From Nitrospira sp. (lineage in GTDB: Bacteria; Nitrospirota; Nitrospiria; Nitrospirales; Nitrospiraceae), in the NCBI GenBank assembly GCA_024998595.1, contig JACOEK010000006.1:1-64000 (forward strand): a DNA stretch of 64,000 nt, written 5' to 3'. The notes beneath the pieces were generated by a model that saw only the letters and a program-made list of their open reading frames with translations, searched no databases and was not told the DNA's origin. Position numbers and translations under genes: made by a program. Below are positions 1 through 64,000 of this stretch, in pieces; the first letter of the stretch is position 1, and every line of letters starts with the position of its first letter.

Positions 1-1060
1 CGCCCGCATCCACATCGGTGCCGGTCACTGTGCCCACCACGGTGCCGTTCGCCGCGTTCTCCACCACCGTGCTGGCTGAGAGACTCAGGTCCGCCGGTCT
101 CTCGTTCACCGCCGTGACGGTCACGCCGATCGCCTGCGTATCGATACCACCGTTTCCGTCGGACACTTGGACAGTCACATCGTAAACATTGTTACGGCCG
201 CTATCGGTCGGCGCCTCGAAATCCGGCGCGGACACAAAGGACAAGGCCCCGGTGCCGCTGTTGATTGCAAACTTGGCGGCATCGGCGCCCCCGACAATCG
301 AATACGTCAGCGTTTGTCTGGTATCGGCGTCGCTGGCCGTCACCGTGGTGACCGCCGTGGCATTCTCCGCAACATTGATGGCAGCGGTGGCCCCCGCCCC
401 GTTGCTGGTGATCCTGGGAGCCGCTTCATTCACATCGCTCACATTGATCGTAAAGATCTCGTCATAGGTCAACCCGGCGCGGTCCGTCACCCGCACCGTC
501 ACATTGTGACTGGTGGCGGCCTCATAATTGAGCAACGTTCTGTTCGCCACGGTCACGACGCCCGTGCTGCTGTTGATGGCGAAGCGACCGCCGGCGTTGT
601 CCGTCAAGGAGTACGTCTTGGAATCTCCGGTATCGGCATCGGTGCCACTGACGGTACCCACCACTGTGCCATTGGCGGCATTTTCCGCCACGATATTCGC
701 CGACAACGCCAGGTCCGTCGGCGCTTCATTGACGTTGGTCATTGTCACGGCGATGGCTTGGGTATCCGTGCCGCCCTGGCCGTCGGACACCTGCACCGTG
801 ACGTCGTACACATTATTCCCGCCGCTGTCCGTTGGGGCCTCGTAATTTGGCGCCGTGACAAAACTGAGCTGGCCCGTACTGCTGTCGATAGTGAATCGAG
901 CGGCGTCTGCTCCGCCGGCGATCGAATAGCCCAATGTTTGGCCTGCATCGACGTCAGAGGCCGTGACAGTCGTGACGACCGTGCTGTTCTCCGCGACGGT
1001 GACCGACGCCGTCGCGCCTCCGCCGTTGCCGCTGATCGTCGGCGCACTGTTCGGCACACC
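1..1060 (-). repeat. 624-bp tandem repeat encoding alternating cadherin-like modules
   Basis: Equivalent codons recur with a spacing of 624 bp (208 residues); for example ATCGAATA begins at 297 and again at 921 in matching contexts. Each unit encodes two alternating modules, one containing GGADAA(R/K)F and the other ending in VNEAPTDL or a variant. The array continues past the left edge. Nucleotide similarity between units is clear but has diverged, so this is an old or gene-converted duplication rather than a recent copy. Confidence 0.8.
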
Positions 1061-2320
1061 CGGGTCGTAGCTGACCTGCACGTTATCGACGTACAGGCGA
1101 TCGCCGCTGCCCACCCCCGTGACAATGAATTGAATCGTCGTACTCGCGGAGGCATACCCGGAAATGTCGAGATTGAAGGTGCCGCTTCCGGCATTCGTTT
1201 TAGGGGAGAAGACGCCGCCGATGAGCGTGCTGTAGGTCTTTCCGTCGGCTGAGACACGAATCTCGATTTGGCCGGAGCCCGACAATGAGTTGGTGTAATC
1301 GAATGATAAGGTTGCGGAGCTCGTGCCGGATAGATCGACCTGACGCGAAGCCTGATTGCCCACGGAACCGGCATCGATCCACAGTTGTGACTTGACGCCG
1401 ACGTCTCCGCCGCCGGCGCCGCCAGCGCCAGGATCGGTTTCGGACCAATCCGAGACCCACTTCTGAGTGCCGTCGTTATTGTCGTAGGCGCTCAAGGAGA
1501 ATTCGTCGCGCACCGTTTCGGTCGCCAGCAGCCCCTTCCAGTCCATCTGCGCGGCATCAGTGATCGCGAGGTCGGTCTCGATCGATCCCACCCGGGTTTC
1601 GAATACCCAATCGCCGCCCAAATCGATGTAACCGGTCCTGTCGATGCTCGCGGCCACGTCGGCGCCGGTGAGTTCGGCCAGCCTGGCAACAGCCGCCTGG
1701 CCCATCTCGCCCTCGGCAAAATTGCATCCATAGACGAGAATGTCTGCCTGCGACGAGAGGGACTGCTGAATCGTTGCCAACTCGTCCGCGTAACGAGTCG
1801 ACATCGACTCGGCGTTCAACGTGCCGGTGCCCAAGTGCAGCGTCCCTGCGTCACCGTGCGAAATGAGATGAATGGCGTCGATGCCCGATCGCCCGGCCAA
1901 CGACCCGGCGATCTGTTCGACACCGTCTCGCGAGGCATCCAACACCACGACTTCCACATTGGGTCCCATCCCGGCAACCAGGGATTGATAATCCGGAACC
2001 GTGGGGTCCACGAAGACGACTTCTGTCGTAGATTCCCCGGGACTGTAGGACGCAATCGCGTTGAGGAGTTCGTGAGACTCCTGCTGCTCAGGGGTCGAAT
2101 GGTCGTCAGTTCCTTCCGATGAGACCGCCGCCTCGGCCTGGTCCTGCGCCACTTGGTCGGATTTCACCTCGGCCGCGGTCGCCGCCGCCGCCGCGTCAAA
2201 CATCAACCGTTGCTCGAGGGATAGGAGCGATTGCTTGAAGGCAGACGGAGTCGCGGGAGAAGATGGCCGCTCCGATGGCTCACCCTTCCTCCGCAGATAC
2301 TTTTTAATAAACTCGAACAT
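1..2320 (-). CDS. Giant DUF4347/cadherin-repeat surface protein (3' end off window)
   Basis: The frame is open from an ATG at 2320 to the left edge, so about 773 codons of the N-terminal part are visible and the C-terminus is missing. Residues 35-42 read LEQRLMFD followed by an Ala-rich stretch, which resembles the LEPRxLFD-type N-terminal motif common in DUF4347 surface proteins. Residues of about 97-240 form a DUF4347 domain (VVFVDPTVPDY, HLISHGDAGTLHLG, ILVYGCNFAEG). A beta-sandwich-like region follows, then alternating cadherin-type repeats (TVTASDVDAGQTLGYSI, VNEAPTDLALSAN). It is probably an exported or cell-surface adhesin. The exporter-like genes immediately upstream on the same strand are the likely secretion machinery. 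There is no classical signal peptide. The family assignment is firm; the ligand is unknown. Confidence 0.85.
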   Translation of the reverse strand, partial: MFEFIKKYLRRKGEPSERPSSPATPSAFKQSLLSLEQRLMFDAAAAATAAEVKSDQVAQDQAEAAVSSEGTDDHSTPEQQESHELLNAIASYSPGESTTEVVFVDPTVPDYQSLVAGMGPNVEVVVLDASRDGVEQIAGSLAGRSGIDAIHLISHGDAGTLHLGTGTLNAESMSTRYADELATIQQSLSSQADILVYGCNFAEGEMGQAAVARLAELTGADVAASIDRTGYIDLGGDWVFETRVGSIETDLAITDAAQMDWKGLLATETVRDEFSLSAYDNNDGTQKWVSDWSETDPGAGGAGGGDVGVKSQLWIDAGSVGNQASRQVDLSGTSSATLSFDYTNSLSGSGQIEIRVSADGKTYSTLIGGVFSPKTNAGSGTFNLDISGYASASTTIQFIVTGVGSGDRLYVDNVQVSYDPGVPNSAPTISGNGGGATASVTVAENSTVVTTVTASDVDAGQTLGYSIAGGADAARFTIDSSTGQLSFVTAPNYEAPTDSGGNNVYDVTVQVSDGQGGTDTQAIAVTMTNVNEAPTDLALSANIVAENAANGTVVGTVSGTDADTGDSKTYSLTDNAGGRFAINSSTGVVTVANRTLLNYEAATSHNVTVRVTDRAGLTYDEIFTINVSDVNEAAPRITSNGAGATAAINVAENATAVTTVTASDADTRQTLTYSIVGGADAAKFAINSGTGALSFVSAPDFEAPTDSGRNNVYDVTVQVSDGNGGIDTQAIGVTVTAVNERPADLSLSASTVVENAANGTVVGTVTGTDVDAG

Positions 2321-2397
2321 ACCCGCAGCCTCAACCCAAAGGAATGATCGTCGCGGCGAAATTAGTCCTCTATCGGTGCGTTATCCCGCACTCCTGC

Positions 2398-4536
2398 TCA
2401 AAGCCCACTCTCCCGGATCATGACCGCCACGACTCGGTCCCACACCCGTGCAGCCAGGCTCTGAGGCTTCCCGGCGACGTGGATGAGCCCGGTCACGGTC
2501 TGATCCGCCCGCATAACCTCGTCCAGCACTTCAAGTTCTACTCGATAGACGGATTGCTCCGCCTGCAGACGGCCGTGCGAATCCTTTCGTACGGGCACGG
2601 CACCTCCGTAGATCGATGCCAGATAGGGAACGGACATATCCTGTTCGTCCACGTCCCGGATTTCGGTGACCCGGGCGCGAGTGGTCGGGCGCGTCACATC
2701 GTTTGGAATAAAGCGCGCCTCCTGCCCCACTGCCAGCACGCCCAGATGCTCCACCGGCGCAAGGGCTTCCACCAGGGCCGTTCGAGCATTCACCACATAC
2801 GCGACCGCCAGCTTCTCGTTGATCCACCGGCCTGGATACAGCGACTCGGCGGGATCAACCACCACGCCATCGATAGGCGCCCGCAGCACGAGGCGCTGCT
2901 GCTTCTCGGCAACCCCGTCCAGCTCGACGAGTTTCGATCGTAACGACTCGGCAAGGACCTGGGCTTGGTTACGATCCTCTGCGTATCCGGCCTGACGTTG
3001 CAGTCTGAAATCCAAGAGCTCGACCTGGGTCCTGGCCAACCGGGCCTCCTTGGCTAATTTCGGATTTTCGAGGACGAGCAACGTATCGCCTGCCCGCACC
3101 GGCTGCCCCGCATGCACCGATACCGACACAATCCGACCCGCCGCCGGAGGATAGACGGTGGCGTACGACCCGGCCTGCAGCACCCCGGGAATGGCTACGC
3201 GGCTGGACCATGGCACACAGGCGAGCAACAGCATCGCGGCCAGGACCGTCATCGTGACCGCAAAACGGCCCGTGCCGGCATATGCCGCGCGACGGCTCCA
3301 CCAAGCCTTGAACTCCCGCCCGATAGGCAGACAAATGAAAAAGAGGATCTCGACTAGAAAGAGCAGGATTCCGAGCAGCTTGAAAAAATAGTGATAGACC
3401 GTCAGGGCAATCCCGGTAAACAGGACCAGCCGATAGAGCCAGATGCTCCAGGCGTAGCCGACCAGCACCCGTCTGCTGGAGGGGCCGACCGCTTCAGGCG
3501 GAGGCGCGCCCGGCGCAAAGAACAACTCACGCATCCGCCACTGGCCGAAGGCAAAGGCCCGGTCCTGAAGATTGGGAAGGGCCAGCCAGTCTGCCAGGAG
3601 ATAATAGCCGTCAAACCTCATCAAAGGGTTCAGGTTAATGGCCAGGCTCATCACCCAACTCGTCGTCGCCGCCACGAAGACGAGGCTCCGAAGCAGCCCA
3701 TCCGGCAGGAACCCCCACAACAACGTCGCCACCGCAGCCAGACCGAGTTCGGCAACCACTCCGGCCGCGGCGATCCAGAGCCGTTTCCGCCTCGAACTGA
3801 GTCGATAGGCATCGCTGACGTCCGAATAGAGCACCGGCATCATCACCATCAAGGCCACACCGACCGTGGGCACTCGGCACCCGAATCGCGTCGCCGTATA
3901 GGCATGCCCCAATTCGTGCACCACCTTGACGGCGCAGAAGACCACGCCATACGTCAGCGCCCCGCTCCAGGTAAAAAAATGCAGGAAGGTCGAGAGAAAC
4001 GTGCTCCATTGCTGCCCGACCAGAAACAGCCCGATCGCGCCGGCGATTCCAAAGCACCATGCCGCCAGAGGCGTATAGAGCGGCGCGACCAGTGGCAGGG
4101 TCGCCTGCAGAAATTTATGCGGACGTACCAGGGGAATTTTGATGAACAGATAGTGGTGCAGCAACCATTGCCACCAGACATGGTGGCGCGCCGCTTCCTG
4201 CTCGACGTAATCCTTCGTCTGCCCGCTGGCCGATTGCTCCGTGAGGTTGTTCGCGTACAAGAACCTCACCAGATCTTCGACGTCCTCCGCGCCGATGCGC
4301 GACGTGGTATCGCGCCTGGTCACGGCGACGAGTTTTTCCACCGTCCCGCACGACCAGCGCTGCAAGAGTTGATAGACCGGCCACTCAATCTGGAAGTACT
4401 TGTTGCGGAGAGGATCGACGATCGTCCAGGTCGGCACCCCTTCTGGCGTGGGCGCCGCCCGAATAAATTGCAGCTGCTTTCTCAGCGGGGGCAACTTGCG
4501 TTCTTGAGGAGGTGTGACTGACGCCGGACCGGCCAT
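2398..4536 (-). CDS. M50 site-2-protease-like / HlyD fusion membrane protein
   Basis: This 712-residue protein joins an intramembrane metallopeptidase-like half to a membrane-fusion-protein half. HELGH at residues 207-211 and NLNPLMRFDGYY at 301-312 match the two zinc-site motifs of M50 peptidases, and they sit among several hydrophobic segments (about 140-430). From about residue 450 a barrel-sandwich/lipoyl-like region begins (VRAGDTLLVLENPKLAKEARLARTQ), as in HlyD adaptors. It starts 3 bases after the GAF-HlyD gene ends and precedes the giant adhesin gene, so a role in processing or exporting that protein is a reasonable inference. Whether it cleaves a substrate cannot be told from sequence. 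Confidence 0.8.
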   Translation of the reverse strand: MAGPASVTPPQERKLPPLRKQLQFIRAAPTPEGVPTWTIVDPLRNKYFQIEWPVYQLLQRWSCGTVEKLVAVTRRDTTSRIGAEDVEDLVRFLYANNLTEQSASGQTKDYVEQEAARHHVWWQWLLHHYLFIKIPLVRPHKFLQATLPLVAPLYTPLAAWCFGIAGAIGLFLVGQQWSTFLSTFLHFFTWSGALTYGVVFCAVKVVHELGHAYTATRFGCRVPTVGVALMVMMPVLYSDVSDAYRLSSRRKRLWIAAAGVVAELGLAAVATLLWGFLPDGLLRSLVFVAATTSWVMSLAINLNPLMRFDGYYLLADWLALPNLQDRAFAFGQWRMRELFFAPGAPPPEAVGPSSRRVLVGYAWSIWLYRLVLFTGIALTVYHYFFKLLGILLFLVEILFFICLPIGREFKAWWSRRAAYAGTGRFAVTMTVLAAMLLLACVPWSSRVAIPGVLQAGSYATVYPPAAGRIVSVSVHAGQPVRAGDTLLVLENPKLAKEARLARTQVELLDFRLQRQAGYAEDRNQAQVLAESLRSKLVELDGVAEKQQRLVLRAPIDGVVVDPAESLYPGRWINEKLAVAYVVNARTALVEALAPVEHLGVLAVGQEARFIPNDVTRPTTRARVTEIRDVDEQDMSVPYLASIYGGAVPVRKDSHGRLQAEQSVYRVELEVLDEVMRADQTVTGLIHVAGKPQSLAARVWDRVVAVMIRESGL

Positions 4537-4539
4537 CGG

Positions 4540-5904
4540 CTACACTCCGATCAGTTGGCGCAACGCCGTGAACGGACGCCGGAACAAGAGGAATGCCAGC
4601 GGGCCACGCTCTCCGTAGACCTTCGCCGACCCTTGCCAGCCAATACGGATTCGGGGATCGGCAACCGCTAACTCGGCCGTGACCCGATAGGCCAGTACAT
4701 CGCCCGGCAGCACCTCCGCATGGTAACTCGCCCGGCTCACAGTCGCCTCGAATGATTCCAATGGGAGCGCGTCGAAGAACGCCACCGCATTGGCCCCTTC
4801 CTGCAACAGCAGCGCGTCACTCACAGGCAAATCGATGCGCAACTCGATGCGCCGGGGATCGGCAATCTCCATAATCCGTTCCCCGACGGCAACAGGTTTT
4901 CCGACCCAGTCGGCCTTGTCGGTATACAGGAGCAAGCCCGGCTGCGGCGCGCGAACTTCGACCTGCTCCAACATCTCCCTCGCGTACGCCAGTTCCGCCT
5001 CTTTCAAGGCCGCTTCGGCGGCTTTGAGGGGAACCTCTGCTTTTCGTTGCGGATCGGCAAACCCGCCCTGAACAGCCTGAGCATGTTCGGCCTCCGCCAC
5101 GGCCAATTGCTTCTCCGCCACCTGGAACTGATTCCGGAGATTCGTGTCCTCGTAGCGGAACAGCGGCCGATCCTGCGCGACCATCGTATTCGGCGGCACC
5201 CGGACCTCGGCAATGACACCGTCCATCGGCGCGCTCACAATCGTGGGCTCCTTTGCCATCACCTTCACCGGCGCGATCGTCGACACCCGCACGGGCACAC
5301 AGAGCGCTGACGCGATCGCCGCGCCGATCAACCAGGCCGACGGTTTCTTGATCCGCGTTGGCCACGTCCGACTTCGCTTCGCCACCGCTTTCCACGCATA
5401 GGCAAAGCTTCCGGCCAGCCGCTGCATGATCGCCACATCGTTTTCTTCCCACGGGCTCTCACGTTCGAACCACCAAATCCCCAACACCGTTTCGTCCGGA
5501 TGCCGCAACGGGCACCAGAGGACGTGGCCACGCACATGCTCACGCCATCCCTCGCGGCACGCCACGGGACAGGTTTCCTCCGTCACGATCCTGGGCTCAT
5601 CGCCCGACCCCTCTTGCCTCAGCGCGTGAGTTATCTGCTCCAACCAGCGGATCACCGGCGCATCACGTTCCACGACCGCCACACTGGAGGCGCAGATCAC
5701 CCGGTAGGCGTCGGTATCTCCACTGGCATGACTCAGCAGATAGGCCTGCTCATAAGGCACCAATCGGCGGGTTTCATTGACGGAAATAAACTGCAGCTCT
5801 TGAATGGTTTTGGCCACACGGATCTGCCCCTCCAGGTGCGTGAGGGTCGCCAGATGGACCAGCGTTGCGAGTTCCTGCGCGCTTGGTGCAGTGGAGGTCG
5901 TCAT
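4540..5904 (-). CDS. GAF-domain / HlyD-type membrane-fusion protein
   Basis: A 454-residue protein. The first 170 or so residues look like a GAF domain (SVNETRRLVPYEQAYLLS, VLGIWWFERESPWEENDV). A single transmembrane segment lies near 190-207 (AWLIGAAIASALCVPV). The C-terminal half has the HlyD biotinyl-lipoyl-like pattern with a coiled-coil hairpin (NQFQVAEKQLAVAEAEHAQAV) and a return beta-barrel. It lies 4 bases downstream of the short adaptor gene and 3 bases upstream of the M50-HlyD gene, so all are probably co-transcribed. A cytosolic GAF domain on an exporter adaptor suggests that a small molecule or oligomerisation controls export; that is inference. Confidence 0.75.
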   Translation of the reverse strand: MTTSTAPSAQELATLVHLATLTHLEGQIRVAKTIQELQFISVNETRRLVPYEQAYLLSHASGDTDAYRVICASSVAVVERDAPVIRWLEQITHALRQEGSGDEPRIVTEETCPVACREGWREHVRGHVLWCPLRHPDETVLGIWWFERESPWEENDVAIMQRLAGSFAYAWKAVAKRSRTWPTRIKKPSAWLIGAAIASALCVPVRVSTIAPVKVMAKEPTIVSAPMDGVIAEVRVPPNTMVAQDRPLFRYEDTNLRNQFQVAEKQLAVAEAEHAQAVQGGFADPQRKAEVPLKAAEAALKEAELAYAREMLEQVEVRAPQPGLLLYTDKADWVGKPVAVGERIMEIADPRRIELRIDLPVSDALLLQEGANAVAFFDALPLESFEATVSRASYHAEVLPGDVLAYRVTAELAVADPRIRIGWQGSAKVYGERGPLAFLLFRRPFTALRQLIGV

Positions 5905-5908
5905 GGTC

Positions 5909-6694
5909 TTACGGTTGCCCCGATGAGAATTGAGCCGTGCCGCTCATTCCGGCCAACACATCGGCCGGCAGGGATCCGAAACTGCCCACCACCTTGACCG
6001 TCTGGCTGGCGGGATCGACATTGGCCCCGATTTCCTTCACCTTCGCCGGATATTCCCGATGGGTCTCGTCGATGATAAAGGTGAACGGGGACTTCCGCTT
6101 GAGCCAGGCCAAGGTCGAGGAAGGGAGGACCAACTCGATCTCCAGACTGGTGTCATCGAGGAGACTGAGCAGCTTGTCGTTGGGAAACACGTTTTCATGC
6201 TCGTTGACCATGACGGCCACCACGCGGCCGGAAAACGGCGCCGCGATATGGCAACTCCGCACGTTAATCTCCGCAAGACGAATCGATGCCGCCGCTTTTT
6301 TCGCTTCGGCTTCTGAGATTTCCAGCTCCAACGTGCTCACGGCATTGAGCTTGGTCAGTTCCCTGTTGTTCCGAACCGTCTTGTCCTTCGCTTCATGTTC
6401 GGCCAGAGCCCCCGCCAATTCCGCCCGGTACTTGTCGCAGTCGATTTCGACCAGCGATGCGCCCTTCTCGAACCGTTGCCCCTCCTTCACCGGCATCTGG
6501 CTGATCCGCCCCTGAATCTGGGAATGGAGCACGGCCTGGGTGCTGGCTTTGACGATGCCACGTAACGCGCTGTTGACACCCCGCATCACTGGGAGCGGAC
6601 GGTCGTCTTTCGGCCAACCAACGTGCGGAACGACCACTGCCGTGAACAAGATGGTCAGCACGACCATCGATTTAATTGGCCAATGGGATCGCAT
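5909..6694 (-). CDS. Short periplasmic adaptor (membrane-fusion protein, RND/HlyD type)
   Basis: A 261-residue protein with an N-terminal signal or anchor segment (MVVLTILFTAVVVPHVG). The lipoyl-like half-motifs flank a helical hairpin (IQGRISQMPVKEGQRFEKGASLVEIDCDKYRAEL and then CHIAAPFSGRVVAVMVNEHE). It is shorter than a typical RND adaptor (about 350-400 residues) and lacks an obvious membrane-proximal domain. It overlaps the TolC-type gene by 23 bp, which implies translational coupling. It probably bridges the inner-membrane HlyD/M50 proteins and the outer-membrane channel. Confidence 0.75.
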   Translation of the reverse strand: MRSHWPIKSMVVLTILFTAVVVPHVGWPKDDRPLPVMRGVNSALRGIVKASTQAVLHSQIQGRISQMPVKEGQRFEKGASLVEIDCDKYRAELAGALAEHEAKDKTVRNNRELTKLNAVSTLELEISEAEAKKAAASIRLAEINVRSCHIAAPFSGRVVAVMVNEHENVFPNDKLLSLLDDTSLEIELVLPSSTLAWLKRKSPFTFIIDETHREYPAKVKEIGANVDPASQTVKVVGSFGSLPADVLAGMSGTAQFSSGQP

Positions 6695-8225
6695 AGGACT
6701 CCGGACTCCTTCCTGGTTCCGACACCGTCTTGACGGCAGGCGCCCGCTGCTTCCGCAATTCCTCGGCCAGCGAGGCTACGCTTTGCTCGCTGGTGCCGGT
6801 CGGCGCGGCATCTTCGCCGATCGACGCCATCAACGTGGCATAGGCCGACTCGACGCCGGACTGCGCGCTGTCCATGCGCACTTCAGCCAGCACATCGTTC
6901 ACCCGCTCACGAATGAAGGTCAGGTCATTGGTACTCTTCGTGAGCCACAGGTTCTTGGTATGGTCGGTGATCGCCAATTGCGTTTCGTGGTAGCTCCTGG
7001 CATTGACATATTCCTGACTCGCATGGGCGAACTGCAGCGCGCCGACATGCACCTCGGTCAGGATGGTCATGGTCAACGCGAGACTTTGGGCATCCAACAC
7101 CTGGCGATGCGCCTCTACCGCTTTCAGTTTGGCCGGCACGCGAAACGCCGACAGAAGATTCCAACTGAGCTGAGAGGCATACCCCAACCAGTTTTGATAA
7201 AGAAGAAAGCTGTTGCTGCTGTAAAACCCGCCGACACTCAGCTTCAGGTTAGGAAACATTTCCAGGAATACGGTGCGCGCTTCCTTCGCATTGATCCGTT
7301 TTTGATAATCGAGAGAGCGAAGCTCGGCGCGCAGCAACAAGGCCTGCTCCTCCATCCGCCCGGTATCCAGCTCGACCACCGGAAGGGTGCCTGTCCGCTG
7401 AGGCACAGCCAGGTCAAACTCGGTTCCCGGGGGCAAACCCATCATCGATGCCAGCTGGACCCGTGCCGTGCTCAGCTCACGGTAGAGGCGCTGTACCTCG
7501 CGCTGAATGTTCAGCAAGTCGCGGCGATAGTTGAGCGGGGTCAAAGGCGTCTGCAGTTTCTTGTCGACTATTTGTTGCGCGCGCTCCAAGGCCTTGTTGA
7601 CGGACTCATCCAGAAATTTCACCCGATAGAGCACCCGTTCCGCGCTGACCGCCCGCCAGTAGGCGCTCCGGACATCCTGGACGAGACGTACCGCAATCCG
7701 CCGCCGCTCCTCCTCGGCAATCATGACGTTGTCGGCTGCCTGCTGCGCGCGCACGTAGGAGAGACCGAAGTCGAGCACGTCCCAACTCAGGGCGAGATTG
7801 CCCGACACCACGTTCTTATCGGACGACGTAAAGGGTTCGAGTACGGGTCGACCGGTGAGCAACGATTGCGCGCCACCGCCGCTATAGGAGTTACGGCCGT
7901 CGAACCCGGCATTTGCCGATAGCTGCGGCAGCAAGGTGTAATGCGCGACGTTTAATTGCTGGTGCGCCAACTGCGCCTGCATGGCTTTGACTTTGGCATC
8001 CAGGTTGTATTTCAACGCTCGGGCGATAGCTTCATACAGATCGATCGGACCGGACAGCGGCTCCTGGACGTTCGCCACCATCTGAAGGTCATTCACGGCA
8101 CGGGTCCGGACATCGTCTTCAGTCAATACATAGGGCTTGATCAGGCACCCTGAGACGGACACGACCGTCCCCAATAGACCGATTATTCGAAGAAGTCCTC
8201 GTGGCATCGCGTTATTTCTCGACAC
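6672..8225 (-). CDS. TolC-family outer-membrane efflux lipoprotein
   Basis: A 517-residue protein starting with a lipoprotein signal (LLGTVVSVSGC, Cys at about residue 27). It then has the long helical repeats of the TolC/OEP family (YEAIARALKYNLDAKVKAMQAQLAHQQLNVA, RVRLVQDVRSAYWRAVSAERVL). It would form the outer-membrane duct of a tripartite exporter. It is the first gene of the minus-strand operon that ends with the giant adhesin. No ABC or RND transporter gene is visible next to it. Confidence 0.85.
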   Translation of the reverse strand: MSRNNAMPRGLLRIIGLLGTVVSVSGCLIKPYVLTEDDVRTRAVNDLQMVANVQEPLSGPIDLYEAIARALKYNLDAKVKAMQAQLAHQQLNVAHYTLLPQLSANAGFDGRNSYSGGGAQSLLTGRPVLEPFTSSDKNVVSGNLALSWDVLDFGLSYVRAQQAADNVMIAEEERRRIAVRLVQDVRSAYWRAVSAERVLYRVKFLDESVNKALERAQQIVDKKLQTPLTPLNYRRDLLNIQREVQRLYRELSTARVQLASMMGLPPGTEFDLAVPQRTGTLPVVELDTGRMEEQALLLRAELRSLDYQKRINAKEARTVFLEMFPNLKLSVGGFYSSNSFLLYQNWLGYASQLSWNLLSAFRVPAKLKAVEAHRQVLDAQSLALTMTILTEVHVGALQFAHASQEYVNARSYHETQLAITDHTKNLWLTKSTNDLTFIRERVNDVLAEVRMDSAQSGVESAYATLMASIGEDAAPTGTSEQSVASLAEELRKQRAPAVKTVSEPGRSPESYAIPLAN

Positions 8226-8889
8226 ACCTGCCCAGTGGATGCTCGCTCGCTAGAGACACCCTGAGCCTCGGTTCACCTCTACGGTAGGAATATCGGCTAA
8301 ACCGAAGGAGAACTTGACGCGATAGGAGCAATCACAGTAGAGCCGGCAAGAAAGGACGACAGGACGAGCAGACCGAAATGATCGGTATCAGGAGAACGGC
8401 AACGCCTACGCAGAGCTACGGAAACATCCTAGGCTGGTGAAAGGGAGCAGTGGAACGTGTAATCAGGCCAGCAGTTCCTTCTTGGACACTGCCACCAGAT
8501 CATTCTTGAACGTGCCCGTTGGCTCCCTGCATAAAGCCACGTGCCATGTCCGGACTCAGCACCAGCCCGGGTGGCACATAGTCCCGTTTCTATTCATACG
8601 GCTATTCCAGTTCCGGCTGCCGTGTTACGGCAATGAACTTGGTGATCGATTCGGGGAGTCTAGAAGCGAGAGACGCATCATTCGGTCGATTTTTTAGCGC
8701 TCTCGAAATGCGATGTGGGCAGATTGCATGGCATAGGTAGATGACAGGGCTCGCTGGGTAGGCGGGCAAGGCGGGACAGATTATCTCCATCCCGCCAGAT
8801 GATGCAGCTTGCCCGGAAGCACTCTCGTCGTTCACGCCAAAGGGTGGTGAGCAGGGCTATGGGATTCTCGTGATCATCTCCCTCAAGAT
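8226..8889. other. Intergenic region, no supported gene
   Basis: About 660 bp between the TolC-type operon and the c-haem protein gene. Short open frames exist on both strands but have no ribosome binding site or recognisable protein features. It must contain the promoter for the exporter operon (minus strand, nearest 8226), but I see no convincing -35/-10 pair. Confidence 0.5.
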
Positions 8890-9651
8890 TTAACGAACAG
8901 CGAGCTGGTTCATATCGATTTTGACGCTGATCGCACCGCCGAGTTGACCTTCTTTGCCGCCCTCCTTGGAATAGCCGGAAATATCCCGTTCGCCTTTTGG
9001 CTCGCCATGACAACTCAAACAGGTTTTTTCGTAAAAGAGCGGGAGCAGGACTCGCACGCTGTTTCCGCCGTCTAGCTTACTGACGACCGTTTCCTTATTT
9101 TTTTGAAACGATGCCTCGCTCAGCTCATTCATGTGTTCCGCCTCAAACGAGTCGGGTTTATTGTTGGCGTTTCGAAGGAGGTGTTCAGGAGCCGTCTGCT
9201 TCAAATAAACCCCGGACCACTTTTGGAAGCGCGTGGCCGTTTCCGTGCCGAACGTGGCGGGAATGAGCCCCTTATACTTCAGTCCTTTCATGTTGAGCAC
9301 GGGCTGATAACTCTCCACGGTCTTTTTACTTTCCATCAACAAGCGTTCCAATAGTCGCTTCGCCAAGGTCGGGACACTCGCGTTCGGCAAGTCGTCCAAA
9401 TTATGGCCGGTGCGCTCTTTAAAAATAGTTGTGGTGTGGGTGGCAAACAGTTCCTGCGTAAATGCCGTCTGCGCGCTTGACGGATCATTGATAAGCGCTT
9501 GATTGCGTCCGATAGCAACCCGACCGGAATCGAGCAGAATTGCCAAAAGCCGTGCGGTCTCTGACAACTCGGAGTCGGTATTGTCCGCAGCCACGCTCAC
9601 ACTCTGAGGCAGGCACCATAGTGCTACGAAACACCATAGGAATACGCGCAT
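8890..9651 (-). CDS. Periplasmic DUF3365-like c-type haem protein
   Basis: A 253-residue protein. The start at 9651 is chosen because AAGGA lies 6 bases upstream and it gives a clean signal peptide (VFLWCFVALWCLPQSVSVAA). The C-terminal part has one CXXCH haem site (CLSCHGEP), and the whole resembles the DUF3365/Tll0287-like fold that often acts as a redox or sensor domain. The family often sits in kinases; here it stands alone, so it may be a soluble periplasmic redox or gas sensor. No neighbour explains its role. Confidence 0.75.
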   Translation of the reverse strand: MRVFLWCFVALWCLPQSVSVAADNTDSELSETARLLAILLDSGRVAIGRNQALINDPSSAQTAFTQELFATHTTTIFKERTGHNLDDLPNASVPTLAKRLLERLLMESKKTVESYQPVLNMKGLKYKGLIPATFGTETATRFQKWSGVYLKQTAPEHLLRNANNKPDSFEAEHMNELSEASFQKNKETVVSKLDGGNSVRVLLPLFYEKTCLSCHGEPKGERDISGYSKEGGKEGQLGGAISVKIDMNQLAVR

Positions 9652-10177
9652 AGTCTTCCTTTCTTGCCATATAAGGCCCTGTCGGTTTGATGACGGATCC
9701 ATAGGATCGCCGCAGCTTCATGTAGTAACGCGCCAAAAATACGCAAGACACTCTAGCGTGAAGCCTGTAACTGCTTGATCGGCACTCATCACCATCATAT
9801 TGGTATTGCAGAGCTTGAACAATAGGACAGAGTGAACGAATCCCTGGGTGCTGCGGCAACCTGCCTAATCGGCGAAGCCGTCCCTTCGACTAGATCCGGA
9901 CAGGTGACTTCTTGAGCATTCTCGCCCGAGGCCGACTTTTGGTTACCAGCGAACCTGCCTGGTTTAGGAATAGGCTGTACAGGAGTGGGACCGCAAAAAG
10001 AACGAGGCCGTACAGAAGGCGGCGTTCAGCGAGAACGAGATTGGAGAGCAGTGATCGGCCGCAAGGCGTATCCCCGTGAGGACTCTTGCGGCACGACCAC
10101 GAATATTTAAGTTACCAATAGGGAACGAATAATCCGTGTATTTTTCCGCTTAGATTCGTTTCACGCCAGAAATTCCC
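9652..10177. other. Intergenic region with one inverted repeat
   Basis: About 525 bp with no supported gene. It contains an 8-bp perfect inverted repeat (10058-10065 with 10085-10092) and an A+T-rich patch near 10105-10150. The region lies downstream of the small repressor operon and upstream of the haem-protein gene, so it should hold that operon's terminator and the haem gene's promoter. Confidence 0.45.
10058..10092. repeat. Inverted repeat, possible RNA hairpin
   Basis: GCCGCAAG at 10058-10065 is matched by CTTGCGGC at 10085-10092 across a 19-base loop. There is no adjacent T-run in either direction, so it is not a classical terminator. It could be a structured leader or a protein site. 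Confidence 0.35.
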
Positions 10178-10360
10178 TCACCCACAACAGCCGGCCTCAA
10201 ACTGCCGACGCTGATAGTCCAAGACCAAGCAACGGATGCAGACCTCCCGCACCGTCTTTGCCTGCTCATCAGAGAGGGGTGTTCTGCGCATCACAACCTG
10301 TCCGCAATCGGCACAGCAACCGGCTGTCCTGGCATCTATGTCAGAAGAGACAGACATCAT
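10178..10360 (-). CDS. Small zinc-ribbon-like protein (60 aa)
   Basis: A 60-residue protein with a CxxC pair (CADC) and a second pair 28 residues further on (CIRC), the spacing expected of a small zinc ribbon or a DksA/TraR-like zinc site. The start is supported by AGGAGG about 9 bases upstream. It overlaps the 3' end of the preceding coiled-coil gene by 20 bp and is probably the last gene of the repressor operon. The function is unknown; zinc binding is inferred from cysteine spacing only. Confidence 0.7.
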   Translation of the reverse strand: MMSVSSDIDARTAGCCADCGQVVMRRTPLSDEQAKTVREVCIRCLVLDYQRRQFEAGCCG

Positions 10361-10586
10361 GACGTTGGACCCTCCTATTTTCCCGAACGGGATGGGTGGT
10401 GGTCATGGTTGGCTTCATTCCACTCAGGAGCGTTCGTAACCGGGAGCCGCCGCTCCATCCTTGAGTCATGCCTTTCGTCAGTTGTAACTCCCGCTGCAAT
10501 TCTCCGATCCGTCCATTGAGCCGCACGATCATGCGTTCCAGTTCATCCACCCGCTCGACCATCATGTGATGCTGCTGCGTCATCAT
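10341..10586 (-). CDS. Small coiled-coil protein (81 aa), unknown function
   Basis: Two consecutive ATG codons follow AAGGAGG; the second (10583) has the better spacing. Residues 8-40 form a heptad-like coiled coil (VERVDELERMIVRLNGRIGELQREL) and the C-terminus is basic and probably disordered. It lies 12 bp after the LexA-like repressor gene and overlaps the zinc-ribbon gene. I do not recognise the family. Its place behind a self-cleaving repressor suggests damage- or stress-inducible expression. Confidence 0.65.
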   Translation of the reverse strand: MMTQQHHMMVERVDELERMIVRLNGRIGELQRELQLTKGMTQGWSGGSRLRTLLSGMKPTMTTTHPVRENRRVQRHDVCLF

Positions 10587-10598
10587 GCCCTCCTTGGT

Positions 10599-11150
10599 TT
10601 ATGACTTGTCGCAATGACGAATCACCCCGACGAGCACTCCTTCGATGGCGAAGTCATCGGCGGCGGTCACCAGCAAAGGTTTCATCGTGGCATTAGCGGG
10701 ATGAAGTTCGACGGACCGCTCCCGCTTGAAATAGGTCTTAATCGTCGCTTGCCCGTTGACCAGGGCCACCACCGTCTGGCCGTTGTGTGCAGTCGGTTGT
10801 TTCCGGACCACGACCAGATCGCCGGGGAGAATCCCATCTTCGATCATCGAGTCGCCTTTGACCCGGAGCGCGAACGTCTCTCCGGCCCGCACCATGCTGG
10901 GCGGCACATCAACCCACTCCGATTGCGTCACGGGTTCGATAGGCACCCCGGCGGCGACCACCCCTGCCATGAGGACCTGCCCCCTGTTCACCAGCTGGGT
11001 TAGGGCCACCTCGACTGCTCCGCTGATACGACGCATCCCGGATTCGTAACGAGCCACAGATACGCGTGTCGTACGCAAAGCCTCGGCCAGCTGTTCCTGC
11101 GTAAACCCCAACTGCTCCCGGCAACTTCGAAATTGTTTCGGCGTCATCAT
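10599..11150 (-). CDS. XRE-HTH / S24 LexA-like self-cleaving repressor
   Basis: A 183-residue repressor with an XRE-type helix-turn-helix (FRSCREQLGFTQEQLAEALRTTRVSVARYESG, residues 7-38) joined to a LexA/UmuD-like S24 peptidase domain. The expected cleavage site is Ala67-Gly68 (VAAG), the catalytic Ser is S101 (GDSMIEDG) and the Lys is K138 (QATIKTYF); S101 lies 33 residues after the cleavage Gly, as in LexA. The XRE head makes it more like phage CI/HdiR-type repressors than LexA, which has a winged helix. A palindrome abuts the start codon, suggesting autoregulation. The two small downstream genes are the first candidates for its regulon. Confidence 0.9.
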   Translation of the reverse strand: MMTPKQFRSCREQLGFTQEQLAEALRTTRVSVARYESGMRRISGAVEVALTQLVNRGQVLMAGVVAAGVPIEPVTQSEWVDVPPSMVRAGETFALRVKGDSMIEDGILPGDLVVVRKQPTAHNGQTVVALVNGQATIKTYFKRERSVELHPANATMKPLLVTAADDFAIEGVLVGVIRHCDKS

Positions 11151-11187
11151 GTAACCAATGGTTACACACCGATAATGATCTTGTCAA
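11151..11187 (-). promoter_or_regulatory. Promoter and operator of the LexA-like repressor operon
   Basis: A perfect 7+1+7 inverted repeat, GTAACCA-A-TGGTTAC, occupies 11151-11165 and touches the start codon at 11150. On the minus strand TTGACA lies at 11182-11187, and the -10 region 15-17 bases downstream falls inside or against the palindrome. Repressor bound there would block its own promoter. No Shine-Dalgarno sequence fits between this promoter and the ATG, so the mRNA may be leaderless or nearly so. Confidence 0.6.
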
Positions 11188-11578
11188 CCGTCCCGCTAAT
11201 CATTTTCTTGACTATTTTGTTCGCCTCTCCCAGCGCTGATTTTCTGGCCGGGAACGGGAAGATTTCGACGAAATCGATAATCTTCTGTGCATAAGTCAAG
11301 AGCCATTTTGCCGAGCCGAACAAATAATCTCTGTATCCACAGGACTAAACATCAAACCTAGCCAGAGCGTACAAATATGAATGCTAATACATACACATCG
11401 GATGGCTACCCCCATATATTGTGGTCGCACAATGGCTCTTCTCTATGCTCAATAAATAGGCAACCTGGTGCGAGGCGTGAATTAGCGGTGCTGTTCGCAT
11501 TCGAGTGAAGGACTATCAACAGAGATATCCACAGATTTTGGGGAGAGGATTTTTTTCGAAAAATTCTCATTTTCTTGA
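11188..11578. other. A+T-rich intergenic region between divergent operons
   Basis: About 390 bp separating the LexA-like operon (minus) from the TraT-like genes (plus). It is clearly richer in A+T than its surroundings, with T- and A-runs near 11550-11570. I see no supported gene. Confidence 0.5.
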
Positions 11579-11607
11579 TTGAAACCTCTGACCCATTCAC
11601 CTAGAAT
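11579..11607 (+). promoter_or_regulatory. Sigma-70-type promoter for the TraT-like genes
   Basis: TTGAAA at 11579-11584, a 17-base spacer and TAGAAT at 11602-11607 give five of six matches to each consensus hexamer at ideal spacing. The first TraT-like gene begins 56 bases downstream. Confidence 0.6.
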
Positions 11608-11663
11608 CGCGCCGCGACTTCGTCTCACTTCTACGGATTTCTGGCACATTCGGGAGCGGCATC

Positions 11664-12383
11664 ATGACAGGAGGCTCATGGCGAGGTTTCCTGGCTGTCA
11701 TCCTCCTCACCTTCGGTTGTAGCGCCAACGTCAGGGATACCGATCTCCTGGCCAGCAACAGCCTCATGCTGGCCCCTTCGACCGCACGAACCGTCTTCCT
11801 CCAAACTCGCAACTCTTCCGATAACCAAGACGTGTCCTTGCACGATCTGGGGTCGCGCCTGGGCGCAAAAGGGTATCAAGTCGTGAAAGACCCCCAAGCC
11901 GCGGCCTATGTCGTGCTGACGAACATCGTCTATTGCAACCAGACCAAGATCGAATTGCCGGTGGAAGACATGGTCGCCGGCGGGTATGGATCGGGAATCG
12001 GCAGTTCCATCATGTCCGGGCTCCATGGATTGACTGGCATGGCAAGTATGGCGGGGCCGCAGGGGGCACTCGTCGGAGGCGCCGCCAGCCTGGGACTCAA
12101 TGCGGCCGAGGGGATCGGAAACGCGGTGGGCAACATGTTCGGCGGACCATCCCGGCCCGATGCCAATGAGAACATCAACTATGCCTGTGTCGCCGATCTG
12201 CAGATCACCGATCTGGGCGCCACAGGGGGGATTCTGCCGGTATCGCAGCCGGGTACGCCGCCTCCTTCCGGCGTCTACCAAACCAGGTTGGCGGCAAACG
12301 TGCATCAAAAGAAACTTGACGAACTGGAAGCCACCCCGCTGGTTCAGCAACGACTCAGCGCAGCAGTGGCAGGGCACTTCTGA
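11664..12383 (+). CDS. TraT-like outer-membrane lipoprotein (paralogue 1)
   Basis: A 239-residue lipoprotein: the signal peptide ends at the lipobox TFGC (Cys19). The conserved block STARTVFLQTRNSSDN ... GYQVVKDPQAAAYVVLTNIVYCN matches the TraT family (surface exclusion and complement resistance on F-like plasmids). A Gly/Ala-rich hydrophobic stretch (about 108-155) corresponds to TraT's membrane-associated glycine segment. There are no conjugation genes nearby, so this is a chromosomal TraT homologue of unknown role. AGGAGG is present within the first codons but not upstream; the ATG at 11664 is used because it gives the lipoprotein signal. Confidence 0.8.
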   Translation: MTGGSWRGFLAVILLTFGCSANVRDTDLLASNSLMLAPSTARTVFLQTRNSSDNQDVSLHDLGSRLGAKGYQVVKDPQAAAYVVLTNIVYCNQTKIELPVEDMVAGGYGSGIGSSIMSGLHGLTGMASMAGPQGALVGGAASLGLNAAEGIGNAVGNMFGGPSRPDANENINYACVADLQITDLGATGGILPVSQPGTPPPSGVYQTRLAANVHQKKLDELEATPLVQQRLSAAVAGHF

Positions 12384-12405
12384 TCAGATTGGCAGGACAT
12401 CAGAC

Positions 12406-13116
12406 ATGAAGGCGATGTGGTCCCTCAGCACGGCGATAGGCATGGTGGTTGGTCTGCTCACGCTCACCGGCTGCAGCAATGTCTTGCGTTCGGGGCTGGT
12501 GAACGATTCCTCCATCCTTCTGCCCCCCAGCGCCGCGCGAACCATTTATGTGCAAATCCGCAATACTTCGGAAAATCAAACGGCGACCCCGACGGATATT
12601 CCGGCCCGACTGAAGACGAAGGGCTACCAGATCGTCGCTGATCCGACGGAGGCTGCGTATTGGCTGCAGACCCAGGTGATCTATTGTCACAAAGCGGGTG
12701 ATGGAGTGAGACCGGAAGCAGTGGCCAAGGCCGGCTTCGGCGCGGGTATCGGCAGCGGAGGCACTCCGCTCGCGAATGCCGGCGGTTTCGACATGGACGC
12801 CATGGGCGGGATGAACGCGCAAGCCATGCGCGCCATGGCCATGGGCGGAGGCGGGATGCCGGACATGAATGCCATGATGCGAATGGCCATGAGCGGCCGC
12901 GGCGGATACCCGGGGATGGCCCAGCCGCAACAAAGCGACGACGTGATCTATCTCTGCGTTGCCGACGTCCTGGTTACGGAACAGGTGAAGAGCAGTCTCC
13001 CTCGAACCTATAAGATGCGATCAGTCGCCCACGTGCTGCAAAAGCATCTGAACATCGAGGAAGCCACCCCGATTGTGCGTGACAAATTCGGCGCCAGCAT
13101 CACCGGCGCATTCTAG
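12406..13116 (+). CDS. TraT-like lipoprotein (paralogue 2) with Met-rich insert
   Basis: A 236-residue lipoprotein (lipobox LTGC, Cys23) with the same TraT block (SAARTIYVQIRNTSEN, GYQIVADPTEAAYWLQTQVIYC) as the gene 22 bp upstream, so the two arose by tandem duplication. The glycine-rich membrane segment of paralogue 1 is replaced here by a Met/Gly/Ala-rich stretch: 13 methionines between residues 130 and 171. Met-rich segments of this kind can bind Cu(I) in other proteins, but that is inference. The start at 12406 was chosen because it gives the signal peptide. Confidence 0.8.
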   Translation: MKAMWSLSTAIGMVVGLLTLTGCSNVLRSGLVNDSSILLPPSAARTIYVQIRNTSENQTATPTDIPARLKTKGYQIVADPTEAAYWLQTQVIYCHKAGDGVRPEAVAKAGFGAGIGSGGTPLANAGGFDMDAMGGMNAQAMRAMAMGGGGMPDMNAMMRMAMSGRGGYPGMAQPQQSDDVIYLCVADVLVTEQVKSSLPRTYKMRSVAHVLQKHLNIEEATPIVRDKFGASITGAF

Positions 13117-13121
13117 CCGCA

Positions 13122-13145
13122 TCTCTAATCACCCTGCCTAGAGAT
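13122..13145. terminator. Possible bidirectional terminator hairpin
   Basis: ATCTCTA (13121-13127) and TAGAGAT (13139-13145) form a short inverted repeat between the convergent TraT-like and modC genes, overlapping the modC stop. The stem is only 7 bp and lacks a clear T-run, so the call is weak. Confidence 0.3.
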
Positions 13146-14228
13146 CAAATGGACGGCTCCGGCCTTGATGGCGGCCGTGACCACAACCCCTGCGGCAAGC
13201 TTGAATTCTTCCGCCGTCGATCTCGTCACCATCGCGACAAGGGGAAATCCACAATCCAGGGTAACCCGCGCCAAGGCTCCCAATATGGTCACCGCCTGAA
13301 CCGTGCCGGTCAGGTGATTACGCGCGCTACTCCCGGAGGCCCGCCCCTGTTCGAGCACCACATCCTCCGCTCTGATACAGGCAAACACATCCGGCCCGAT
13401 CGATTCCGCCTCGAGCGCCATGAGGGTCGTGCCGTTCACGCTCACGCGCACCATGCCGCCGGTAGCCTCCACCACCCGACCCTTCACCACGGTTTCGACA
13501 CCGACTACGCGCGCAACATCCGCATTCTGCGGACGGCTGAACACGTCGATCGGCGCGCCGACCTGCAAGACCTCTCCCGCGCTGATCACTGCCATCACAT
13601 CGCCCAACGTCAAGGCTTCCGCCCAGTCGTGGGTCACCACAATCGACGGCAGCGCCAGTTGCTTCAGCAGCGTACGCAGTTCATCACGCAAATGTAGCCG
13701 GGTCGGTGCATCCAAAGCGGACAGCGGCTCGTCCAGCAGTAATAAGAGCGGCCGGGGAGCCACCGCCCGTGCCAGCGCGACACGCTGTTGCTGTCCACCG
13801 GAAAGTTCTCTAGGTTTGGCCTGCTCCAACCCGCGCAGTTGAAACAGCTCCATCACTTCATCCACCCGCTTCTTGCGTTCCGCGGAGTGAAGATGGCTCA
13901 AACCATACGCGATATTCCCGGCCACGGTATAGGTCGGAAACAACGCATAGTCCTGCGACATGTACCCGATATGACGGCCTTGAGGCGGAACGCGAACCCC
14001 TGATGCAGTGTCCAACCACAGCCGCGACACAAAGCGGATCGTGCCTTGCTCAGGCCACTCAAGCCCCGCCACGGATCTCAGAATGGTCGTCTTCCCAGAC
14101 CCCGACGGGCCAAACAGAATCAGGACCGTCGCCCCTTCGACCGGGTAGCGGATCTGCGCGCGTATCGGCGCCCGACCGGGGAACGTCTTCACCAGATGGA
14201 TCGTTATTTCCGCGGCCATGCTGCCCAT
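13125..14228 (-). CDS. modC: Molybdate ABC transporter ATP-binding protein
   Basis: A 367-residue ATPase that powers molybdate import. Walker A is GPSGSGKTT, the signature is LSGGQQQR, Walker B is LLLLDEP and the switch His is in VVTHDW. The C-terminal 110 residues contain a TOBE/Mop domain (NHLTGTVQAVTILGALARVTLDCG) typical of ModC. It overlaps modB by 25 bp. A second in-frame ATG at 14219 is an equally good start. ModA is encoded further upstream on the same strand. Confidence 0.93.
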   Translation of the reverse strand: MGSMAAEITIHLVKTFPGRAPIRAQIRYPVEGATVLILFGPSGSGKTTILRSVAGLEWPEQGTIRFVSRLWLDTASGVRVPPQGRHIGYMSQDYALFPTYTVAGNIAYGLSHLHSAERKKRVDEVMELFQLRGLEQAKPRELSGGQQQRVALARAVAPRPLLLLLDEPLSALDAPTRLHLRDELRTLLKQLALPSIVVTHDWAEALTLGDVMAVISAGEVLQVGAPIDVFSRPQNADVARVVGVETVVKGRVVEATGGMVRVSVNGTTLMALEAESIGPDVFACIRAEDVVLEQGRASGSSARNHLTGTVQAVTILGALARVTLDCGFPLVAMVTRSTAEEFKLAAGVVVTAAIKAGAVHLISRQGD

Positions 14229-14890
14229 ACGTTTCGATTGACCGCATACACGAAGAGCAGCACCGCGTAAGACACGACCAGGAGAAAGAATGCCGTCTTG
14301 GCAGCCCCGGCATAATTTAAGGCCTGTACTTCATCGTAAATATCGATGGAGACCGTGCGCGTCTCACCTTCGAGATTGCCTCCGACCATCAGCACGACCC
14401 CGAACTCGCCCAATGTATGCGCGAAACTCAGCACCGCGCCGGTCAACAATCCGGCCTTGGATAAGGGGACGATCAATTTAAAAAACGTCCCGAGTTTCGA
14501 CACCCCCAATGTCCAGGAGGCCTCGATCAACTGACGATCGACTTGCTCGAATGCTGCGGCAAACGGTTGCACCGCGAAGGGGAGACTGTAGAGGACGGAA
14601 GCCAGCAGGAGGCCTTCGAAGGTAAACGGAAGCGGATGGCCGACGAGGTCGTTATAAAACCGTCCGAGTGGACTGTGCGGTCCGATGGCCACGAGAATGT
14701 AAAATCCCAGCACAGTCGGTGGCAGCACCAATGGCAGTGCCACCACCGACTCCACCAGAAATTTCCACCGCCTGCGGGAGAAACTCACCCAGTAAGCGAT
14801 CGGAAGCCCGACAATCAAGAGAATCAGCGCCGTGAGCGCCGCCAGCTTGAAGGTCACCCAAATTGCAATCCAGTTCATGATCCCGTTCAC
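14204..14890 (-). CDS. modB: Molybdate ABC transporter permease
   Basis: A 228-residue inner-membrane permease with about five transmembrane helices. It has the family pattern LPLVLPPTVLGFYILVAIG and the ATPase-coupling EAA-like loop (IEASWTLGVSKLGTFFKLIVPLSKAGLLTG). The start is a GTG at 14890; an ATG at 14878 is the alternative and neither has a strong ribosome site. It couples with ModC (overlap) and with ModA, encoded about 1.3 kb upstream. Confidence 0.93.
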   Translation of the reverse strand: MNGIMNWIAIWVTFKLAALTALILLIVGLPIAYWVSFSRRRWKFLVESVVALPLVLPPTVLGFYILVAIGPHSPLGRFYNDLVGHPLPFTFEGLLLASVLYSLPFAVQPFAAAFEQVDRQLIEASWTLGVSKLGTFFKLIVPLSKAGLLTGAVLSFAHTLGEFGVVLMVGGNLEGETRTVSIDIYDEVQALNYAGAAKTAFFLLVVSYAVLLFVYAVNRNVWAAWPRK

Positions 14891-14954
14891 GACCGATACT
14901 GTGATCGGTTCTACTTGTCCCGGATGCTACCGCAGACGCACGTTCGACTGAAAT

Positions 14955-15158
14955 CTATTTTCCGACGATCACGTCGGTCGCTTTCACCGCAACGGTGACG
15001 GCGTCGCCGACTTTGATCCCCATACTTTTAACGGAGCCTTCGGTAATCGCCGACACCACTTCCAAGTTCCCGACCTTCACCACCACTTCGGCCATGGCCT
15101 GGCCCTCGGTGATTCGAACGACCTGACCTTGAAATTGGTTTCTCGCGCTCAGTTTCAT
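14955..15158 (-). CDS. mop: Molbindin (single Mop domain)
   Basis: A 67-residue protein that is a single Mop/TOBE domain (MKLSARNQFQGQVVRITEGQAMAEVVVKVG ... ITEGSVKSMGIKVGDAVTVAVKATDV). Molbindins form hexamers that store molybdate or tungstate in the cytoplasm. It lies directly upstream of modB, so storage and uptake are probably co-expressed. A second molbindin is encoded at 41272-41487. Confidence 0.9.
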   Translation of the reverse strand: MKLSARNQFQGQVVRITEGQAMAEVVVKVGNLEVVSAITEGSVKSMGIKVGDAVTVAVKATDVIVGK

Positions 15159-15242
15159 CGTCTCCCCCTCTACTGTTACGGCTGAGATATTTCAACCGTG
15201 ATGAGTGTCCTTTCGGACCACAGGATTTTTTCTCGCCGAACG

Positions 15243-15605
15243 CTATTTCCCGCCCGTACGTTTGTCATCCCCACCAGCCTTACACTCGAACTGAATCCCC
15301 CACCGTCGCATCCCCTCCTCGCCTTCAGCCCCTTCCACGCTCGATCCGCTGCTGTAACTCGGCACCTGGCCGTCTTTCACGACGGTGTACCCGGAAGGGC
15401 ATTTGTCAGCCATCACCTTCAGCGCTTCTCGCCGATGCGGCGATCCCATCGGACCTCCGCGCTCCTCTTTATAGAGATAGGTCACCACTGCGCCTTGCCC
15501 AGACTCGTGACTCAGCACAACGGCTTCTGAACATCCGGCGAACATCAATGCCGCTGCCGGTAACAAGACATGGAACCAACGATTCCCGGGGTACTGAGCC
15601 ACCAT
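15243..15605 (-). CDS. Small lipoprotein, paralogue of the next upstream gene
   Basis: A 120-residue lipoprotein with lipobox FAGC followed by SEAV. It aligns along its whole length with the protein encoded at 15792-16175: shared features are SEAV, HESG/HESEHGGV, a YKE(E/D)RGG motif, and the C-terminal RRWGIQFECK. The family is unknown to me. It lies between the molbindin and modA, so a cell-envelope role connected with molybdate uptake is possible but not shown. Confidence 0.75.
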   Translation of the reverse strand: MVAQYPGNRWFHVLLPAAALMFAGCSEAVVLSHESGQGAVVTYLYKEERGGPMGSPHRREALKVMADKCPSGYTVVKDGQVPSYSSGSSVEGAEGEEGMRRWGIQFECKAGGDDKRTGGK

Positions 15606-15791
15606 ACCTCATGATCTCCTGTGCTTGAGGGTCTCACCTGAAACAAGAACTTTCCGCACGGACGCTTGGCTCCGGTAGAACGTCAACATGACCGCGGTCC
15701 ATCCCCATCGGCTGGTCTGCCTGAATCGCGCACTCTATACCGCTCTGCCTTCGAGATGCCAGGCGTCAGGGTCGAGTCTTGTTTCGGATGG

Positions 15792-16175
15792 TCAATTCTT
15801 TCCAACCGTTTCACGTTCATTCTTGAGCTCTGTCCGAGACTCTTTGCACTCGAACTGAATGCCCCAGCGTCGCCCCCTGGATTCGTCTTCCGTGCCTTCG
15901 ATGATGCCCATGCCGGCGCTGGCGTACCCCTTGACCTCACCTTCCCGAAGAATTCTTGAACCGTTCACACATTTGGCCTGAATGGCCTCTAACGCCGGCT
16001 TTCTATATTCGGAGCCCATGTGGCCACCCCGGTCTTCTTTGTAACTGTAGGTCATGACACCGCCATGCTCTGACTCGTGCCTCATCATCACCGCCTCGGA
16101 GCAGCCAGCCCCGGTGATCAGGAGAAGGGCATAGGCACAGAGGATCGTTCGGCTAGCTCGGCAACGTGAATCCAT
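15792..16175 (-). CDS. Small lipoprotein, paralogue of the downstream gene
   Basis: A 127-residue lipoprotein (lipobox TGAGC, then SEAV) sharing the YKEDRGGHMGSEYRKPALE and RRWGIQFECKE blocks with its neighbour. Its 5' end overlaps the 3' end of modA by 23 bp, so translation is probably coupled. The leader CAGGAGATCATGA lies inside modA and is also found in front of the neighbouring paralogue, a trace of the tandem duplication. Function unknown. Confidence 0.75.
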   Translation of the reverse strand: MDSRCRASRTILCAYALLLITGAGCSEAVMMRHESEHGGVMTYSYKEDRGGHMGSEYRKPALEAIQAKCVNGSRILREGEVKGYASAGMGIIEGTEDESRGRRWGIQFECKESRTELKNERETVGKN

Positions 16176-16953
16176 AACGAGTCATGATCTCCTGTCCTTG
16201 CGCACTCTTCATAAATTCCAGGAACTGCCTGGCGACTTCCTGGTTCTTAGACTGCTTGAGAATGACGGCCCCCTGTTCAAGCGGTGCATGGGTGTCCGCA
16301 GGAATCTCCCAATAGTTTCCGGCACTTTTCATGGCCGGCGCCATAGCCAACGACAGCGCAATGATACCCACGTCGCAGGCCCCGGATTCGATGAACTGCG
16401 CGGCCTGAGAAATGTTCTCTCCGAGCACCAGCCGATCCTTCACATCGCCATACACCTGCTCATGCTCCATCGCGGCCACTGCCGCTCGGCCGTACGGTGC
16501 ATGTTTCGGGTTCGCAATCGCGATCTTCTTGATACCCGGGTCCCGGAGTACCGCGAGACCCTTCGCCACATCGAGCGGCGAACTCTTCGGCGCCCAGAGC
16601 ACGACCCGTCCAATGGCATACCGATAGAGTGTTCCCGGCACAGTCAGACCGGCCTCCTCCAATTTCTTCGGATAGCCGATGTCCGCAGAAAAATACAGAT
16701 CAAACGGCGCGCCCTGCTGCAACTGGGCAAAGAAATTTCCCGATGAGCCCAAAGACAACTTCACCTTATTTCCGCTTTGCTTCTCATATTCCACAATCAA
16801 GTCCTTGATGGCGAAATTGAGATCGGAAGCGGCCGCAACGGTCACCTCGCCGGCTTGGGCCACGGTCGCCTTGTTTGCCATTACGAGCATCAACGCCATG
16901 GCGAGGATGCAGGTCATCGCCCATAGCGGTCGCGTAAATTTCATGATAGGCAC
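16153..16953 (-). CDS. modA: Molybdate ABC transporter periplasmic binding protein
   Basis: A binding protein of about 266 residues with a signal peptide (LWAMTCILAMALMLVMANKATVAQA). The mature part begins GEVTVAAASDLNFAIKDLIVEYEK, the ModA hallmark, and includes LSLGSSGNFFAQLQQGAPFDLYFSAD and YGRAAVAAMEHEQVY. The GTG at 16953 is chosen because AAAGGAG lies 8 bases upstream; the ATG at 16944 is 17 bases away from it. ModA delivers molybdate or tungstate to ModBC, from which it is separated by two lipoprotein genes and the molbindin. Confidence 0.92.
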   Translation of the reverse strand: MPIMKFTRPLWAMTCILAMALMLVMANKATVAQAGEVTVAAASDLNFAIKDLIVEYEKQSGNKVKLSLGSSGNFFAQLQQGAPFDLYFSADIGYPKKLEEAGLTVPGTLYRYAIGRVVLWAPKSSPLDVAKGLAVLRDPGIKKIAIANPKHAPYGRAAVAAMEHEQVYGDVKDRLVLGENISQAAQFIESGACDVGIIALSLAMAPAMKSAGNYWEIPADTHAPLEQGAVILKQSKNQEVARQFLEFMKSAQGQEIMTRYGFTLPS

Positions 16954-17017
16954 GTGTGGAGCTCCTTTCATCCCGGTACGTTTGACGCACGACGTGGCCG
17001 CGTTCGATGCAGGGCCC

Positions 17018-17374
17018 TCATCGTGCGCTTGCCACCGATTGATGGTCAAGATACAGCAGACCGCACAAGACCGGAGGGCCATCCCTGCCAGCGGGCTTCA
17101 CCCAGGCCTCGTATCGGTCGATATGAATTTCTATGAGCATGCCGGCCGCCCAACAGGCAAAGTGATCATGTTCCTGCGCCACAAGCACTGAGACACGGGC
17201 AGGTCCGATCAGCAGACAGAGCAAGCGTCCGTCCATGTCCTTGCCGACATCGGCTATGGTGGCTCTCAGCCATACCCGGGCATCCTGATCTGAACAAGAC
17301 GTCTGCTTGTCGTCCCCCTCACTCGACTGGACGTTCTGTGGAAACCCATCCCTAATCCCGTCGTGACTCATCAT
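17018..17374 (-). CDS. Hypothetical 118-aa protein, possibly TOBE-like
   Basis: A 118-residue frame in line with the surrounding minus-strand genes. The central part (TIADVGKDMDGRLLCLLIGPARVSVLVAQ ... IHIDRYEAWVKPAG) has the alternating strand pattern of a small beta-barrel such as TOBE. Its location next to modA makes a molybdate link attractive. There is no good ribosome site at the ATGs at 17374/17371, so the start is uncertain and the gene itself is only moderately supported. Confidence 0.45.
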   Translation of the reverse strand: MMSHDGIRDGFPQNVQSSEGDDKQTSCSDQDARVWLRATIADVGKDMDGRLLCLLIGPARVSVLVAQEHDHFACWAAGMLIEIHIDRYEAWVKPAGRDGPPVLCGLLYLDHQSVASAR

Positions 17375-17441
17375 GATAGTTTTTCAATCTTGACGAGAGC
17401 CTCGCCAGCAAATTGGGCAGAGGCTCGCATGATCGTGTCCG

Positions 17442-19184
17442 TTAGAAGAAGATTTGGTATTGGACCCGGATCGCATGTTCGATCAGTGTTCCCTTGGTCA
17501 CGTCCAAGGGAACGGTGCCCGATCCAGCCGGGAGGGGCGCGCTCCGCCCGATGGCATACCCGCCTGTCCCAAACTGCGTATTGCTATAGGTCAGCATAAT
17601 TTGGTGATCGTAGGTTCCATTCAAAAACCAATTCAATGAGGCATCGGTTTGTCTGATCAAATCGTTGGACGAATGCGTATCGGGATCCCAGTAGGAGAAG
17701 CGCCCGGCCAACTCAAGGGTCCGGGGAATTAGGTAGTACCCGCTCTGAACATAGAACCCCGTGGCGTTGCCGAAGTTCTGGGGCGCGCTTGCGGTACACA
17801 CACCGCCCGCGTTCGTCGCGACGCAAGGCAAGCCCTTGTCATGACGGTTGACGTTCTTGTAGAAAAATTCTCCCTGCAATGCGAAACCCCGGTATTTGAA
17901 CACCCCGTCGACCGCCCAGGTCGAATAGTCCACGATGCCCAATCCCAGCTGTCGGCCGTTACCGAATGCCGCCAGCTGCCGCCGGATATTCAGGTTCGCG
18001 AGATCGATTCCGACATAAGCATTGTCGGTGCTGGTATTCACGCCCGGATTGTAGGCAAATCCTCCACCCACGGCCAATTGCGGCCTTTCCGAGTAGGCCA
18101 GATCGCCTTCGCCGTACCCAGGCCGCCCCAAGAGATTGAAATTCAACCGCGCCACATACATCAGTCGATCCACGTCGAACCGAACGTTCGCATTCAGATT
18201 CCGTTGATTGACCGGACAGCCAGCCGGTGACGGAAATGGATTCCCACCGGTTTGTCCACCGGGACACCCCACCGTCGGCTCTTCCGACGCAAAGGTGCCA
18301 AGCCGGTTGAAACTGGGCCCTGATCCGTTGAAGACACCGAAGTAGTAATTGATCGGAAATAATTCCTCGTCGTTCATGATCGTGATACCGATATCGCGAC
18401 GATCCAGTCCGCTGGCGGTAAAGGCATCCTGCACCAAGGATCGATCCGCAAACTGCATGGACGCGGTGGAATTGATCTGTGACCGGTTGAAATAGACTTT
18501 GTATTGACCGAGCTGCACGTTCGCCCATTTAAAATGGGTCGATGTGAAATTCATATCCAACAGGGCCAGGGCTCCGGGGGTCTGGGCATTTTCAGCAGTC
18601 TCAGAACGGAACTGGATGTAATATTTAAAGTCCGGATCAAACAAATGTCCCATGAAATAGAATCGCAAACGCCGAACATTGAAAGACGTCGCCTGATTTT
18701 CTGAACGGTTGGCTCTGTAGTCACCAAATACGCCGAGTAACTCCGGAAAGTTTTTTGCTTCTCCGGGATTGCGCCAGGCATCGTTTCGGATACGCTCCGT
18801 GAAACGAAGTTGGCTGCGGAAGCGAATTTTTAGAAAAAATGCGTTGTCGTTAAATGAAAGGTTGAAGCCGCGGTCGTACCAGCCCTTAAAGCTCGGCGCC
18901 AACAACTGCGTGCGCTCCTCGGAATCCTGAACCACCTTGTTGTATTCATCCTGCGTGATCAACCCGGTCTTCACCGAACGCTCCAGCAGAAGCCTCATCG
19001 ACGGATCCATACTCTCGACGAAAACGTACTTGCCGTCTTTTTCCAACAACTTGCCTGACTCTGCCGCCAACGCGGCAGTTGATGAGCCTACTATCAGCAT
19101 CAGCGCCAACATCAATGGAAATAGGCTGATCCCTAGCCCGACAGGGCCGGACTGAGGACACACAGATCTTCGCTGTGTATTCAT
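17442..19184 (-). CDS. OprO/OprP-type outer-membrane porin (module 1)
   Basis: A 580-residue porin with a signal peptide ending ALAAES. A short helical N-terminal region follows (EKDGKYVFVESMDPSMRLLLERSVKTGLITQDEYNKVVQ). The rest has the aromatic-rich beta-strand pattern of phosphate-selective porins (FFLKIRFRSQLRFTER, RRLRFYFMGHLFDPDFKYYIQF) and ends in the C-terminal Phe signature (YQIFF). AAGGGAG sits 8 bases before the ATG. Members of this family admit oxyanions. It lies downstream of a ModA-like protein and a lipoprotein, matching the second module at 23469-26701. Confidence 0.85.
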   Translation of the reverse strand: MNTQRRSVCPQSGPVGLGISLFPLMLALMLIVGSSTAALAAESGKLLEKDGKYVFVESMDPSMRLLLERSVKTGLITQDEYNKVVQDSEERTQLLAPSFKGWYDRGFNLSFNDNAFFLKIRFRSQLRFTERIRNDAWRNPGEAKNFPELLGVFGDYRANRSENQATSFNVRRLRFYFMGHLFDPDFKYYIQFRSETAENAQTPGALALLDMNFTSTHFKWANVQLGQYKVYFNRSQINSTASMQFADRSLVQDAFTASGLDRRDIGITIMNDEELFPINYYFGVFNGSGPSFNRLGTFASEEPTVGCPGGQTGGNPFPSPAGCPVNQRNLNANVRFDVDRLMYVARLNFNLLGRPGYGEGDLAYSERPQLAVGGGFAYNPGVNTSTDNAYVGIDLANLNIRRQLAAFGNGRQLGLGIVDYSTWAVDGVFKYRGFALQGEFFYKNVNRHDKGLPCVATNAGGVCTASAPQNFGNATGFYVQSGYYLIPRTLELAGRFSYWDPDTHSSNDLIRQTDASLNWFLNGTYDHQIMLTYSNTQFGTGGYAIGRSAPLPAGSGTVPLDVTKGTLIEHAIRVQYQIFF

Positions 19185-19266
19185 GTATGCATCTCCCTTT
19201 ATGTCTCTAGCTTGAATGACCTAATTTTTATGCCGTGGGGACACCGGGTCCTATCCTTGCCCAGGA

Positions 19267-19947
19267 TTAGCGCGGAGCCGCCGTGTTGCCCGCTTCTCCC
19301 GATTTGAGAAACTGGCGATACTCGACAGCCCTGGTGCCTTGATCATCGGTGAGCCAGAAACGGCCCGGCTCGAAATAGAGGATGTAGTCTTTTGGCGTCG
19401 GAGGGTTCAGCGGGTAGTTGTAGTCGTAGTTATCCGACTTCCGGATGGGGATTTGATTGTGGAAATACTCCACCTTGAGATACAGATAGGAATCGCGAAC
19501 TGCCACCCAGCCGGCCACGACATTCCGGCTGTATCTCGGATTGTTGCCTGGCCCTCGAACCTCGAAGTGGGCTCGTTCATTGCCCTCGACATGCTGCAAC
19601 GCTTCGGCTAGATATGGGGCCAGGGCCTGAGCTTCGTCGTCCCGAAAGAGTGGCTTGGGCGGAACTTCTTCAGCGAACCAACGCAACGGTAGGCGTTGCT
19701 GTTCACGAATCGAAAAACCCTTAAGCACGCCAACCAATTCCGTTGCGGTCAACTGAACCGGATGCGTGTAGGCACGTGATTGAACTTCCCGCTGCACATT
19801 GACCACAACCCGTTCATCCTCATGGACGGTCTTCGTCGTGTGGGGTAATCGTGCGCACCCTGTCATCACGATCCCGGTCGCCAAGACCGTTCCCAACGCG
19901 AGAACACGTGCACGGCTCCAGTCTATCCCTGGTGTTGATTCCCTCAT
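19267..19947 (-). CDS. Lipoprotein of the porin/binding-protein module 1
   Basis: A 226-residue lipoprotein with lipobox MTGC; the start at 19947 follows AAGGAGGAG by 3-5 bases. It shares a domain with the protein encoded at 25970-26701: HP(V/A)xLTATE, an FRD(D/R)E...LAPxLAxAL block and an FEPxxF segment. I do not recognise the family. It lies between the ModA-like gene and the porin gene on the same strand, so it probably assists an outer-membrane uptake route. Confidence 0.75.
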   Translation of the reverse strand: MRESTPGIDWSRARVLALGTVLATGIVMTGCARLPHTTKTVHEDERVVVNVQREVQSRAYTHPVQLTATELVGVLKGFSIREQQRLPLRWFAEEVPPKPLFRDDEAQALAPYLAEALQHVEGNERAHFEVRGPGNNPRYSRNVVAGWVAVRDSYLYLKVEYFHNQIPIRKSDNYDYNYPLNPPTPKDYILYFEPGRFWLTDDQGTRAVEYRQFLKSGEAGNTAAPR

Positions 19948-20027
19948 TACTCCTCCTTGCACATTCCGATGCATAATCATGAGTACAACTATTAAATTAA
20001 TGTATCCTTGCAGCATCGGCAAAAAAA

Positions 20028-20870
20028 TTATTTGCCTGTTCCGGCAGGTACCGCATAACCGGCCTGCTTGACGATGGCTTGGCCATCGGCGCCTTGCACA
20101 AAAGAAAGAAACTCTTCGCACAGGGGACGATTGGGGCAGTATCGTTCCATTGCCATGGAGTGTACGGTGGGCTGGTATCCCTTATTGATCACGGCGACCA
20201 CTCGAACGCGCTCCTGCTGCTTCACTGCGTCGTGTCCGTAGATGATCCCTGCATCCGCCCGTCCGCTCAGGACATGGTCGATGACTCCGCGCGAATCAGT
20301 CGCCACATCCAGACGTCCCTTGAGGGAGTCATGGAATCGGAGGGCGCGAAGCATGTCGTCGGTTTGGACACCCAGTCTCGTTCGAGACCGATCGGCAATC
20401 GACAACCTGGCTCCGCTTCGACTGATCGCATCGAGCGATTCAGGAGCCTCCACCAACGACTCGGGAACGACGAGCACCAGTTGATCGGAGGCGTAGGGCC
20501 GCTTGCCGTCTGGCAATACGTAGTACTTCCCTTCCAAACGTGTAATCAGTTCATCACCGCCAGGCGCAACAAGATTGATGGGCCCGCTGCCGACAAAATA
20601 TCGGCCCACCATGCTGTTCTCCATGCCGGCAATGGTTTGCCGGAGGCTTAATCCAGAATCCAAGAACAAACGGACCTTCACCCCGGCATGGCGACGTTCA
20701 AATTCATTGCCCAGCTTTTCCAGTACATCTTTCAGACTGGGAGAAGCAGCAATGACGAACGTCTCGTCGGCTCGTGCAGCCGTTGTTTGCAGACCCGTGA
20801 TGGATGCTGCCAACACGGCCAGAGCAAGAAGGGCTCTGATACCACTGCGAACACTTGCGTAACGCGCCAT
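20028..20870 (-). CDS. ModA-like periplasmic oxyanion-binding protein (module 1)
   Basis: A 280-residue type-II periplasmic binding protein with a signal peptide (LLALAVLAASITGLQTTAARA). The mature start FVIAASPSLKDVLEKLGNEFERRHAGVKVRLFLDSG parallels ModA (AAAS.L...), but the family's SGN motif is altered. It therefore may bind molybdate, tungstate or another oxyanion. It lies 60 bp downstream of the regulator gene and upstream of the lipoprotein and porin genes. There is no dedicated permease, so it would have to share ModBC or another transporter, or serve as a sensor. Confidence 0.75.
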   Translation of the reverse strand: MARYASVRSGIRALLALAVLAASITGLQTTAARADETFVIAASPSLKDVLEKLGNEFERRHAGVKVRLFLDSGLSLRQTIAGMENSMVGRYFVGSGPINLVAPGGDELITRLEGKYYVLPDGKRPYASDQLVLVVPESLVEAPESLDAISRSGARLSIADRSRTRLGVQTDDMLRALRFHDSLKGRLDVATDSRGVIDHVLSGRADAGIIYGHDAVKQQERVRVVAVINKGYQPTVHSMAMERYCPNRPLCEEFLSFVQGADGQAIVKQAGYAVPAGTGK

Positions 20871-20930
20871 TGATATCCTCGCCTTGTAATATGATGCCGA
20901 TTCAGATGCATCATGGCCGTAGAGATTTAC

Positions 20931-22124
20931 CTACCCGACCCGCAGATTGCGGACCTTCCCCGTTTCCGTCATGTCGTACCCGCCCAATGCTTCCACCTCG
21001 GTCCGGAACTGACGGCTGGCAATCGCATCCAACAGATGCGAGAGGCCCGGGTGACTGGAGAGGTATCGCTTCGGTAACACCAGATCGTAACGGGCTTGTT
21101 GCAAGGGAACGAAGTCGAGGCCGAAGATTTGCGCGGCCGAACGAACACCGATACCGGCATCGCCCTGTCCGTCCGCGATATGTCGTGCCACCTCAAAATG
21201 TGAGCTGACAGCCACGCCATATCCCTTCACCGCACCGCCATCGATGCCTAATGCCTCCAGACGCTGATCCAGCAACATTCTGGCGGCAGCGCCCTCTTCA
21301 CGATTGACCAGCATCACGTTCGGACGAGCCAGGTCCTCGACGGTGCGGATGCGCTTGGGATTCCCCGCTTTTACGATGAGCCCCTCTTCCCATGCGGCAA
21401 ACGTGACGACAATATAATCGTCCCCCTGCAGGTGCCGCCGAAGGTAGGGCAGATTGGATTCTCCAGTTTTCGCATCAAGAATGTGCAAGCCCGCCATGTG
21501 CACTTCATTCCGCTTAAGTGCTTCCAACGCAGCCGCACTGCCCATCGACCACCCCACAACCGTCGAGGTGTCCTTGTGCCGGTGAAGATATTCGCTCGCC
21601 AAATTGATAGCCGGGTCGCAACCAGCCACCGCGATTTCCCGTTCGACGGTCTGCCGTTCACGCAACAGCCGGACGAGTACTCGCCGATCGGACTTCGCCG
21701 AACGCGCCCCTGATCCCGCCTTGCCGATGATGAGACCATCTGCAGGCACGGTGTAGTTGAGAATTTCACCCAACGCTGCCACCGGGCGGACCACGAAACG
21801 GTCTTCGATCTTCGCGACCTTGACTCTGGTGCGAGGCTGAACGGCCGACACGTTTAATCCCGGCCACACCCAATCACCTTCGATCAACTCACCGGTCGTC
21901 TTGAGACTAAAAATGTCTTCCACATGGCAACCCAATACGCTGGCCAACCGAAGGGACACCGCCGTCGTGGGTAAGTACTGATCCGCCTCAATGGCACAGA
22001 CAGCCTGGCGGGTGATCAACGCGCCATCGGCGAGCTGGCCTTGAGAAAGACCTTTGGCCATGCGCAAGGCGCGCAACGAATTCACAACATTGGAAGCCGG
22101 TTCTGCTTTGCTTTTTTCACTCAT
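20931..22124 (-). CDS. XRE-HTH regulator with periplasmic-binding-protein-like sensor domain
   Basis: A 397-residue regulator. Residues 14-75 are an XRE helix-turn-helix (NSLRALRMAKGLSQGQLADGALITRQAVCAIE). The C-terminal about 240 residues resemble a type-II binding-protein domain of the kind found in ModA-like proteins and LysR effectors (IAVAGCDPAINLASEYL, DAKTGESNLPYLRRH, HFEVARHIADGQGDAGIGVRSAAQIFGLDFVPLQQARYDLVLP). It would act as a one-component sensor of the same small anion. It heads the minus-strand run of ModA-like protein, lipoprotein and porin. A palindrome and TTGACA lie just upstream. Confidence 0.8.
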   Translation of the reverse strand: MSEKSKAEPASNVVNSLRALRMAKGLSQGQLADGALITRQAVCAIEADQYLPTTAVSLRLASVLGCHVEDIFSLKTTGELIEGDWVWPGLNVSAVQPRTRVKVAKIEDRFVVRPVAALGEILNYTVPADGLIIGKAGSGARSAKSDRRVLVRLLRERQTVEREIAVAGCDPAINLASEYLHRHKDTSTVVGWSMGSAAALEALKRNEVHMAGLHILDAKTGESNLPYLRRHLQGDDYIVVTFAAWEEGLIVKAGNPKRIRTVEDLARPNVMLVNREEGAAARMLLDQRLEALGIDGGAVKGYGVAVSSHFEVARHIADGQGDAGIGVRSAAQIFGLDFVPLQQARYDLVLPKRYLSSHPGLSHLLDAIASRQFRTEVEALGGYDMTETGKVRNLRVG

Positions 22125-22134
22125 GGCGCCTCGG

Positions 22135-22164
22135 GTGATATCACGATAGATTAACTACTGTCAA
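22135..22164 (-). promoter_or_regulatory. Promoter and palindromic operator of the XRE/PBP-like regulator
   Basis: On the minus strand TTGACA (22159-22164) is followed after 17 bases by ATATCA (22136-22141). This -10 position lies in the perfect palindrome GTGATATCAC at 22135-22144. The gene starts at 22124. The overlap is the usual geometry for autorepression. A half-site (ATATCAC, 23251-23257) occurs upstream of the second porin gene. Confidence 0.45.
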
Positions 22165-22310
22165 CTATTCTGATAACACGCTCTTCCGAATGTCGATAGA
22201 TTGGAACACATCAGGTGAGGAAAACATCTCACGGGGATTAGCCGGCAGCCCCTGCCGCACAGCCCATCCATTTCCTTCTGCATAATTGGGGGGAGGAAAA
22301 CTCAAGGCTT

Positions 22311-22706
22311 CTACCGTGCGGCAAGCCTGCCGGCCGGCGCTGTAGCCTTCCAGCCGATGATGGTGCCGTCAAGTTCCCTGTAATACCTCACCGTCACTTC
22401 CCCCAATCTCACCTCCTGTTCGGGGACATGAAACTGAGCGGCGGCTCGCTTGCGAAGCACAATGTGATACGAGGACGCAGGCGGCTCAGACGCCAACCCG
22501 AGCGGCAACTCCTGGCCTCCCTCTCCGTGGCTTGACGGACAATAGGCTCCCCGACAGCCCTCGATCTCGCCAAGAACGATGATTCCGGCTTCACGCAAAT
22601 CAAGCGTGGAAGCAGTCCCCGGGTACGTCATCGGCTTCGAAAGGCCACAGCCGCCTAGAGCTAGCATGACCAGAGCAGCAACCGTTCCGAGCACCTTCGC
22701 ATGCAT
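22311..22706 (-). CDS. Small lipoprotein, unknown function
   Basis: A 131-residue lipoprotein with a signal peptide ending at ALGGC and AAAGGA 9 bases before the ATG. The mature part has a Cys pair (CRGAYCP) and ends in an all-beta-looking segment (EVRLGEVTVRYYRELDGTIIGW). It lies upstream of the regulator on the same strand with a 186-bp gap. I do not recognise the family. Confidence 0.7.
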   Translation of the reverse strand: MHAKVLGTVAALVMLALGGCGLSKPMTYPGTASTLDLREAGIIVLGEIEGCRGAYCPSSHGEGGQELPLGLASEPPASSYHIVLRKRAAAQFHVPEQEVRLGEVTVRYYRELDGTIIGWKATAPAGRLAAR

Positions 22707-23335
22707 TCAAACATGTCCTTTCTAGGGTGTATGACAATCCGGCGAAAAGGATCACTTCAAGGGTCAACGCTATGCAGATCCTGATTCCATCCTGACCGGA
22801 TGATCACAATCGCCTTACTGACCTCAGCAGCATCGCAGCCAAATGCTTTCGCGCGTTTTTGAAAGTGATGCGTCGATCTGCAGGATCGAATATCACATCT
22901 TTGAATGGTGGCATGCTGCTCGATGCTGTCCCCTGCTTCCAGAATTCCGACGATCAGACGATGGTTTTTATGGTTTTTGTGGAACAATCGGATCAGGTTC
23001 ACCGTACCTGCACAGAGCAACAACATCCGAACATTCGGATGCCTCTAACTGTTTCGTTCGATATGAAAGCTCGATTCGAAGGCGGTGAAAGGTCTCGAGT
23101 TACGCCCTCGCATTTCGAAAATATTCTCGTGACCTGCGTCCTTCGGGACGTGCAGCGCATAAAGTTCGGTCGCCTGATTCATCCACGAGAATTTTTCATA
23201 CGTTCCGGAACCAGGAATTCCGTCAGATGACGGAGCAATGTCTCGGAAAAATATCACAATACAATAATTAAATAACACTATACGTGACCTTCCGAGTGCA
23301 TCCGAGACAGGATGACGTATATGACGGAATTATTG
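22707..23335. other. Intergenic region upstream of the second porin module
   Basis: No supported gene. The base composition becomes markedly A+T-rich from about 23200. The inverted repeat CGTCA-GA-TGACG is at 23221-23232, and ATGACG recurs at 23227, 23312 and 23321; the last two are 9 bp apart and lie immediately before the TTGACA at 23336. These are candidate activator or repressor sites. Confidence 0.5.
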
Positions 23336-23365
23336 TTGACAAAGTTATTAAAGATAATGTATTTC
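23336..23365 (+). promoter_or_regulatory. Candidate promoter of porin module 2
   Basis: A perfect TTGACA at 23336-23341 with a weak -10 (TGTATT at 23358-23363, 16-base spacer; TATTTC is the alternative). The porin gene starts 104 bases further on, leaving an A+T-rich leader. The imperfect -10 and the ATGACG repeats just upstream fit an activated promoter. Confidence 0.45.
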
Positions 23366-23468
23366 ATACCTCATCGGATTGCAGATATATAAATACCTCT
23401 TTATCAGCAATCTCTTACAAGTTGGCAGTGCAGGGCATTAAACGTTACCTGGAGATGAGGAGTTGCAT

Positions 23469-25109
23469 ATGTCGCTAAAAGCACTCGGGATTGCAGGAAT
23501 ACTCGCCTCCCTGCTGATCAGCCTCTCTGTTCCACAGGCTGCGGCGGTCGAGGAGGGCCAGTTCATCAAGAAGGACGGAAAATGGGAGTACTACTCCAGG
23601 GAAGATCCTGGACTGAAGTATCTTTATCTCAAAGGCATCATCACTCAGGAGGAATACGACAAGGGCATCAGGGTCCTGGAGAAGCGTGAGCAGGTTTCAA
23701 AGCCGAACTACTCCATCGACGTGAATAACGGACTGAACTTCCGCGTCGGAGACAAGTTTTTCCTCAAGCTGCGACTACTCACTCAGGTCCGCTACACCCA
23801 CAGCGCCTACAACAGTGCCTGGGGCACCATCGGTGATTCGAGAAATCCAGAAATCCTGGGTGGTCAGGTCGAATACCGGGCGATTCGGAAACAGAGCGAC
23901 TCTAATCAATTCAGCGTACCCCGTGCGCGGCTCCAATTCCTGGGTTATGCCTTTGACCCGGATTTTCGCTACAACATTTCCTGGGCCTTCGATCAAACCA
24001 CCTGGAACCAGGAAGGCGGCAGCGGAAGAGCCGGTCTCCTCGATGCCTATGTCTCCTCCTGGCATATTCCCTGGCTCACGGTCCAAGCCGGACAACAACG
24101 CGTCTGGTTCAATCGCGCCACCATCAGCTCCATGGCGACATCCAGCTTCGCGGACAACCTCATTGTCCAGAACGCGTTTGCCGCCAATCAACAAAACAGC
24201 CGGGACATCGGTGTCAGCATTTCGAGCGACGAGGATCAGTACAAATTCAACTACGCCTTTGGTATCTGGGGCGGAGTGGGAGCCAATCTCGCTCGGGAAG
24301 GCACCTCCGTCAGTCAGAATGTGTTGCCTCAAACAGGAACCCCCGGGGCGCCGGGGGCCGCAACCACCCGTACTTATAACTACGACACGCGCTTTATGAC
24401 GGGTGAGATGATGTATACAGCCCGGTTGCTGTACAAAATTGCCGGTAATCCTGGATATGGTCAGGGAGACATCCTGAACTCCCGCACCCTCCAGTCGGCG
24501 ATTGCGTTTGGGTACGCCTATAACCCAGCACAAAACTATCTGGGTTCCATCCGTTCCGACATTGTCGAACGCGCGTATCGTCAAGCTGTAGTGAAGGCGT
24601 ACAACGGCCGCCTGCTGGCCGGCGGCATCTGGGACTTTCAAACGTACGAAGTCGATTTTATCGCGAAGTACCAAGGATGGTCCTTCCAAACTGAAGGGTA
24701 TTATCGCCATCAACGGCTCCGCAACGCCAACAGTGGAACCAGCGCGTTCGACCTGAATACGATCCCGGCGGCGCAATTTCTCGGCCCGGCAGTGAACCTC
24801 GGCCAGGCGTATGGCTGGTATGCGCAAGTGGGAAAATACATCATCCCGCGCAAACTCGAACTCGCGGTGCGGTATGGTTTCATGGATCCGTCCACCCAAC
24901 AGGTGAACGATCTGGTCAAAGAATTCGGCGCCGCCATCAACTATAGTTTCGACGGCACCTACAACAACCGGCTTGTGATCGACTATTCGAACATCACGAT
25001 GGGGAGCGGCGGACGAGCACCGGACCGGTTTCCCTTTGAGAGCCAACCGGGGTTCGGACGTGACCTCGTTGAGAACCGGATCAATGTGCAGTACCAATTT
25101 TACTTCTAG
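23469..25109 (+). CDS. OprO/OprP-type outer-membrane porin (module 2)
   Basis: A 546-residue porin and paralogue of the one at 17442-19184: the same N-terminal helical region (KKDGKWEYYSREDPGLKYLYLKGIITQEEYDKGI), the same RFMLRL/FFLKLRLLTQVRYT-type first strands, FDPDFRYNISW, and the C-terminal Phe (YQFYF). The signal peptide ends PQAAA. The ATG at 23469 is chosen because GAGGAG lies 6 bases before it. It is followed by a ModA-like protein and the paired lipoprotein, and probably passes an oxyanion. Confidence 0.87.
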   Translation: MSLKALGIAGILASLLISLSVPQAAAVEEGQFIKKDGKWEYYSREDPGLKYLYLKGIITQEEYDKGIRVLEKREQVSKPNYSIDVNNGLNFRVGDKFFLKLRLLTQVRYTHSAYNSAWGTIGDSRNPEILGGQVEYRAIRKQSDSNQFSVPRARLQFLGYAFDPDFRYNISWAFDQTTWNQEGGSGRAGLLDAYVSSWHIPWLTVQAGQQRVWFNRATISSMATSSFADNLIVQNAFAANQQNSRDIGVSISSDEDQYKFNYAFGIWGGVGANLAREGTSVSQNVLPQTGTPGAPGAATTRTYNYDTRFMTGEMMYTARLLYKIAGNPGYGQGDILNSRTLQSAIAFGYAYNPAQNYLGSIRSDIVERAYRQAVVKAYNGRLLAGGIWDFQTYEVDFIAKYQGWSFQTEGYYRHQRLRNANSGTSAFDLNTIPAAQFLGPAVNLGQAYGWYAQVGKYIIPRKLELAVRYGFMDPSTQQVNDLVKEFGAAINYSFDGTYNNRLVIDYSNITMGSGGRAPDRFPFESQPGFGRDLVENRINVQYQFYF

Positions 25110-25148
25110 ACCGACCAGACAAGTCATCGCACGAACGTGGAGGACAGC

Positions 25149-25973
25149 ATGAGAACAGCATTTCGCATCAGAGGAATCATGGCTGCGGTCAGCCTACTGA
25201 TCGGCCTGAGCTGGAATATCCAGCCGGTCCAGGCCCAACCAGAGACATTGACCATTGCCGCCGCCAACAGCTTGAAAGAGGCGCTCAGAAAAGTGTTGCC
25301 GCGATTTGAGGCCGAGCACCGCGATATCAACCTGCGAGTCATCTACGGTCCCTCCCAGAGCCTCCGCAAGCAGATCGAAGAGGGCGCACCGGTCGACATT
25401 TTTCTGCCATCGCTCTTCGAGGAAATCGACCAACTGGAGGCCAAGGGGTTGATCATTCAGGGGACCAAACGCGTCTTTGCGGCAACCTCGCTAGTCTTGA
25501 TTACGGGGACGACCCTCCCCGCCCCTGTCAGCTCCATTCAAGACCTGCAAACCATCCCGATTCACCGCATTGCGGTCGGCGACCCCAAGACCTCCTCGGT
25601 CGGAAAAGTCGCCGCGCAGTTTCTGAAATACAGCAAACTGGAACCGAAGCTCAAATCGCAATACATACTCGGTGAACACTCGCGGGCCGTGCTCGACCTG
25701 GTGGCCAAGGGTGAAGCCGAGATCGGAGTCGTCTATCGAACCGATGCCGTCCCTAATTCGGGAGTCCGCATCGTCGATACGGCGCCGGTCGCCTCTCACA
25801 CCCCGGTACGCTACGGTGTCGCCGCCCCATGGACGGCACAGAACATTTCTGCAGCCGGTGACTTTATTGAGTTTCTACTGAGCCACACGATCCAGACCCT
25901 GTTGCAGGAATTCGGATTCGACGGCGTGTCCCCAGAGGTCGGCTTCGCTCAACGAGAAGAGGTGAAACCATGA
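25149..25973 (+). CDS. ModA-like periplasmic oxyanion-binding protein (module 2)
   Basis: A 274-residue type-II binding protein with a signal peptide. The mature N-terminus LTIAAANSLKEALRKVLPRFEAEHRDINLRVIYGPSQSLRKQIEEGAPVDIFLPS is the ModA layout. GGAGG precedes the ATG by 5 bases. The stop overlaps the next start (ATGA), implying coupled translation with the lipoprotein. It is the third ModA-family protein in the window; its ligand is unknown. Confidence 0.82.
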   Translation: MRTAFRIRGIMAAVSLLIGLSWNIQPVQAQPETLTIAAANSLKEALRKVLPRFEAEHRDINLRVIYGPSQSLRKQIEEGAPVDIFLPSLFEEIDQLEAKGLIIQGTKRVFAATSLVLITGTTLPAPVSSIQDLQTIPIHRIAVGDPKTSSVGKVAAQFLKYSKLEPKLKSQYILGEHSRAVLDLVAKGEAEIGVVYRTDAVPNSGVRIVDTAPVASHTPVRYGVAAPWTAQNISAAGDFIEFLLSHTIQTLLQEFGFDGVSPEVGFAQREEVKP

Positions 25974-26701
25974 ACGGCATCAGACCCCTACAGCCAACAT
26001 CAACCCCTGTCGCCAGGCTCATCCTCGCCATCATCGGTGTGATGGTTGCGGCTGGTTGCGCCGCACAAACCCCGCCGCCGCCCAAAACGGTGTACCAGTC
26101 GGGATTGAATCAGGTTCGAATCGAGAAAGACCCTGCGTCGACGACGAACGCCCACCCGGCCTCGTTGACCGCAACCGAAGTCGGCACGTTGCTGCGAGGC
26201 GTACGAGTCTGGGAACGACGCAACGCGCTGCATCGTCTCTTCGTTGGGCAGGCGGACAAGACCAGAGCCTTTCGCGACAGGGAAATTGCGGTCCTGGCGC
26301 CGGCGCTGGCGAAAGCCTTGTCGCAGGCATCGCCCTCTGATCGCATTTACTACCACCTCAGCCATGCGACCGAACATGGCGAAGAGGAGACGACCACCGG
26401 ATGGTTGTCCGTACAAGACACGACGCTGCATCTGGCCTTGCGTGAAAATCACGACCGGCACGGACCAGGCCCCGATATCAGCAAGTATGACCGTCAGATG
26501 CCGAATGTGCCCGAACGGTCTCCGGCCTTCAACGCCACCTTTGAGCCGGAGGAATTTCTGGTGAAGGTCGTGTCAGGCGGAGGGCTGTTCGCACCGGATC
26601 AACAGGAAGAACTGCTCATTCGATACCGGGATGCACTTGCGGCGATGCCTGCGCAACCGGGACTGGAACGAGACAACAAACCGGCCCCGGAACGCCACTG
26701 A
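25970..26701 (+). CDS. Lipoprotein of the porin/binding-protein module 2
   Basis: A 243-residue lipoprotein (lipobox VAAGC) homologous to that at 19267-19947: HPASLTATEVGTLLRGV, FRDREIAVLAPALAKAL, GWLSVQD and FEPEEF are shared. Its ATG overlaps the upstream stop by 4 bp. Its constant association with an OprO-type porin and a ModA-like protein in two separate gene sets is the best clue to its role. The family is unknown to me. Confidence 0.75.
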   Translation: MNGIRPLQPTSTPVARLILAIIGVMVAAGCAAQTPPPPKTVYQSGLNQVRIEKDPASTTNAHPASLTATEVGTLLRGVRVWERRNALHRLFVGQADKTRAFRDREIAVLAPALAKALSQASPSDRIYYHLSHATEHGEEETTTGWLSVQDTTLHLALRENHDRHGPGPDISKYDRQMPNVPERSPAFNATFEPEEFLVKVVSGGGLFAPDQQEELLIRYRDALAAMPAQPGLERDNKPAPERH

Positions 26702-26726
26702 GCGGCCGGGACAGAAGGGAGCAATC

Positions 26727-27074
26727 ATGGCAATCCTGGTCGTCGGCGGTGATTCGGTCAGTGCCATCACAGAACGGGCCTACGCCGGCGGCCACGGATG
26801 CGTCGAACATTGGAGCGGACGCAAGACCCGGGATCTAATGAAGTCGATTCCCAAAGATACAGAGGCCGTGGTGCTGGTGTTGGATCGAGTGAACCATACG
26901 TTGGCGAGGAAGGTGCGCACCGAAGCGTCGCGCCGCGGCCTTCCCGTGTTTTTCCAGAAGCGGGGGCGTCAAGTTCGGGCGGCCGGCGACCGGCCGCTCG
27001 ACCTGATGCACTGGATCGGCAGAAAAGAGTGCGACCCCCCGGAGACAAACCTATACACAGAGGCACGAGGATAA
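26727..27074 (+). CDS. DUF2325 family protein
   Basis: A 115-residue protein beginning MAILVVGGDSVSAITERAYAGG and containing VEHWSGRK and VVLVLDRVNHTLARKVRTEASRRGLPVFF, the DUF2325 layout. An AGGGAG site precedes the ATG at 26727. DUF2325 proteins have a Rossmann-like fold and occur near redox or anion-stress genes, but no biochemical function is established to my knowledge. It sits between the porin module and the sulfate transporter. Confidence 0.75.
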   Translation: MAILVVGGDSVSAITERAYAGGHGCVEHWSGRKTRDLMKSIPKDTEAVVLVLDRVNHTLARKVRTEASRRGLPVFFQKRGRQVRAAGDRPLDLMHWIGRKECDPPETNLYTEARG

Positions 27075-27331
27075 ACGGTCCGGTCCTTATCAGAATGTTT
27101 GAAGCCGTGAATCTGAACGACAGAAAGGGGAAGAGAGGGCAAACCACATGACAACATTCCAAACGCCGACCATCTCAGCCCTGAGAGTTTTCTACCTACG
27201 CATGCGCGTGCCGCATCCCTGTTGACCTTCAACCGCCCCTACTGATCCGAACAGCGTGCCAGTGACGAACCGTGAAGCAGGTCGCCGACCTGCCGAATCG
27301 ATAGACGTGTGCCTTTATCAAGGAGATCATC

Positions 27332-28354
27332 ATGACGTTCACGCATATCATCAGCGCCCTCGCGATCGTACTCGGGTTGGCCACCGCCGCGCAGGCTGCT
27401 GAGTTGCCCTCGCTATTAAACGTGTCCTACGACCCGACCCGCGAGCTGTACCAGGAATATAACGCCGCCTTCATCAAACATTGGAAGGAAAAGACAGGCA
27501 ACACGATCTCCATCAAGCAGTCCCATGGCGGATCGAGCAAACAGGCGCGGGCAGTCATCGACGGCCTCGGCGCAGACGTGGTCACGCTCGCGCTCGCGCA
27601 GGATGTCGACGCCATCTCCCATCAGGCCGAGTTGCTTCCGGAAAACTGGCAGACTCGTCTCCCTCACAACAGCGCACCCTATACCTCGACCATCATCTTC
27701 CTCGTGCGCAAAGGCAACCCGAAGGGCATCAAGGATTGGAGTGACCTGGTGAAGCCGGGTCTGGCGGTCATCACACCCAACCCCAAAACGTCCGGCGTCG
27801 CCCGTTGGAACTACTTGGCAGCCTGGGGCTATGCCCTCAAACAGGCGGGCGGAGACGAAGCCAAAGCGAGGGAGTTCATCACCCGCCTCTATACGAACGT
27901 TCCGGTGCTCGACTCCGGGGCGCGCGGCGCCACGACTACCTTCGTGGAACGCGGCATCGGCGATGTGCTGATCAACTGGGAAAATGAAATCCTCCTGGGC
28001 GGCGAGGAATTGGGCAAAGACAAATTCGATATCATCGTGCCCCCGACCAGCATCCTCGCGGAACCCACAGTCAGCCTGGTGGACAAGGTCGTCGATAAAA
28101 AGGGCACGAGAGAAGTGGCGCAAGCCTACCTGGAATATCTCTACTCCGACGTGGGCCAGGATATCGCGGCCAAACACTACTATCGCCCTCAATCGGCCAC
28201 GGTAGCGGCCAAATATGCCAATCAGTTTCCGAAGCTGACCCTGTTCACCATCAATGACGTGTCCGGAAGCTGGAGTGTGACCAACAAGGTCCACTTCGTC
28301 GACGGCGGGGTGTTCGACCAGGTCTATCAAGAAATTTCACGCAGCAGGAAGTGA
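27332..28354 (+). CDS. cysP: Sulfate ABC transporter periplasmic binding protein
   Basis: A 340-residue binding protein with a signal peptide ending AQA. The sequence [52 protein letters not shown] is diagnostic of the Sbp/CysP sulfate- and thiosulfate-binding family, and the [16 protein letters not shown] block is also present. AAGGAGATCATC precedes the ATG. The gene could equally be called sbp. It is followed by cysT, cysW and cysA in order. Confidence 0.93.
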
Positions 28355-28360
28355 GCCCTT

Positions 28361-28403
28361 GTGTCGGTCCGGCCGGTGAACTGTATTCACCAGCCGGACC
28401 GGC
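28361..28403 (+). terminator. Strong hairpin between cysP and cysT (attenuator or stabiliser)
   Basis: A 15-nt arm at 28366-28380 pairs with 28386-28400 around the 5-base loop CTGTA, with one mismatch and a G/C-rich base; a C-G pair extends it by one. No T-run follows, so it is not a simple terminator. It probably shields the cysP message or partly stops transcription so that more binding protein than permease is made. Confidence 0.55.
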
Positions 28404-28428
28404 CCGTACGACGACTAAAGGAGCGACC

Positions 28429-29265
28429 ATGTCCCTCATCTTGAAACAGCCGACGGTGTTACCAGGCTTCGGGCTCACACTCGGATTCACCCTGTTCTAT
28501 CTCAGCCTGATCGTGTTGATTCCGTTAGCCGGTCTATTCGTGAAGACGTCTGCGCTGACCTGGGACCAATTCTGGCAGGCCGTCGCGGACCCGCGGACGG
28601 TGGCCTCGTACCAATTGACGTTCGGGCTGTCCTTCGTGGCCGCCCTGATCAATGCCTTCTTCGGCGTCATCATCGCCTGGGTCCTCGTGCGCTATTCATT
28701 CCCCGGCAGGAAATTTGTGGATGCGCTCGTCGATCTCCCCTTCGCGCTCCCGACTGCCGTAGCCGGCATCGCCTTGACCGCCGTGTTCTCGGTGAACGGA
28801 TGGCTCGGCCAATATCTAGAGCCGCTGGGCATCACGGTCGCATTCACGCCGTTAGGTGTACTGGTCGCCCTGACCTTTATCGGCCTGCCCTTCGTGGTGC
28901 GGACCGTCCAGCCGGTCCTGCAGGACCTGGAAAAGGAAATCGAAGAGGCCGCCGCCAGCCTTGGCGCAACCCGATGGAAAACCATCACCAAGGTGATCTT
29001 TCCCGAAGTGTTTCCCGCGCTGTTGACCGGTTTCACCTCGGCCTTCGCCAGGGCGCTGGGAGAGTACGGCTCGGTCGTCTTCATCTCCGGCAACATGCCG
29101 ATGCGGACGGAAATCACGCCGCTACTCATCATCACGAAACTGGAACAGTACGACTACGCCGGGGCGGCAGCCATCGCGGTCGTCATGCTGGTGGCCTCAT
29201 TTGTTCTGCTCCTGATCATCAACGGGCTGCAGTGGTGGAGCGGCAGACGGCAAGTCGCGTTTTAA
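28429..29265 (+). CDS. cysT: Sulfate ABC transporter permease
   Basis: A 278-residue inner-membrane permease: [41 protein letters not shown] and the EAA-type loop [30 protein letters not shown] are typical of CysT/CysU. AAAGGAG precedes the ATG at 28429. It works with CysW and CysA to import sulfate. Confidence 0.93.
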
Positions 29266-29282
29266 TCGACCTGGGAGGGATT

Positions 29283-30161
29283 ATGACAACCGGTGTCTTG
29301 AGCCTGGACAAACGCGTGCCCCGCATCGCCTCGACCGTCGCCGAACCGGTCCTCGTGCGCCTGGCGCTGATTCTGGTTTCGCTGACGTTCCTGGGCCTCT
29401 TCCTGTTCGTGCCCCTGGCGGCCATTCTCTTCGAGGCGCTCAAGCACGGACTGGGCGCCTATCTGGTCTCGTTTCAGGAACCGGATGCCATTGCCGCCAT
29501 TGAGCTCACGCTCCTGGCAACGGCCATTGCCCTCCCGCTGAATGTCGTCTTCGGCCTGTCCGCCGCCTGGGCGATCGCCAAATTCGAGTTTTGGGGCAAA
29601 CAGGTGTTGATCACCTTGATCGACCTTCCGTTTTCCGTCTCGCCGGTCGTCGCGGGATTGATCTACGTGCTGCTCTTCGGTTTGCAGGGCGCCCTCGGGC
29701 CCTGGCTGGCCGCGCACGACATCAAGATCATCTTCGCCGTCCCCGGCATCGTGCTGGCCACCATCTTCGTCACCTTTCCCTTCGTGGCGCGCGAACTGAT
29801 TCCGCACATGCAGGCGCAGGGCAAGGACGAAGAGGAAGCCGCGCTCGTGCTGGGCGCCACCGGCTGGCAGACGTTCTGGCGCGTGACCCTGCCCTCCATC
29901 AAGTGGAGCCTGCTCTACGGGGTCATTCTTTGCAACGCGCGCGCCATGGGAGAGTTCGGCGCGGTGTCGGTCGTGTCCGGCCACATTCGCGGTGAGACCA
30001 ACACCATGCCGCTGCATGTCGAGATTCTCTACAACGAATACAACTACGTCGCCGCCTTTGCCGTCGCCTCCCTGCTGGCCTTGTTGTCGCTGGTCACCCT
30101 CGCCGCCAAGAGCCTGGTGGAATGGACCTCATCGGTCGAACAGAAGGAGAACCGCCCATGA
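29283..30161 (+). CDS. cysW: Sulfate ABC transporter permease
   Basis: A 292-residue permease with [44 protein letters not shown] and the coupling loop [30 protein letters not shown] precedes the ATG at 29283. Its stop overlaps the cysA start (ATGA). Confidence 0.93.
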
Positions 30162-31225
30162 GTATCGAAGTCCGTAACATCACCAAAACCTTTCGAACGT
30201 TTACCGCACTGCAGGAGATCAATCTGTACGTGAAGACCGGAGAGCTGATCGCCCTGCTGGGGCCCTCGGGATGCGGGAAAACCACGCTGCTCCGCATCCT
30301 CGCCGGGCTGGAGGGACCGACGACCGGGTCGATTCTGCTGAACGATCAGGAAGTCACCGATCGCCATATCGGCGAGCGCGGCGTCGGGTTCGTCTTTCAG
30401 CACTACGCCCTGTTCCGCCATATGACCGTCTTCGAGAACATCGCGTTCGGGCTCAGAGTCCGGCCCCGAGCCACCCGACCCCCTGATGCAACCATCGACG
30501 CGAAGGTGCGCGAGTTACTCAAGCTGGTGCAGTTGGAGTGGCTGGGCGATCGATACCCGCGGCAACTCTCAGGCGGTCAACGGCAACGTGTCGCGCTCGC
30601 GCGGGCCTTGGCCGTGGAACCCACCGTCCTGTTGCTCGACGAGCCCTTCGGCGCGCTCGACGCCAAGGTCCGGAAGGAACTCCGGCGCTGGCTCAGGCGA
30701 CTCCACACGGATCTCCATGTCACCAGCGTCTTTGTCACCCATGATCAGGATGAAGCGCTGGAGGTCGCGGACCGGGTGGTCGTCATGAATAAGGGGCGCA
30801 TCGAACAGATCGGCACGCCGGAAGAGGTCTACGAACACCCTGCTACCCCATTCGTCTATGACTTTCTGGGCGGCGTGAACCTCTTCCACGGCCGGGTCCA
30901 TGAAGGCCGGGTCCAGGTCGGAGACCTCGATCTGGCGCTCCGTGAACAGGGTGATATTCCGGACGGGCCGGCGATCGGCTATGTCCGGCCGCACGAAATC
31001 GATCTGCACCGCCATCCCGGTGAAGAGGGCGCCATCGAAGCCTTGGTCGGACGGATCCAGCCGGTTGGAGCCGTCGCGCGCCTGGAAATGGTCCGCACTG
31101 ACAATGGCGAACTGATCGAAGGTGAAGTCAGTCAGGAACAATGGCGAGAACTCGCGCTTAGCACCGGTGAACGCGTCTACGTCAGGCCCAAATCGCTCCG
31201 GGTGTTTCCCGAGCCGGTGGAATAG
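30158..31225 (+). CDS. cysA: Sulfate ABC transporter ATP-binding protein
   Basis: A 355-residue ATPase beginning [43 protein letters not shown]. The signature is LSGGQRQR, Walker B is [12 protein letters not shown] and the switch His is in [13 protein letters not shown]. It ends with the CysA-type regulatory region ([12 protein letters not shown]). Translation is coupled to cysW. The sigma-54 regulator gene follows 16 bp later. Confidence 0.94.
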
Positions 31226-31241
31226 GAACGCAGAGGATCAC

Positions 31242-32320
<1,079 letters not shown>

Positions 32321-32324
<4 letters not shown>

Positions 32325-32740
32325 AACAGACACCTCGCTTCGTCATCTTTGCCCACAACGCCACCTACGACACGTTGCACCAGGTCGGGACCTTGGGACT
32401 GACCGCGGCGGCCATGGGTAAGGACGTCACGGTTGTGTTGCTCTTCTGGACGATTCGCAAACTGGCCGAGGGACGGATTGATGACGTCGACTTTAGCCCC
32501 GAGCATCAGGCCGCTGCGGAAGAAGTCCGCCGGCTCTTAAAAGAGAAGAAAGTGCCGCTGGTCTCCGAGATGTTCCGGGAAGCCCGGGCAGTGGGCGACT
32601 TCCGGCTGGTGGCCTGCAGCGCGGGACTCGAATACATGGGTGTGAACGGAGACGCAGTGACGAGGCAAGTGGATGCGGTCTTGGGATTGCCGGCCATCCT
32701 GGCACTGACGGCCGGCGCCGAGACCACGTTGTTCATGTAA
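32321..32740 (+). CDS. DsrE-family sulfur-transfer-like protein
   Basis: A 139-residue protein of the DsrE/DsrF/TusD fold: FVIFAHNATYDTLHQVGTLGLTAAAMGKDVTVVLLFWTIRKL, with Cys99 in VACSAGLEYMGV at the position of the sulfur-carrying Cys in DsrE2-like proteins. Its start overlaps the activator's stop (ATGA). DsrE-type proteins relay persulfide sulfur. In this operon it could take sulfur from the desulfurase or pass it to the carrier; that partnership is inference. Confidence 0.8.
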
Positions 32741-32774
32741 ACGCATGGTGCTGATCGATTGGAGAGAGACGGCT

Positions 32775-32975
32775 ATGGTTGTGGAGATCAATGGAAAAGC
32801 TGAAGAGATTCCGGGGTCGGTCGTCCTGGATGCGCTGAACGCCAAACAGATCGACCCGCAAATGGTCGCTGTGGAATTGAACGATACGCTGATCGAACGC
32901 GATCATCTGGGTTCTACTCCGTTACAGCCGGGCGATCGCCTGGAATTTCTGTTCTACATGGGCGGTGGCCGGTGA
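32775..32975 (+). CDS. ThiS/MoaD-like sulfur carrier protein
   Basis: A 66-residue ubiquitin-fold protein (MVVEINGKAEEIPGSVVLDALNAKQIDPQMVAVELNDTLIERDHLGSTPLQPGDRLEFLFYMGGGR). The C-terminus is GGGR rather than bare GG, so the final Arg must be removed before a thiocarboxylate can form, or the carrier is used differently. It overlaps the cysteine synthase gene by 4 bp. A MoeB/ThiF-type enzyme that could adenylate it is encoded two genes on. It may be a thiamin (ThiS) or a CysO-type cysteine-synthesis carrier. Confidence 0.82.
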   Translation: MVVEINGKAEEIPGSVVLDALNAKQIDPQMVAVELNDTLIERDHLGSTPLQPGDRLEFLFYMGGGR

Positions 32976-33901
32976 CGGAACGAGTACAACAGAACATCAC
33001 CCAACTGATCGGCCGGACGCCGCTGGTGCGACTCAACCGGCTCTCACCGGAAGACGGCGCGACCATCTACGCGAAGGTCGAATCCTCCAACCCCGGAGGC
33101 AGCGTCAAGGACCGGATCTGCCTCAACATGATCAATGAGGCGGAACGGAGCGGCCGCCTCAAGCCCGGCACGACCATCGTCGAACCCACGAGCGGGAATA
33201 CCGGCATCGGGCTCTCCCTCATCGCCGCCGTCCGAGGCTATCCGATGATTCTGGTCATGCCGGAGAGCATGAGCTCGGAACGGGTTAGCCTTCTCGCATC
33301 GTACGGTGCGCAGTTGGTGCTGACGCCCGCCGCCGAGGGCATGAAAGGCTCCATTCGGGAAGCCGCACAGATCGTGGCTCAGCATCCGTCCTGCTTCATG
33401 CCCGACCAGTTTTCCAACCCGGCGAATCCGGCGGCGCACCGGCTGACCACAGCCGTGGAGATCTGGGAGTCCCTGGACGGACAGTTCGACGCCTTCGTCG
33501 CAGGGGTCGGAACCGGCGGCACCATCACCGGATGCGGAGAAGTCTTCAAGGAGCGCAATCCCCACATTCAGATCATTGCGGTTGAACCAAGCGGATCCCC
33601 GATCCTCTCAGGCGGCCCCTCAGGTCCGCACAAGATTCAAGGCATCGGCGCGGGCTTCATCCCGCAGGTGTTGAATCAGAAGATCCTCGATCGCGTCATC
33701 AGCGTCACCGACAACGAGGCCTACCAGACCGCCAAGCTCCTGGCAAAGAAGGAAGGCCTGCTCGTGGGAATCTCGGCCGGAGCCAACGTGGCCGCCGCCC
33801 AGAAGGTGGCCCGGGAACTCGGCCCGGGCACACGCGTGGTGACGATCCTCTGCGACACAGGCGAGCGGTACATCAGCATGGAGAAATATTTCAACATCTA
33901 A
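32972..33901 (+). CDS. cysK: Cysteine synthase (O-acetylserine sulfhydrylase)
   Basis: A 309-residue PLP enzyme making cysteine from O-acetylserine and sulfide. The PLP lysine is in NPGGSVKDR, the substrate loop is PTSGNTGIGL, the phosphate loop is GVGTGGTITG and GPHKIQGIGAGFIP is typical of CysK. The GTG start overlaps the carrier gene (GTGA), so both are co-translated. The neighbouring sulfur carrier raises the question whether it can use a protein thiocarboxylate (CysO/CysM style); the sequence itself looks like ordinary CysK. It is the counterpart of srpG, next to srpI in cyanobacteria. Confidence 0.9.
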   Translation: MTERVQQNITQLIGRTPLVRLNRLSPEDGATIYAKVESSNPGGSVKDRICLNMINEAERSGRLKPGTTIVEPTSGNTGIGLSLIAAVRGYPMILVMPESMSSERVSLLASYGAQLVLTPAAEGMKGSIREAAQIVAQHPSCFMPDQFSNPANPAAHRLTTAVEIWESLDGQFDAFVAGVGTGGTITGCGEVFKERNPHIQIIAVEPSGSPILSGGPSGPHKIQGIGAGFIPQVLNQKILDRVISVTDNEAYQTAKLLAKKEGLLVGISAGANVAAAQKVARELGPGTRVVTILCDTGERYISMEKYFNI

Positions 33902-33958
33902 GTAGACATGCCGTCGACGGGCAGTGCCGGCCTGATGGCAACCAGATGAAAGCCGCAC

Positions 33959-34795
33959 ATGAATTTCACCGATGAACAAATTACCAGGTACAGCCGCCAC
34001 ATCCTGCTTCCGGAGGTCGGCGGCAAGGGACAGAAGAAGATCGCGCAGGCCCGCATTCTGATCGTCGGGGCGGGTGGCCTCGGCTCACCGGCAGCCCTCT
34101 ATTTGGCGGCAGCCGGCGTCGGCACCCTCGGATTGATCGACAACGACGTCGTCGACCTCTCGAACCTGCAGCGTCAGGTCATTCACCACACGCCCGACGT
34201 GGGTCGGCCCAAAGTTGTTTCGGCGAAGGAGAAAATTCAAGCGCTGAACCCGGACGTCAACGTGGTGTTGCACGAGGAACGGTTCATGGCCGCCAACGCC
34301 CTGAATCTGGTTCGCGACTATTCGGTCGTGATCGACGGGGTGGACAATTTCTCGGCGAAATTTCTCATCAACGACGCCTGCTACTTTGCCGAAAAGCCTC
34401 TCGTCCACGGCGGGATCCTGCGTTTCGACGGGCGGGTCTCCACGATCATTCCGAAGCAATCAGCCTGTTACCGCTGCGTCTTCAACGGGCCGCCCCCGCC
34501 CGGCCTGGTCGCCAGTTGCCAGGAAGCCGGCGTCCTCGGGGTGTTGGCAGGAGTCATCGGCACGATTCAGGCGACAGATGCGTTGAAATTGATCCTGGGC
34601 ATCGGGCGCCCCCTGACTGATCGTATGTTGGATTTCGACGCCCGTAATATGCGGTTCCGCGAGATCCCCGTCAAACGGAATCCCCGATGTCCCCTCTGTG
34701 GAGCGCATCCGACTGTCACCGAACTGATCGACCACGAACAGGCCACCTGTGAGCTGCGGCCCCCTGTGGCTGCCGCTCACGGAAATGAACCATAA
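33959..34795 (+). CDS. moeB: MoeB/ThiF-family E1-like adenylyltransferase
   Basis: A 278-residue enzyme that adenylates the C-terminus of a ubiquitin-like sulfur carrier. NFTDEQITRYSRHILLPEVG starts the family; the nucleotide site is GAGGLGSPAALYLAAAGVG. The catalytic Asp/Arg region is NLQRQVIHH, and the zinc is held by CYRC and CPLC. The rhodanese-like tail of longer homologues is absent. It lies 57 bp after cysK; its partner is probably the ThiS/MoaD-like protein at 32775. Whether it serves Moco, thiamin or cysteine cannot be told from sequence. Confidence 0.88.
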   Translation: MNFTDEQITRYSRHILLPEVGGKGQKKIAQARILIVGAGGLGSPAALYLAAAGVGTLGLIDNDVVDLSNLQRQVIHHTPDVGRPKVVSAKEKIQALNPDVNVVLHEERFMAANALNLVRDYSVVIDGVDNFSAKFLINDACYFAEKPLVHGGILRFDGRVSTIIPKQSACYRCVFNGPPPPGLVASCQEAGVLGVLAGVIGTIQATDALKLILGIGRPLTDRMLDFDARNMRFREIPVKRNPRCPLCGAHPTVTELIDHEQATCELRPPVAAAHGNEP

Positions 34796-34923
34796 CCGGG
34801 CGACCGAGTCGCTCTAGACTATCCCGGATTCTTGGAGGGCACCACATGAGGACGTGAGCCAAGAAAGAGAACCAGTGTCACGAGTGCAGGGCATGTATCC
34901 AACACCATTGAAAGGACAACACG

Positions 34924-35895
34924 ATGAGTGAACGAGCAACTGTTTCCGAACAACAAAGCCTGAGCGCCAAAGCCGCGCGAAATTTGGCGACTGCCACGGT
35001 CACCGTCCCGCAAATGACGGACATCACCCCGCGATGGCTGCACAAACTACTCCCCTGGGTGGACGTGGACGGCGGCGTCTACCGTCTCAATCGGGTCGCG
35101 AAGGCCGTCAAGGGACAAGAGGCCAATGAATTCGGCGAAGCCAAGGTCGATCTCCTCACGGTGGACGGCGGCGAGCCGGAACTGCCGACGACCTTTGTGG
35201 ATTACGAGATCAACCCGCGCGAGTATCACCTGAGCACGATCCAGACGGTCGTGCGCACGCATACGCGTGTCACCGATCTGTACAGCAACCGCATCGATCA
35301 ATTGCGCCAGCAGGTGCGTCTGACGGTGGGAGCGGTCAAGGAGCGGGAAGAATGGGAAATCATCAATCATGCGCAGTTCGGCCTGTTGAAAGAAGTCGCG
35401 CCGTCACAGCGCATCACTACACGCAAAGGGACGGTGACGCCGGACGATCTGGACGAACTCTTGAGCCTGGTCTGGAAAAAGCCCGCCTTCTTCCTCGCTC
35501 ACCCCAAAGCCATCGCCGCATTCGGACGCGAAGCGACCAGGCGCGGAGTGCCGCCTCCAACGGTGCATCTCTTCGGATCGCCCTTCATCACCTGGCGCGG
35601 CATTCCGTTGATCCCGAGCAACAAGCTGGAGATCGATAAGGCGGGGAAAACGAGTATTCTGCTGTTGCGCGTCGGCGAGGCTCAACAGGGTGTCGTCGGG
35701 CTGCAAAAGGCGGGCGTCACCGGTGAACTCGAAACCGGTCTCTCCGTCCGCTACATGGGGACGAACGAACATGGCATCGCCTCCCATCTGGTGACACGCT
35801 ATTTCTCAGCAGCGGTCTTGACCGAAGATGCCATCGCGCGTCTCGACAACGTCTCGACCAAGTTCTATCACGAGTATGTCTATCCAAAGGCGTAA
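34924..35895 (+). CDS. srpI: Family 2A encapsulin shell protein (SrpI-like)
   Basis: A 323-residue shell protein with the HK97 fold that self-assembles into a nanocompartment. ARNLATATVTVPQMTDITPRWLHKLLPWVDVDGGVYRLNRV is the diagnostic N-terminal arm. DLYSNRIDQLRQQVRLTVGAVKEREEWEIINHAQFGLL, KPAFFLAHPKAIAAFGREATRRGVPPPTV, FITWRGIPLIPSNK and QQGVVGLQKAGVTGE match the sulfur-starvation protein SrpI throughout. AAAGGA lies 8 bases before the ATG. The cysteine desulfurase cargo gene starts 4 bp after the stop, and cysteine synthesis genes flank it. Confidence 0.95.
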   Translation: MSERATVSEQQSLSAKAARNLATATVTVPQMTDITPRWLHKLLPWVDVDGGVYRLNRVAKAVKGQEANEFGEAKVDLLTVDGGEPELPTTFVDYEINPREYHLSTIQTVVRTHTRVTDLYSNRIDQLRQQVRLTVGAVKEREEWEIINHAQFGLLKEVAPSQRITTRKGTVTPDDLDELLSLVWKKPAFFLAHPKAIAAFGREATRRGVPPPTVHLFGSPFITWRGIPLIPSNKLEIDKAGKTSILLLRVGEAQQGVVGLQKAGVTGELETGLSVRYMGTNEHGIASHLVTRYFSAAVLTEDAIARLDNVSTKFYHEYVYPKA

Positions 35896-35899
35896 GACG

Positions 35900-37861
<1,962 letters not shown>

Positions 37862-37895
37862 ACATCGCAGGGTGAGAGTGAAAAGGCGGATGTGT

Positions 37896-38867
37896 ATGGA
37901 GAGAGATCTGACCAAATCGTTGGAAGCGACGCCATCGACCTGGAATATCGATCAGGTCGTGGTGGCGCTCCGGCACTCGCGTGAAGTCGAGCACAATGTG
38001 CGACATCAGGGACGCATCCGGGAATTGCCGTCCCGGAAAGCGTTACTGGAGGTCCTGGATGGGCTGTGCGCCGTCCTGTTTCCGACCCACTACGGCCGAT
38101 CGGACTTGAACGAGGCGAACATCGACTATTTTGTCGGCAATCAACTCCACCAGACGCTCAGCGTGTTGCAGGATCAAGTGCGTCGTGGACTTCTGTTTGT
38201 GTCGGAGGGAGCAGAGCGGGAGGACGCCGACGCCAACCAGTCGGCGTACGAGATCACGACCGGGTTTGCGGCGCAGTTGCCCGCGATTCGTGCGCGGTTC
38301 TTCACCGACCTGCAGGCGGCCTATCAGGGAGATCCCGCAGCCACGAGCGCTTCTGAAATCCTGCTCTGTTATCCCGGCATGACCGTGGTCATCTACTACC
38401 GCGTCGCGCACGCGCTCTACGAGTTGGGCGCGCGCCTGCCGGCGCGTCTTATCTCGGATATCGCGCACTCTACCACCGGGATCGATATCCATCCGGCGGC
38501 CACCATCGGAGGGTATTTTTTCATCGATCATGGCACCGGCGTCGTGATTGGTGAAACCGCCGTCATCGGCGAGCGCGTGCGTCTCTATCAAGCTGTCACC
38601 CTCGGCGCAAAACGGTTCCAGGAGGGAGAGAAGGGGATCTTGGTCAAAGGCGCCCCGCGCCATCCCATCGTCGAGGATGACGTGGTCATCTATGCGGGCG
38701 CGACGATTTTAGGTCGCATTACCATCGGCAAAGGCTCCATAATCGGCGGCAATGTCTGGCTGACTCACAGCGTGCCGGCCGGCAGCAATGTGCTGCAGGC
38801 GCAAATGCGCAATACGACCGTTGAACCCAAGCATTTGATCGACGCGGTGTATCAACCCAGGATTTAG
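37896..38867 (+). CDS. cysE: Serine O-acetyltransferase
   Basis: A 323-residue enzyme that makes O-acetylserine, the substrate of the upstream CysK. The C-terminal 140 residues form a left-handed beta-helix (IHPAATIGGYFFIDHGTGVVIGETAVIGERVRLYQAVTLGAKRF ... PIVEDDVVIYAGATILGRITIGKGSIIGGNVWLTHSVPAGS). The long N-terminal helical domain (about 180 residues) resembles the SrpH-type form rather than the short CysE. Start choice: the ATG at 37896 is 6 bases after AAGGCGG, while the ATG at 37890 is too close. Confidence 0.9.
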   Translation: MERDLTKSLEATPSTWNIDQVVVALRHSREVEHNVRHQGRIRELPSRKALLEVLDGLCAVLFPTHYGRSDLNEANIDYFVGNQLHQTLSVLQDQVRRGLLFVSEGAEREDADANQSAYEITTGFAAQLPAIRARFFTDLQAAYQGDPAATSASEILLCYPGMTVVIYYRVAHALYELGARLPARLISDIAHSTTGIDIHPAATIGGYFFIDHGTGVVIGETAVIGERVRLYQAVTLGAKRFQEGEKGILVKGAPRHPIVEDDVVIYAGATILGRITIGKGSIIGGNVWLTHSVPAGSNVLQAQMRNTTVEPKHLIDAVYQPRI

Positions 38868-38934
38868 AGCGACACTTCCAAACGGCGCGGCGCGACCGCC
38901 CTGCTGCATGACCATTCGCTTGCCGGAGGCTGCC

Positions 38935-39327
38935 ATGTTCGGACCCATTACCGTCCCGTTCGGCGCAAAAATGCTCTTCAACACAGTCACGCTGAAGCCC
39001 GGCGTCACGTTCGACGATGTCGAGTTGGCTTTCGGGGAACTCTGTAGTGTCGTGAAGGATACGTATGGCGGCGACAAGGGTGGATTCATTGCCGGACAGG
39101 TGTTTAAATTTTCCGGCTTCGTGTCGGACGAGGGATCTCTCACTGCCTCAAGGACCGCCGACGAACATTACGTGATCGTGACCTATTGGCGGTCGTTTGA
39201 AGAGCACGAACGGTCGCACGCCAATCACCTCTTCCGAAACAGCTTCTCCAAAGTCGCCTCTCTCTGCTCCGACACCAAAGAGCTGGGGTATGACATGCTC
39301 TGGCAGGGTGAGGCCGGCACGCGTTGA
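38935..39327 (+). CDS. Dimeric alpha/beta-barrel (ABM-like) protein
   Basis: A 130-residue protein; GGAGG lies 5 bases before the ATG at 38935. The pattern VFKFSGFVSDEG ... EHYVIVTYWRSFEEHERSHANHLFRNSF has the HxxS/W and helix features of the antibiotic-biosynthesis-monooxygenase/haem-degrading-type ferredoxin-like fold. The end of the operon contains no other gene in the same direction. Its substrate is unknown. Confidence 0.65.
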   Translation: MFGPITVPFGAKMLFNTVTLKPGVTFDDVELAFGELCSVVKDTYGGDKGGFIAGQVFKFSGFVSDEGSLTASRTADEHYVIVTYWRSFEEHERSHANHLFRNSFSKVASLCSDTKELGYDMLWQGEAGTR

Positions 39328-39625
39328 CGCTCCCGGACATCATTGTGGATGCGTGGACTACCCTCAACCGCCGACACGTATGCCATTTCACCAAACTTCA
39401 TTCACACACGGAACCGGCACAAGTTCACGCCGTAGTGCTGCGCGTTGAGCTCAGCTAACAGGGTCAGACAACTTCGCAGATCTGCAAGATCGACATCCTC
39501 ACCGTCTCGTCCATGATCGCCCCCCCTCAAGACCGGAGGCTCATCGCACTGCATGGTTCATTGTCCTTTCATCGCATCGTTTCGGAAACGAACAGACCGC
39601 TTCATCTCAGCAGCCGCTCCCCGTC
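39328..39625. other. Intergenic region between convergent operons
   Basis: About 300 bp between the end of the sulfur operon and the end of the small-gene operon on the other strand. No gene and no convincing terminator hairpin is visible. Confidence 0.5.
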
Positions 39626-39796
39626 CTACGCCGCCCGCTTGGTTTCCGTATAGCGCACCTGTTCCGGCCTTTCTTCGCTCACCGAATACGATTGAAGCAG
39701 CTGGCGTTTTTCCGCATCGGACTCATTCGCCAGGCTTGCCGCGAGGATCCACAGCAATGCCGCAATGGTAACCACACCGATGATGTACACCGTCAT
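39626..39796 (-). CDS. One-helix membrane peptide (56 aa)
   Basis: A 56-residue protein with one transmembrane helix (MTVYIIGVVTIAALLWILAASLANES) and a charged C-terminal tail. The start at 39796 is chosen for the GAGGAGGG site 6 bases upstream; a longer frame begins at 39847. It is the last of five small minus-strand genes. Function unknown. Confidence 0.65.
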   Translation of the reverse strand: MTVYIIGVVTIAALLWILAASLANESDAEKRQLLQSYSVSEERPEQVRYTETKRAA

Positions 39797-39830
39797 AAGT
39801 TCCCTCCTCTCCATCCTTTTCCGGCCTTCG

Positions 39831-40298
39831 TTACAAGAGCGCGGCAATCTCCTGATCCTGATGGGCTTGCAGCAATTCCGTCAGCACGCCCATTCCCCGC
39901 TCACTGAGGCTATGCACCAGGGGAAACCGCAAGCGCCCTTCGGGATCGATGAGAAATGTTTGCGCCCGCCCCCATGACTGGGTAGTCACTCCGCCATACA
40001 GGCGCCGGAGTCGCCCGAGCGGATCGCCCAAGACCGTAAAATGCACGGCGCCGATGCGGACACATTCCTCTCGCTGCAGCGCCTGCGTCTCCAGCGGGAC
40101 GACCAACAGCGAAGCACCGAGCTCTTCCATCAGCTGCCCCTGCCGGTCGAACAGATCAATCTCAAATCGTCCCAGGTGTGGAACGAAACTCAGCGCCACC
40201 CATTGGCCATGCAGATGCGACGGATCAATCGAGCCCAACCCGCCGTCGACAATAGCGGGAAGGCGAAACGTAAATGCCGGCTCGCCGATGCGCTTCAT
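39831..40298 (-). CDS. Redoxin-like protein without active-site cysteines
   Basis: A 155-residue protein with a peroxiredoxin/AhpC-like fold pattern (KRIGEPAFTFRLPAIVDGG ... GQWVALSFVPHLGRFEIDLFDRQ ... VLGDPLGRLRRLYGG ... TFLIDPEGRLRF). The PxxxxC peroxidatic motif is replaced (FVPHLGRFE, no Cys), so it is probably not a peroxidase. GGAGGTG precedes the ATG at 40298. It may be a binding or regulatory descendant of the family. Confidence 0.72.
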   Translation of the reverse strand: MKRIGEPAFTFRLPAIVDGGLGSIDPSHLHGQWVALSFVPHLGRFEIDLFDRQGQLMEELGASLLVVPLETQALQREECVRIGAVHFTVLGDPLGRLRRLYGGVTTQSWGRAQTFLIDPEGRLRFPLVHSLSERGMGVLTELLQAHQDQEIAALL

Positions 40299-40329
40299 AC
40301 TCACCTCCATTCAAAACCTTGTGAGGACT

Positions 40330-40770
40330 TCAGACGGCAGCCGTCAGCGGCTCCCGGACAAACCGGGCCTCTTCAAGTGTCATCATGATTGGCGCCGCGG
40401 ACACACCTTGCTTGCTCGGAATCCCGAAACCTTGCAGGAGAAGGCGGCGCGAAGACCATGACACCAGACTGATGATTTGGATACCTCGCCAATCTTCCGC
40501 GTCAGTCCTCGCCCGGATGATGCGCACGAGGTCATCGAAGAGATCGACAAGTGCGCCGGGTAGCCGTTGCCGCACGCGACTATTCCCCTGGTCATCCTGG
40601 CTCGCGTAACCGCACAAGCGCAGCCACCTGGCCGCATCACGATCCACGCTGATCAAGTCCCCTGAGACTGAACATTCCAGTCGGCCAGTGCCATCCGGAA
40701 GGTCGGCACAACTCCGTGTCTGGGACGGCAATGCCTGAATTCTCTCTTCATGTTCTACGCTGATATTCAT
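40330..40770 (-). CDS. Stand-alone PAS-like sensory protein
   Basis: A 146-residue protein with the layout of the PAS-like domain often found before LuxR-type helix-turn-helix domains (LECSVSGDLISVDRDAARWLRLCGY ... LPGALVDLFDDLVRIIRARTD ... SWSSRRLLLQGFGIPS ... PIMMTLEEA), but with no DNA-binding domain. GAGGAGGT lies 10 bases before the ATG at 40770. The resemblance is inferred by eye and the function is unknown. Confidence 0.55.
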   Translation of the reverse strand: MNISVEHEERIQALPSQTRSCADLPDGTGRLECSVSGDLISVDRDAARWLRLCGYASQDDQGNSRVRQRLPGALVDLFDDLVRIIRARTDAEDWRGIQIISLVSWSSRRLLLQGFGIPSKQGVSAAPIMMTLEEARFVREPLTAAV

Positions 40771-40821
40771 GGCGACTGACACCTCCTCAGCGATCATCAC
40801 TGCTTCCTCCGTAGCGTGCGC

Positions 40822-41136
40822 TCAGACGCCACGAGCACACGCCGGTTCCCGCGTGGCCCCGACCGACGTGGAATGGGCTCCGGTCACCGAGCCATCCTCC
40901 GTCGATTGTGCGGAGAGCAGATAATCGCCGCCTTGTGGTGGCGAGATGACAATCCGTCCGGCACGACTCAAACGGTCTACGGAAAAGAGCAATCGTGCCT
41001 CTTCACATTTCGGGAAGAGACTGTTGAGATAATCCAGCGTCAGCGCCCCGCGCCGACAAAGCGTTTCGACGATCCATTCATCGATCGATGCATGATCTAA
41101 CGATCTGTCGATGCCTGCGAGGACTTGGCTGCTCAT
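40822..41136 (-). CDS. Small winged-helix-like protein (104 aa)
   Basis: A 104-residue protein; GAGG lies 5 bases before the ATG. Residues 17-75 (IDEWIVETLCRRGALTLDYLNSLFPKCEEARLLFSVDRLSRAGRIVIS) look like a helix-turn-helix with a wing. The last 30 residues are low-complexity. It is expressed with the molbindin upstream and the PAS-like gene downstream. A DNA- or protein-binding role is possible but unproven. Confidence 0.6.
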   Translation of the reverse strand: MSSQVLAGIDRSLDHASIDEWIVETLCRRGALTLDYLNSLFPKCEEARLLFSVDRLSRAGRIVISPPQGGDYLLSAQSTEDGSVTGAHSTSVGATREPACARGV

Positions 41137-41271
41137 ATCAACCTCATGACGGTGTGGAGATGAATAACGCTTCGATCATTGGCGAACAGGAACTGCAGGA
41201 ACCCCGCTCCAGGAACGAGACGGGCCGGAGAAACCGGATGCCGTGTATCTCCGGCCCGCTCTCTCCTTGTC

Positions 41272-41487
41272 CTATACCTTTGCCAGCGAGACTTCAGTCG
41301 ATTTGACCAAGGCCAGCACCTCCGAACCAATCCTCAGCTTGAGATCGGAGATGGAGCGACTCGTAATCACCGACGTCACGATCCGGGCCGGAGTTTCCAC
41401 ATCCACTTCGGACACCACTGGACCAGGCACGATCTCCTTGATGGTGCCCTTGAATTGATTGCGTGAGTTGACGGCTTGAATGGACAT
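41272..41487 (-). CDS. mop: Molbindin (single Mop domain), second copy
   Basis: A 71-residue Mop protein: NSRNQFKGTIKEIVPGPVVSEVDVETPARIVTSVITSRSISDLKLRIGSEVLALVKSTEVSLAKV has the conserved NxxxG and SRS-type motifs. AAGGAGG lies 3 bases before the ATG. It would bind molybdate or tungstate in the cytoplasm. It heads the five-gene minus-strand run, about 26 kb from the first molbindin gene. Confidence 0.92.
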   Translation of the reverse strand: MSIQAVNSRNQFKGTIKEIVPGPVVSEVDVETPARIVTSVITSRSISDLKLRIGSEVLALVKSTEVSLAKV

Positions 41488-41812
41488 ACTGCCTCCTTGT
41501 GATCAGTGGGAGAGCACCTTTCGGCGTTCCCGGTTGTATGGACTCCGCGCGACGATGGCCCTGAGCACTGCAGGACCTATGCCGTTCGAATGGCGGGGTA
41601 TTTCGATGCCGAGTGGATGAACAATGTGTGTGACACAGCAGCCTCTGCTGGAAGATTGTTGCTGGAGCAGCACTCAGTAGGATCAAGCCGCGCGCTCAGG
41701 ACTCCATCGGTCCAGGAACGTTGTCGTGGATCGTGAGGTCTCATCCTCTGGACCTCCTGACTGACAGGAGCGCTCCCGGTATGGTACGGTGCTCGTTCAC
41801 CACGAGGCCTGC
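41488..41812. other. Divergent intergenic region between molbindin 2 and the kinase gene
   Basis: About 325 bp that should hold the promoters of both divergent transcripts. I see no gene and no convincing consensus promoter. Confidence 0.45.
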
Positions 41813-43399
41813 ATGCGCTGGCTCCATGACCGTTCGATCGGACAGAAATTTTTCCTCTCTTTCGGAGTCATCCTCAGCCTCCTGGCGTTGAGCCTCACGG
41901 CGCTCCTCGTCTATCTCAGCCGCATCAACAGTTATGTCGATCGCCACAAACGCATCACCGTCCCGGCCATCGTGACCGCGGCGACGATGCAGCGTTCCGC
42001 CTATGACATGAATCTCAGCCTGCACATCTTCCTCGAACAGATGACGAAGACCGGCGAGGACGACACCCTCGCTCGCTTGACCAGGCACACCGATGAGATC
42101 CGCCACTCTCTGCAGCTCTATCGCTCCACGCATGCGGCACGCACCCATCCGATTCTTCTGGGTATGCTGAATCAACACCAGCGTTTGGATCTGGCCGACC
42201 AGGAAGACCAGGCCGTTGCCGAGATCGATCACGCGTTACACGAGTTGAACGACTTATGGAGCGCGGCCCTCTCGCAACCGCAGGCTCCCGGCACACCTCA
42301 CTCGCCGGCCACCAAAGCCGATGCCCTCATTGCGACACTCACCCACAACCTCGATCAGTTGGTCGCCGCCCACCGCGACATCGACGTGGAAATGAAAATC
42401 GAAGGGGACCTGCTGCTCCAACAGGCCCGGATGATCGCGCTGGGTTTGGTTGCCGTCCTTGGGCTCGTCATCGGGGTGATCTACCTCTCGGTCAACCGCC
42501 GGATTGCGAAACCCCTCCAGCGCCTCTCGATCACCGCGGACCGGGTGGCCCATCACGACCTGACGGCGCAGTTCGAATCCTGGCCGGCCCGTGACGAAGT
42601 CGGCACCCTGGCGGCTTCACTGTCATCAATGGTCACGAGCCTGCGCGAACAAACCGCCGCCACCGCCAGGAAGACGAAGGAACTGGAGGCCTTTACCTAT
42701 TCCGTGGCGCACGACCTCAAAGGCCCCCTGCGAGAGATCGAAGGATTTTCCTCGTTGCTCGAAAAACGATTCCTCGAAGGCGGTGATGCCGAAACCCGCC
42801 ACCACATCGAGGTCATCCGCCGTTCTTCGTTGCGCCTCACCCACATGATCGACGCGCTGCTCAAGTATTCGCGTTTGGAACAACAGGACCTGCCACGGCA
42901 ACGCTTCAATGTGCTGGAGATGATCACGACCCTCATCACCGACCGGTTCAGTGGTCTGCAGGGGCCGAAACCGAAAATTCAGGTTGCCCTGCCGTTCGCC
43001 GATCTGTACGGCGAGCCGGTCAGCATCCGGCAAGCCATCGCCAACCTGCTCGACAATGCGGCGAAGTTCTCCCGCCGGACCCCTGTGCCGACCATCACCA
43101 TCGGTGGAACGAGAACAGACCACGAACGGATTCTCTGGGTGCAGGACAACGGTATTGGATTTGATTCCACACAGACCGAGAAGATCTTCGGCCTGTTCGA
43201 ACGGCTACACAGCCCGCAGGACTATGAAGGCACGGGAGTGGGCCTGGCAATCGTCAAGCTCGTGATGGACAAACATGATGGACGTGTGTGGGCCGAATCC
43301 ACTCCAGGCGCGGGCAGCAAGTTCTCACTCGCGTTTCCCGAACGAGCCGAAATTGTCCTGGATCGAGCCTCACCCTCTTCCTCCCGGCCCTCGGCCTGA
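41813..43399 (+). CDS. Sensor histidine kinase
   Basis: A 528-residue kinase. Two transmembrane helices (about 13-38 and 202-225) enclose a helical periplasmic sensor. A HAMP domain follows (NRRIAKPLQRLSITADRVAHHDLTAQF). The phospho-acceptor His is in VAHDLKGPLREIEGF, the N box is NLLDNAAKF and the G boxes are DNGIGF and GTGVGLAIVK. The ATG at 41813 follows GAGG and is preferred to a GTG at 41789. It is paired with the sigma-54 response regulator 4 bp downstream. The signal is unknown. Confidence 0.9.
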   Translation: MRWLHDRSIGQKFFLSFGVILSLLALSLTALLVYLSRINSYVDRHKRITVPAIVTAATMQRSAYDMNLSLHIFLEQMTKTGEDDTLARLTRHTDEIRHSLQLYRSTHAARTHPILLGMLNQHQRLDLADQEDQAVAEIDHALHELNDLWSAALSQPQAPGTPHSPATKADALIATLTHNLDQLVAAHRDIDVEMKIEGDLLLQQARMIALGLVAVLGLVIGVIYLSVNRRIAKPLQRLSITADRVAHHDLTAQFESWPARDEVGTLAASLSSMVTSLREQTAATARKTKELEAFTYSVAHDLKGPLREIEGFSSLLEKRFLEGGDAETRHHIEVIRRSSLRLTHMIDALLKYSRLEQQDLPRQRFNVLEMITTLITDRFSGLQGPKPKIQVALPFADLYGEPVSIRQAIANLLDNAAKFSRRTPVPTITIGGTRTDHERILWVQDNGIGFDSTQTEKIFGLFERLHSPQDYEGTGVGLAIVKLVMDKHDGRVWAESTPGAGSKFSLAFPERAEIVLDRASPSSSRPSA

Positions 43400-43403
43400 C
43401 AGC

Positions 43404-44762
43404 ATGAGCACAGAACGCATCCGCACCCTCATCATCGATGACGAAGAGTTTGTTCGATTGGTCGTTGAGCAAGCCCTCCGCGAGGAAGGATGCGATACCC
43501 TGACCGCCAGTGGCGGACAAGCCGGTCTCGATCTGCTCCGCACCGGAGACTTCGACTGTGTCATCACCGATCTGCGAATGCCCGGTGTGGACGGTCGCGC
43601 CGTGCTGCGCTGGGTCAAAGACCATCAGCCGGATGTGGATGTAATCGTGTTGACGGGTCACGGTGACGTCAAGGACGCCGTGGCGGCCATCAAGGACGGG
43701 GCCTGGGATTTCCTGATCAAAGACACGCCCTTCGACGGCGCGGCCGTAAAAGCGGCCCTGGCCAAACTGCGCACCGTACGCGATCTCCGCCGTGAAAATC
43801 TGGCGGCGCGGCATGGGGGTTTTCGCCAGGAGGCCGTCGTGAAGGGAATCAGCCGGGCCTGGCGGACGCTGGAAACGCAGATCGCGCAGGTGGCGCCCTC
43901 GCAAGCCCCGGTCCTCATTCAGGGCGAAACCGGTTCCGGAAAGGAAGTGGTTGCGCGCCTGCTGCACGCGCAGAGCCGCCGGGCCAGCGGCCCTTGCATC
44001 GCGATCAATTGCGGAGCGGTCAGCCGCGAGTTGCTAGAAAGTGAATTGTTCGGGTATGAAAAAGGCGCCTTCACCGGCGCCACAACGGCGAAGCCCGGCC
44101 TCATCGCCGCAGCCGAAGGCGGGGCGTTGTTTCTGGATGAAGTGGGAGAAATGCCGGGTCCCATGCAGGTGAGCCTGCTGCGCTTTCTTGACCGGAACGA
44201 GTACCGCCCCGTCGGCAGTACCCGCACGCTTCGGGCTGATGTTCGGATCATCTGCGCGACGAATCGCGACCTTCAGGAACTGGTCTTCCAGGGTCGGTTT
44301 CGCGATGACCTGCTCTATCGCATCAATACCGTCACGTTACCAGTCCCGCCGTTACGGGAACGACTGGAGGACATCCCCGCACTGGTCGGTCATATTTTGC
44401 ACGGTCTTCGTCTGCCCGGGACAACGGCTAGAACCGCTGCCTCCGAGAGCCTGGCGCACCTGACCACCTATCGCTGGCCGGGTAATGTGCGTGAACTGCG
44501 CAACGTCATCGAGCGCCTCGTGCTCATGAGCCCCGATACCGGCCCCATCACCCGCGAAGAAATCATGCAGGTCCTTCCTCGATCATCCACGACCGGCGCT
44601 ACGGGAGATCAGACACAGCTGCCACTCGAGGAAATCGAACGCCTGCACATCGAACGCGTGCTCCAGGCCAGCGGTGGCAACAAAACCAAGGCCGCCCAGA
44701 CCCTTCAGATCGACTACAAGACCTTGCTGACCAAGCTGAAGAAATACGAATCACACCACTGA
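43404..44762 (+). CDS. NtrC-family sigma-54 response regulator
   Basis: A 452-residue response regulator. The receiver domain (phospho-Asp in CVITDLRMPG) is followed by the AAA+ domain with Walker A GETGSGKE, the GAFTGA loop, and Walker B LFLDEVGE. A Fis-type helix-turn-helix ends the protein (GGNKTKAAQTLQIDYKTLLTKLKKY). The start follows the kinase stop by 4 bases. It should activate sigma-54 promoters in response to the kinase; its targets are not evident here. Confidence 0.92.
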   Translation: MSTERIRTLIIDDEEFVRLVVEQALREEGCDTLTASGGQAGLDLLRTGDFDCVITDLRMPGVDGRAVLRWVKDHQPDVDVIVLTGHGDVKDAVAAIKDGAWDFLIKDTPFDGAAVKAALAKLRTVRDLRRENLAARHGGFRQEAVVKGISRAWRTLETQIAQVAPSQAPVLIQGETGSGKEVVARLLHAQSRRASGPCIAINCGAVSRELLESELFGYEKGAFTGATTAKPGLIAAAEGGALFLDEVGEMPGPMQVSLLRFLDRNEYRPVGSTRTLRADVRIICATNRDLQELVFQGRFRDDLLYRINTVTLPVPPLRERLEDIPALVGHILHGLRLPGTTARTAASESLAHLTTYRWPGNVRELRNVIERLVLMSPDTGPITREEIMQVLPRSSTTGATGDQTQLPLEEIERLHIERVLQASGGNKTKAAQTLQIDYKTLLTKLKKYESHH

Positions 44763-44878
44763 GGGTCGGACGAGCCAGCAATGCCATCCCCCGCATCGAC
44801 AGGAGAGCACGCACTGTCGGACAATGGCCGCGGCACATCACCTCGGTGTCCCAAGCAGATGTCAAAGGAGCGACGATT

Positions 44879-45481
44879 ATGACAGGGCCTGGATCATCGG
44901 GCGAGCAGCAGGCACAGGCACGATTCGGTACCTCCGGTCGCGCGGCGTCGTTTTATGAACATCAAGTCCTGACGTCGCTCAATCAAGCGATGCGGGAATT
45001 CATCGCCCGCATGGAGATGGTGTACATCGCGACCGCGGATGCGCGTGGACATTGCGACTGTTCCTTCCGCGCCGGTGCGCCGGGCTTTGTACAGGTGTTG
45101 GATGAAAAGACGCTGGCCTATCCGGAATACAGAGGGAATGGCGTGCTGGCCAGCGTGGGAAACATCCTGGAGAATCCACACATCGGCATGATTTTTCTCG
45201 ACTACTACCACACGACCGTCGGACTCCACGTGAACGGAACCGCGCGCATCATCAATGCCACGGACCTCGCCACACTACCCAACGTCACCTCCGGCATGAC
45301 AGAAGCCGCATCCAATACAGGAGGGCGACAACCCAAGGCATGGATTGTCGTCGACGTGGAAGAGGCCTACATCCATTGCTCCAAACACGTCCCGCTCCTC
45401 GCGAGACGCGAGAAACAGATCGTGTGGGGCACGGATGACGAACGGCTCAAAGGTGGGAACTTCTTCAAGATTACGCCTTAG
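44879..45481 (+). CDS. Pyridoxamine 5'-phosphate oxidase (PPOX) family protein
   Basis: A 200-residue flavin- or F420-type split-barrel protein: ATADARGHCDCSFRAGAPGFVQVLDEKTLAYPEYRGNGVLASVGNILENPHIGMIFLDYY, and VEEAYIHCSKHVPL near the end. The ATG follows AAAGGAG by 8 bases. This subgroup includes flavin reductases and FMN-binding proteins with unknown substrates. It is probably a separate transcript after the two-component genes. Confidence 0.8.
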   Translation: MTGPGSSGEQQAQARFGTSGRAASFYEHQVLTSLNQAMREFIARMEMVYIATADARGHCDCSFRAGAPGFVQVLDEKTLAYPEYRGNGVLASVGNILENPHIGMIFLDYYHTTVGLHVNGTARIINATDLATLPNVTSGMTEAASNTGGRQPKAWIVVDVEEAYIHCSKHVPLLARREKQIVWGTDDERLKGGNFFKITP

Positions 45482-45523
45482 CCGTCCGTTGCTTCGCGCA
45501 GGCCTATCAGCAGACTGAGACAG

Positions 45524-47923
45524 TCATTTTTTCTGCTGGGCGCGCGCCATGGCCAAAGCAAAGGCGCTCGTGGGCTGGGGCTCACGGGACGCAGGCCTCG
45601 ACACTTCCGCCGAATGCCGATCCCGCGCCTCCTGCGGGGCTCCCGATCGAGCATCTTTTTGTGCGACCGTCGCCGCCGCATCATCCATGCGCATAGTCAA
45701 CGAAATGCGCTGCCGAGCCACATCGACGGACAACACCTTCACCTTCACGATCTGGCCAGGCTTCACCACCTCATGCGGATCCTTCACGAACTTATTCGCC
45801 AGGGCGGACACGTGCACGAGACCGTCCTGATGCACACCGATATCCACGAACGCTCCGAATGCCGCGACATTGGTCACCACCCCTTCGAGCACCATCCCCG
45901 GCTGCAAATCGGCGAGCGACTCCACGCCATCGCGAAAGGTCGCCGTCTTGAATTCCGGACGCGGGTCACGGCCGGGCTTTTCCAATTCCGAGAGAATATC
46001 GCGCACCGTGGGTAAGCCGAATGTCTCGTTGGTAAAGTCCGCGGGCGAGAGTTCCTTCAACACGGTCGGCTTGCCCATCACCTCGGCAATTCCCTTGCTC
46101 AACCGGGCCAGCATGCGCTCGACCACCGGATAGGCTTCGGGGTGCACGGCGGAACGGTCCAATGGATTATCGCCGTTGTTGATTCGCAAAAACCCCGCCG
46201 CCTGCTCGAAGGTCTTCTCCCCTAAACGCGGAACCTTGCGAATCATCATGCGATTCGGGAACGGACCGTGCGCATCTCGGTACTCGACGATATTCTGCGC
46301 CAACACACGATTCAAGCCGGATACGCGCGCCAGCAGCGGCGCCGACGCAGTGTTCACATCCACCCCGACCGCATTGACGCAATCTTCGACGGTTGCGTCG
46401 AGGGATCGCGCAAGCGCCCGCTGATTGACATCATGCTGATATTGCCCCACGCCGATGGATTTGGGGTCGATCTTGACCAACTCGGCCAGCGGATCCTGCA
46501 ATCGACGGGCGATCGACACGGCGCCGCGCAAACTGACATCCAGCGCCGGAAATTCGGCCGCGGCAAAGGCCGAGGCCGAATAGACGGAGGCGCCGGCTTC
46601 ACTCACCACGATCTTCGCCACCTTTTGCTCCGGTTTCCGTTCCGCCACCACCTTGATGACCTCGACGGCAAGTTTATCCGTCTCGCGGCTGGCTGTGCCG
46701 TTGCCGATCGAAATCAATTCGACGCCATGCCGGATCACCAGCTCCACGATGGTTGCGAGCGCCCCCTGCCAATCATTGCGAGGCTGATGCGGATAGATCG
46801 TGGTCGTCTCCAGCAGTTTCCCCGTGGCATCGACCACCGCCACCTTGCAGCCGGTGCGGATACCGGGATCGAGGCCGAGCACAGCTTTCGGACCGGCCGG
46901 CGCCGCCAGCAGCAGCTCGTGGAGATTGCGTCCGAAAATCTTAATCGCCTCCGCTTCCGCCGCCTCGCGTACATGGAGGAGCAACTCCGTGCTGAGATGC
47001 AGATGCACCTTGACCCGCCAGGCCCAGTAACAGACATCGTTGAGCCATTTGTCGGCGCGCCTAGCGCGGTTTTCGATGCCGAAATGACCGGCGATCAAGG
47101 CCGCACAGGGATGCGGCACCTGGGCATCGAGGGTTTCCCCCAGACCAAGGTCCAGTTTCAGCACGCCCAGTGTGCGGCCACGGAACATCGCCAGGGCGCG
47201 ATGCGAAGGTATGGTGCGAATCGTTTCGGAATAGGCGTAATAATCGCGGAACTTCTCTTCTTCCGTCGTTTCTTTCCCGGGCATGACCGTGGAGGTGACG
47301 ATACCTTCGTTCCACAATTTCGCGCGCAGCGTCGCGAGCAAGTCGGCCGTTTCCGCAAATCGTTCCACCAGAATATCGCGGGCCCCTTCCAATGCGGTCT
47401 TCGCATCGGGCACGTTGATGGCCTCGACACCCTCGGCGGCCGCCACCACCTTCACGTATTTCACGGCTTCCTGCTCGGGATCCAGCGTCGGATCGGCAAG
47501 CAGCGCATTGGCCAACGGCTCCAGCCCTGCCTCGCGTGCGATTTGCGCTTTGGTGCGGCGTTTGGGCTTGAACGGCAGATAGATGTCTTCGACGACTTGC
47601 TTCGTCGCAGCCTGCTCGATCGACCGTCGCAGCTCATCTGTCAGTTTGCCCTGTTCTTCGATTGACGCCAAAATCGTCTGTCGCCGCTCTTCCAATTCGC
47701 GCAGATACAGCAGCCGCTCCTCCAGGTTGCGCAGATGGGTGTCGTCCAGGTTGTTGGTGGCCTCCTTGCGATAGCGTGCAATGAAGGGCACTGTCGCTCC
47801 ACCGTCCAGGAGGGTCACTGCCGCCGATACTTGGGGCGAGGTGACACCGAGTTCTTTGGCGAGCAGATCGACAATGCGTTGTTGTGCTGCGGCTGAAATG
47901 GTCGGCGTCGTGGAGACAGTCAT
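45524..47923 (-). CDS. tex: Tex transcription-accessory/RNA-binding protein
   Basis: A 799-residue protein: N-terminal helix-turn-helix region, YqgF-like RNase-H fold ([31 protein letters not shown]), helix-hairpin-helix ([27 protein letters not shown]) and an S1 domain ([29 protein letters not shown]). Tex is a widespread RNA-associated protein. The length and domain order are normal. Confidence 0.95.
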
Positions 47924-48238
47924 GGGTGTCTAACAGGCTTTCCGAAAGCGAGGCGTGGCCGAAACATCCAGCCGGTCTCTGAGGCTTTCTTGTCAGATGA
48001 GTGGGACGACTTCGGGCGACGCGATAGCGAAACCCCTTGTGATGGACGATCGGAATCTAGCAGAAGATTCGAGGAACTTCCAGGCCGCATCCACAGTTCT
48101 TACCTGTCGCAGAAAACCAGACCGACACTCTCGGTGCGCGCTCGGCGCGCCGACATTCATCCTTCGGAAATGCTATAGTCGCGTTCGCCACCGGGCAGCC
48201 ACGTCACAGACCGATCCTCGGCACCGGGCGGCTCATGC
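47924..48238. other. Divergent intergenic region between tex and kup
   Basis: About 315 bp. TATAGT near 48172-48177 could be a -10 box for kup, but no good -35 lies 17 bases upstream. No gene is visible. Confidence 0.4.
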
Positions 48239-50122
48239 ATGCCGAAACACCTGCACAACCCACCGACCTTCGCATCCCTCACCGTGGCCGCCATGGGTGT
48301 GGTCTATGGGGACATCGGCACCAGCCCGTTGTACGCCCTGCGCGAGTGTTTTCATGAATCACACGGGCTCCCGGTCACACCGGACAACGTGCTGGGGATC
48401 TTATCCTTGATCGTCTGGTCGCTCGTGCTCGTCGTCACGGTGAAGTATCTGCTGTTCGTGATGAAGGCGGATAACGACGGGGAAGGGGGCATGCTGGCGC
48501 TCATGGCGCTCAGCCAGCGCGCCCATCCTGTCAACCTTCGCAAGGGGTTGAGCCTGGTCGTCTCGCTGGGGCTAGTCGGCGTCGCGTTTCTCTACAGCGA
48601 TGGCATTATCACCCCGGCGATTTCCGTCCTCAGTGCAGTAGAAGGGCTGACCCTGGCCACCGATGTGTTCACGCCCTATATCCTGCCCGTCACGGTCGGA
48701 CTGGTCGCCCTGCTCTTCACCGTCCAGCGCCGAGGCTCGGGGAAACTAGGCAGTATTTTCGGCCCCATTATGCTGGTCTGGTTCGCCGCGCTGGCCCTGC
48801 TGGGTCTTCACAGCTTGATCCAGACCCCCGCCGTGCTGCTCGCCGCCAATCCGCTGTATGCCGTCGGGTTTCTCATTCACCATGCAGGCATCGGCTTTCT
48901 GGTCTTGGGCAGTGTGTTTCTGGTGCTCACGGGAGCTGAAGCACTCTACGCGGACATGGGTCATTTCGGACGTCGTCCGATACAACTCGGCTGGTTTGCC
49001 GTGGCGCTGCCGGCTCTGCTGCTGCAGTACTTCGGCCAGGGCGCGCTCTTGATGCGAAATCCGGCGGCCCTCGACAACCCCTTTTATCACCTGGCTCCGG
49101 AGTGGATGCTCTATCCGCTGATTGCGCTGGCGAGTATGGCCACCATCATTGCGTCTCAAGCCATGTTGTCCGGCGCCTTTTCCCTCACCTTACAAGCCGT
49201 GCAACTCGGCTATCTTCCGCCGCTCCGGATTACCCACACCTCCGCGGAGCAGCATGGTCAAATCTATTTCGCCCTCCTGAACTGGCTGATGTTCATCGGA
49301 ACCGTCGGGCTGATTCTCTCGTTCGGCTCGTCAACCAACTTGGCCGCTGCCTATGGCATCGCCGTCTCCGGTTCCATGATCATCACGACGCTGCTCATGT
49401 ACCGCGTCACCCGGAGCCACTTGGGATGGAGCGCCCCGCCGGCGATCATGGCGGTGGGGGTGTTCCTGATCATCGACCTCGCATTTTTTCTCGCGAATGC
49501 CCAAAAGATCCCTCATGGCGGATGGTTTCCGTTGCTTCTCGGCGCGGCGATTTTTACCGTGATGAGCACCTGGGCGAGAGGCCGGGCCATCGTTGCCGAA
49601 CACCTCCGAGGTCAGTTTCCTCCCTTGCGTCAGTTTGTCAGTGAAGTCTTGTCGAAGGTGGAATGCCGGACCGCCGGACGCGCCGTCTTCCTATCCCAGC
49701 ATCCGGACATCACCCCGCCGGCGCTGCTTCAGAATGTTCGCCACAACAAATCTCTCCATGAGCAGGTATATGTCCTCACTGTCCGCACGGAGCATGTGCC
49801 GTTTGTTCCGGCAGGAGCCCCGTTGGAGATCACTCCCATCCGGGAGAATCTCTTTCAAGTGATCGCCCGGTGCGGTTTCATGGAGACTCCGGATATTCCA
49901 CGCGTCCTGACGCAGCTTGCCACACATGGCCATGTGCTGCCGATAGAGGACACGACCTTCTTCCTGAGCAGGATTACCTTTTTAGCGACGCCGAAACCGG
50001 GCATGGCCATCTGGCGGGAAAAACTGTTTGTCGTGTTGTCGCGAAATACCCAGCGCGCCAGTTCCTATTTCCATCTGCCATCAGAGCAGGTGGTTGAAAT
50101 TGGACTGGTGCTGGAGATTTGA
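48239..50122 (+). CDS. kup: Kup-type potassium uptake protein
   Basis: A 627-residue inner-membrane K+/H+ symporter: MGVVYGDIGTSPLYALRECF is the family N-terminus, followed by about 12 transmembrane helices (SDGIITPAISVLSAVEGL, GTVGLILSFGSSTNLAAAYGIAVSG). The C-terminal cytoplasmic domain (VLTVRTEHVPFVPAGAPLEITPI) is complete. It stands alone between tex and trmL. Confidence 0.95.
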   Translation: MPKHLHNPPTFASLTVAAMGVVYGDIGTSPLYALRECFHESHGLPVTPDNVLGILSLIVWSLVLVVTVKYLLFVMKADNDGEGGMLALMALSQRAHPVNLRKGLSLVVSLGLVGVAFLYSDGIITPAISVLSAVEGLTLATDVFTPYILPVTVGLVALLFTVQRRGSGKLGSIFGPIMLVWFAALALLGLHSLIQTPAVLLAANPLYAVGFLIHHAGIGFLVLGSVFLVLTGAEALYADMGHFGRRPIQLGWFAVALPALLLQYFGQGALLMRNPAALDNPFYHLAPEWMLYPLIALASMATIIASQAMLSGAFSLTLQAVQLGYLPPLRITHTSAEQHGQIYFALLNWLMFIGTVGLILSFGSSTNLAAAYGIAVSGSMIITTLLMYRVTRSHLGWSAPPAIMAVGVFLIIDLAFFLANAQKIPHGGWFPLLLGAAIFTVMSTWARGRAIVAEHLRGQFPPLRQFVSEVLSKVECRTAGRAVFLSQHPDITPPALLQNVRHNKSLHEQVYVLTVRTEHVPFVPAGAPLEITPIRENLFQVIARCGFMETPDIPRVLTQLATHGHVLPIEDTTFFLSRITFLATPKPGMAIWREKLFVVLSRNTQRASSYFHLPSEQVVEIGLVLEI

Positions 50123-50192
50123 TTGTCCGGCGGATTCTCATCGGCGCCATCTGTTCAGCCTAGCGATGGGACAAAGGACGAGCTCGAGGTAA

Positions 50193-50657
50193 TCAGACGC
50201 ACTGCCCGAACTCGGCCTGACGCCAGGCTTCATACAACACGACCGCGACCGAATTGGACAGATTGAGGCTGCGGCTGCCGGGCACCATCGGCACACGGAT
50301 GCGGTGTTGATCGGAAACGCTTCCGAGAATCTCAGCCGGCAAGCCACGGCTTTCCGGGCCGAACACAAACACATCGCCTTCAGCATAACGCACCAGATCG
50401 TATCGTTGCCTGCCCTTAGTGGAAACGGCGAACAGTCGATGATCGGCGAAGTGTGTCAGACAGCTCTCCCAGGTCTCATGCACCGTGAGCGTGGCAAACT
50501 CGTGGTAGTCGAGCCCTGCGCGCAGGAGCTGTTTGTCCTCCAGCGTAAAACCCAGCGGTTTCACCAAATGGAGACGGGCCCCGGTATTGGCGCAGAGCCG
50601 GATGATGTTGCCGGTGTTCGGAGGAATTTCCGGTTGATACAAAATGACATCAAACAT
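50193..50657 (-). CDS. trmL: tRNA (cytidine/uridine-34) 2'-O-methyltransferase
   Basis: A 154-residue SPOUT methyltransferase: MFDVILYQPEIPPNTGNIIRLCANTGARLHLVKPLGF, VFGPESRGLP, and VPMVPGSRSLNLSNSVAVVLYEAWRQ form the AdoMet knot. It methylates the wobble ribose of certain leucine tRNAs in E. coli. The ATG at 50657 gives the normal family length; a longer frame begins at 50723. Confidence 0.93.
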   Translation of the reverse strand: MFDVILYQPEIPPNTGNIIRLCANTGARLHLVKPLGFTLEDKQLLRAGLDYHEFATLTVHETWESCLTHFADHRLFAVSTKGRQRYDLVRYAEGDVFVFGPESRGLPAEILGSVSDQHRIRVPMVPGSRSLNLSNSVAVVLYEAWRQAEFGQCV

Positions 50658-50755
50658 GATGACAGGGGGATAGGTTGCGGTGTGATCGGCAGCCGTGAGC
50701 GGATGGGGTAGCCGGCCGGTCATCCGGCAAGGCTACCCTTCGGCCCGTTGGCCGA

Positions 50756-51211
50756 TCAGGATCGAAAGGCCTGCACATCGCCCGATTTGCGCAGCATCTT
50801 ATTCACTTCATCGAGATGCAGTTCTTCGCCCACGATCATCTCTCGAGCGAACTCTTCCAACAAGACGGATTTGCCTTCCGCCAGCTTGAGCAGTTCGTAG
50901 TAGGACGCAACCGCCGCTTTCTCATGCTCCAGGCTCTCACGCAAAATATCTCCGACATCGTGTTGTTCCGTCTCGAGCAATGTCCCGATTTTCAACGAAG
51001 GATGGCCTCCCAGGAGCGTTACCAGTTCGCCGGCTTTGTGCGCATGGGCCAGGCTCTCATCGGCATTGCCCTTCAGCCACGACACGATCGGAATCCGATT
51101 GTACCCGTAGATCATGAGCGCATAATGCGTGTACCGCACGACACCGGCCAGCTCGAGCTCCATGATGCGGTTGAGAATTCCCACAGCGCGCTGCGTGTCT
51201 TGTTCGTTCAT
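50756..51211 (-). CDS. Ferritin-like (bacterioferritin-type) protein
   Basis: A 151-residue four-helix protein with ferritin-like di-iron ligands (MELELAGVVRYTHYAL, ADESLAHAHKAGEL, LEHEKAAVASYYELL, GEELHLDEVNKMLRK). The ATG follows GGAGATTGACG. It could store iron or handle peroxide, as in bacterioferritin or Dps-like proteins. The haem-binding Met of bacterioferritin is not evident. Confidence 0.8.
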   Translation of the reverse strand: MNEQDTQRAVGILNRIMELELAGVVRYTHYALMIYGYNRIPIVSWLKGNADESLAHAHKAGELVTLLGGHPSLKIGTLLETEQHDVGDILRESLEHEKAAVASYYELLKLAEGKSVLLEEFAREMIVGEELHLDEVNKMLRKSGDVQAFRS

Positions 51212-51268
51212 CGTCAATCTCCAATCAGGCAAGAACTCCCTGCCCTATAACATTGTCTGTACACCTGG

Positions 51269-52360
51269 CTAGACGTTGAAGCGGAAGTGCATGACGTCAC
51301 CGTCACGCACGACGTACTCTTTCCCTTCCAGTCGCATCTTGCCCTTTTCCTTCGCCCCCGCCTCGCCTTTGCAGGCGATGTAATCGTCGTAGCCGATCAC
51401 TTCCGCACGAATAAACCCCTTTTCAAAATCACCGTGAATCACGCCCGCGGCCTGCGGCGCCGTGTCGCCGATATGAATCGTCCAGGCGCGCACTTCTTTC
51501 ACGCCGGCCGTAAAGTACGTTTGAAGCCCCAGGAGCTGATAGGCCGCGCGGATCAGGCGATTCAGCCCCGGCTCCGTCATCCCGATATCGGCGAGGAATT
51601 CCTGTTTTTCCTCATCGGCAAGGACCGCGATTTCCGATTCCAGTGCCGCACAAATCGCCACCACCGGCGCGCCTTCCTGTGCGGCATACTCCTCCACGCG
51701 GGTCAGCAGCGGATTATTGGCAAATCCTTTTTCAGCCACGTTGGCCACATACATCACCGGCTTCATCGTCAGCAGGCAGAGGGGTTTCAGCAGAGCCCGT
51801 TGGGCCGAATCCAGCTTCATCGTCCGCGCAGGCTTGCCCTCGTTCAAACAGGCGGCCACCTGCACCAGCAATTCTCCCAGTTTCGCGGCATCCTTGTCGC
51901 CCGAGCGGATGAGTTTCACGTTCCGTTCTTGCGCTTTCTCCACGGTCGTGAGGTCGGCCAACGCGAGCTCCGTCACGATGGTGGCGATATCGGAAATCGG
52001 ATCGACCTTGCCCGCCACATGCACCACATTGTCGTCCTCGAAACAGCGCACTACGTTCACGATGCCGTCGGTTTCACGAATGTTCGCAAGGAACTGGTTG
52101 CCCAACCCTTCTCCCTTCGAGGCCCCTGCCACCAGCCCGGCGATATCCACGAACTCGGTCGTGGCATACTGCATCCGCTGTGGCGTCACGATATCGGCCA
52201 ACGCCTGCATCCGGGCATCCGGCACTTCGACAATCCCGATATTCGGCTCGATCGTGCAGAACGGATAGTTCTCCGCCGCAATCCCTGATTTAGTCAGCGC
52301 ATTAAAGAGGGTGGACTTGCCTACGTTCGGCAGCCCGACGATTCCACATTTCACACTCAT
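51269..52360 (-). CDS. ychF: Obg-like ATPase YchF
   Basis: A 363-residue P-loop ATPase: [63 protein letters not shown], and the TGS domain with [20 protein letters not shown]. The ATG at 52360 follows AGGAAGGGATCGTC. The length is normal for the family. It binds the ribosome and responds to oxidative stress in other bacteria. Confidence 0.95.
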
Positions 52361-52656
52361 GACGATCCCTTCCTGGTCCTGGCCCTGTTGGTTCGGTCTG
52401 CGTTCCCACGCCCCTATGGCTGAAGGGGAAACATGAACCGAAGAGGGGCATTCTACGTGTTCAAGGCTGGCGCGGTCCACTCCCCTCTCACCCACAGGGG
52501 GAGTGGCCTAGGGCCGCCCGCGTCCGTGGGATTAAGGGGGAAGACCGTCGAGGAAAATCAGGATGGGTCGGAGAGAGAGGTACAGTCGGACGAACGGTGT
52601 GTACGAGTAGGCCGCCGGTCAAGTCGGCAACGCAGGCGGGGTCAATCGCTGGGCTG

Positions 52657-53715
52657 TTACCCCTTCCCCTCGGAAGAATCGATCGATGCCGGCATAGGCG
52701 GCACGACCGCGTCGGGATTGCGGAACAGCGCCCCGGAGGCCTGAATAATCCAATTGACCAGCTCGGTATCGTTCTGCTGCACATGCAACCCGGTGGTAGC
52801 CATCAAGCCATAGGCATGACGAGACAAGGCATACCGACTGAAATTGCGCGTGGTGGCTTCCCGTTTCCAGGTCGCGCCGATCACGCGAAACCCTTCCCCT
52901 TGCATGACGGCCATCGACGGAAAATTCCCTTCCTCGTCGTAGTGCCAATCACACATCACGATATCCCGCGGAAGCCGATCACGAAGCGGCTTTCCATACC
53001 CCGCCGCGATGCCATGCAGATATCTCGTCGGAGCGCCGGGAAATTCCGCCGGGCTCAACACCATGTCGGCCCACATCCAGGTATCCACGCTTTTTCCACT
53101 CAAGTAGTCGTGAATGCGAATGACATCACGCAGGAAGAGATCCGCCGGAATCATGACTTCTCCCAGCTTGAGCCATTTCGAGACCTGCCCGACGGTCCAC
53201 CCGAATGCTTCGTCATGCCCGATATGGATGGCCCGTGGATGCAGCGCCTGAATGAGCTCGTCGAGAAACGGCAGCACGACCGCATATGTGGCCTCCTTAC
53301 GTGGATCATAGGAGACGGAATTGAACATCAAGTTGGGAAAGTGCCGCTGAAAAAACTTCTCCTGGTGCGTGAGCAGCTTGATCTCCGGAATCACTTCTAA
53401 CCCATGTGCCCGCGCGTAGGCGACCCAGGACAGAAACTCCGCTTTCGTCCACGCGTTGTTCAGGGGTTTCCAAGGGGCATGCTCGAACTGCACGCCGTCC
53501 GTGAGCAGCACCTGAACCGCCGTGAACCCGGCCGCCTGAGCCTCGTTCACAAACCCGCGCGCGCGCTCCAACGGCACTGCCCCAGTCAGGACGAAATGCA
53601 TGATTCGCATCGTTGCTTCCGCAGACGCCGATGGTGACTCTGCCGCCTCACCGACTTCCCAATTACCAGCGCACAGGAACAACATTGCGCATAAGAGCGC
53701 CCCCACACGGCCCAT
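52657..53715 (-). CDS. Secreted GH20-like TIM-barrel protein
   Basis: A 352-residue protein with a signal peptide (VGALLCAMLFLCAGNWEVGEAA). GFTAVQVLLTDGVQFE, GLEVIPEIKLLTHQEKFF and RAIHIGHDEAFGW resemble hexosaminidase (GH20) barrels, where HxGGDE carries the catalytic acid pair. A carbohydrate-active role is likely, but the substrate is unknown. The ATG at 53715 follows GAGGAG by 6 bases; an upstream in-frame extension to 54009 lacks support. Confidence 0.7.
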   Translation of the reverse strand: MGRVGALLCAMLFLCAGNWEVGEAAESPSASAEATMRIMHFVLTGAVPLERARGFVNEAQAAGFTAVQVLLTDGVQFEHAPWKPLNNAWTKAEFLSWVAYARAHGLEVIPEIKLLTHQEKFFQRHFPNLMFNSVSYDPRKEATYAVVLPFLDELIQALHPRAIHIGHDEAFGWTVGQVSKWLKLGEVMIPADLFLRDVIRIHDYLSGKSVDTWMWADMVLSPAEFPGAPTRYLHGIAAGYGKPLRDRLPRDIVMCDWHYDEEGNFPSMAVMQGEGFRVIGATWKREATTRNFSRYALSRHAYGLMATTGLHVQQNDTELVNWIIQASGALFRNPDAVVPPMPASIDSSEGKG

Positions 53716-54161
53716 TCGCTTCTCCTCATCACATCTACTGTCCGACGGATACTCGGCGTCTGGCCTCGGGGCAGACGCCCCCACGCTGGATCCCGGGCAG
53801 CTACCGGTCGTACGGCAACGCAGGAATACGTAGACAAAAAAACAGGTCGGCAAAATACACCGGGAGATGCAGCAGGTCAAGAAATCAGGACGGAGAAAAC
53901 CAGCACCCACACATATTTTTCCTACCATGTAGATCAACGTAGGACAACGCAATGGAATCCAACTACAGAAGTGGCCGATCACGATGGTTTCAGTGATAGC
54001 GACACACACAACTGGTGCGGCGAACGTGGGGAGGCGCGATAACGAGAATCCTGAAACGACGGGTCACCTTCAGAATACTTTTGTACCTGCAGGAAGTGGT
54101 GAAGGCTGACGTTTACCTAGGTACTTACCCGCTCTGAGATCAGCTGGAATGAGCAATTCGC
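53716..54161. other. Intergenic region, no supported gene
   Basis: About 450 bp between the GH20-like gene (minus) and the secreted protein at 54229 (plus). A 6-bp inverted repeat (GTACCT at 54083-54088, AGGTAC at 54119-54124) is present. No gene is visible. Confidence 0.45.
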
Positions 54162-54190
54162 TTGGGAGGCGCACCGCTTCGCACTACACT
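54162..54190 (+). promoter_or_regulatory. Candidate promoter of the secreted protein gene
   Basis: TTGGGA (54162-54167) and TACACT (54185-54190) are separated by 17 bases and each matches four of six consensus positions. The ATG is 38 bases downstream. Confidence 0.4.
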
Positions 54191-54228
54191 GACGTCACAA
54201 ACAGACACGTTTGAAGAGAGGAGCACCT

Positions 54229-54885
54229 ATGAATACATCACGAATCGGCGCCGTCCGATCGACCCTTCTCGCGCTGACGAGCCTGATCCTGCTGCCGTTG
54301 TTGACAGGAGAGTTGTCGGCGATGGCCCTGGAAGGCAGTGCCCCCACCCTCGTCTCCCAGCCGAATAGTCATGTGGGGCTCACGATCGACCTCGCCGGCT
54401 TCATGATCGAACGGGACGAACTCAAACCGAACGGGCGCCGCTACCTCATGGCCTCACACCCGGCGACAGGCATCAACGTCGCCGTCGTATTGGAGCAGGT
54501 GGCGGGACAGGCTTCGACGGGTGGGTGCATCAAATATTTGAGGCAACTGAAGAAAGGACAGACGGTCAGCCGCGGGAAAGACGTCGCCCTCTCGACCGCG
54601 CGCGACATACCGACACTCGAATATACGCTCCCCCGCTTCCATGGTGTTCGTCTCGATCAAAAGAGCCTGTACGCCTGCATGGCTGAAGCGAATGTCTATG
54701 CCAGCATGCACGTATCGAAACTTCAGTATACCGATGCCGATGCAGCGCTTTTTCAGCAACTGCTGACCACCGCGCGCTTACAGCCGGGACCATTGCCTCG
54801 GGTGACGGCTCATCAACCGAACAACGCCGCGCCGCTGTTTTCTGTAGAGACCGTACGCTACGAGGCGAGAACCATTGCGCCGTAG
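54229..54885 (+). CDS. Secreted protein of unknown function
   Basis: A 218-residue protein with a signal peptide (LALTSLILLPLLTGELSAMA). The mature part is a mixed fold with a GCIKYLRQLKKG and YACMAEANVYASMHVSKLQY pattern resembling secreted proteins that carry a TPR-free alpha/beta domain. AGAGGAGC precedes the ATG at 54229. I do not recognise the family. Confidence 0.7.
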   Translation: MNTSRIGAVRSTLLALTSLILLPLLTGELSAMALEGSAPTLVSQPNSHVGLTIDLAGFMIERDELKPNGRRYLMASHPATGINVAVVLEQVAGQASTGGCIKYLRQLKKGQTVSRGKDVALSTARDIPTLEYTLPRFHGVRLDQKSLYACMAEANVYASMHVSKLQYTDADAALFQQLLTTARLQPGPLPRVTAHQPNNAAPLFSVETVRYEARTIAP

Positions 54886-54905
54886 GGGATACCGCCTCCA
54901 CAGGC

Positions 54906-56123
54906 CTATCGGGGCGTCGTGAGTGCATCTTGGGCTGTGTGGCCGCTCAAAGATTTTTCCTGGATGTTGTGTTGGATCTCCAAGGCGATGACACGCGCCA
55001 GCTGATCTGCTGACAGTGCCCCCATCGGCAGGCCTTGTGTATCACGATAAAAGGGATCATCCGACGAGGCGATGCGATGGACGTTGATCAGAATCGCAGC
55101 CGGTTGAATGCGCTGCCGCCGCTCACCCACCACTACCGCCTTCTCTTCAGACAGGACTCTGGTGCGCGTGGCCCAGTCCCGTTGATCAATTTTCACATAG
55201 GTGACATTCCAGATCTTTCCGTTTAGCAGGTTGCGGACGGCCTTCGGGGTCTGCTCCAAGAAATACGGCTCACGCACGATTTTCTGCAGGGCCTCACGAA
55301 TGCGGATGTCGTATAACTTTGTCGTCGAATCCGTATGCGTGGGTGGAATCGGCGTGCGACTGCCGACTTCGTACAACGGTTGACCATCGAGGCTCTTCTG
55401 ATCATCTACCGTGCGCAGGTAGGCGTCGAAGAGTTGCTGCAGCAGTCGGGCGCGTTCTTCCGCAGACAGCCCCGCAATCTCTTCGTCCGTCCGAATGGGC
55501 GCCGTCTGGAGCTCCCGTTCCACGGAAACTGCCTTCGCCTTTGGCGCAGTATCGGCCTTGCTCACGACCCACTGAAACTCTCTCGCCAACACCGGAATTA
55601 ATGCGTCTGGATGATTCAGATGCCCCTTGGCTTTCAGTGCGGAGGCGCTGATGAGGAGTGTGACCCGACCTGGTTCTTTGGTGCGGGCCACCAGAAACGG
55701 AAAGGCTTTCCCTTCATCATTGACCACGACCGGTTCGATCACGACCTGCTTGAGCGCCTGTTTGGCGAGGCTTTCGTCGAAACGCGGATAATTGGCTCGA
55801 TGTTGCATCATGATCGTCAACGCATCGACCACCGTCTGGACGGCCGCATCGAGATCGGCAGCATCCAGCCCGCTGTCGCTTACTGCCGGGCCGGTGCTCA
55901 GAAAGACGCGAAACGGCGCACCGGAAATCTCTCGCCCCTCGCCCGCGACAGGAGGAGTCCCGGTTTCTGGATGAGCCGGGTGGCCTTGGTGATTCGCCCG
56001 CGTTTCAGGTACGAATAACACCGAGCACATGACCGCAACCGCACCAAAAGCCCCTACAACAGCCCGACAAGAGGCGATGAGGCGACCTGACTGCAAGCCA
56101 TATTGTGTGAGCCGGTGTATCAT
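54906..56123 (-). CDS. Periplasmic protein of unknown function
   Basis: A protein of about 405 residues with an N-terminal hydrophobic segment (VVGAFGAVAVMCSVLFVPETRA), then a His-containing linker. The rest is alpha/beta (LDAAVQTVVDALTIMM ... LLQQLFDAYLRTVDDQKSLDGQPLYEVGSRTPIPPT). The ATG at 56123 is preferred to a TTG at 56126. It lies 12 bp downstream of galE. The function is unknown to me. Confidence 0.65.
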   Translation of the reverse strand: MIHRLTQYGLQSGRLIASCRAVVGAFGAVAVMCSVLFVPETRANHQGHPAHPETGTPPVAGEGREISGAPFRVFLSTGPAVSDSGLDAADLDAAVQTVVDALTIMMQHRANYPRFDESLAKQALKQVVIEPVVVNDEGKAFPFLVARTKEPGRVTLLISASALKAKGHLNHPDALIPVLAREFQWVVSKADTAPKAKAVSVERELQTAPIRTDEEIAGLSAEERARLLQQLFDAYLRTVDDQKSLDGQPLYEVGSRTPIPPTHTDSTTKLYDIRIREALQKIVREPYFLEQTPKAVRNLLNGKIWNVTYVKIDQRDWATRTRVLSEEKAVVVGERRQRIQPAAILINVHRIASSDDPFYRDTQGLPMGALSADQLARVIALEIQHNIQEKSLSGHTAQDALTTPR

Positions 56124-56135
56124 CAAGAGTCCGTC

Positions 56136-57155
56136 TCAGCCTGCATACCCATGTGGATTGCTCTGTTGCCAGCGCCAGGCGTCGGCACACATCTCATTCA
56201 ATCCGCGGGCGGCCCGCCACCCTAACGATTTCAGCGCATACCCAGGATCGGCATAACAGGAGGCGACGTCGCCGGGACGCCGCGGAGCAACCTTGTAGGG
56301 AACCGGCCTTTCACTGGCTTTCTCGAATGCACGAACGATCTCCAGCACGCTATACCCGTTCCCGGTGCCGAGATTGACCGTCAAACATTCCCCCGGGCGT
56401 TCCAGCCGGTCCAGCGCATCCAAAGCCTTGAGATGCCCGAGCGCCAAATCCACCACGTGAATGTAATCCCGCACGCCGGTTCCATCCGGAGTTGAATAAT
56501 TATCGCCCCACACATTCAAATGTTCGCGCCGACCGACTGCGACCTGAGCCACGAACGGCAAGAGATTGTTCGGCATGCCCTGGGGATCTTCGCCGATCAG
56601 GCCGCTGGCATGCGCCCCGACCGGATTAAAATACCGCAGGATGCCGATCCGCCAGGAGCCATTGCTGCGCTGCAGATCGCGTAGGATTTCTTCGACCATC
56701 AACTTCGTTCGTCCATAGGGATTGGTCGCCGACAGAGGATGATCCTCGGTCAGCGGCAAGCGTTGCGGATCTCCATAGACTGTGGCGGAGGAACTGAAAA
56801 CCAATTTTGTCACGCCGCACTCCCCCATGGCCTCCAGAAGACGCAAGGATCCCGCCACGTTGTTATCGTAATACGACAGGGGTTTCTCGACCGATTCACC
56901 CACGGCCTTCAACCCGGCAAAATGGATCACCGACGTGGCCCCGCTCTCCCGAAGAGCCGCGACCAAGGCCGCCCGATCTCGAAGGTCGCCACGAATCAAC
57001 CGAAGGGATTTGCCCGTGATGCGTTGCACACGCGCCAAGGCTTCAGGGTGGCTGTTGGAAAAGTTATCGAACACCGTCACCGCCGAGCCGGCATTGAGCA
57101 GTTCCACACACGTATGCGAACCGATATAACCGGCGCCACCTGTCACCAAGATCAT
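56136..57155 (-). CDS. galE: UDP-glucose 4-epimerase
   Basis: A 339-residue short-chain-dehydrogenase fold enzyme: MILVTGGAGYIGSHTCVELL binds NAD and the catalytic YxxxK is YGRTKLM. SSSATVYGDPQRLPLTEDH and HVVDLALGHLKALD are typical of GalE. The ATG at 57155 has GGAGG 8 bases upstream. It interconverts UDP-glucose and UDP-galactose for envelope polysaccharides. Confidence 0.93.
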   Translation of the reverse strand: MILVTGGAGYIGSHTCVELLNAGSAVTVFDNFSNSHPEALARVQRITGKSLRLIRGDLRDRAALVAALRESGATSVIHFAGLKAVGESVEKPLSYYDNNVAGSLRLLEAMGECGVTKLVFSSSATVYGDPQRLPLTEDHPLSATNPYGRTKLMVEEILRDLQRSNGSWRIGILRYFNPVGAHASGLIGEDPQGMPNNLLPFVAQVAVGRREHLNVWGDNYSTPDGTGVRDYIHVVDLALGHLKALDALDRLERPGECLTVNLGTGNGYSVLEIVRAFEKASERPVPYKVAPRRPGDVASCYADPGYALKSLGWRAARGLNEMCADAWRWQQSNPHGYAG

Positions 57156-57329
57156 GCGCATCGCCTCCGCTGAGATGAGAGAAGAACAGTGCCTCTTGGG
57201 CCTACGATACACCGCCTCGAAGGCTCGCACAATGGCACGTTGAAGGACAGAGGGTCTTCCTCCGGCGGGTCATTTCAACCTAGCTGTTTCACATCACACT
57301 CCGCTACACTTCGGCACGCAGGGAAACCA

Positions 57330-58196
57330 ATGCAACACGAACGCACCACCAACTACTACGCCATCCTGGAACTGTCTCCTGACGCGACGGAGGCTGAGAT
57401 CAGACGCGCCTGGCATGAACATATGCAGGTCTGGCACCCCGACCGCTTCGTGCATTCGCCCACGCTGCACCGCAAAGCTGAAGTCCGCACCCAACTGATC
57501 AATCAGGCCTATCAGACGCTCAGTGACCCGACTGCCCGCGCCCGCTATGACGCCGGGAGACAACATCCATCCTCACCAACGCCAACGCCACCTCCACGTC
57601 CCTCGCCGCCGGCTCGCCCCCAACCGGCCGCACGCCCGCGCCAGGAGTTGCGCGGACCACAAACGATGTTGAACGTCACCCGGTTCAGTCATCCGAAAAT
57701 CATGGTACCCGCCATCCATCTCCTGGTGGATGTGCACGAAACCCAACCCTATGAATTCAAGGGACTCGTACGGATCGCCGGAACCCGGAAACAGGCCCTG
57801 CCTGCGGGGGACTACGCTATCGCGGAAGCGCCCGATATCTTCTGCGTCGAACGCCGGCGCGTGGAAGAATTCAATACCATTTTCTCGAATCCCTCCGAAA
57901 ATCGCCCACGCTTTCTTCGGGAGCTCGAACCGCTCCGCGCCATCCCCCATCGGTTTCTCGTCATCGAAGGCGCCATTCAGTACAATCGCGGCGGAGGACG
58001 GTTGGGGCAGTATCATCGCAATGGGTTGATAGACTTTCTCGATTCCCTCACGGCGCGATTCGGGCTTCAGATCGTCCATGCGGAGAGTCGCGAGGAAGCT
58101 GAAGAACGGGTGGCGAATCTGGCCGCCATCCATTACGCCTACCACCTCGCCGAACAAGAAGGCCTCGGCCGATGCCTCACGGAAAACGACGCTTAA
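57330..58196 (+). CDS. J-domain / ERCC4-type nuclease fusion protein
   Basis: A 288-residue protein. Residues 8-75 are a DnaJ J-domain with the HPD motif (36-38) in YAILELSPDATEAEIRRAW...WHPDRF. A Pro-rich linker follows (about 80-105). Residues 130-215 resemble an ERCC4/XPF nuclease: D134-x-H-E137, G160-D161, and ERR at 174-176 where the family has ERK, with E180 in place of the following Asp. Then come GLIDFLDSLTARF and a helical end. The ATG at 57330 follows AGGGA by 6 bases. The fusion of a chaperone J-domain with a nuclease core is unusual; activity is not proven. Confidence 0.7.
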   Translation: MQHERTTNYYAILELSPDATEAEIRRAWHEHMQVWHPDRFVHSPTLHRKAEVRTQLINQAYQTLSDPTARARYDAGRQHPSSPTPTPPPRPSPPARPQPAARPRQELRGPQTMLNVTRFSHPKIMVPAIHLLVDVHETQPYEFKGLVRIAGTRKQALPAGDYAIAEAPDIFCVERRRVEEFNTIFSNPSENRPRFLRELEPLRAIPHRFLVIEGAIQYNRGGGRLGQYHRNGLIDFLDSLTARFGLQIVHAESREEAEERVANLAAIHYAYHLAEQEGLGRCLTENDA

Positions 58197-58293
58197 CGGA
58201 CTACTGAACACATTTACTGCCCGAAGCATCGCTCTCGCCTCAATCATCCCTTCGCTTGGTGAGCTGTGAACCTCGTGCTAGCATGGCATTCCT

Positions 58294-59856
58294 ATGTCAC
58301 TCTCGACGACCGTGCACGATCTCCGCACCCTGATCCGTTCCTCCCACCCGCTCATTGTGATCGAGACCGTGGAAGAGGACCGGGTGTTGACCCTGCTGCA
58401 ATCCGTGGCCGCTCAGGAACGGATGCCGCTGTTCGAATGGTCGATTACGAGAGGCCTCACCAGACCCGAAGATGGACAGAGCCTCAGCAAACTGACCGCC
58501 ACGCCTCTGGCCGTCCTTCAACATCTCAACGGGTTGACGGTCGAGGGTATTTTCTGGCTGAAGGACCTCGCGCCGCATTTGCAGGATGCCGCCGTCGCGC
58601 GACAACTGCGCGAGGTGAGTCATCACTTCGGCCACTCACGCGCGACCTGTCTGGTGACCGGTCATCCCATCGCTCTTCCACTGGACCTCGACCACACTGC
58701 GGTGCGGCTCGACCTGCACCTGCCGGATCATGGTGAATTACAGACGATGCTGCAGAGCGTTTTGCAATCCCTGAGGACAAGAACGTCCCCCCGTCGCCCG
58801 ACATCCACCACGGTGGTGCAAAGCCTGCTCAACTCCATGACCGCCACGAAAGCGGCGAACGCAGACCCCTCCGACCAAGAATGTGAGGCCATTCTTCGCG
58901 CGTTGCAGGGACTGACCTTGCATCAGGCCCGGCAGGTCATTACCCAATGCGTCGTTGAAGACGGGGTACTTTCTGCCGATGACGTGCAAACGATTATCAT
59001 GCGCAAGGTGCAGGCGATTAAAGACGGCGGCTTACTGGAGTACTACCCGCTCGAAGACAACCGGTTCGAACTGGGCGGGTTCGTGAATCTGAAATCCTGG
59101 TTGGAGCGGGCCAAGGTGGGTTTCACGGCTGAAGCCAAGGCGCTCAACTTGACGCCGCCGCGGGGCATCATACTGGTAGGTGTCCCGGGATGCGGCAAAT
59201 CGCTGGCAGCCAAAGCCATTGCGCGCGAATGGGGCCTGCCGCTGCTCAAATTGGATGCGGGCCGGTTATTCGATAAATTCATCGGCGAGTCCGAGAAGAA
59301 CTTTCGCAAAGCCATCGAAATGGCAGAGTCACTATCCCCCATCGTGCTCTGGATCGATGAAATTGAAAAAGCGATGGCCGCTGGCGGCGGGAGCGGCGAT
59401 GCGGATGCGGGCTTGAGCCGCAGGCTCTTCGGCGCGTTCCTCACCTGGCTGCAAGAAAAGAAGCAAGATGTCTTCGTCGTGGCGACGGCGAACAATCTTT
59501 CCGCTCTGCCGCCGGAGTTGTTGCGCAAAGGGCGGTTTGACGAAATTTTCTTCGTGGACCTTCCTGACAGAGACGAACGCACTGCCATCTGGAAGATTCA
59601 TCTCAGCCTTCGCAAACAGAACAGTACCGGGTTCGATCTCCAGAAAGTCGTGGACGCCAGCGAAGGATTCAGCGGCTCGGAGATCGAGCAGGCCGTGGTC
59701 GCCGCACTCTATCGCGCGCTGCATCGCAAACAGCCGTTGACGACGGAGCTTCTCGTTGAAGAGCTCTCCCGCACCGTGCCGCTTTCAGTGACGCGGAGCG
59801 AAGACATCCAGCAGCTGCGAGCCTCCGCCCAAGGCCGTTTCGTCAACGTACGATGA
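58294..59856 (+). CDS. Ycf46-like AAA ATPase
   Basis: A 520-residue AAA protein. The N-terminal 250 residues resemble the Ycf46 leader (MSLSTTVHDLRTLIRSSHPLIVIETVEEDRVLTLL). The AAA core has Walker A GVPGCGKS, Walker B IVLWIDEIEK, second-region sensor ATANN and the arginine finger region RKGRFDEIFFVDLPDRDER. No Shine-Dalgarno is evident. It starts about 100 bp after the J/ERCC4 gene and could form a functional pair with it. Confidence 0.85.
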   Translation: MSLSTTVHDLRTLIRSSHPLIVIETVEEDRVLTLLQSVAAQERMPLFEWSITRGLTRPEDGQSLSKLTATPLAVLQHLNGLTVEGIFWLKDLAPHLQDAAVARQLREVSHHFGHSRATCLVTGHPIALPLDLDHTAVRLDLHLPDHGELQTMLQSVLQSLRTRTSPRRPTSTTVVQSLLNSMTATKAANADPSDQECEAILRALQGLTLHQARQVITQCVVEDGVLSADDVQTIIMRKVQAIKDGGLLEYYPLEDNRFELGGFVNLKSWLERAKVGFTAEAKALNLTPPRGIILVGVPGCGKSLAAKAIAREWGLPLLKLDAGRLFDKFIGESEKNFRKAIEMAESLSPIVLWIDEIEKAMAAGGGSGDADAGLSRRLFGAFLTWLQEKKQDVFVVATANNLSALPPELLRKGRFDEIFFVDLPDRDERTAIWKIHLSLRKQNSTGFDLQKVVDASEGFSGSEIEQAVVAALYRALHRKQPLTTELLVEELSRTVPLSVTRSEDIQQLRASAQGRFVNVR

Positions 59857-60094
59857 GCAGGTTCCACCACTCTTCCTGCTGATCACGTCGATTCTTGCAA
59901 CCCCCGTCACACATCACGATCAGGCGACGCGCCTTGATTCTTGTCTTATGGTGCCCTCGCAGGGACCGGTATGCATACAGTAAGATACATGCTTACGTCC
60001 CAGTGCCATGAAGGCCGCGAATCCTTCGATCTCTTCATGCCTCTAATGGATGCAAGAAATGAGACGGCCTGTTTCCACACCAGAGACACGCACC

Positions 60095-61861
60095 ATGATC
60101 ACACATAGATTCCCGATGGCATTTCCTCCGGACCGATACGGTCGCCAGCATGGTCAGGTATTCGGCGGACTGGTCATGCTTTTTTTCTTACTCATGGCGG
60201 GAGGAGATCCCAGCGTCTTGGCCAACGACATACCGCTCCGCTCGGAAGGCCAAATTGCACAACATGCCAAGGCCGCCTGGGAACAGGGCACCCTCGAGCT
60301 CGCGCTCGGCATCCTCGAACAGGGCATCCAGGACCATCCTCAGGCTCTCGCGCTCCACCAACTTCGCGGCGACATGTTAGCCACTTCCCGTCGAACCGAA
60401 GCCGCCCTTGAGTCGTACGATACCGTTCTGGAGCGCATTCCCGCCGCACTCGATGTGCGATGGGCCAAGTGGAGCGTGCTGGTTAGATCAGGGCAGGTGG
60501 AGGACGCGGTCGCCGAGCTTCAACGCATCGCTGCGATTGATCCGCAGAACCCGCTGATCCATTTGCGTCTGGCGCGTGAACTCCGGAAACTCGACCGCTT
60601 GGAAGAATCCTTCGAGGCCTACAAGAACGCCGTAGCGCTCGGACCGGACATGCTCAACTGGCGATTGGCCATGGCCCGGGCCCGCTTTGACATTCTGGAT
60701 TACGAAGGCGCGGAACGCGACGTGCACTTCGTCCTGGATCGAGTCCAGGCCGGTTCGCCGCTTCATCTGTCGGCCAGGAATCTGCTCACCGTGTTCTTCG
60801 GCTCGACGGAACGCGGTCGCCGTTTTGCACCGGTCATGACGCCGGATGTCAGTCCACAACAACTTCGCGATTGGTCGATGATTCGTGCGGAGGGGTACCG
60901 GCTGTTTGAGGCGGGGCGATTTCGCGAAGCCGAACCGGTGTATCGGGAACTCCTACGCCTCAACCCGATGGATCCGCTTGCCGGCCGGCACCTCAGTCTC
61001 ATCCTCATGGGGCTGGGCCGCTGCAAGGACGCGCTCGCCGTGTCTCAAACCGGATCTGATTTCGATCCCACTGATGAAGAACATACCACCACGGCGTTTC
61101 GTATGGGCCAATGCATGGTGGAACTTGAACGCTGGGAAGACGCCTATATTCAGTTCAAGACGCTCTACGATGCGACCCTGGAATTTGAAAGATCGACAAA
61201 AGAAGTTCAGCTCCCGTCCGGGACCCGGGTATTGAATAAGGCTACGATCATGCAGTGGTTGGACAGGGTTCGTCCCCATGTTCTGGAGTTTGCTCAGCAG
61301 GTCGAAGCAGAGGCGGCGGCCAACGCTGCTTCGGCCAAGCCGGCAGCGCCGGCCATCTCATCGGAGGCGGAACTCGCGGCGAAGGCTGTTGAAGCCTTGA
61401 AACCGCAAAACACGCTGGATGCGGCGGCCTCCCTCGTCGGTCGGGACGCGGATTTCGCCTGGTTCCGCTTCGTCATTCCGGCCAAAAAGGTGATGCGGGA
61501 CGATTCGCCAACCGGCGCGCACGACTTTATTCCGTTGGATCCGGGAATCAGCTTCCCTGGCAATCAGCAGGATATCTACCTGGTCTTCAGCCTGGTCACC
61601 GCCTCGTATGATGAGGTGCCGCTGGCCGCTCGCTGTTTCAAAGAGACCGCTGAGTTGGCCGGAGTGCAAGCAGCGGTCGCGCAGGACCGACTCATCATGT
61701 CCACGAACGACCAGTCCGGCTACTTCGTCCTGCCTCGGCCGGCCACCGGATGGCCGGCCGGCCTCTACCGGTGCGGGCTTTTTGCGGGGGAAGAAACCTC
61801 GGCCTATACTCAGGTGGATGAGGTGCGCTTCCGCATCATCGAACCGACGAGGCCCTCGTAA
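60095..61861 (+). CDS. TPR-repeat periplasmic protein
   Basis: A protein of about 588 residues; a hydrophobic N-terminal segment (GLVMLFFLLMAGGDPSVLA) suggests a signal peptide. Residues of about 50-350 are TPR repeats (EQGTLELALGILEQGIQDHPQALALHQLRGDMLA, NPLIHLRLARELRKLDRLEESFEAYKNAVALG). An Ala-rich linker and a beta-rich C-terminal domain follow. The start is uncertain: the ATG at 60095 is preferred, the ATG at 60050 is the alternative. It may be an envelope scaffold; no specific function is known. Confidence 0.75.
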   Translation: MITHRFPMAFPPDRYGRQHGQVFGGLVMLFFLLMAGGDPSVLANDIPLRSEGQIAQHAKAAWEQGTLELALGILEQGIQDHPQALALHQLRGDMLATSRRTEAALESYDTVLERIPAALDVRWAKWSVLVRSGQVEDAVAELQRIAAIDPQNPLIHLRLARELRKLDRLEESFEAYKNAVALGPDMLNWRLAMARARFDILDYEGAERDVHFVLDRVQAGSPLHLSARNLLTVFFGSTERGRRFAPVMTPDVSPQQLRDWSMIRAEGYRLFEAGRFREAEPVYRELLRLNPMDPLAGRHLSLILMGLGRCKDALAVSQTGSDFDPTDEEHTTTAFRMGQCMVELERWEDAYIQFKTLYDATLEFERSTKEVQLPSGTRVLNKATIMQWLDRVRPHVLEFAQQVEAEAAANAASAKPAAPAISSEAELAAKAVEALKPQNTLDAAASLVGRDADFAWFRFVIPAKKVMRDDSPTGAHDFIPLDPGISFPGNQQDIYLVFSLVTASYDEVPLAARCFKETAELAGVQAAVAQDRLIMSTNDQSGYFVLPRPATGWPAGLYRCGLFAGEETSAYTQVDEVRFRIIEPTRPS

Positions 61862-61917
61862 GCGAGAGCCGTGGCGTACACGAGAAAGAAGGGGCTGGCA
61901 TCACAGGCTGGGACGGA

Positions 61918-62871
61918 TCAACTCCTACGTGCGCTGACTTTGTAGGAACCGCCGAAGGTCTCGCCGGGTAGCAATCGCTTCAGCCCCCAGTCAGGGTGAT
62001 TGAAAGCATCGGTCGCGCAGGTCATCGGTTCGATCGCGAGGGCGCGACGAGGGACATCCGCGATGGCATCCCCCGTATAAACTACGATCGCAGAGAACGC
62101 ACGATCCATCACCACATCGATTGTGCGACCACTTTCCCGATGGCGCAGCGACGCCGTGGCCATTCCCGAGGCATCGCGCTCTAATTCCAGATAACAATGG
62201 TTGAATCGACGTTGGCCGATGGGACGAAACTCGCGATAATCCCACTCCGTTCCCTTTGCCGACAGCACCTTGCCGGTCGGCGCCAGCTGCTCATTAAACT
62301 CCAGATATCCGGTCGCTGGAATTTTGGCCTCCGCCTTATCGACACACTCGGTGCCGACCGTGAAATAGGGATGGAATCCCACGCCGACCGGGGCCGCAGT
62401 CCCGCCCACATTCCGGACGGAAAACGCGCAGGATAATCCCTGTACATCCAGGCTATAGGTGACACGCACCGTGATGGAAAAGGGATACCCGCGCGAGCCA
62501 TATTGAGCAGCATCGAGACTCACCTCAAATGTCACGGCTTCAGAACCGTCTTGATGCGTCATCCACGGCAGGCTCCGCACGAATCCATGGATCGCATTCG
62601 GCCCTTCCTTATCATTCAGCTCAAGCTGCAACGCCTGCCCGTCAAACGCGTATCGTCCTCCCGCCACCCGCCCTGGAAAGGGAATCAGCACGTCACCCTG
62701 CCCACCCTTCTTCTGCGCGCCTCCGGAATATCCCCAGACGATGTCGGTTTCGCCGCCGTGGCCGTCTGTGAGAAAGTAGCGCCGCAAGGAGGCACCCCAA
62801 GGCGAGAGGACCGCGCGCTGGTTCTCACATTCGAGCGAGATTTCCGTGTCAGGCGTAGAAGCGAGTGTCAT
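61918..62871 (-). CDS. Aldose 1-epimerase-like (mutarotase) protein
   Basis: A 317-residue beta-sandwich protein: AVLSPWGASLRRYFLTDGHGGETDIVWGY, GGQGDVLIPFPGRVAGGRYAFDG, NAIHGFVRSLPW and PVGVGFHPYFT are the galactose-mutarotase/YeaD-like pattern, with His at the substrate site. It starts 15 bases after the phosphofructokinase stop on the same strand. It interconverts sugar anomers or sugar phosphates. Confidence 0.87.
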   Translation of the reverse strand: MTLASTPDTEISLECENQRAVLSPWGASLRRYFLTDGHGGETDIVWGYSGGAQKKGGQGDVLIPFPGRVAGGRYAFDGQALQLELNDKEGPNAIHGFVRSLPWMTHQDGSEAVTFEVSLDAAQYGSRGYPFSITVRVTYSLDVQGLSCAFSVRNVGGTAAPVGVGFHPYFTVGTECVDKAEAKIPATGYLEFNEQLAPTGKVLSAKGTEWDYREFRPIGQRRFNHCYLELERDASGMATASLRHRESGRTIDVVMDRAFSAIVVYTGDAIADVPRRALAIEPMTCATDAFNHPDWGLKRLLPGETFGGSYKVSARRS

Positions 62872-62886
62872 GATTCGTAAGGCCCG

Positions 62887-64000
62887 TCACACATCCTTTC
62901 CCATCAGATACTCGAATCGTTTGCGGAAATCATCGGAGGCCAATCCGGCTGCCGTCGCCAATCGAACCACGTCCTCCGGCTGACTCAAATCCTCGGAAGA
63001 AAGACGGATCATATACCGGCGGGCAATGGCGTAGGACTCCGACTCGACATCTACCATGCGCACACGCGTGCGGCCCGTCGCGGGGTCGAGAATGTTCCCG
63101 AATGGAATGGGAATAAAGCGCCCGTTTTGGATCGACACCATGGCCGCGGTGCCGCCCTCCAGGAGGAATTGCGCCGCGCAATAGCCCAGATCCCGCGTGT
63201 ATTCCATGTCGAATGAAATGGGATCCGCACAACGAAGTTCATACCCGATGTTTTTATCGACGATGGTGGTCTTGATTCCGAATGCACGCAGTTCCTTCTC
63301 TACCGCCCGCTTGAGCACGAAGCCGAAATTGATCTCAGCCAACCGCACATGTCCGTGCTGATCGCGTTCGACATCCTCCAACCCGTTCAAATCCTGCTGG
63401 TCGAGAATTTCGACCAGGCCTTCGGCCAGGACCGCAACCCCGTCCGACCTGCCGGCACTGAGCCGCTTGATGAACGCGGCCACCAGAATATCGACCAGCG
63501 TCCGCAGACGAATGGGTTTATGGCGAAACTCTTCCGGAATGATGGTCAGCGTGGCGCCGGCCGCCTTGCCGATTCCGAGCGCCAGGTGGCCGGCCTTGCG
63601 GCCCATCGTCACCACGAAATACCAGCGCGAAGTGGTCTCCGCATCGACCATCAGACTTTTGACCAACTCGACCCCGATATGACGGGCCGTCTGGAATCCG
63701 AAGGTGGGAATGCCGTGCGGCAAATCGAGGTCGTTATCGATGGTCTTGGGCACATGCACCACTTGAAGCCGGCCGCCAGCCCGCTGTTCCAACTTCAAGG
63801 CGGAAAAGGCCGTATCGTCCCCGCCGATCGTGATCAATCTGGTCACCCCGAGCGTGTGCAGACTTGCCAGACAGGCATCGAGATGTTCGGTTTTCTGCGT
63901 GGGATTAGCGCGCGCCGTGCCGAGACAGGAACCGCCGCTGAAGTGGATGCGGCTGATATCGTCGATCGACAAATGCCTGACCTTGCTGGTGTTCCCTTCC
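62887..64000 (-). CDS. PPi-type 6-phosphofructokinase (5' end off window)
   Basis: The frame is open to the right edge, so the N-terminus (with the first GG motif) is missing. The visible part has LITIGGDDTAFSAL, where ATP-dependent enzymes have GGDG, and VPKTIDNDLDLP, where they have PGTIDND. The Asp and Lys at these places are the marks of PPi-dependent enzymes. FGFQTARHIGVELVKSLMVDAETTSRWYFVVTMGRKAGHLALGIGKAAGAT and the rest fit the long PFP family. It feeds glycolysis or gluconeogenesis with pyrophosphate. Confidence 0.88.
   Translation of the reverse strand, partial: EGNTSKVRHLSIDDISRIHFSGGSCLGTARANPTQKTEHLDACLASLHTLGVTRLITIGGDDTAFSALKLEQRAGGRLQVVHVPKTIDNDLDLPHGIPTFGFQTARHIGVELVKSLMVDAETTSRWYFVVTMGRKAGHLALGIGKAAGATLTIIPEEFRHKPIRLRTLVDILVAAFIKRLSAGRSDGVAVLAEGLVEILDQQDLNGLEDVERDQHGHVRLAEINFGFVLKRAVEKELRAFGIKTTIVDKNIGYELRCADPISFDMEYTRDLGYCAAQFLLEGGTAAMVSIQNGRFIPIPFGNILDPATGRTRVRMVDVESESYAIARRYMIRLSSEDLSQPEDVVRLATAAGLASDDFRKRFEYLMGKDV

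Follow-up and report, generated by a model that had tools for sequence, protein, structure and literature searches.

The window analysed here comprises 64,000 nucleotides of the Nitrospira sp. contig JACOEK010000006.1 (assembly GCA_024998595.1) and begins at contig position 1, hence the flank beyond base 1 was judged from relatives. Close to this end, five open reading frames follow each other on the minus strand. All of them were confirmed at the coordinates from which the original prediction had read an exporter-like operon, in which a TolC-type lipoprotein, a short adaptor, a GAF-HlyD protein and an M50-HlyD protein are followed by a giant DUF4347 protein. The TolC-like outer-membrane lipoprotein (6672..8225, minus strand; 517 aa; Pfam OEP 5.9e-26) carries the lipobox VSGC, which can be read directly, and an ATG at 8207 represents an alternative start of its gene. 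The 3' end of this gene is overlapped by the gene of a short HlyD/MFP periplasmic adaptor (5909..6694, minus strand; 261 aa; HlyD_3 5.8e-19), which scores above the cut-off of TIGR01730 (118.6 vs 94.9 bits). The next gene (4540..5904, minus strand) encodes a GAF-like/HlyD adaptor of 454 aa, which is conserved in orthologues and in which a hydrophobic segment separates the two parts. Its HlyD part is solid (HlyD_3 6e-12), but the GAF part is weak (9.2e-4; 20.2 bits vs a cut-off of 22.4) and reaches E 0.01 in only 3 of 13 orthologues, which makes the previously suggested signal control via GAF a weak proposal.

The fourth gene (2398..4536, minus strand) encodes the M50-HlyD fusion of 712 aa (Peptidase_M50 34.1 bits, HlyD_3 4.4e-14), and the fifth (2..2320, minus strand) a giant DUF4347/cadherin-repeat protein, of which 773 aa are visible because the reading frame is open at the contig end; complete relatives comprise 1396-2594 aa. 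About 20 Nitrospira genomes keep the gene order, Variovorax, Hyphomicrobium and Azospirillum contain the same set of genes, and an E. coli plasmid carries all five. Hence, the operon is more than a chance arrangement.

A site-2 protease fused to an HlyD adaptor

Three modules appear to make up the fusion: a PqqD/RRE-like domain for leader binding, a site-2 protease that resembles RseP and is intact, and an HlyD adaptor. The N-terminal domain (residues 13-98; 4243..4500, minus strand) shows in the AlphaFold2 model three strands followed by three helices (beta-beta-beta-alpha-alpha-alpha), and hhalign related it to a group of PqqD-matching relatives with a probability of 96 (E 2.9e-9). In this group, PF05402 was found with 28 bits (cut-off 23.4) in relative L064, and the top PDB match was PqqD (3g2b). 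Searching the PDB with the sequence of the window-type (type I) domain itself gave no RRE structure and no PqqD/RRE match. When the fold of the entire fusion protein was searched, the matches listed were mostly HlyD folds and included no RRE structures, a result of little weight.

The membrane core of an M50 protease is present in residues 188-320 (3577..3975, minus strand), which superimpose on the RseP orthologue 7w6z (Z 10.8, 131 residues, rmsd 3.0). The fusion contains both hallmark motifs of site-2 proteases, HExxH and NxxPxxxxDG. The first is represented by the zinc motif HELGH (residues 207-211; 3904..3918, minus strand), whose H207, E208 and H211 are kept in all 52 relatives, the second by NLNPLMRFDG with the third zinc ligand (residues 301-310; 3607..3636, minus strand), whose D309 is equally kept in 52 of 52. 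The active site is thus intact in every sequence compared, and proteolytic activity is predicted. The HlyD/MFP part (residues 422-695; 2452..3273, minus strand) matches MacA, MexA and EmrA with Z values of 14-16.

Each of these modules has known counterparts. With RseP and other site-2 proteases, which cut in or near membrane segments, the fusion shares the motifs and the membrane core fold, but it adds the RRE-like domain and the HlyD adaptor and is found in a secretion rather than a stress signalling context. With the enzymes that process the leaders of RiPPs, namely PqqD/RRE proteins, whose domains bind peptide leaders, and M50 proteases (YydH/LiaK, daptide HExxH), it shares the putative RRE-like domain and an M50 protease of the same superfamily. 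The nearest NCBIfam models of the fusion are indeed these peptide-maturation proteases (daptide 3.9e-48, YydH/LiaK 1.7e-7), both scoring below their cut-offs. However, in the present case the protease is fused to HlyD, and instead of a peptide it would act on a protein whose length ranges from about 500 to 14,000 residues.

The tagged giant protein and its co-occurrence with the fusion

The N-terminus of the giant protein is basic, contains LExRxxxD and is devoid of a hydrophobic signal peptide. Its LEPR-XLL-type motif LEQRLMFDA (residues 35-43; 2192..2218, minus strand) can be read directly; against NF012209, the NCBIfam model of such motifs, the window copy obtained 15.5 bits, just under the cut-off of 17, and relative L012 obtained 19 bits. 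LEPR-XLL proteins likewise bear the motif at the N-terminus of very long proteins, but NCBI only names it, and the open-access papers found assign no export route to this tag. The giant protein further contains cadherin repeats and a DUF4347 domain (1.1e-58; PF14252 198.1 bits vs a cut-off of 24.6; 1526..2020, minus strand), which looks like a caspase/CHAT-type (clan CD-like) cysteine protease with a putative catalytic dyad His155/Cys199. Fold matches were obtained with 9qpe_G (Z 12.5), CHAT proteases (Z 8.2-8.5) and caspases (Z 6-8), and the His-Gly and Cys positions are kept (Cys in 71 of 71 sequences, His in 66 of 71). This resemblance makes self-processing possible. Fold and putative dyad are shared with Tce1 (PA0256), a DUF4347 cargo of the type VI secretion system (PMC13323088). 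However, the sequence similarity is weak (E 0.001-0.006), and in our case DUF4347 belongs to a giant repeat protein, where it follows a LEPR tag, and a T6SS plays no part.

The original prediction named a lacking correlation between the motif protein and the M50 fusion in other genomes as an observation that would speak against it; the correlation held. Of 41 genomes from Nitrospira and the same order, the 20 that contain the fusion are also the 20 that contain DUF4347. Moreover, among 369 Gammaproteobacteria the fusion was detected in 37 of the 48 genomes with DUF4347 (p 3.5e-26) and in 26 of the 28 genomes with the NCBI LEPR-XLL profile (p 1.2e-21), and DUF4347 proteins from fusion-less genomes lack the motif in eight out of ten cases. 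Four genomes have the motif without the fusion, and still no M50 part appeared when the motif-positive, fusion-negative genomes were searched again with the profile of the sister (type II) clade. Conversely, 21 Gammaproteobacteria possess the fusion without DUF4347; a motif protein was found in some of them only, often because contigs break within the giant gene. Furthermore, residue 8 of the motif, D or S, varies in step with the protease clade, a match that is close to a single evolutionary split. Altogether, the link between motif and protease is strong.

Given that M50 proteases frequently act in signalling and that the nearest models belong to peptide maturation, although below cut-offs, the giant protein might leave the cell by another route, the fusion serving as a signalling or quality-control protease or as an exporter of small molecules or peptides, with the genes travelling together for regulation. 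We regard this as rather unlikely, since across phyla and in both clades the fusion is constantly accompanied by the giant motif protein, even where the other domains of the latter vary (DUF4347, LamG, Ig-like), and the operon has no conserved gene for a precursor peptide or for its modification. It is also conceivable that the protease releases the giant protein from the membrane by cutting a C-terminal hydrophobic segment and that the N-terminal motif does something else. Such a segment is conserved at the end of the complete Nitrospira giants, L112 and L119 have comparable ends, and cleavage there would suit a site-2 protease. However, as a universal M50 target this segment was rejected; it is absent from the substrates of Variovorax, Kosakonia, E. 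coli, L057 and other carriers of the fusion, while the motif is nearly constant, which renders this explanation quite improbable.

A possible energy source for export

The classical type I secretion system (T1SS), for example the exporter of LapA/RTX giant adhesins, combines an ABC ATPase with HlyD and TolC. The operon resembles it in its TolC-like channel, its HlyD-type adaptors and a giant repetitive surface protein without Sec signal peptide, but it differs in having three adaptors, one of them protease-fused, and an N-terminal tag in place of RTX repeats. As originally predicted, it is an export-type operon without ABC or RND transporter: no ABC, RND or SecA gene lies within it, no ABC exporter adjoins the cluster in N. 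defluvii (L007) or UBC2 (L013, single-contig chromosome), and no ABC gene was found in the clusters of seven plasmid operons from other genera. Apart from an importer ATPase of the TOBE type and an ABC-F-like protein, the examined Nitrospira flanks contained no ABC ATPase.

An ordinary T1SS with its ATPase encoded elsewhere, to which the operon contributes adaptors and TolC and the protease is accessory, could build on a full-length LssB-type ABC exporter (approximately 570 bits to TIGR03375, below cut-off), which the window's genome encodes at another place and which most Nitrospira possess. However, we consider it unlikely and rejected this exporter as the partner, since it also occurs in Nitrospira without the operon, and the operon-bearing genomes G009 (one contig), G033 and G038 gave only partial-length ABC matches. 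RTX repeats (GGxGxDx(L/I/F/V)) were absent from six complete giants, although they are not universal among T1SS substrates, and the plasmid-borne sets lack an ABC gene in the cluster. Moreover, the sister operons supply a SecA-like ATPase instead.

This short ATPase is often encoded in type II operons and never in the window's clade; the window's genome contains one SecA of 905 aa and no second, short SecA-like ATPase. As a second SecA beside an exporter it resembles accessory SecA2, but it is coupled to HlyD/TolC and M50 and scores below the cut-offs of known SecA2 families. A housekeeping motor is therefore a candidate for the window's clade, which encodes none of its own. The idea that the protease itself might pull its substrate through was not borne out, as nothing points to a motor role. 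Its other suggested task, processing of the N-terminal motif, may be real, because the active site is intact and the RRE-like domain fits leader binding.

Proposed mechanism and its meaning

With a probability of roughly 55%, we regard the operon as encoding an apparatus dedicated to exporting and processing giant surface proteins with an N-terminal LEPR-XLL-type tag. The PqqD/RRE-like domain of the fusion would bind the tag in the way such domains bind peptide leaders, and the adjoining site-2 protease would cleave the leader, either at the membrane or within it. Together with the GAF-HlyD and the short HlyD protein, the HlyD part of the fusion, all identified by homology, would assemble into a periplasmic adaptor; docked on TolC, this would offer the giant protein passage to the surface. 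A housekeeping motor might supply the energy, with SecA and the Sec channel as the likeliest candidate, and the caspase-like DUF4347 domain may cleave its own giant protein once this is outside the cell. Only tentatively, we go further and propose an unnamed class of Gram-negative secretion, in which an RRE-like/site-2 protease/HlyD fusion recognises the LEPR-XLL leader and passes giants to TolC. Its motor would be SecA instead of an ABC ATPase, a dedicated SecA in one clade and the housekeeping SecA in the other.

Searches of the literature, with mostly open-access coverage, for the motif, the combination of domains and the sets of components found no description of such a system; the five-gene set looks like an undescribed route that exports tagged giant surface proteins without the usual pump. 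In several classes of Proteobacteria and in Nitrospira, the tag is now tied to a single apparatus, the match between residue 8 and the protease clade makes a specific prediction, and the complete gene set is available on a plasmid of a tractable species, E. coli. If the proposal is true, export of LEPR-tagged giant proteins would need no ABC ATPase, and the leader-peptide logic of RiPPs would apply even to proteins as long as about 14,000 residues.

An exporter-like operon without ABC or RND transporter

The five ORFs of the operon were confirmed in position and arrangement, including the 712-residue fusion of an N-terminal domain, an M50 site-2 protease and an HlyD part (window 2398-4536, minus strand); the window begins at the contig end, hence the giant DUF4347 gene is cut there. 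The closest relatives belong to Nitrospira, with 86% identity over the fusion in Candidatus N. defluvii, and the order of TolC, HlyD, GAF-HlyD, M50-HlyD and giant DUF4347 protein is kept in relatives. Elsewhere, for example in Variovorax and Azospirillum, the giant gene precedes TolC. The original observation that the operon contains neither an ABC nor an RND transporter was confirmed: the cluster includes no ABC exporter or RND pump, and the ABC ATPases of the inspected Nitrospira flanks were identified as an importer ATPase of the TOBE type and an ABC-F-like protein.

Some neighbouring genes should be mentioned. Upstream of the operon there is a Tll0287-like (PF11845) gene (8890-9702, minus strand) that had no match next to the operon in the examined relatives. 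An S24/LexA-like repressor (10599-11150, minus strand) and a TraT-like (PF05818) gene (11664-12383, plus strand) are located near the operon and likewise in N. defluvii. One genome, G019, has a second operon copy (locus L063, 6694-15866) with decayed exporter genes and an intact giant gene, and the intact operon elsewhere.

Co-occurrence of the fusion with LEPR-tagged giant proteins

Among 41 genomes of Nitrospira and the same order, the full-length fusion (called at E < 1e-100) and DUF4347 were found in the identical 20 genomes (Fisher's test, p = 3.7e-12). A further Nitrospira genome, G046, has a truncated fusion, and DUF4347 was not found in it. Among 369 Gammaproteobacteria, DUF4347 occurs in 48 genomes, the fusion in at least 58 (a lower bound with the best three candidates per genome scored and three partial matches removed) and both in 37 (p = 3.5e-26). 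Furthermore, the LEPR-type motif is present on the DUF4347 proteins of approximately 35 of 36 readable fusion-bearing genomes versus 2 of 10 without the fusion (p = 7e-6, calculated with 34/36; a few of the calls were made by eye, the pattern having missed a variant). Several DUF4347 proteins of fusion-less genomes have Sec-like signal peptides. Independently, the NCBI profile LEPR-XLL (NF012209) matches 28 gammaproteobacterial genomes, 26 of them fusion-bearing (p = 1.2e-21), and after exclusion of DUF4347 genomes five of seven still possess the fusion (p = 1.4e-5). Hence, the predicted correlation between motif protein and M50 fusion holds in other genomes as well. In four motif-bearing Gammaproteobacteria the fusion was undetected, also with a second profile. 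The p-values for the Gammaproteobacteria assume independent genomes, which these are not.

Since the other domains of the motif proteins differ, the motif represents their common feature. The longest motif-bearing ORFs reach 14,112 residues, and up to five LEPR-XLL ORFs per genome (5,806 to 14,112 residues) occur in the Gammaproteobacteria G289, G102 and G156. No RTX repeats were found in the complete giants examined, and the N-terminal 130 residues of six annotated giants contain no hydrophobic signal segment. Many giants share a conserved hydrophobic segment at the C-terminus, frequently with DPLPV behind it (seen in loci L007, L012, L026, L062, L063, L112 and L119); others lack it. DUF4347 is caspase/CHAT-like in fold, with Z 12.5 over 136 residues (rmsd 2.6) to 9qpe_G and Z 8.2-8.5 to CHAT proteases. 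The solved DUF4347 protein, Tce1/PA0256, has been described as a putative cysteine protease that uses a His/Cys dyad (PMC13323088; its DUF4347 is noted in PMC8262886), and the matching residues are kept in our set (Cys in 71/71, His in 66/71).

Architecture of the fusion protein

In the AlphaFold2 model of the fusion (mean pLDDT 74), residues 13-98 form an N-terminal domain of the order beta-beta-beta-alpha-alpha-alpha, followed by a membrane part made of helices and by the adaptor part. In a fold search the core of the membrane part is matched by RseP orthologues (7w6z, Z 10.8, 131 residues, rmsd 3.0) and the adaptor part by MacA, MexA and EmrA, and H207, E208, H211 and D309 are invariant in 52/52 diverse relatives. 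By way of a divergent fusion group, the N-terminal domain appears to be PqqD/RRE-like: the domains of the two groups are related (hhalign probability 96, E 2.9e-9), the top PDB matches of the divergent domain are PqqD and TfuB1, some of its members are named 'PqqD family' by NCBI, and one (locus L064) matches PF05402 (PqqD) with 28 bits at a cut-off of 23.4, other members being sub-threshold. This assignment is indirect, because sequence alone matched the window-group domain to no RRE structure in the PDB. Beside the PqqD-M50-HlyD fusion of L064 lies a 98-residue ORF (2509-2805, minus strand) with NIDELEERIAPG, maybe a short relative of the LEPR tag.

Two clades, the candidate motor and mobility

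A tree of 42 fusions fully supports the split between type I, the clade of the window's fusion, and its sister version, type II. Motif residue 8 is D in 10/10 type I genomes (e.g. LEPRLMFDG) and S or A in 25 of the remaining 28 (e.g. LEPRILLSA). Of the three exceptions with D, two belong to the clade that is sister to type I, where the tree also places G355, although it was grouped with type I by score; the fusion of G226, a non-type-I genome likewise with D, lies on the type I side. This pattern fits leader-receptor co-evolution, but the match follows approximately one split of the tree and thus counts as little more than one event.

Type II operons frequently encode a SecA-like protein of approximately 640-670 residues that contains SecA_DEAD, cross-linking and P-loop domains. 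It was seen in loci L057, L058, L059, L060, L067, L101, L121, L174, L175, L181 and L182, and bears the annotation 'DEAD/DEAH box helicase' or 'prepilin peptidase' in public database entries. A small DUF3467 protein gene adjoins several alphaproteobacterial type II operons (L181 9845-10126, L182 8793-9098, L175 9744-10064). In Nitrospira, the genomes with a second SecA are precisely the seven that possess a type II fusion (p = 4.4e-8); in Gammaproteobacteria the second SecA occurs in 24/36 type II, 0/15 type I-only and 0/22 fusion-less genomes. The window's genome has one SecA. Type I thus has no motor gene of its own.

The type I set was found on plasmids of Azospirillum, Niveispirillum, Variovorax, Burkholderia, Kosakonia, Magnetospirillum and E. 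coli. The Magnetospirillum partner protein has only 492 residues, and the LEPR motif is absent from its annotated sequence. In E. coli strain G5, from the faeces of a healthy person, the IncHI1B plasmid NZ_CP060066.1 carries the set at 728-18106 in the order giant, TolC, HlyD, HlyD and fusion with intact HELGH; the giant has 3668 residues and contains LESRQLFDG, a DUF4347 domain and repeats of the bacterial Ig/cadherin-like kind. The fusion gene is present in 24 of 5426 complete E. coli genomes, the full set having been read in one. Small "tail fiber" protein genes adjoin several plasmid type I operons (L172 16128-18235, L171 230-898, L178 4010-4301), and the one annotated protein tested has a phage tail collar domain (PF07484).

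Because plasmids carry the type I set as one mobile unit, we prefer a housekeeping motor for it, with SecA itself an unproven candidate. Compared with type I secretion, the system lacks the defining ABC ATPase. It appears to work like TolC-dependent export and is assigned here as a variant of it, a separate secretion class being the stronger claim. The component parts are already known; in the open literature searched we found no description of their combination or of its tie to LEPR-XLL proteins.
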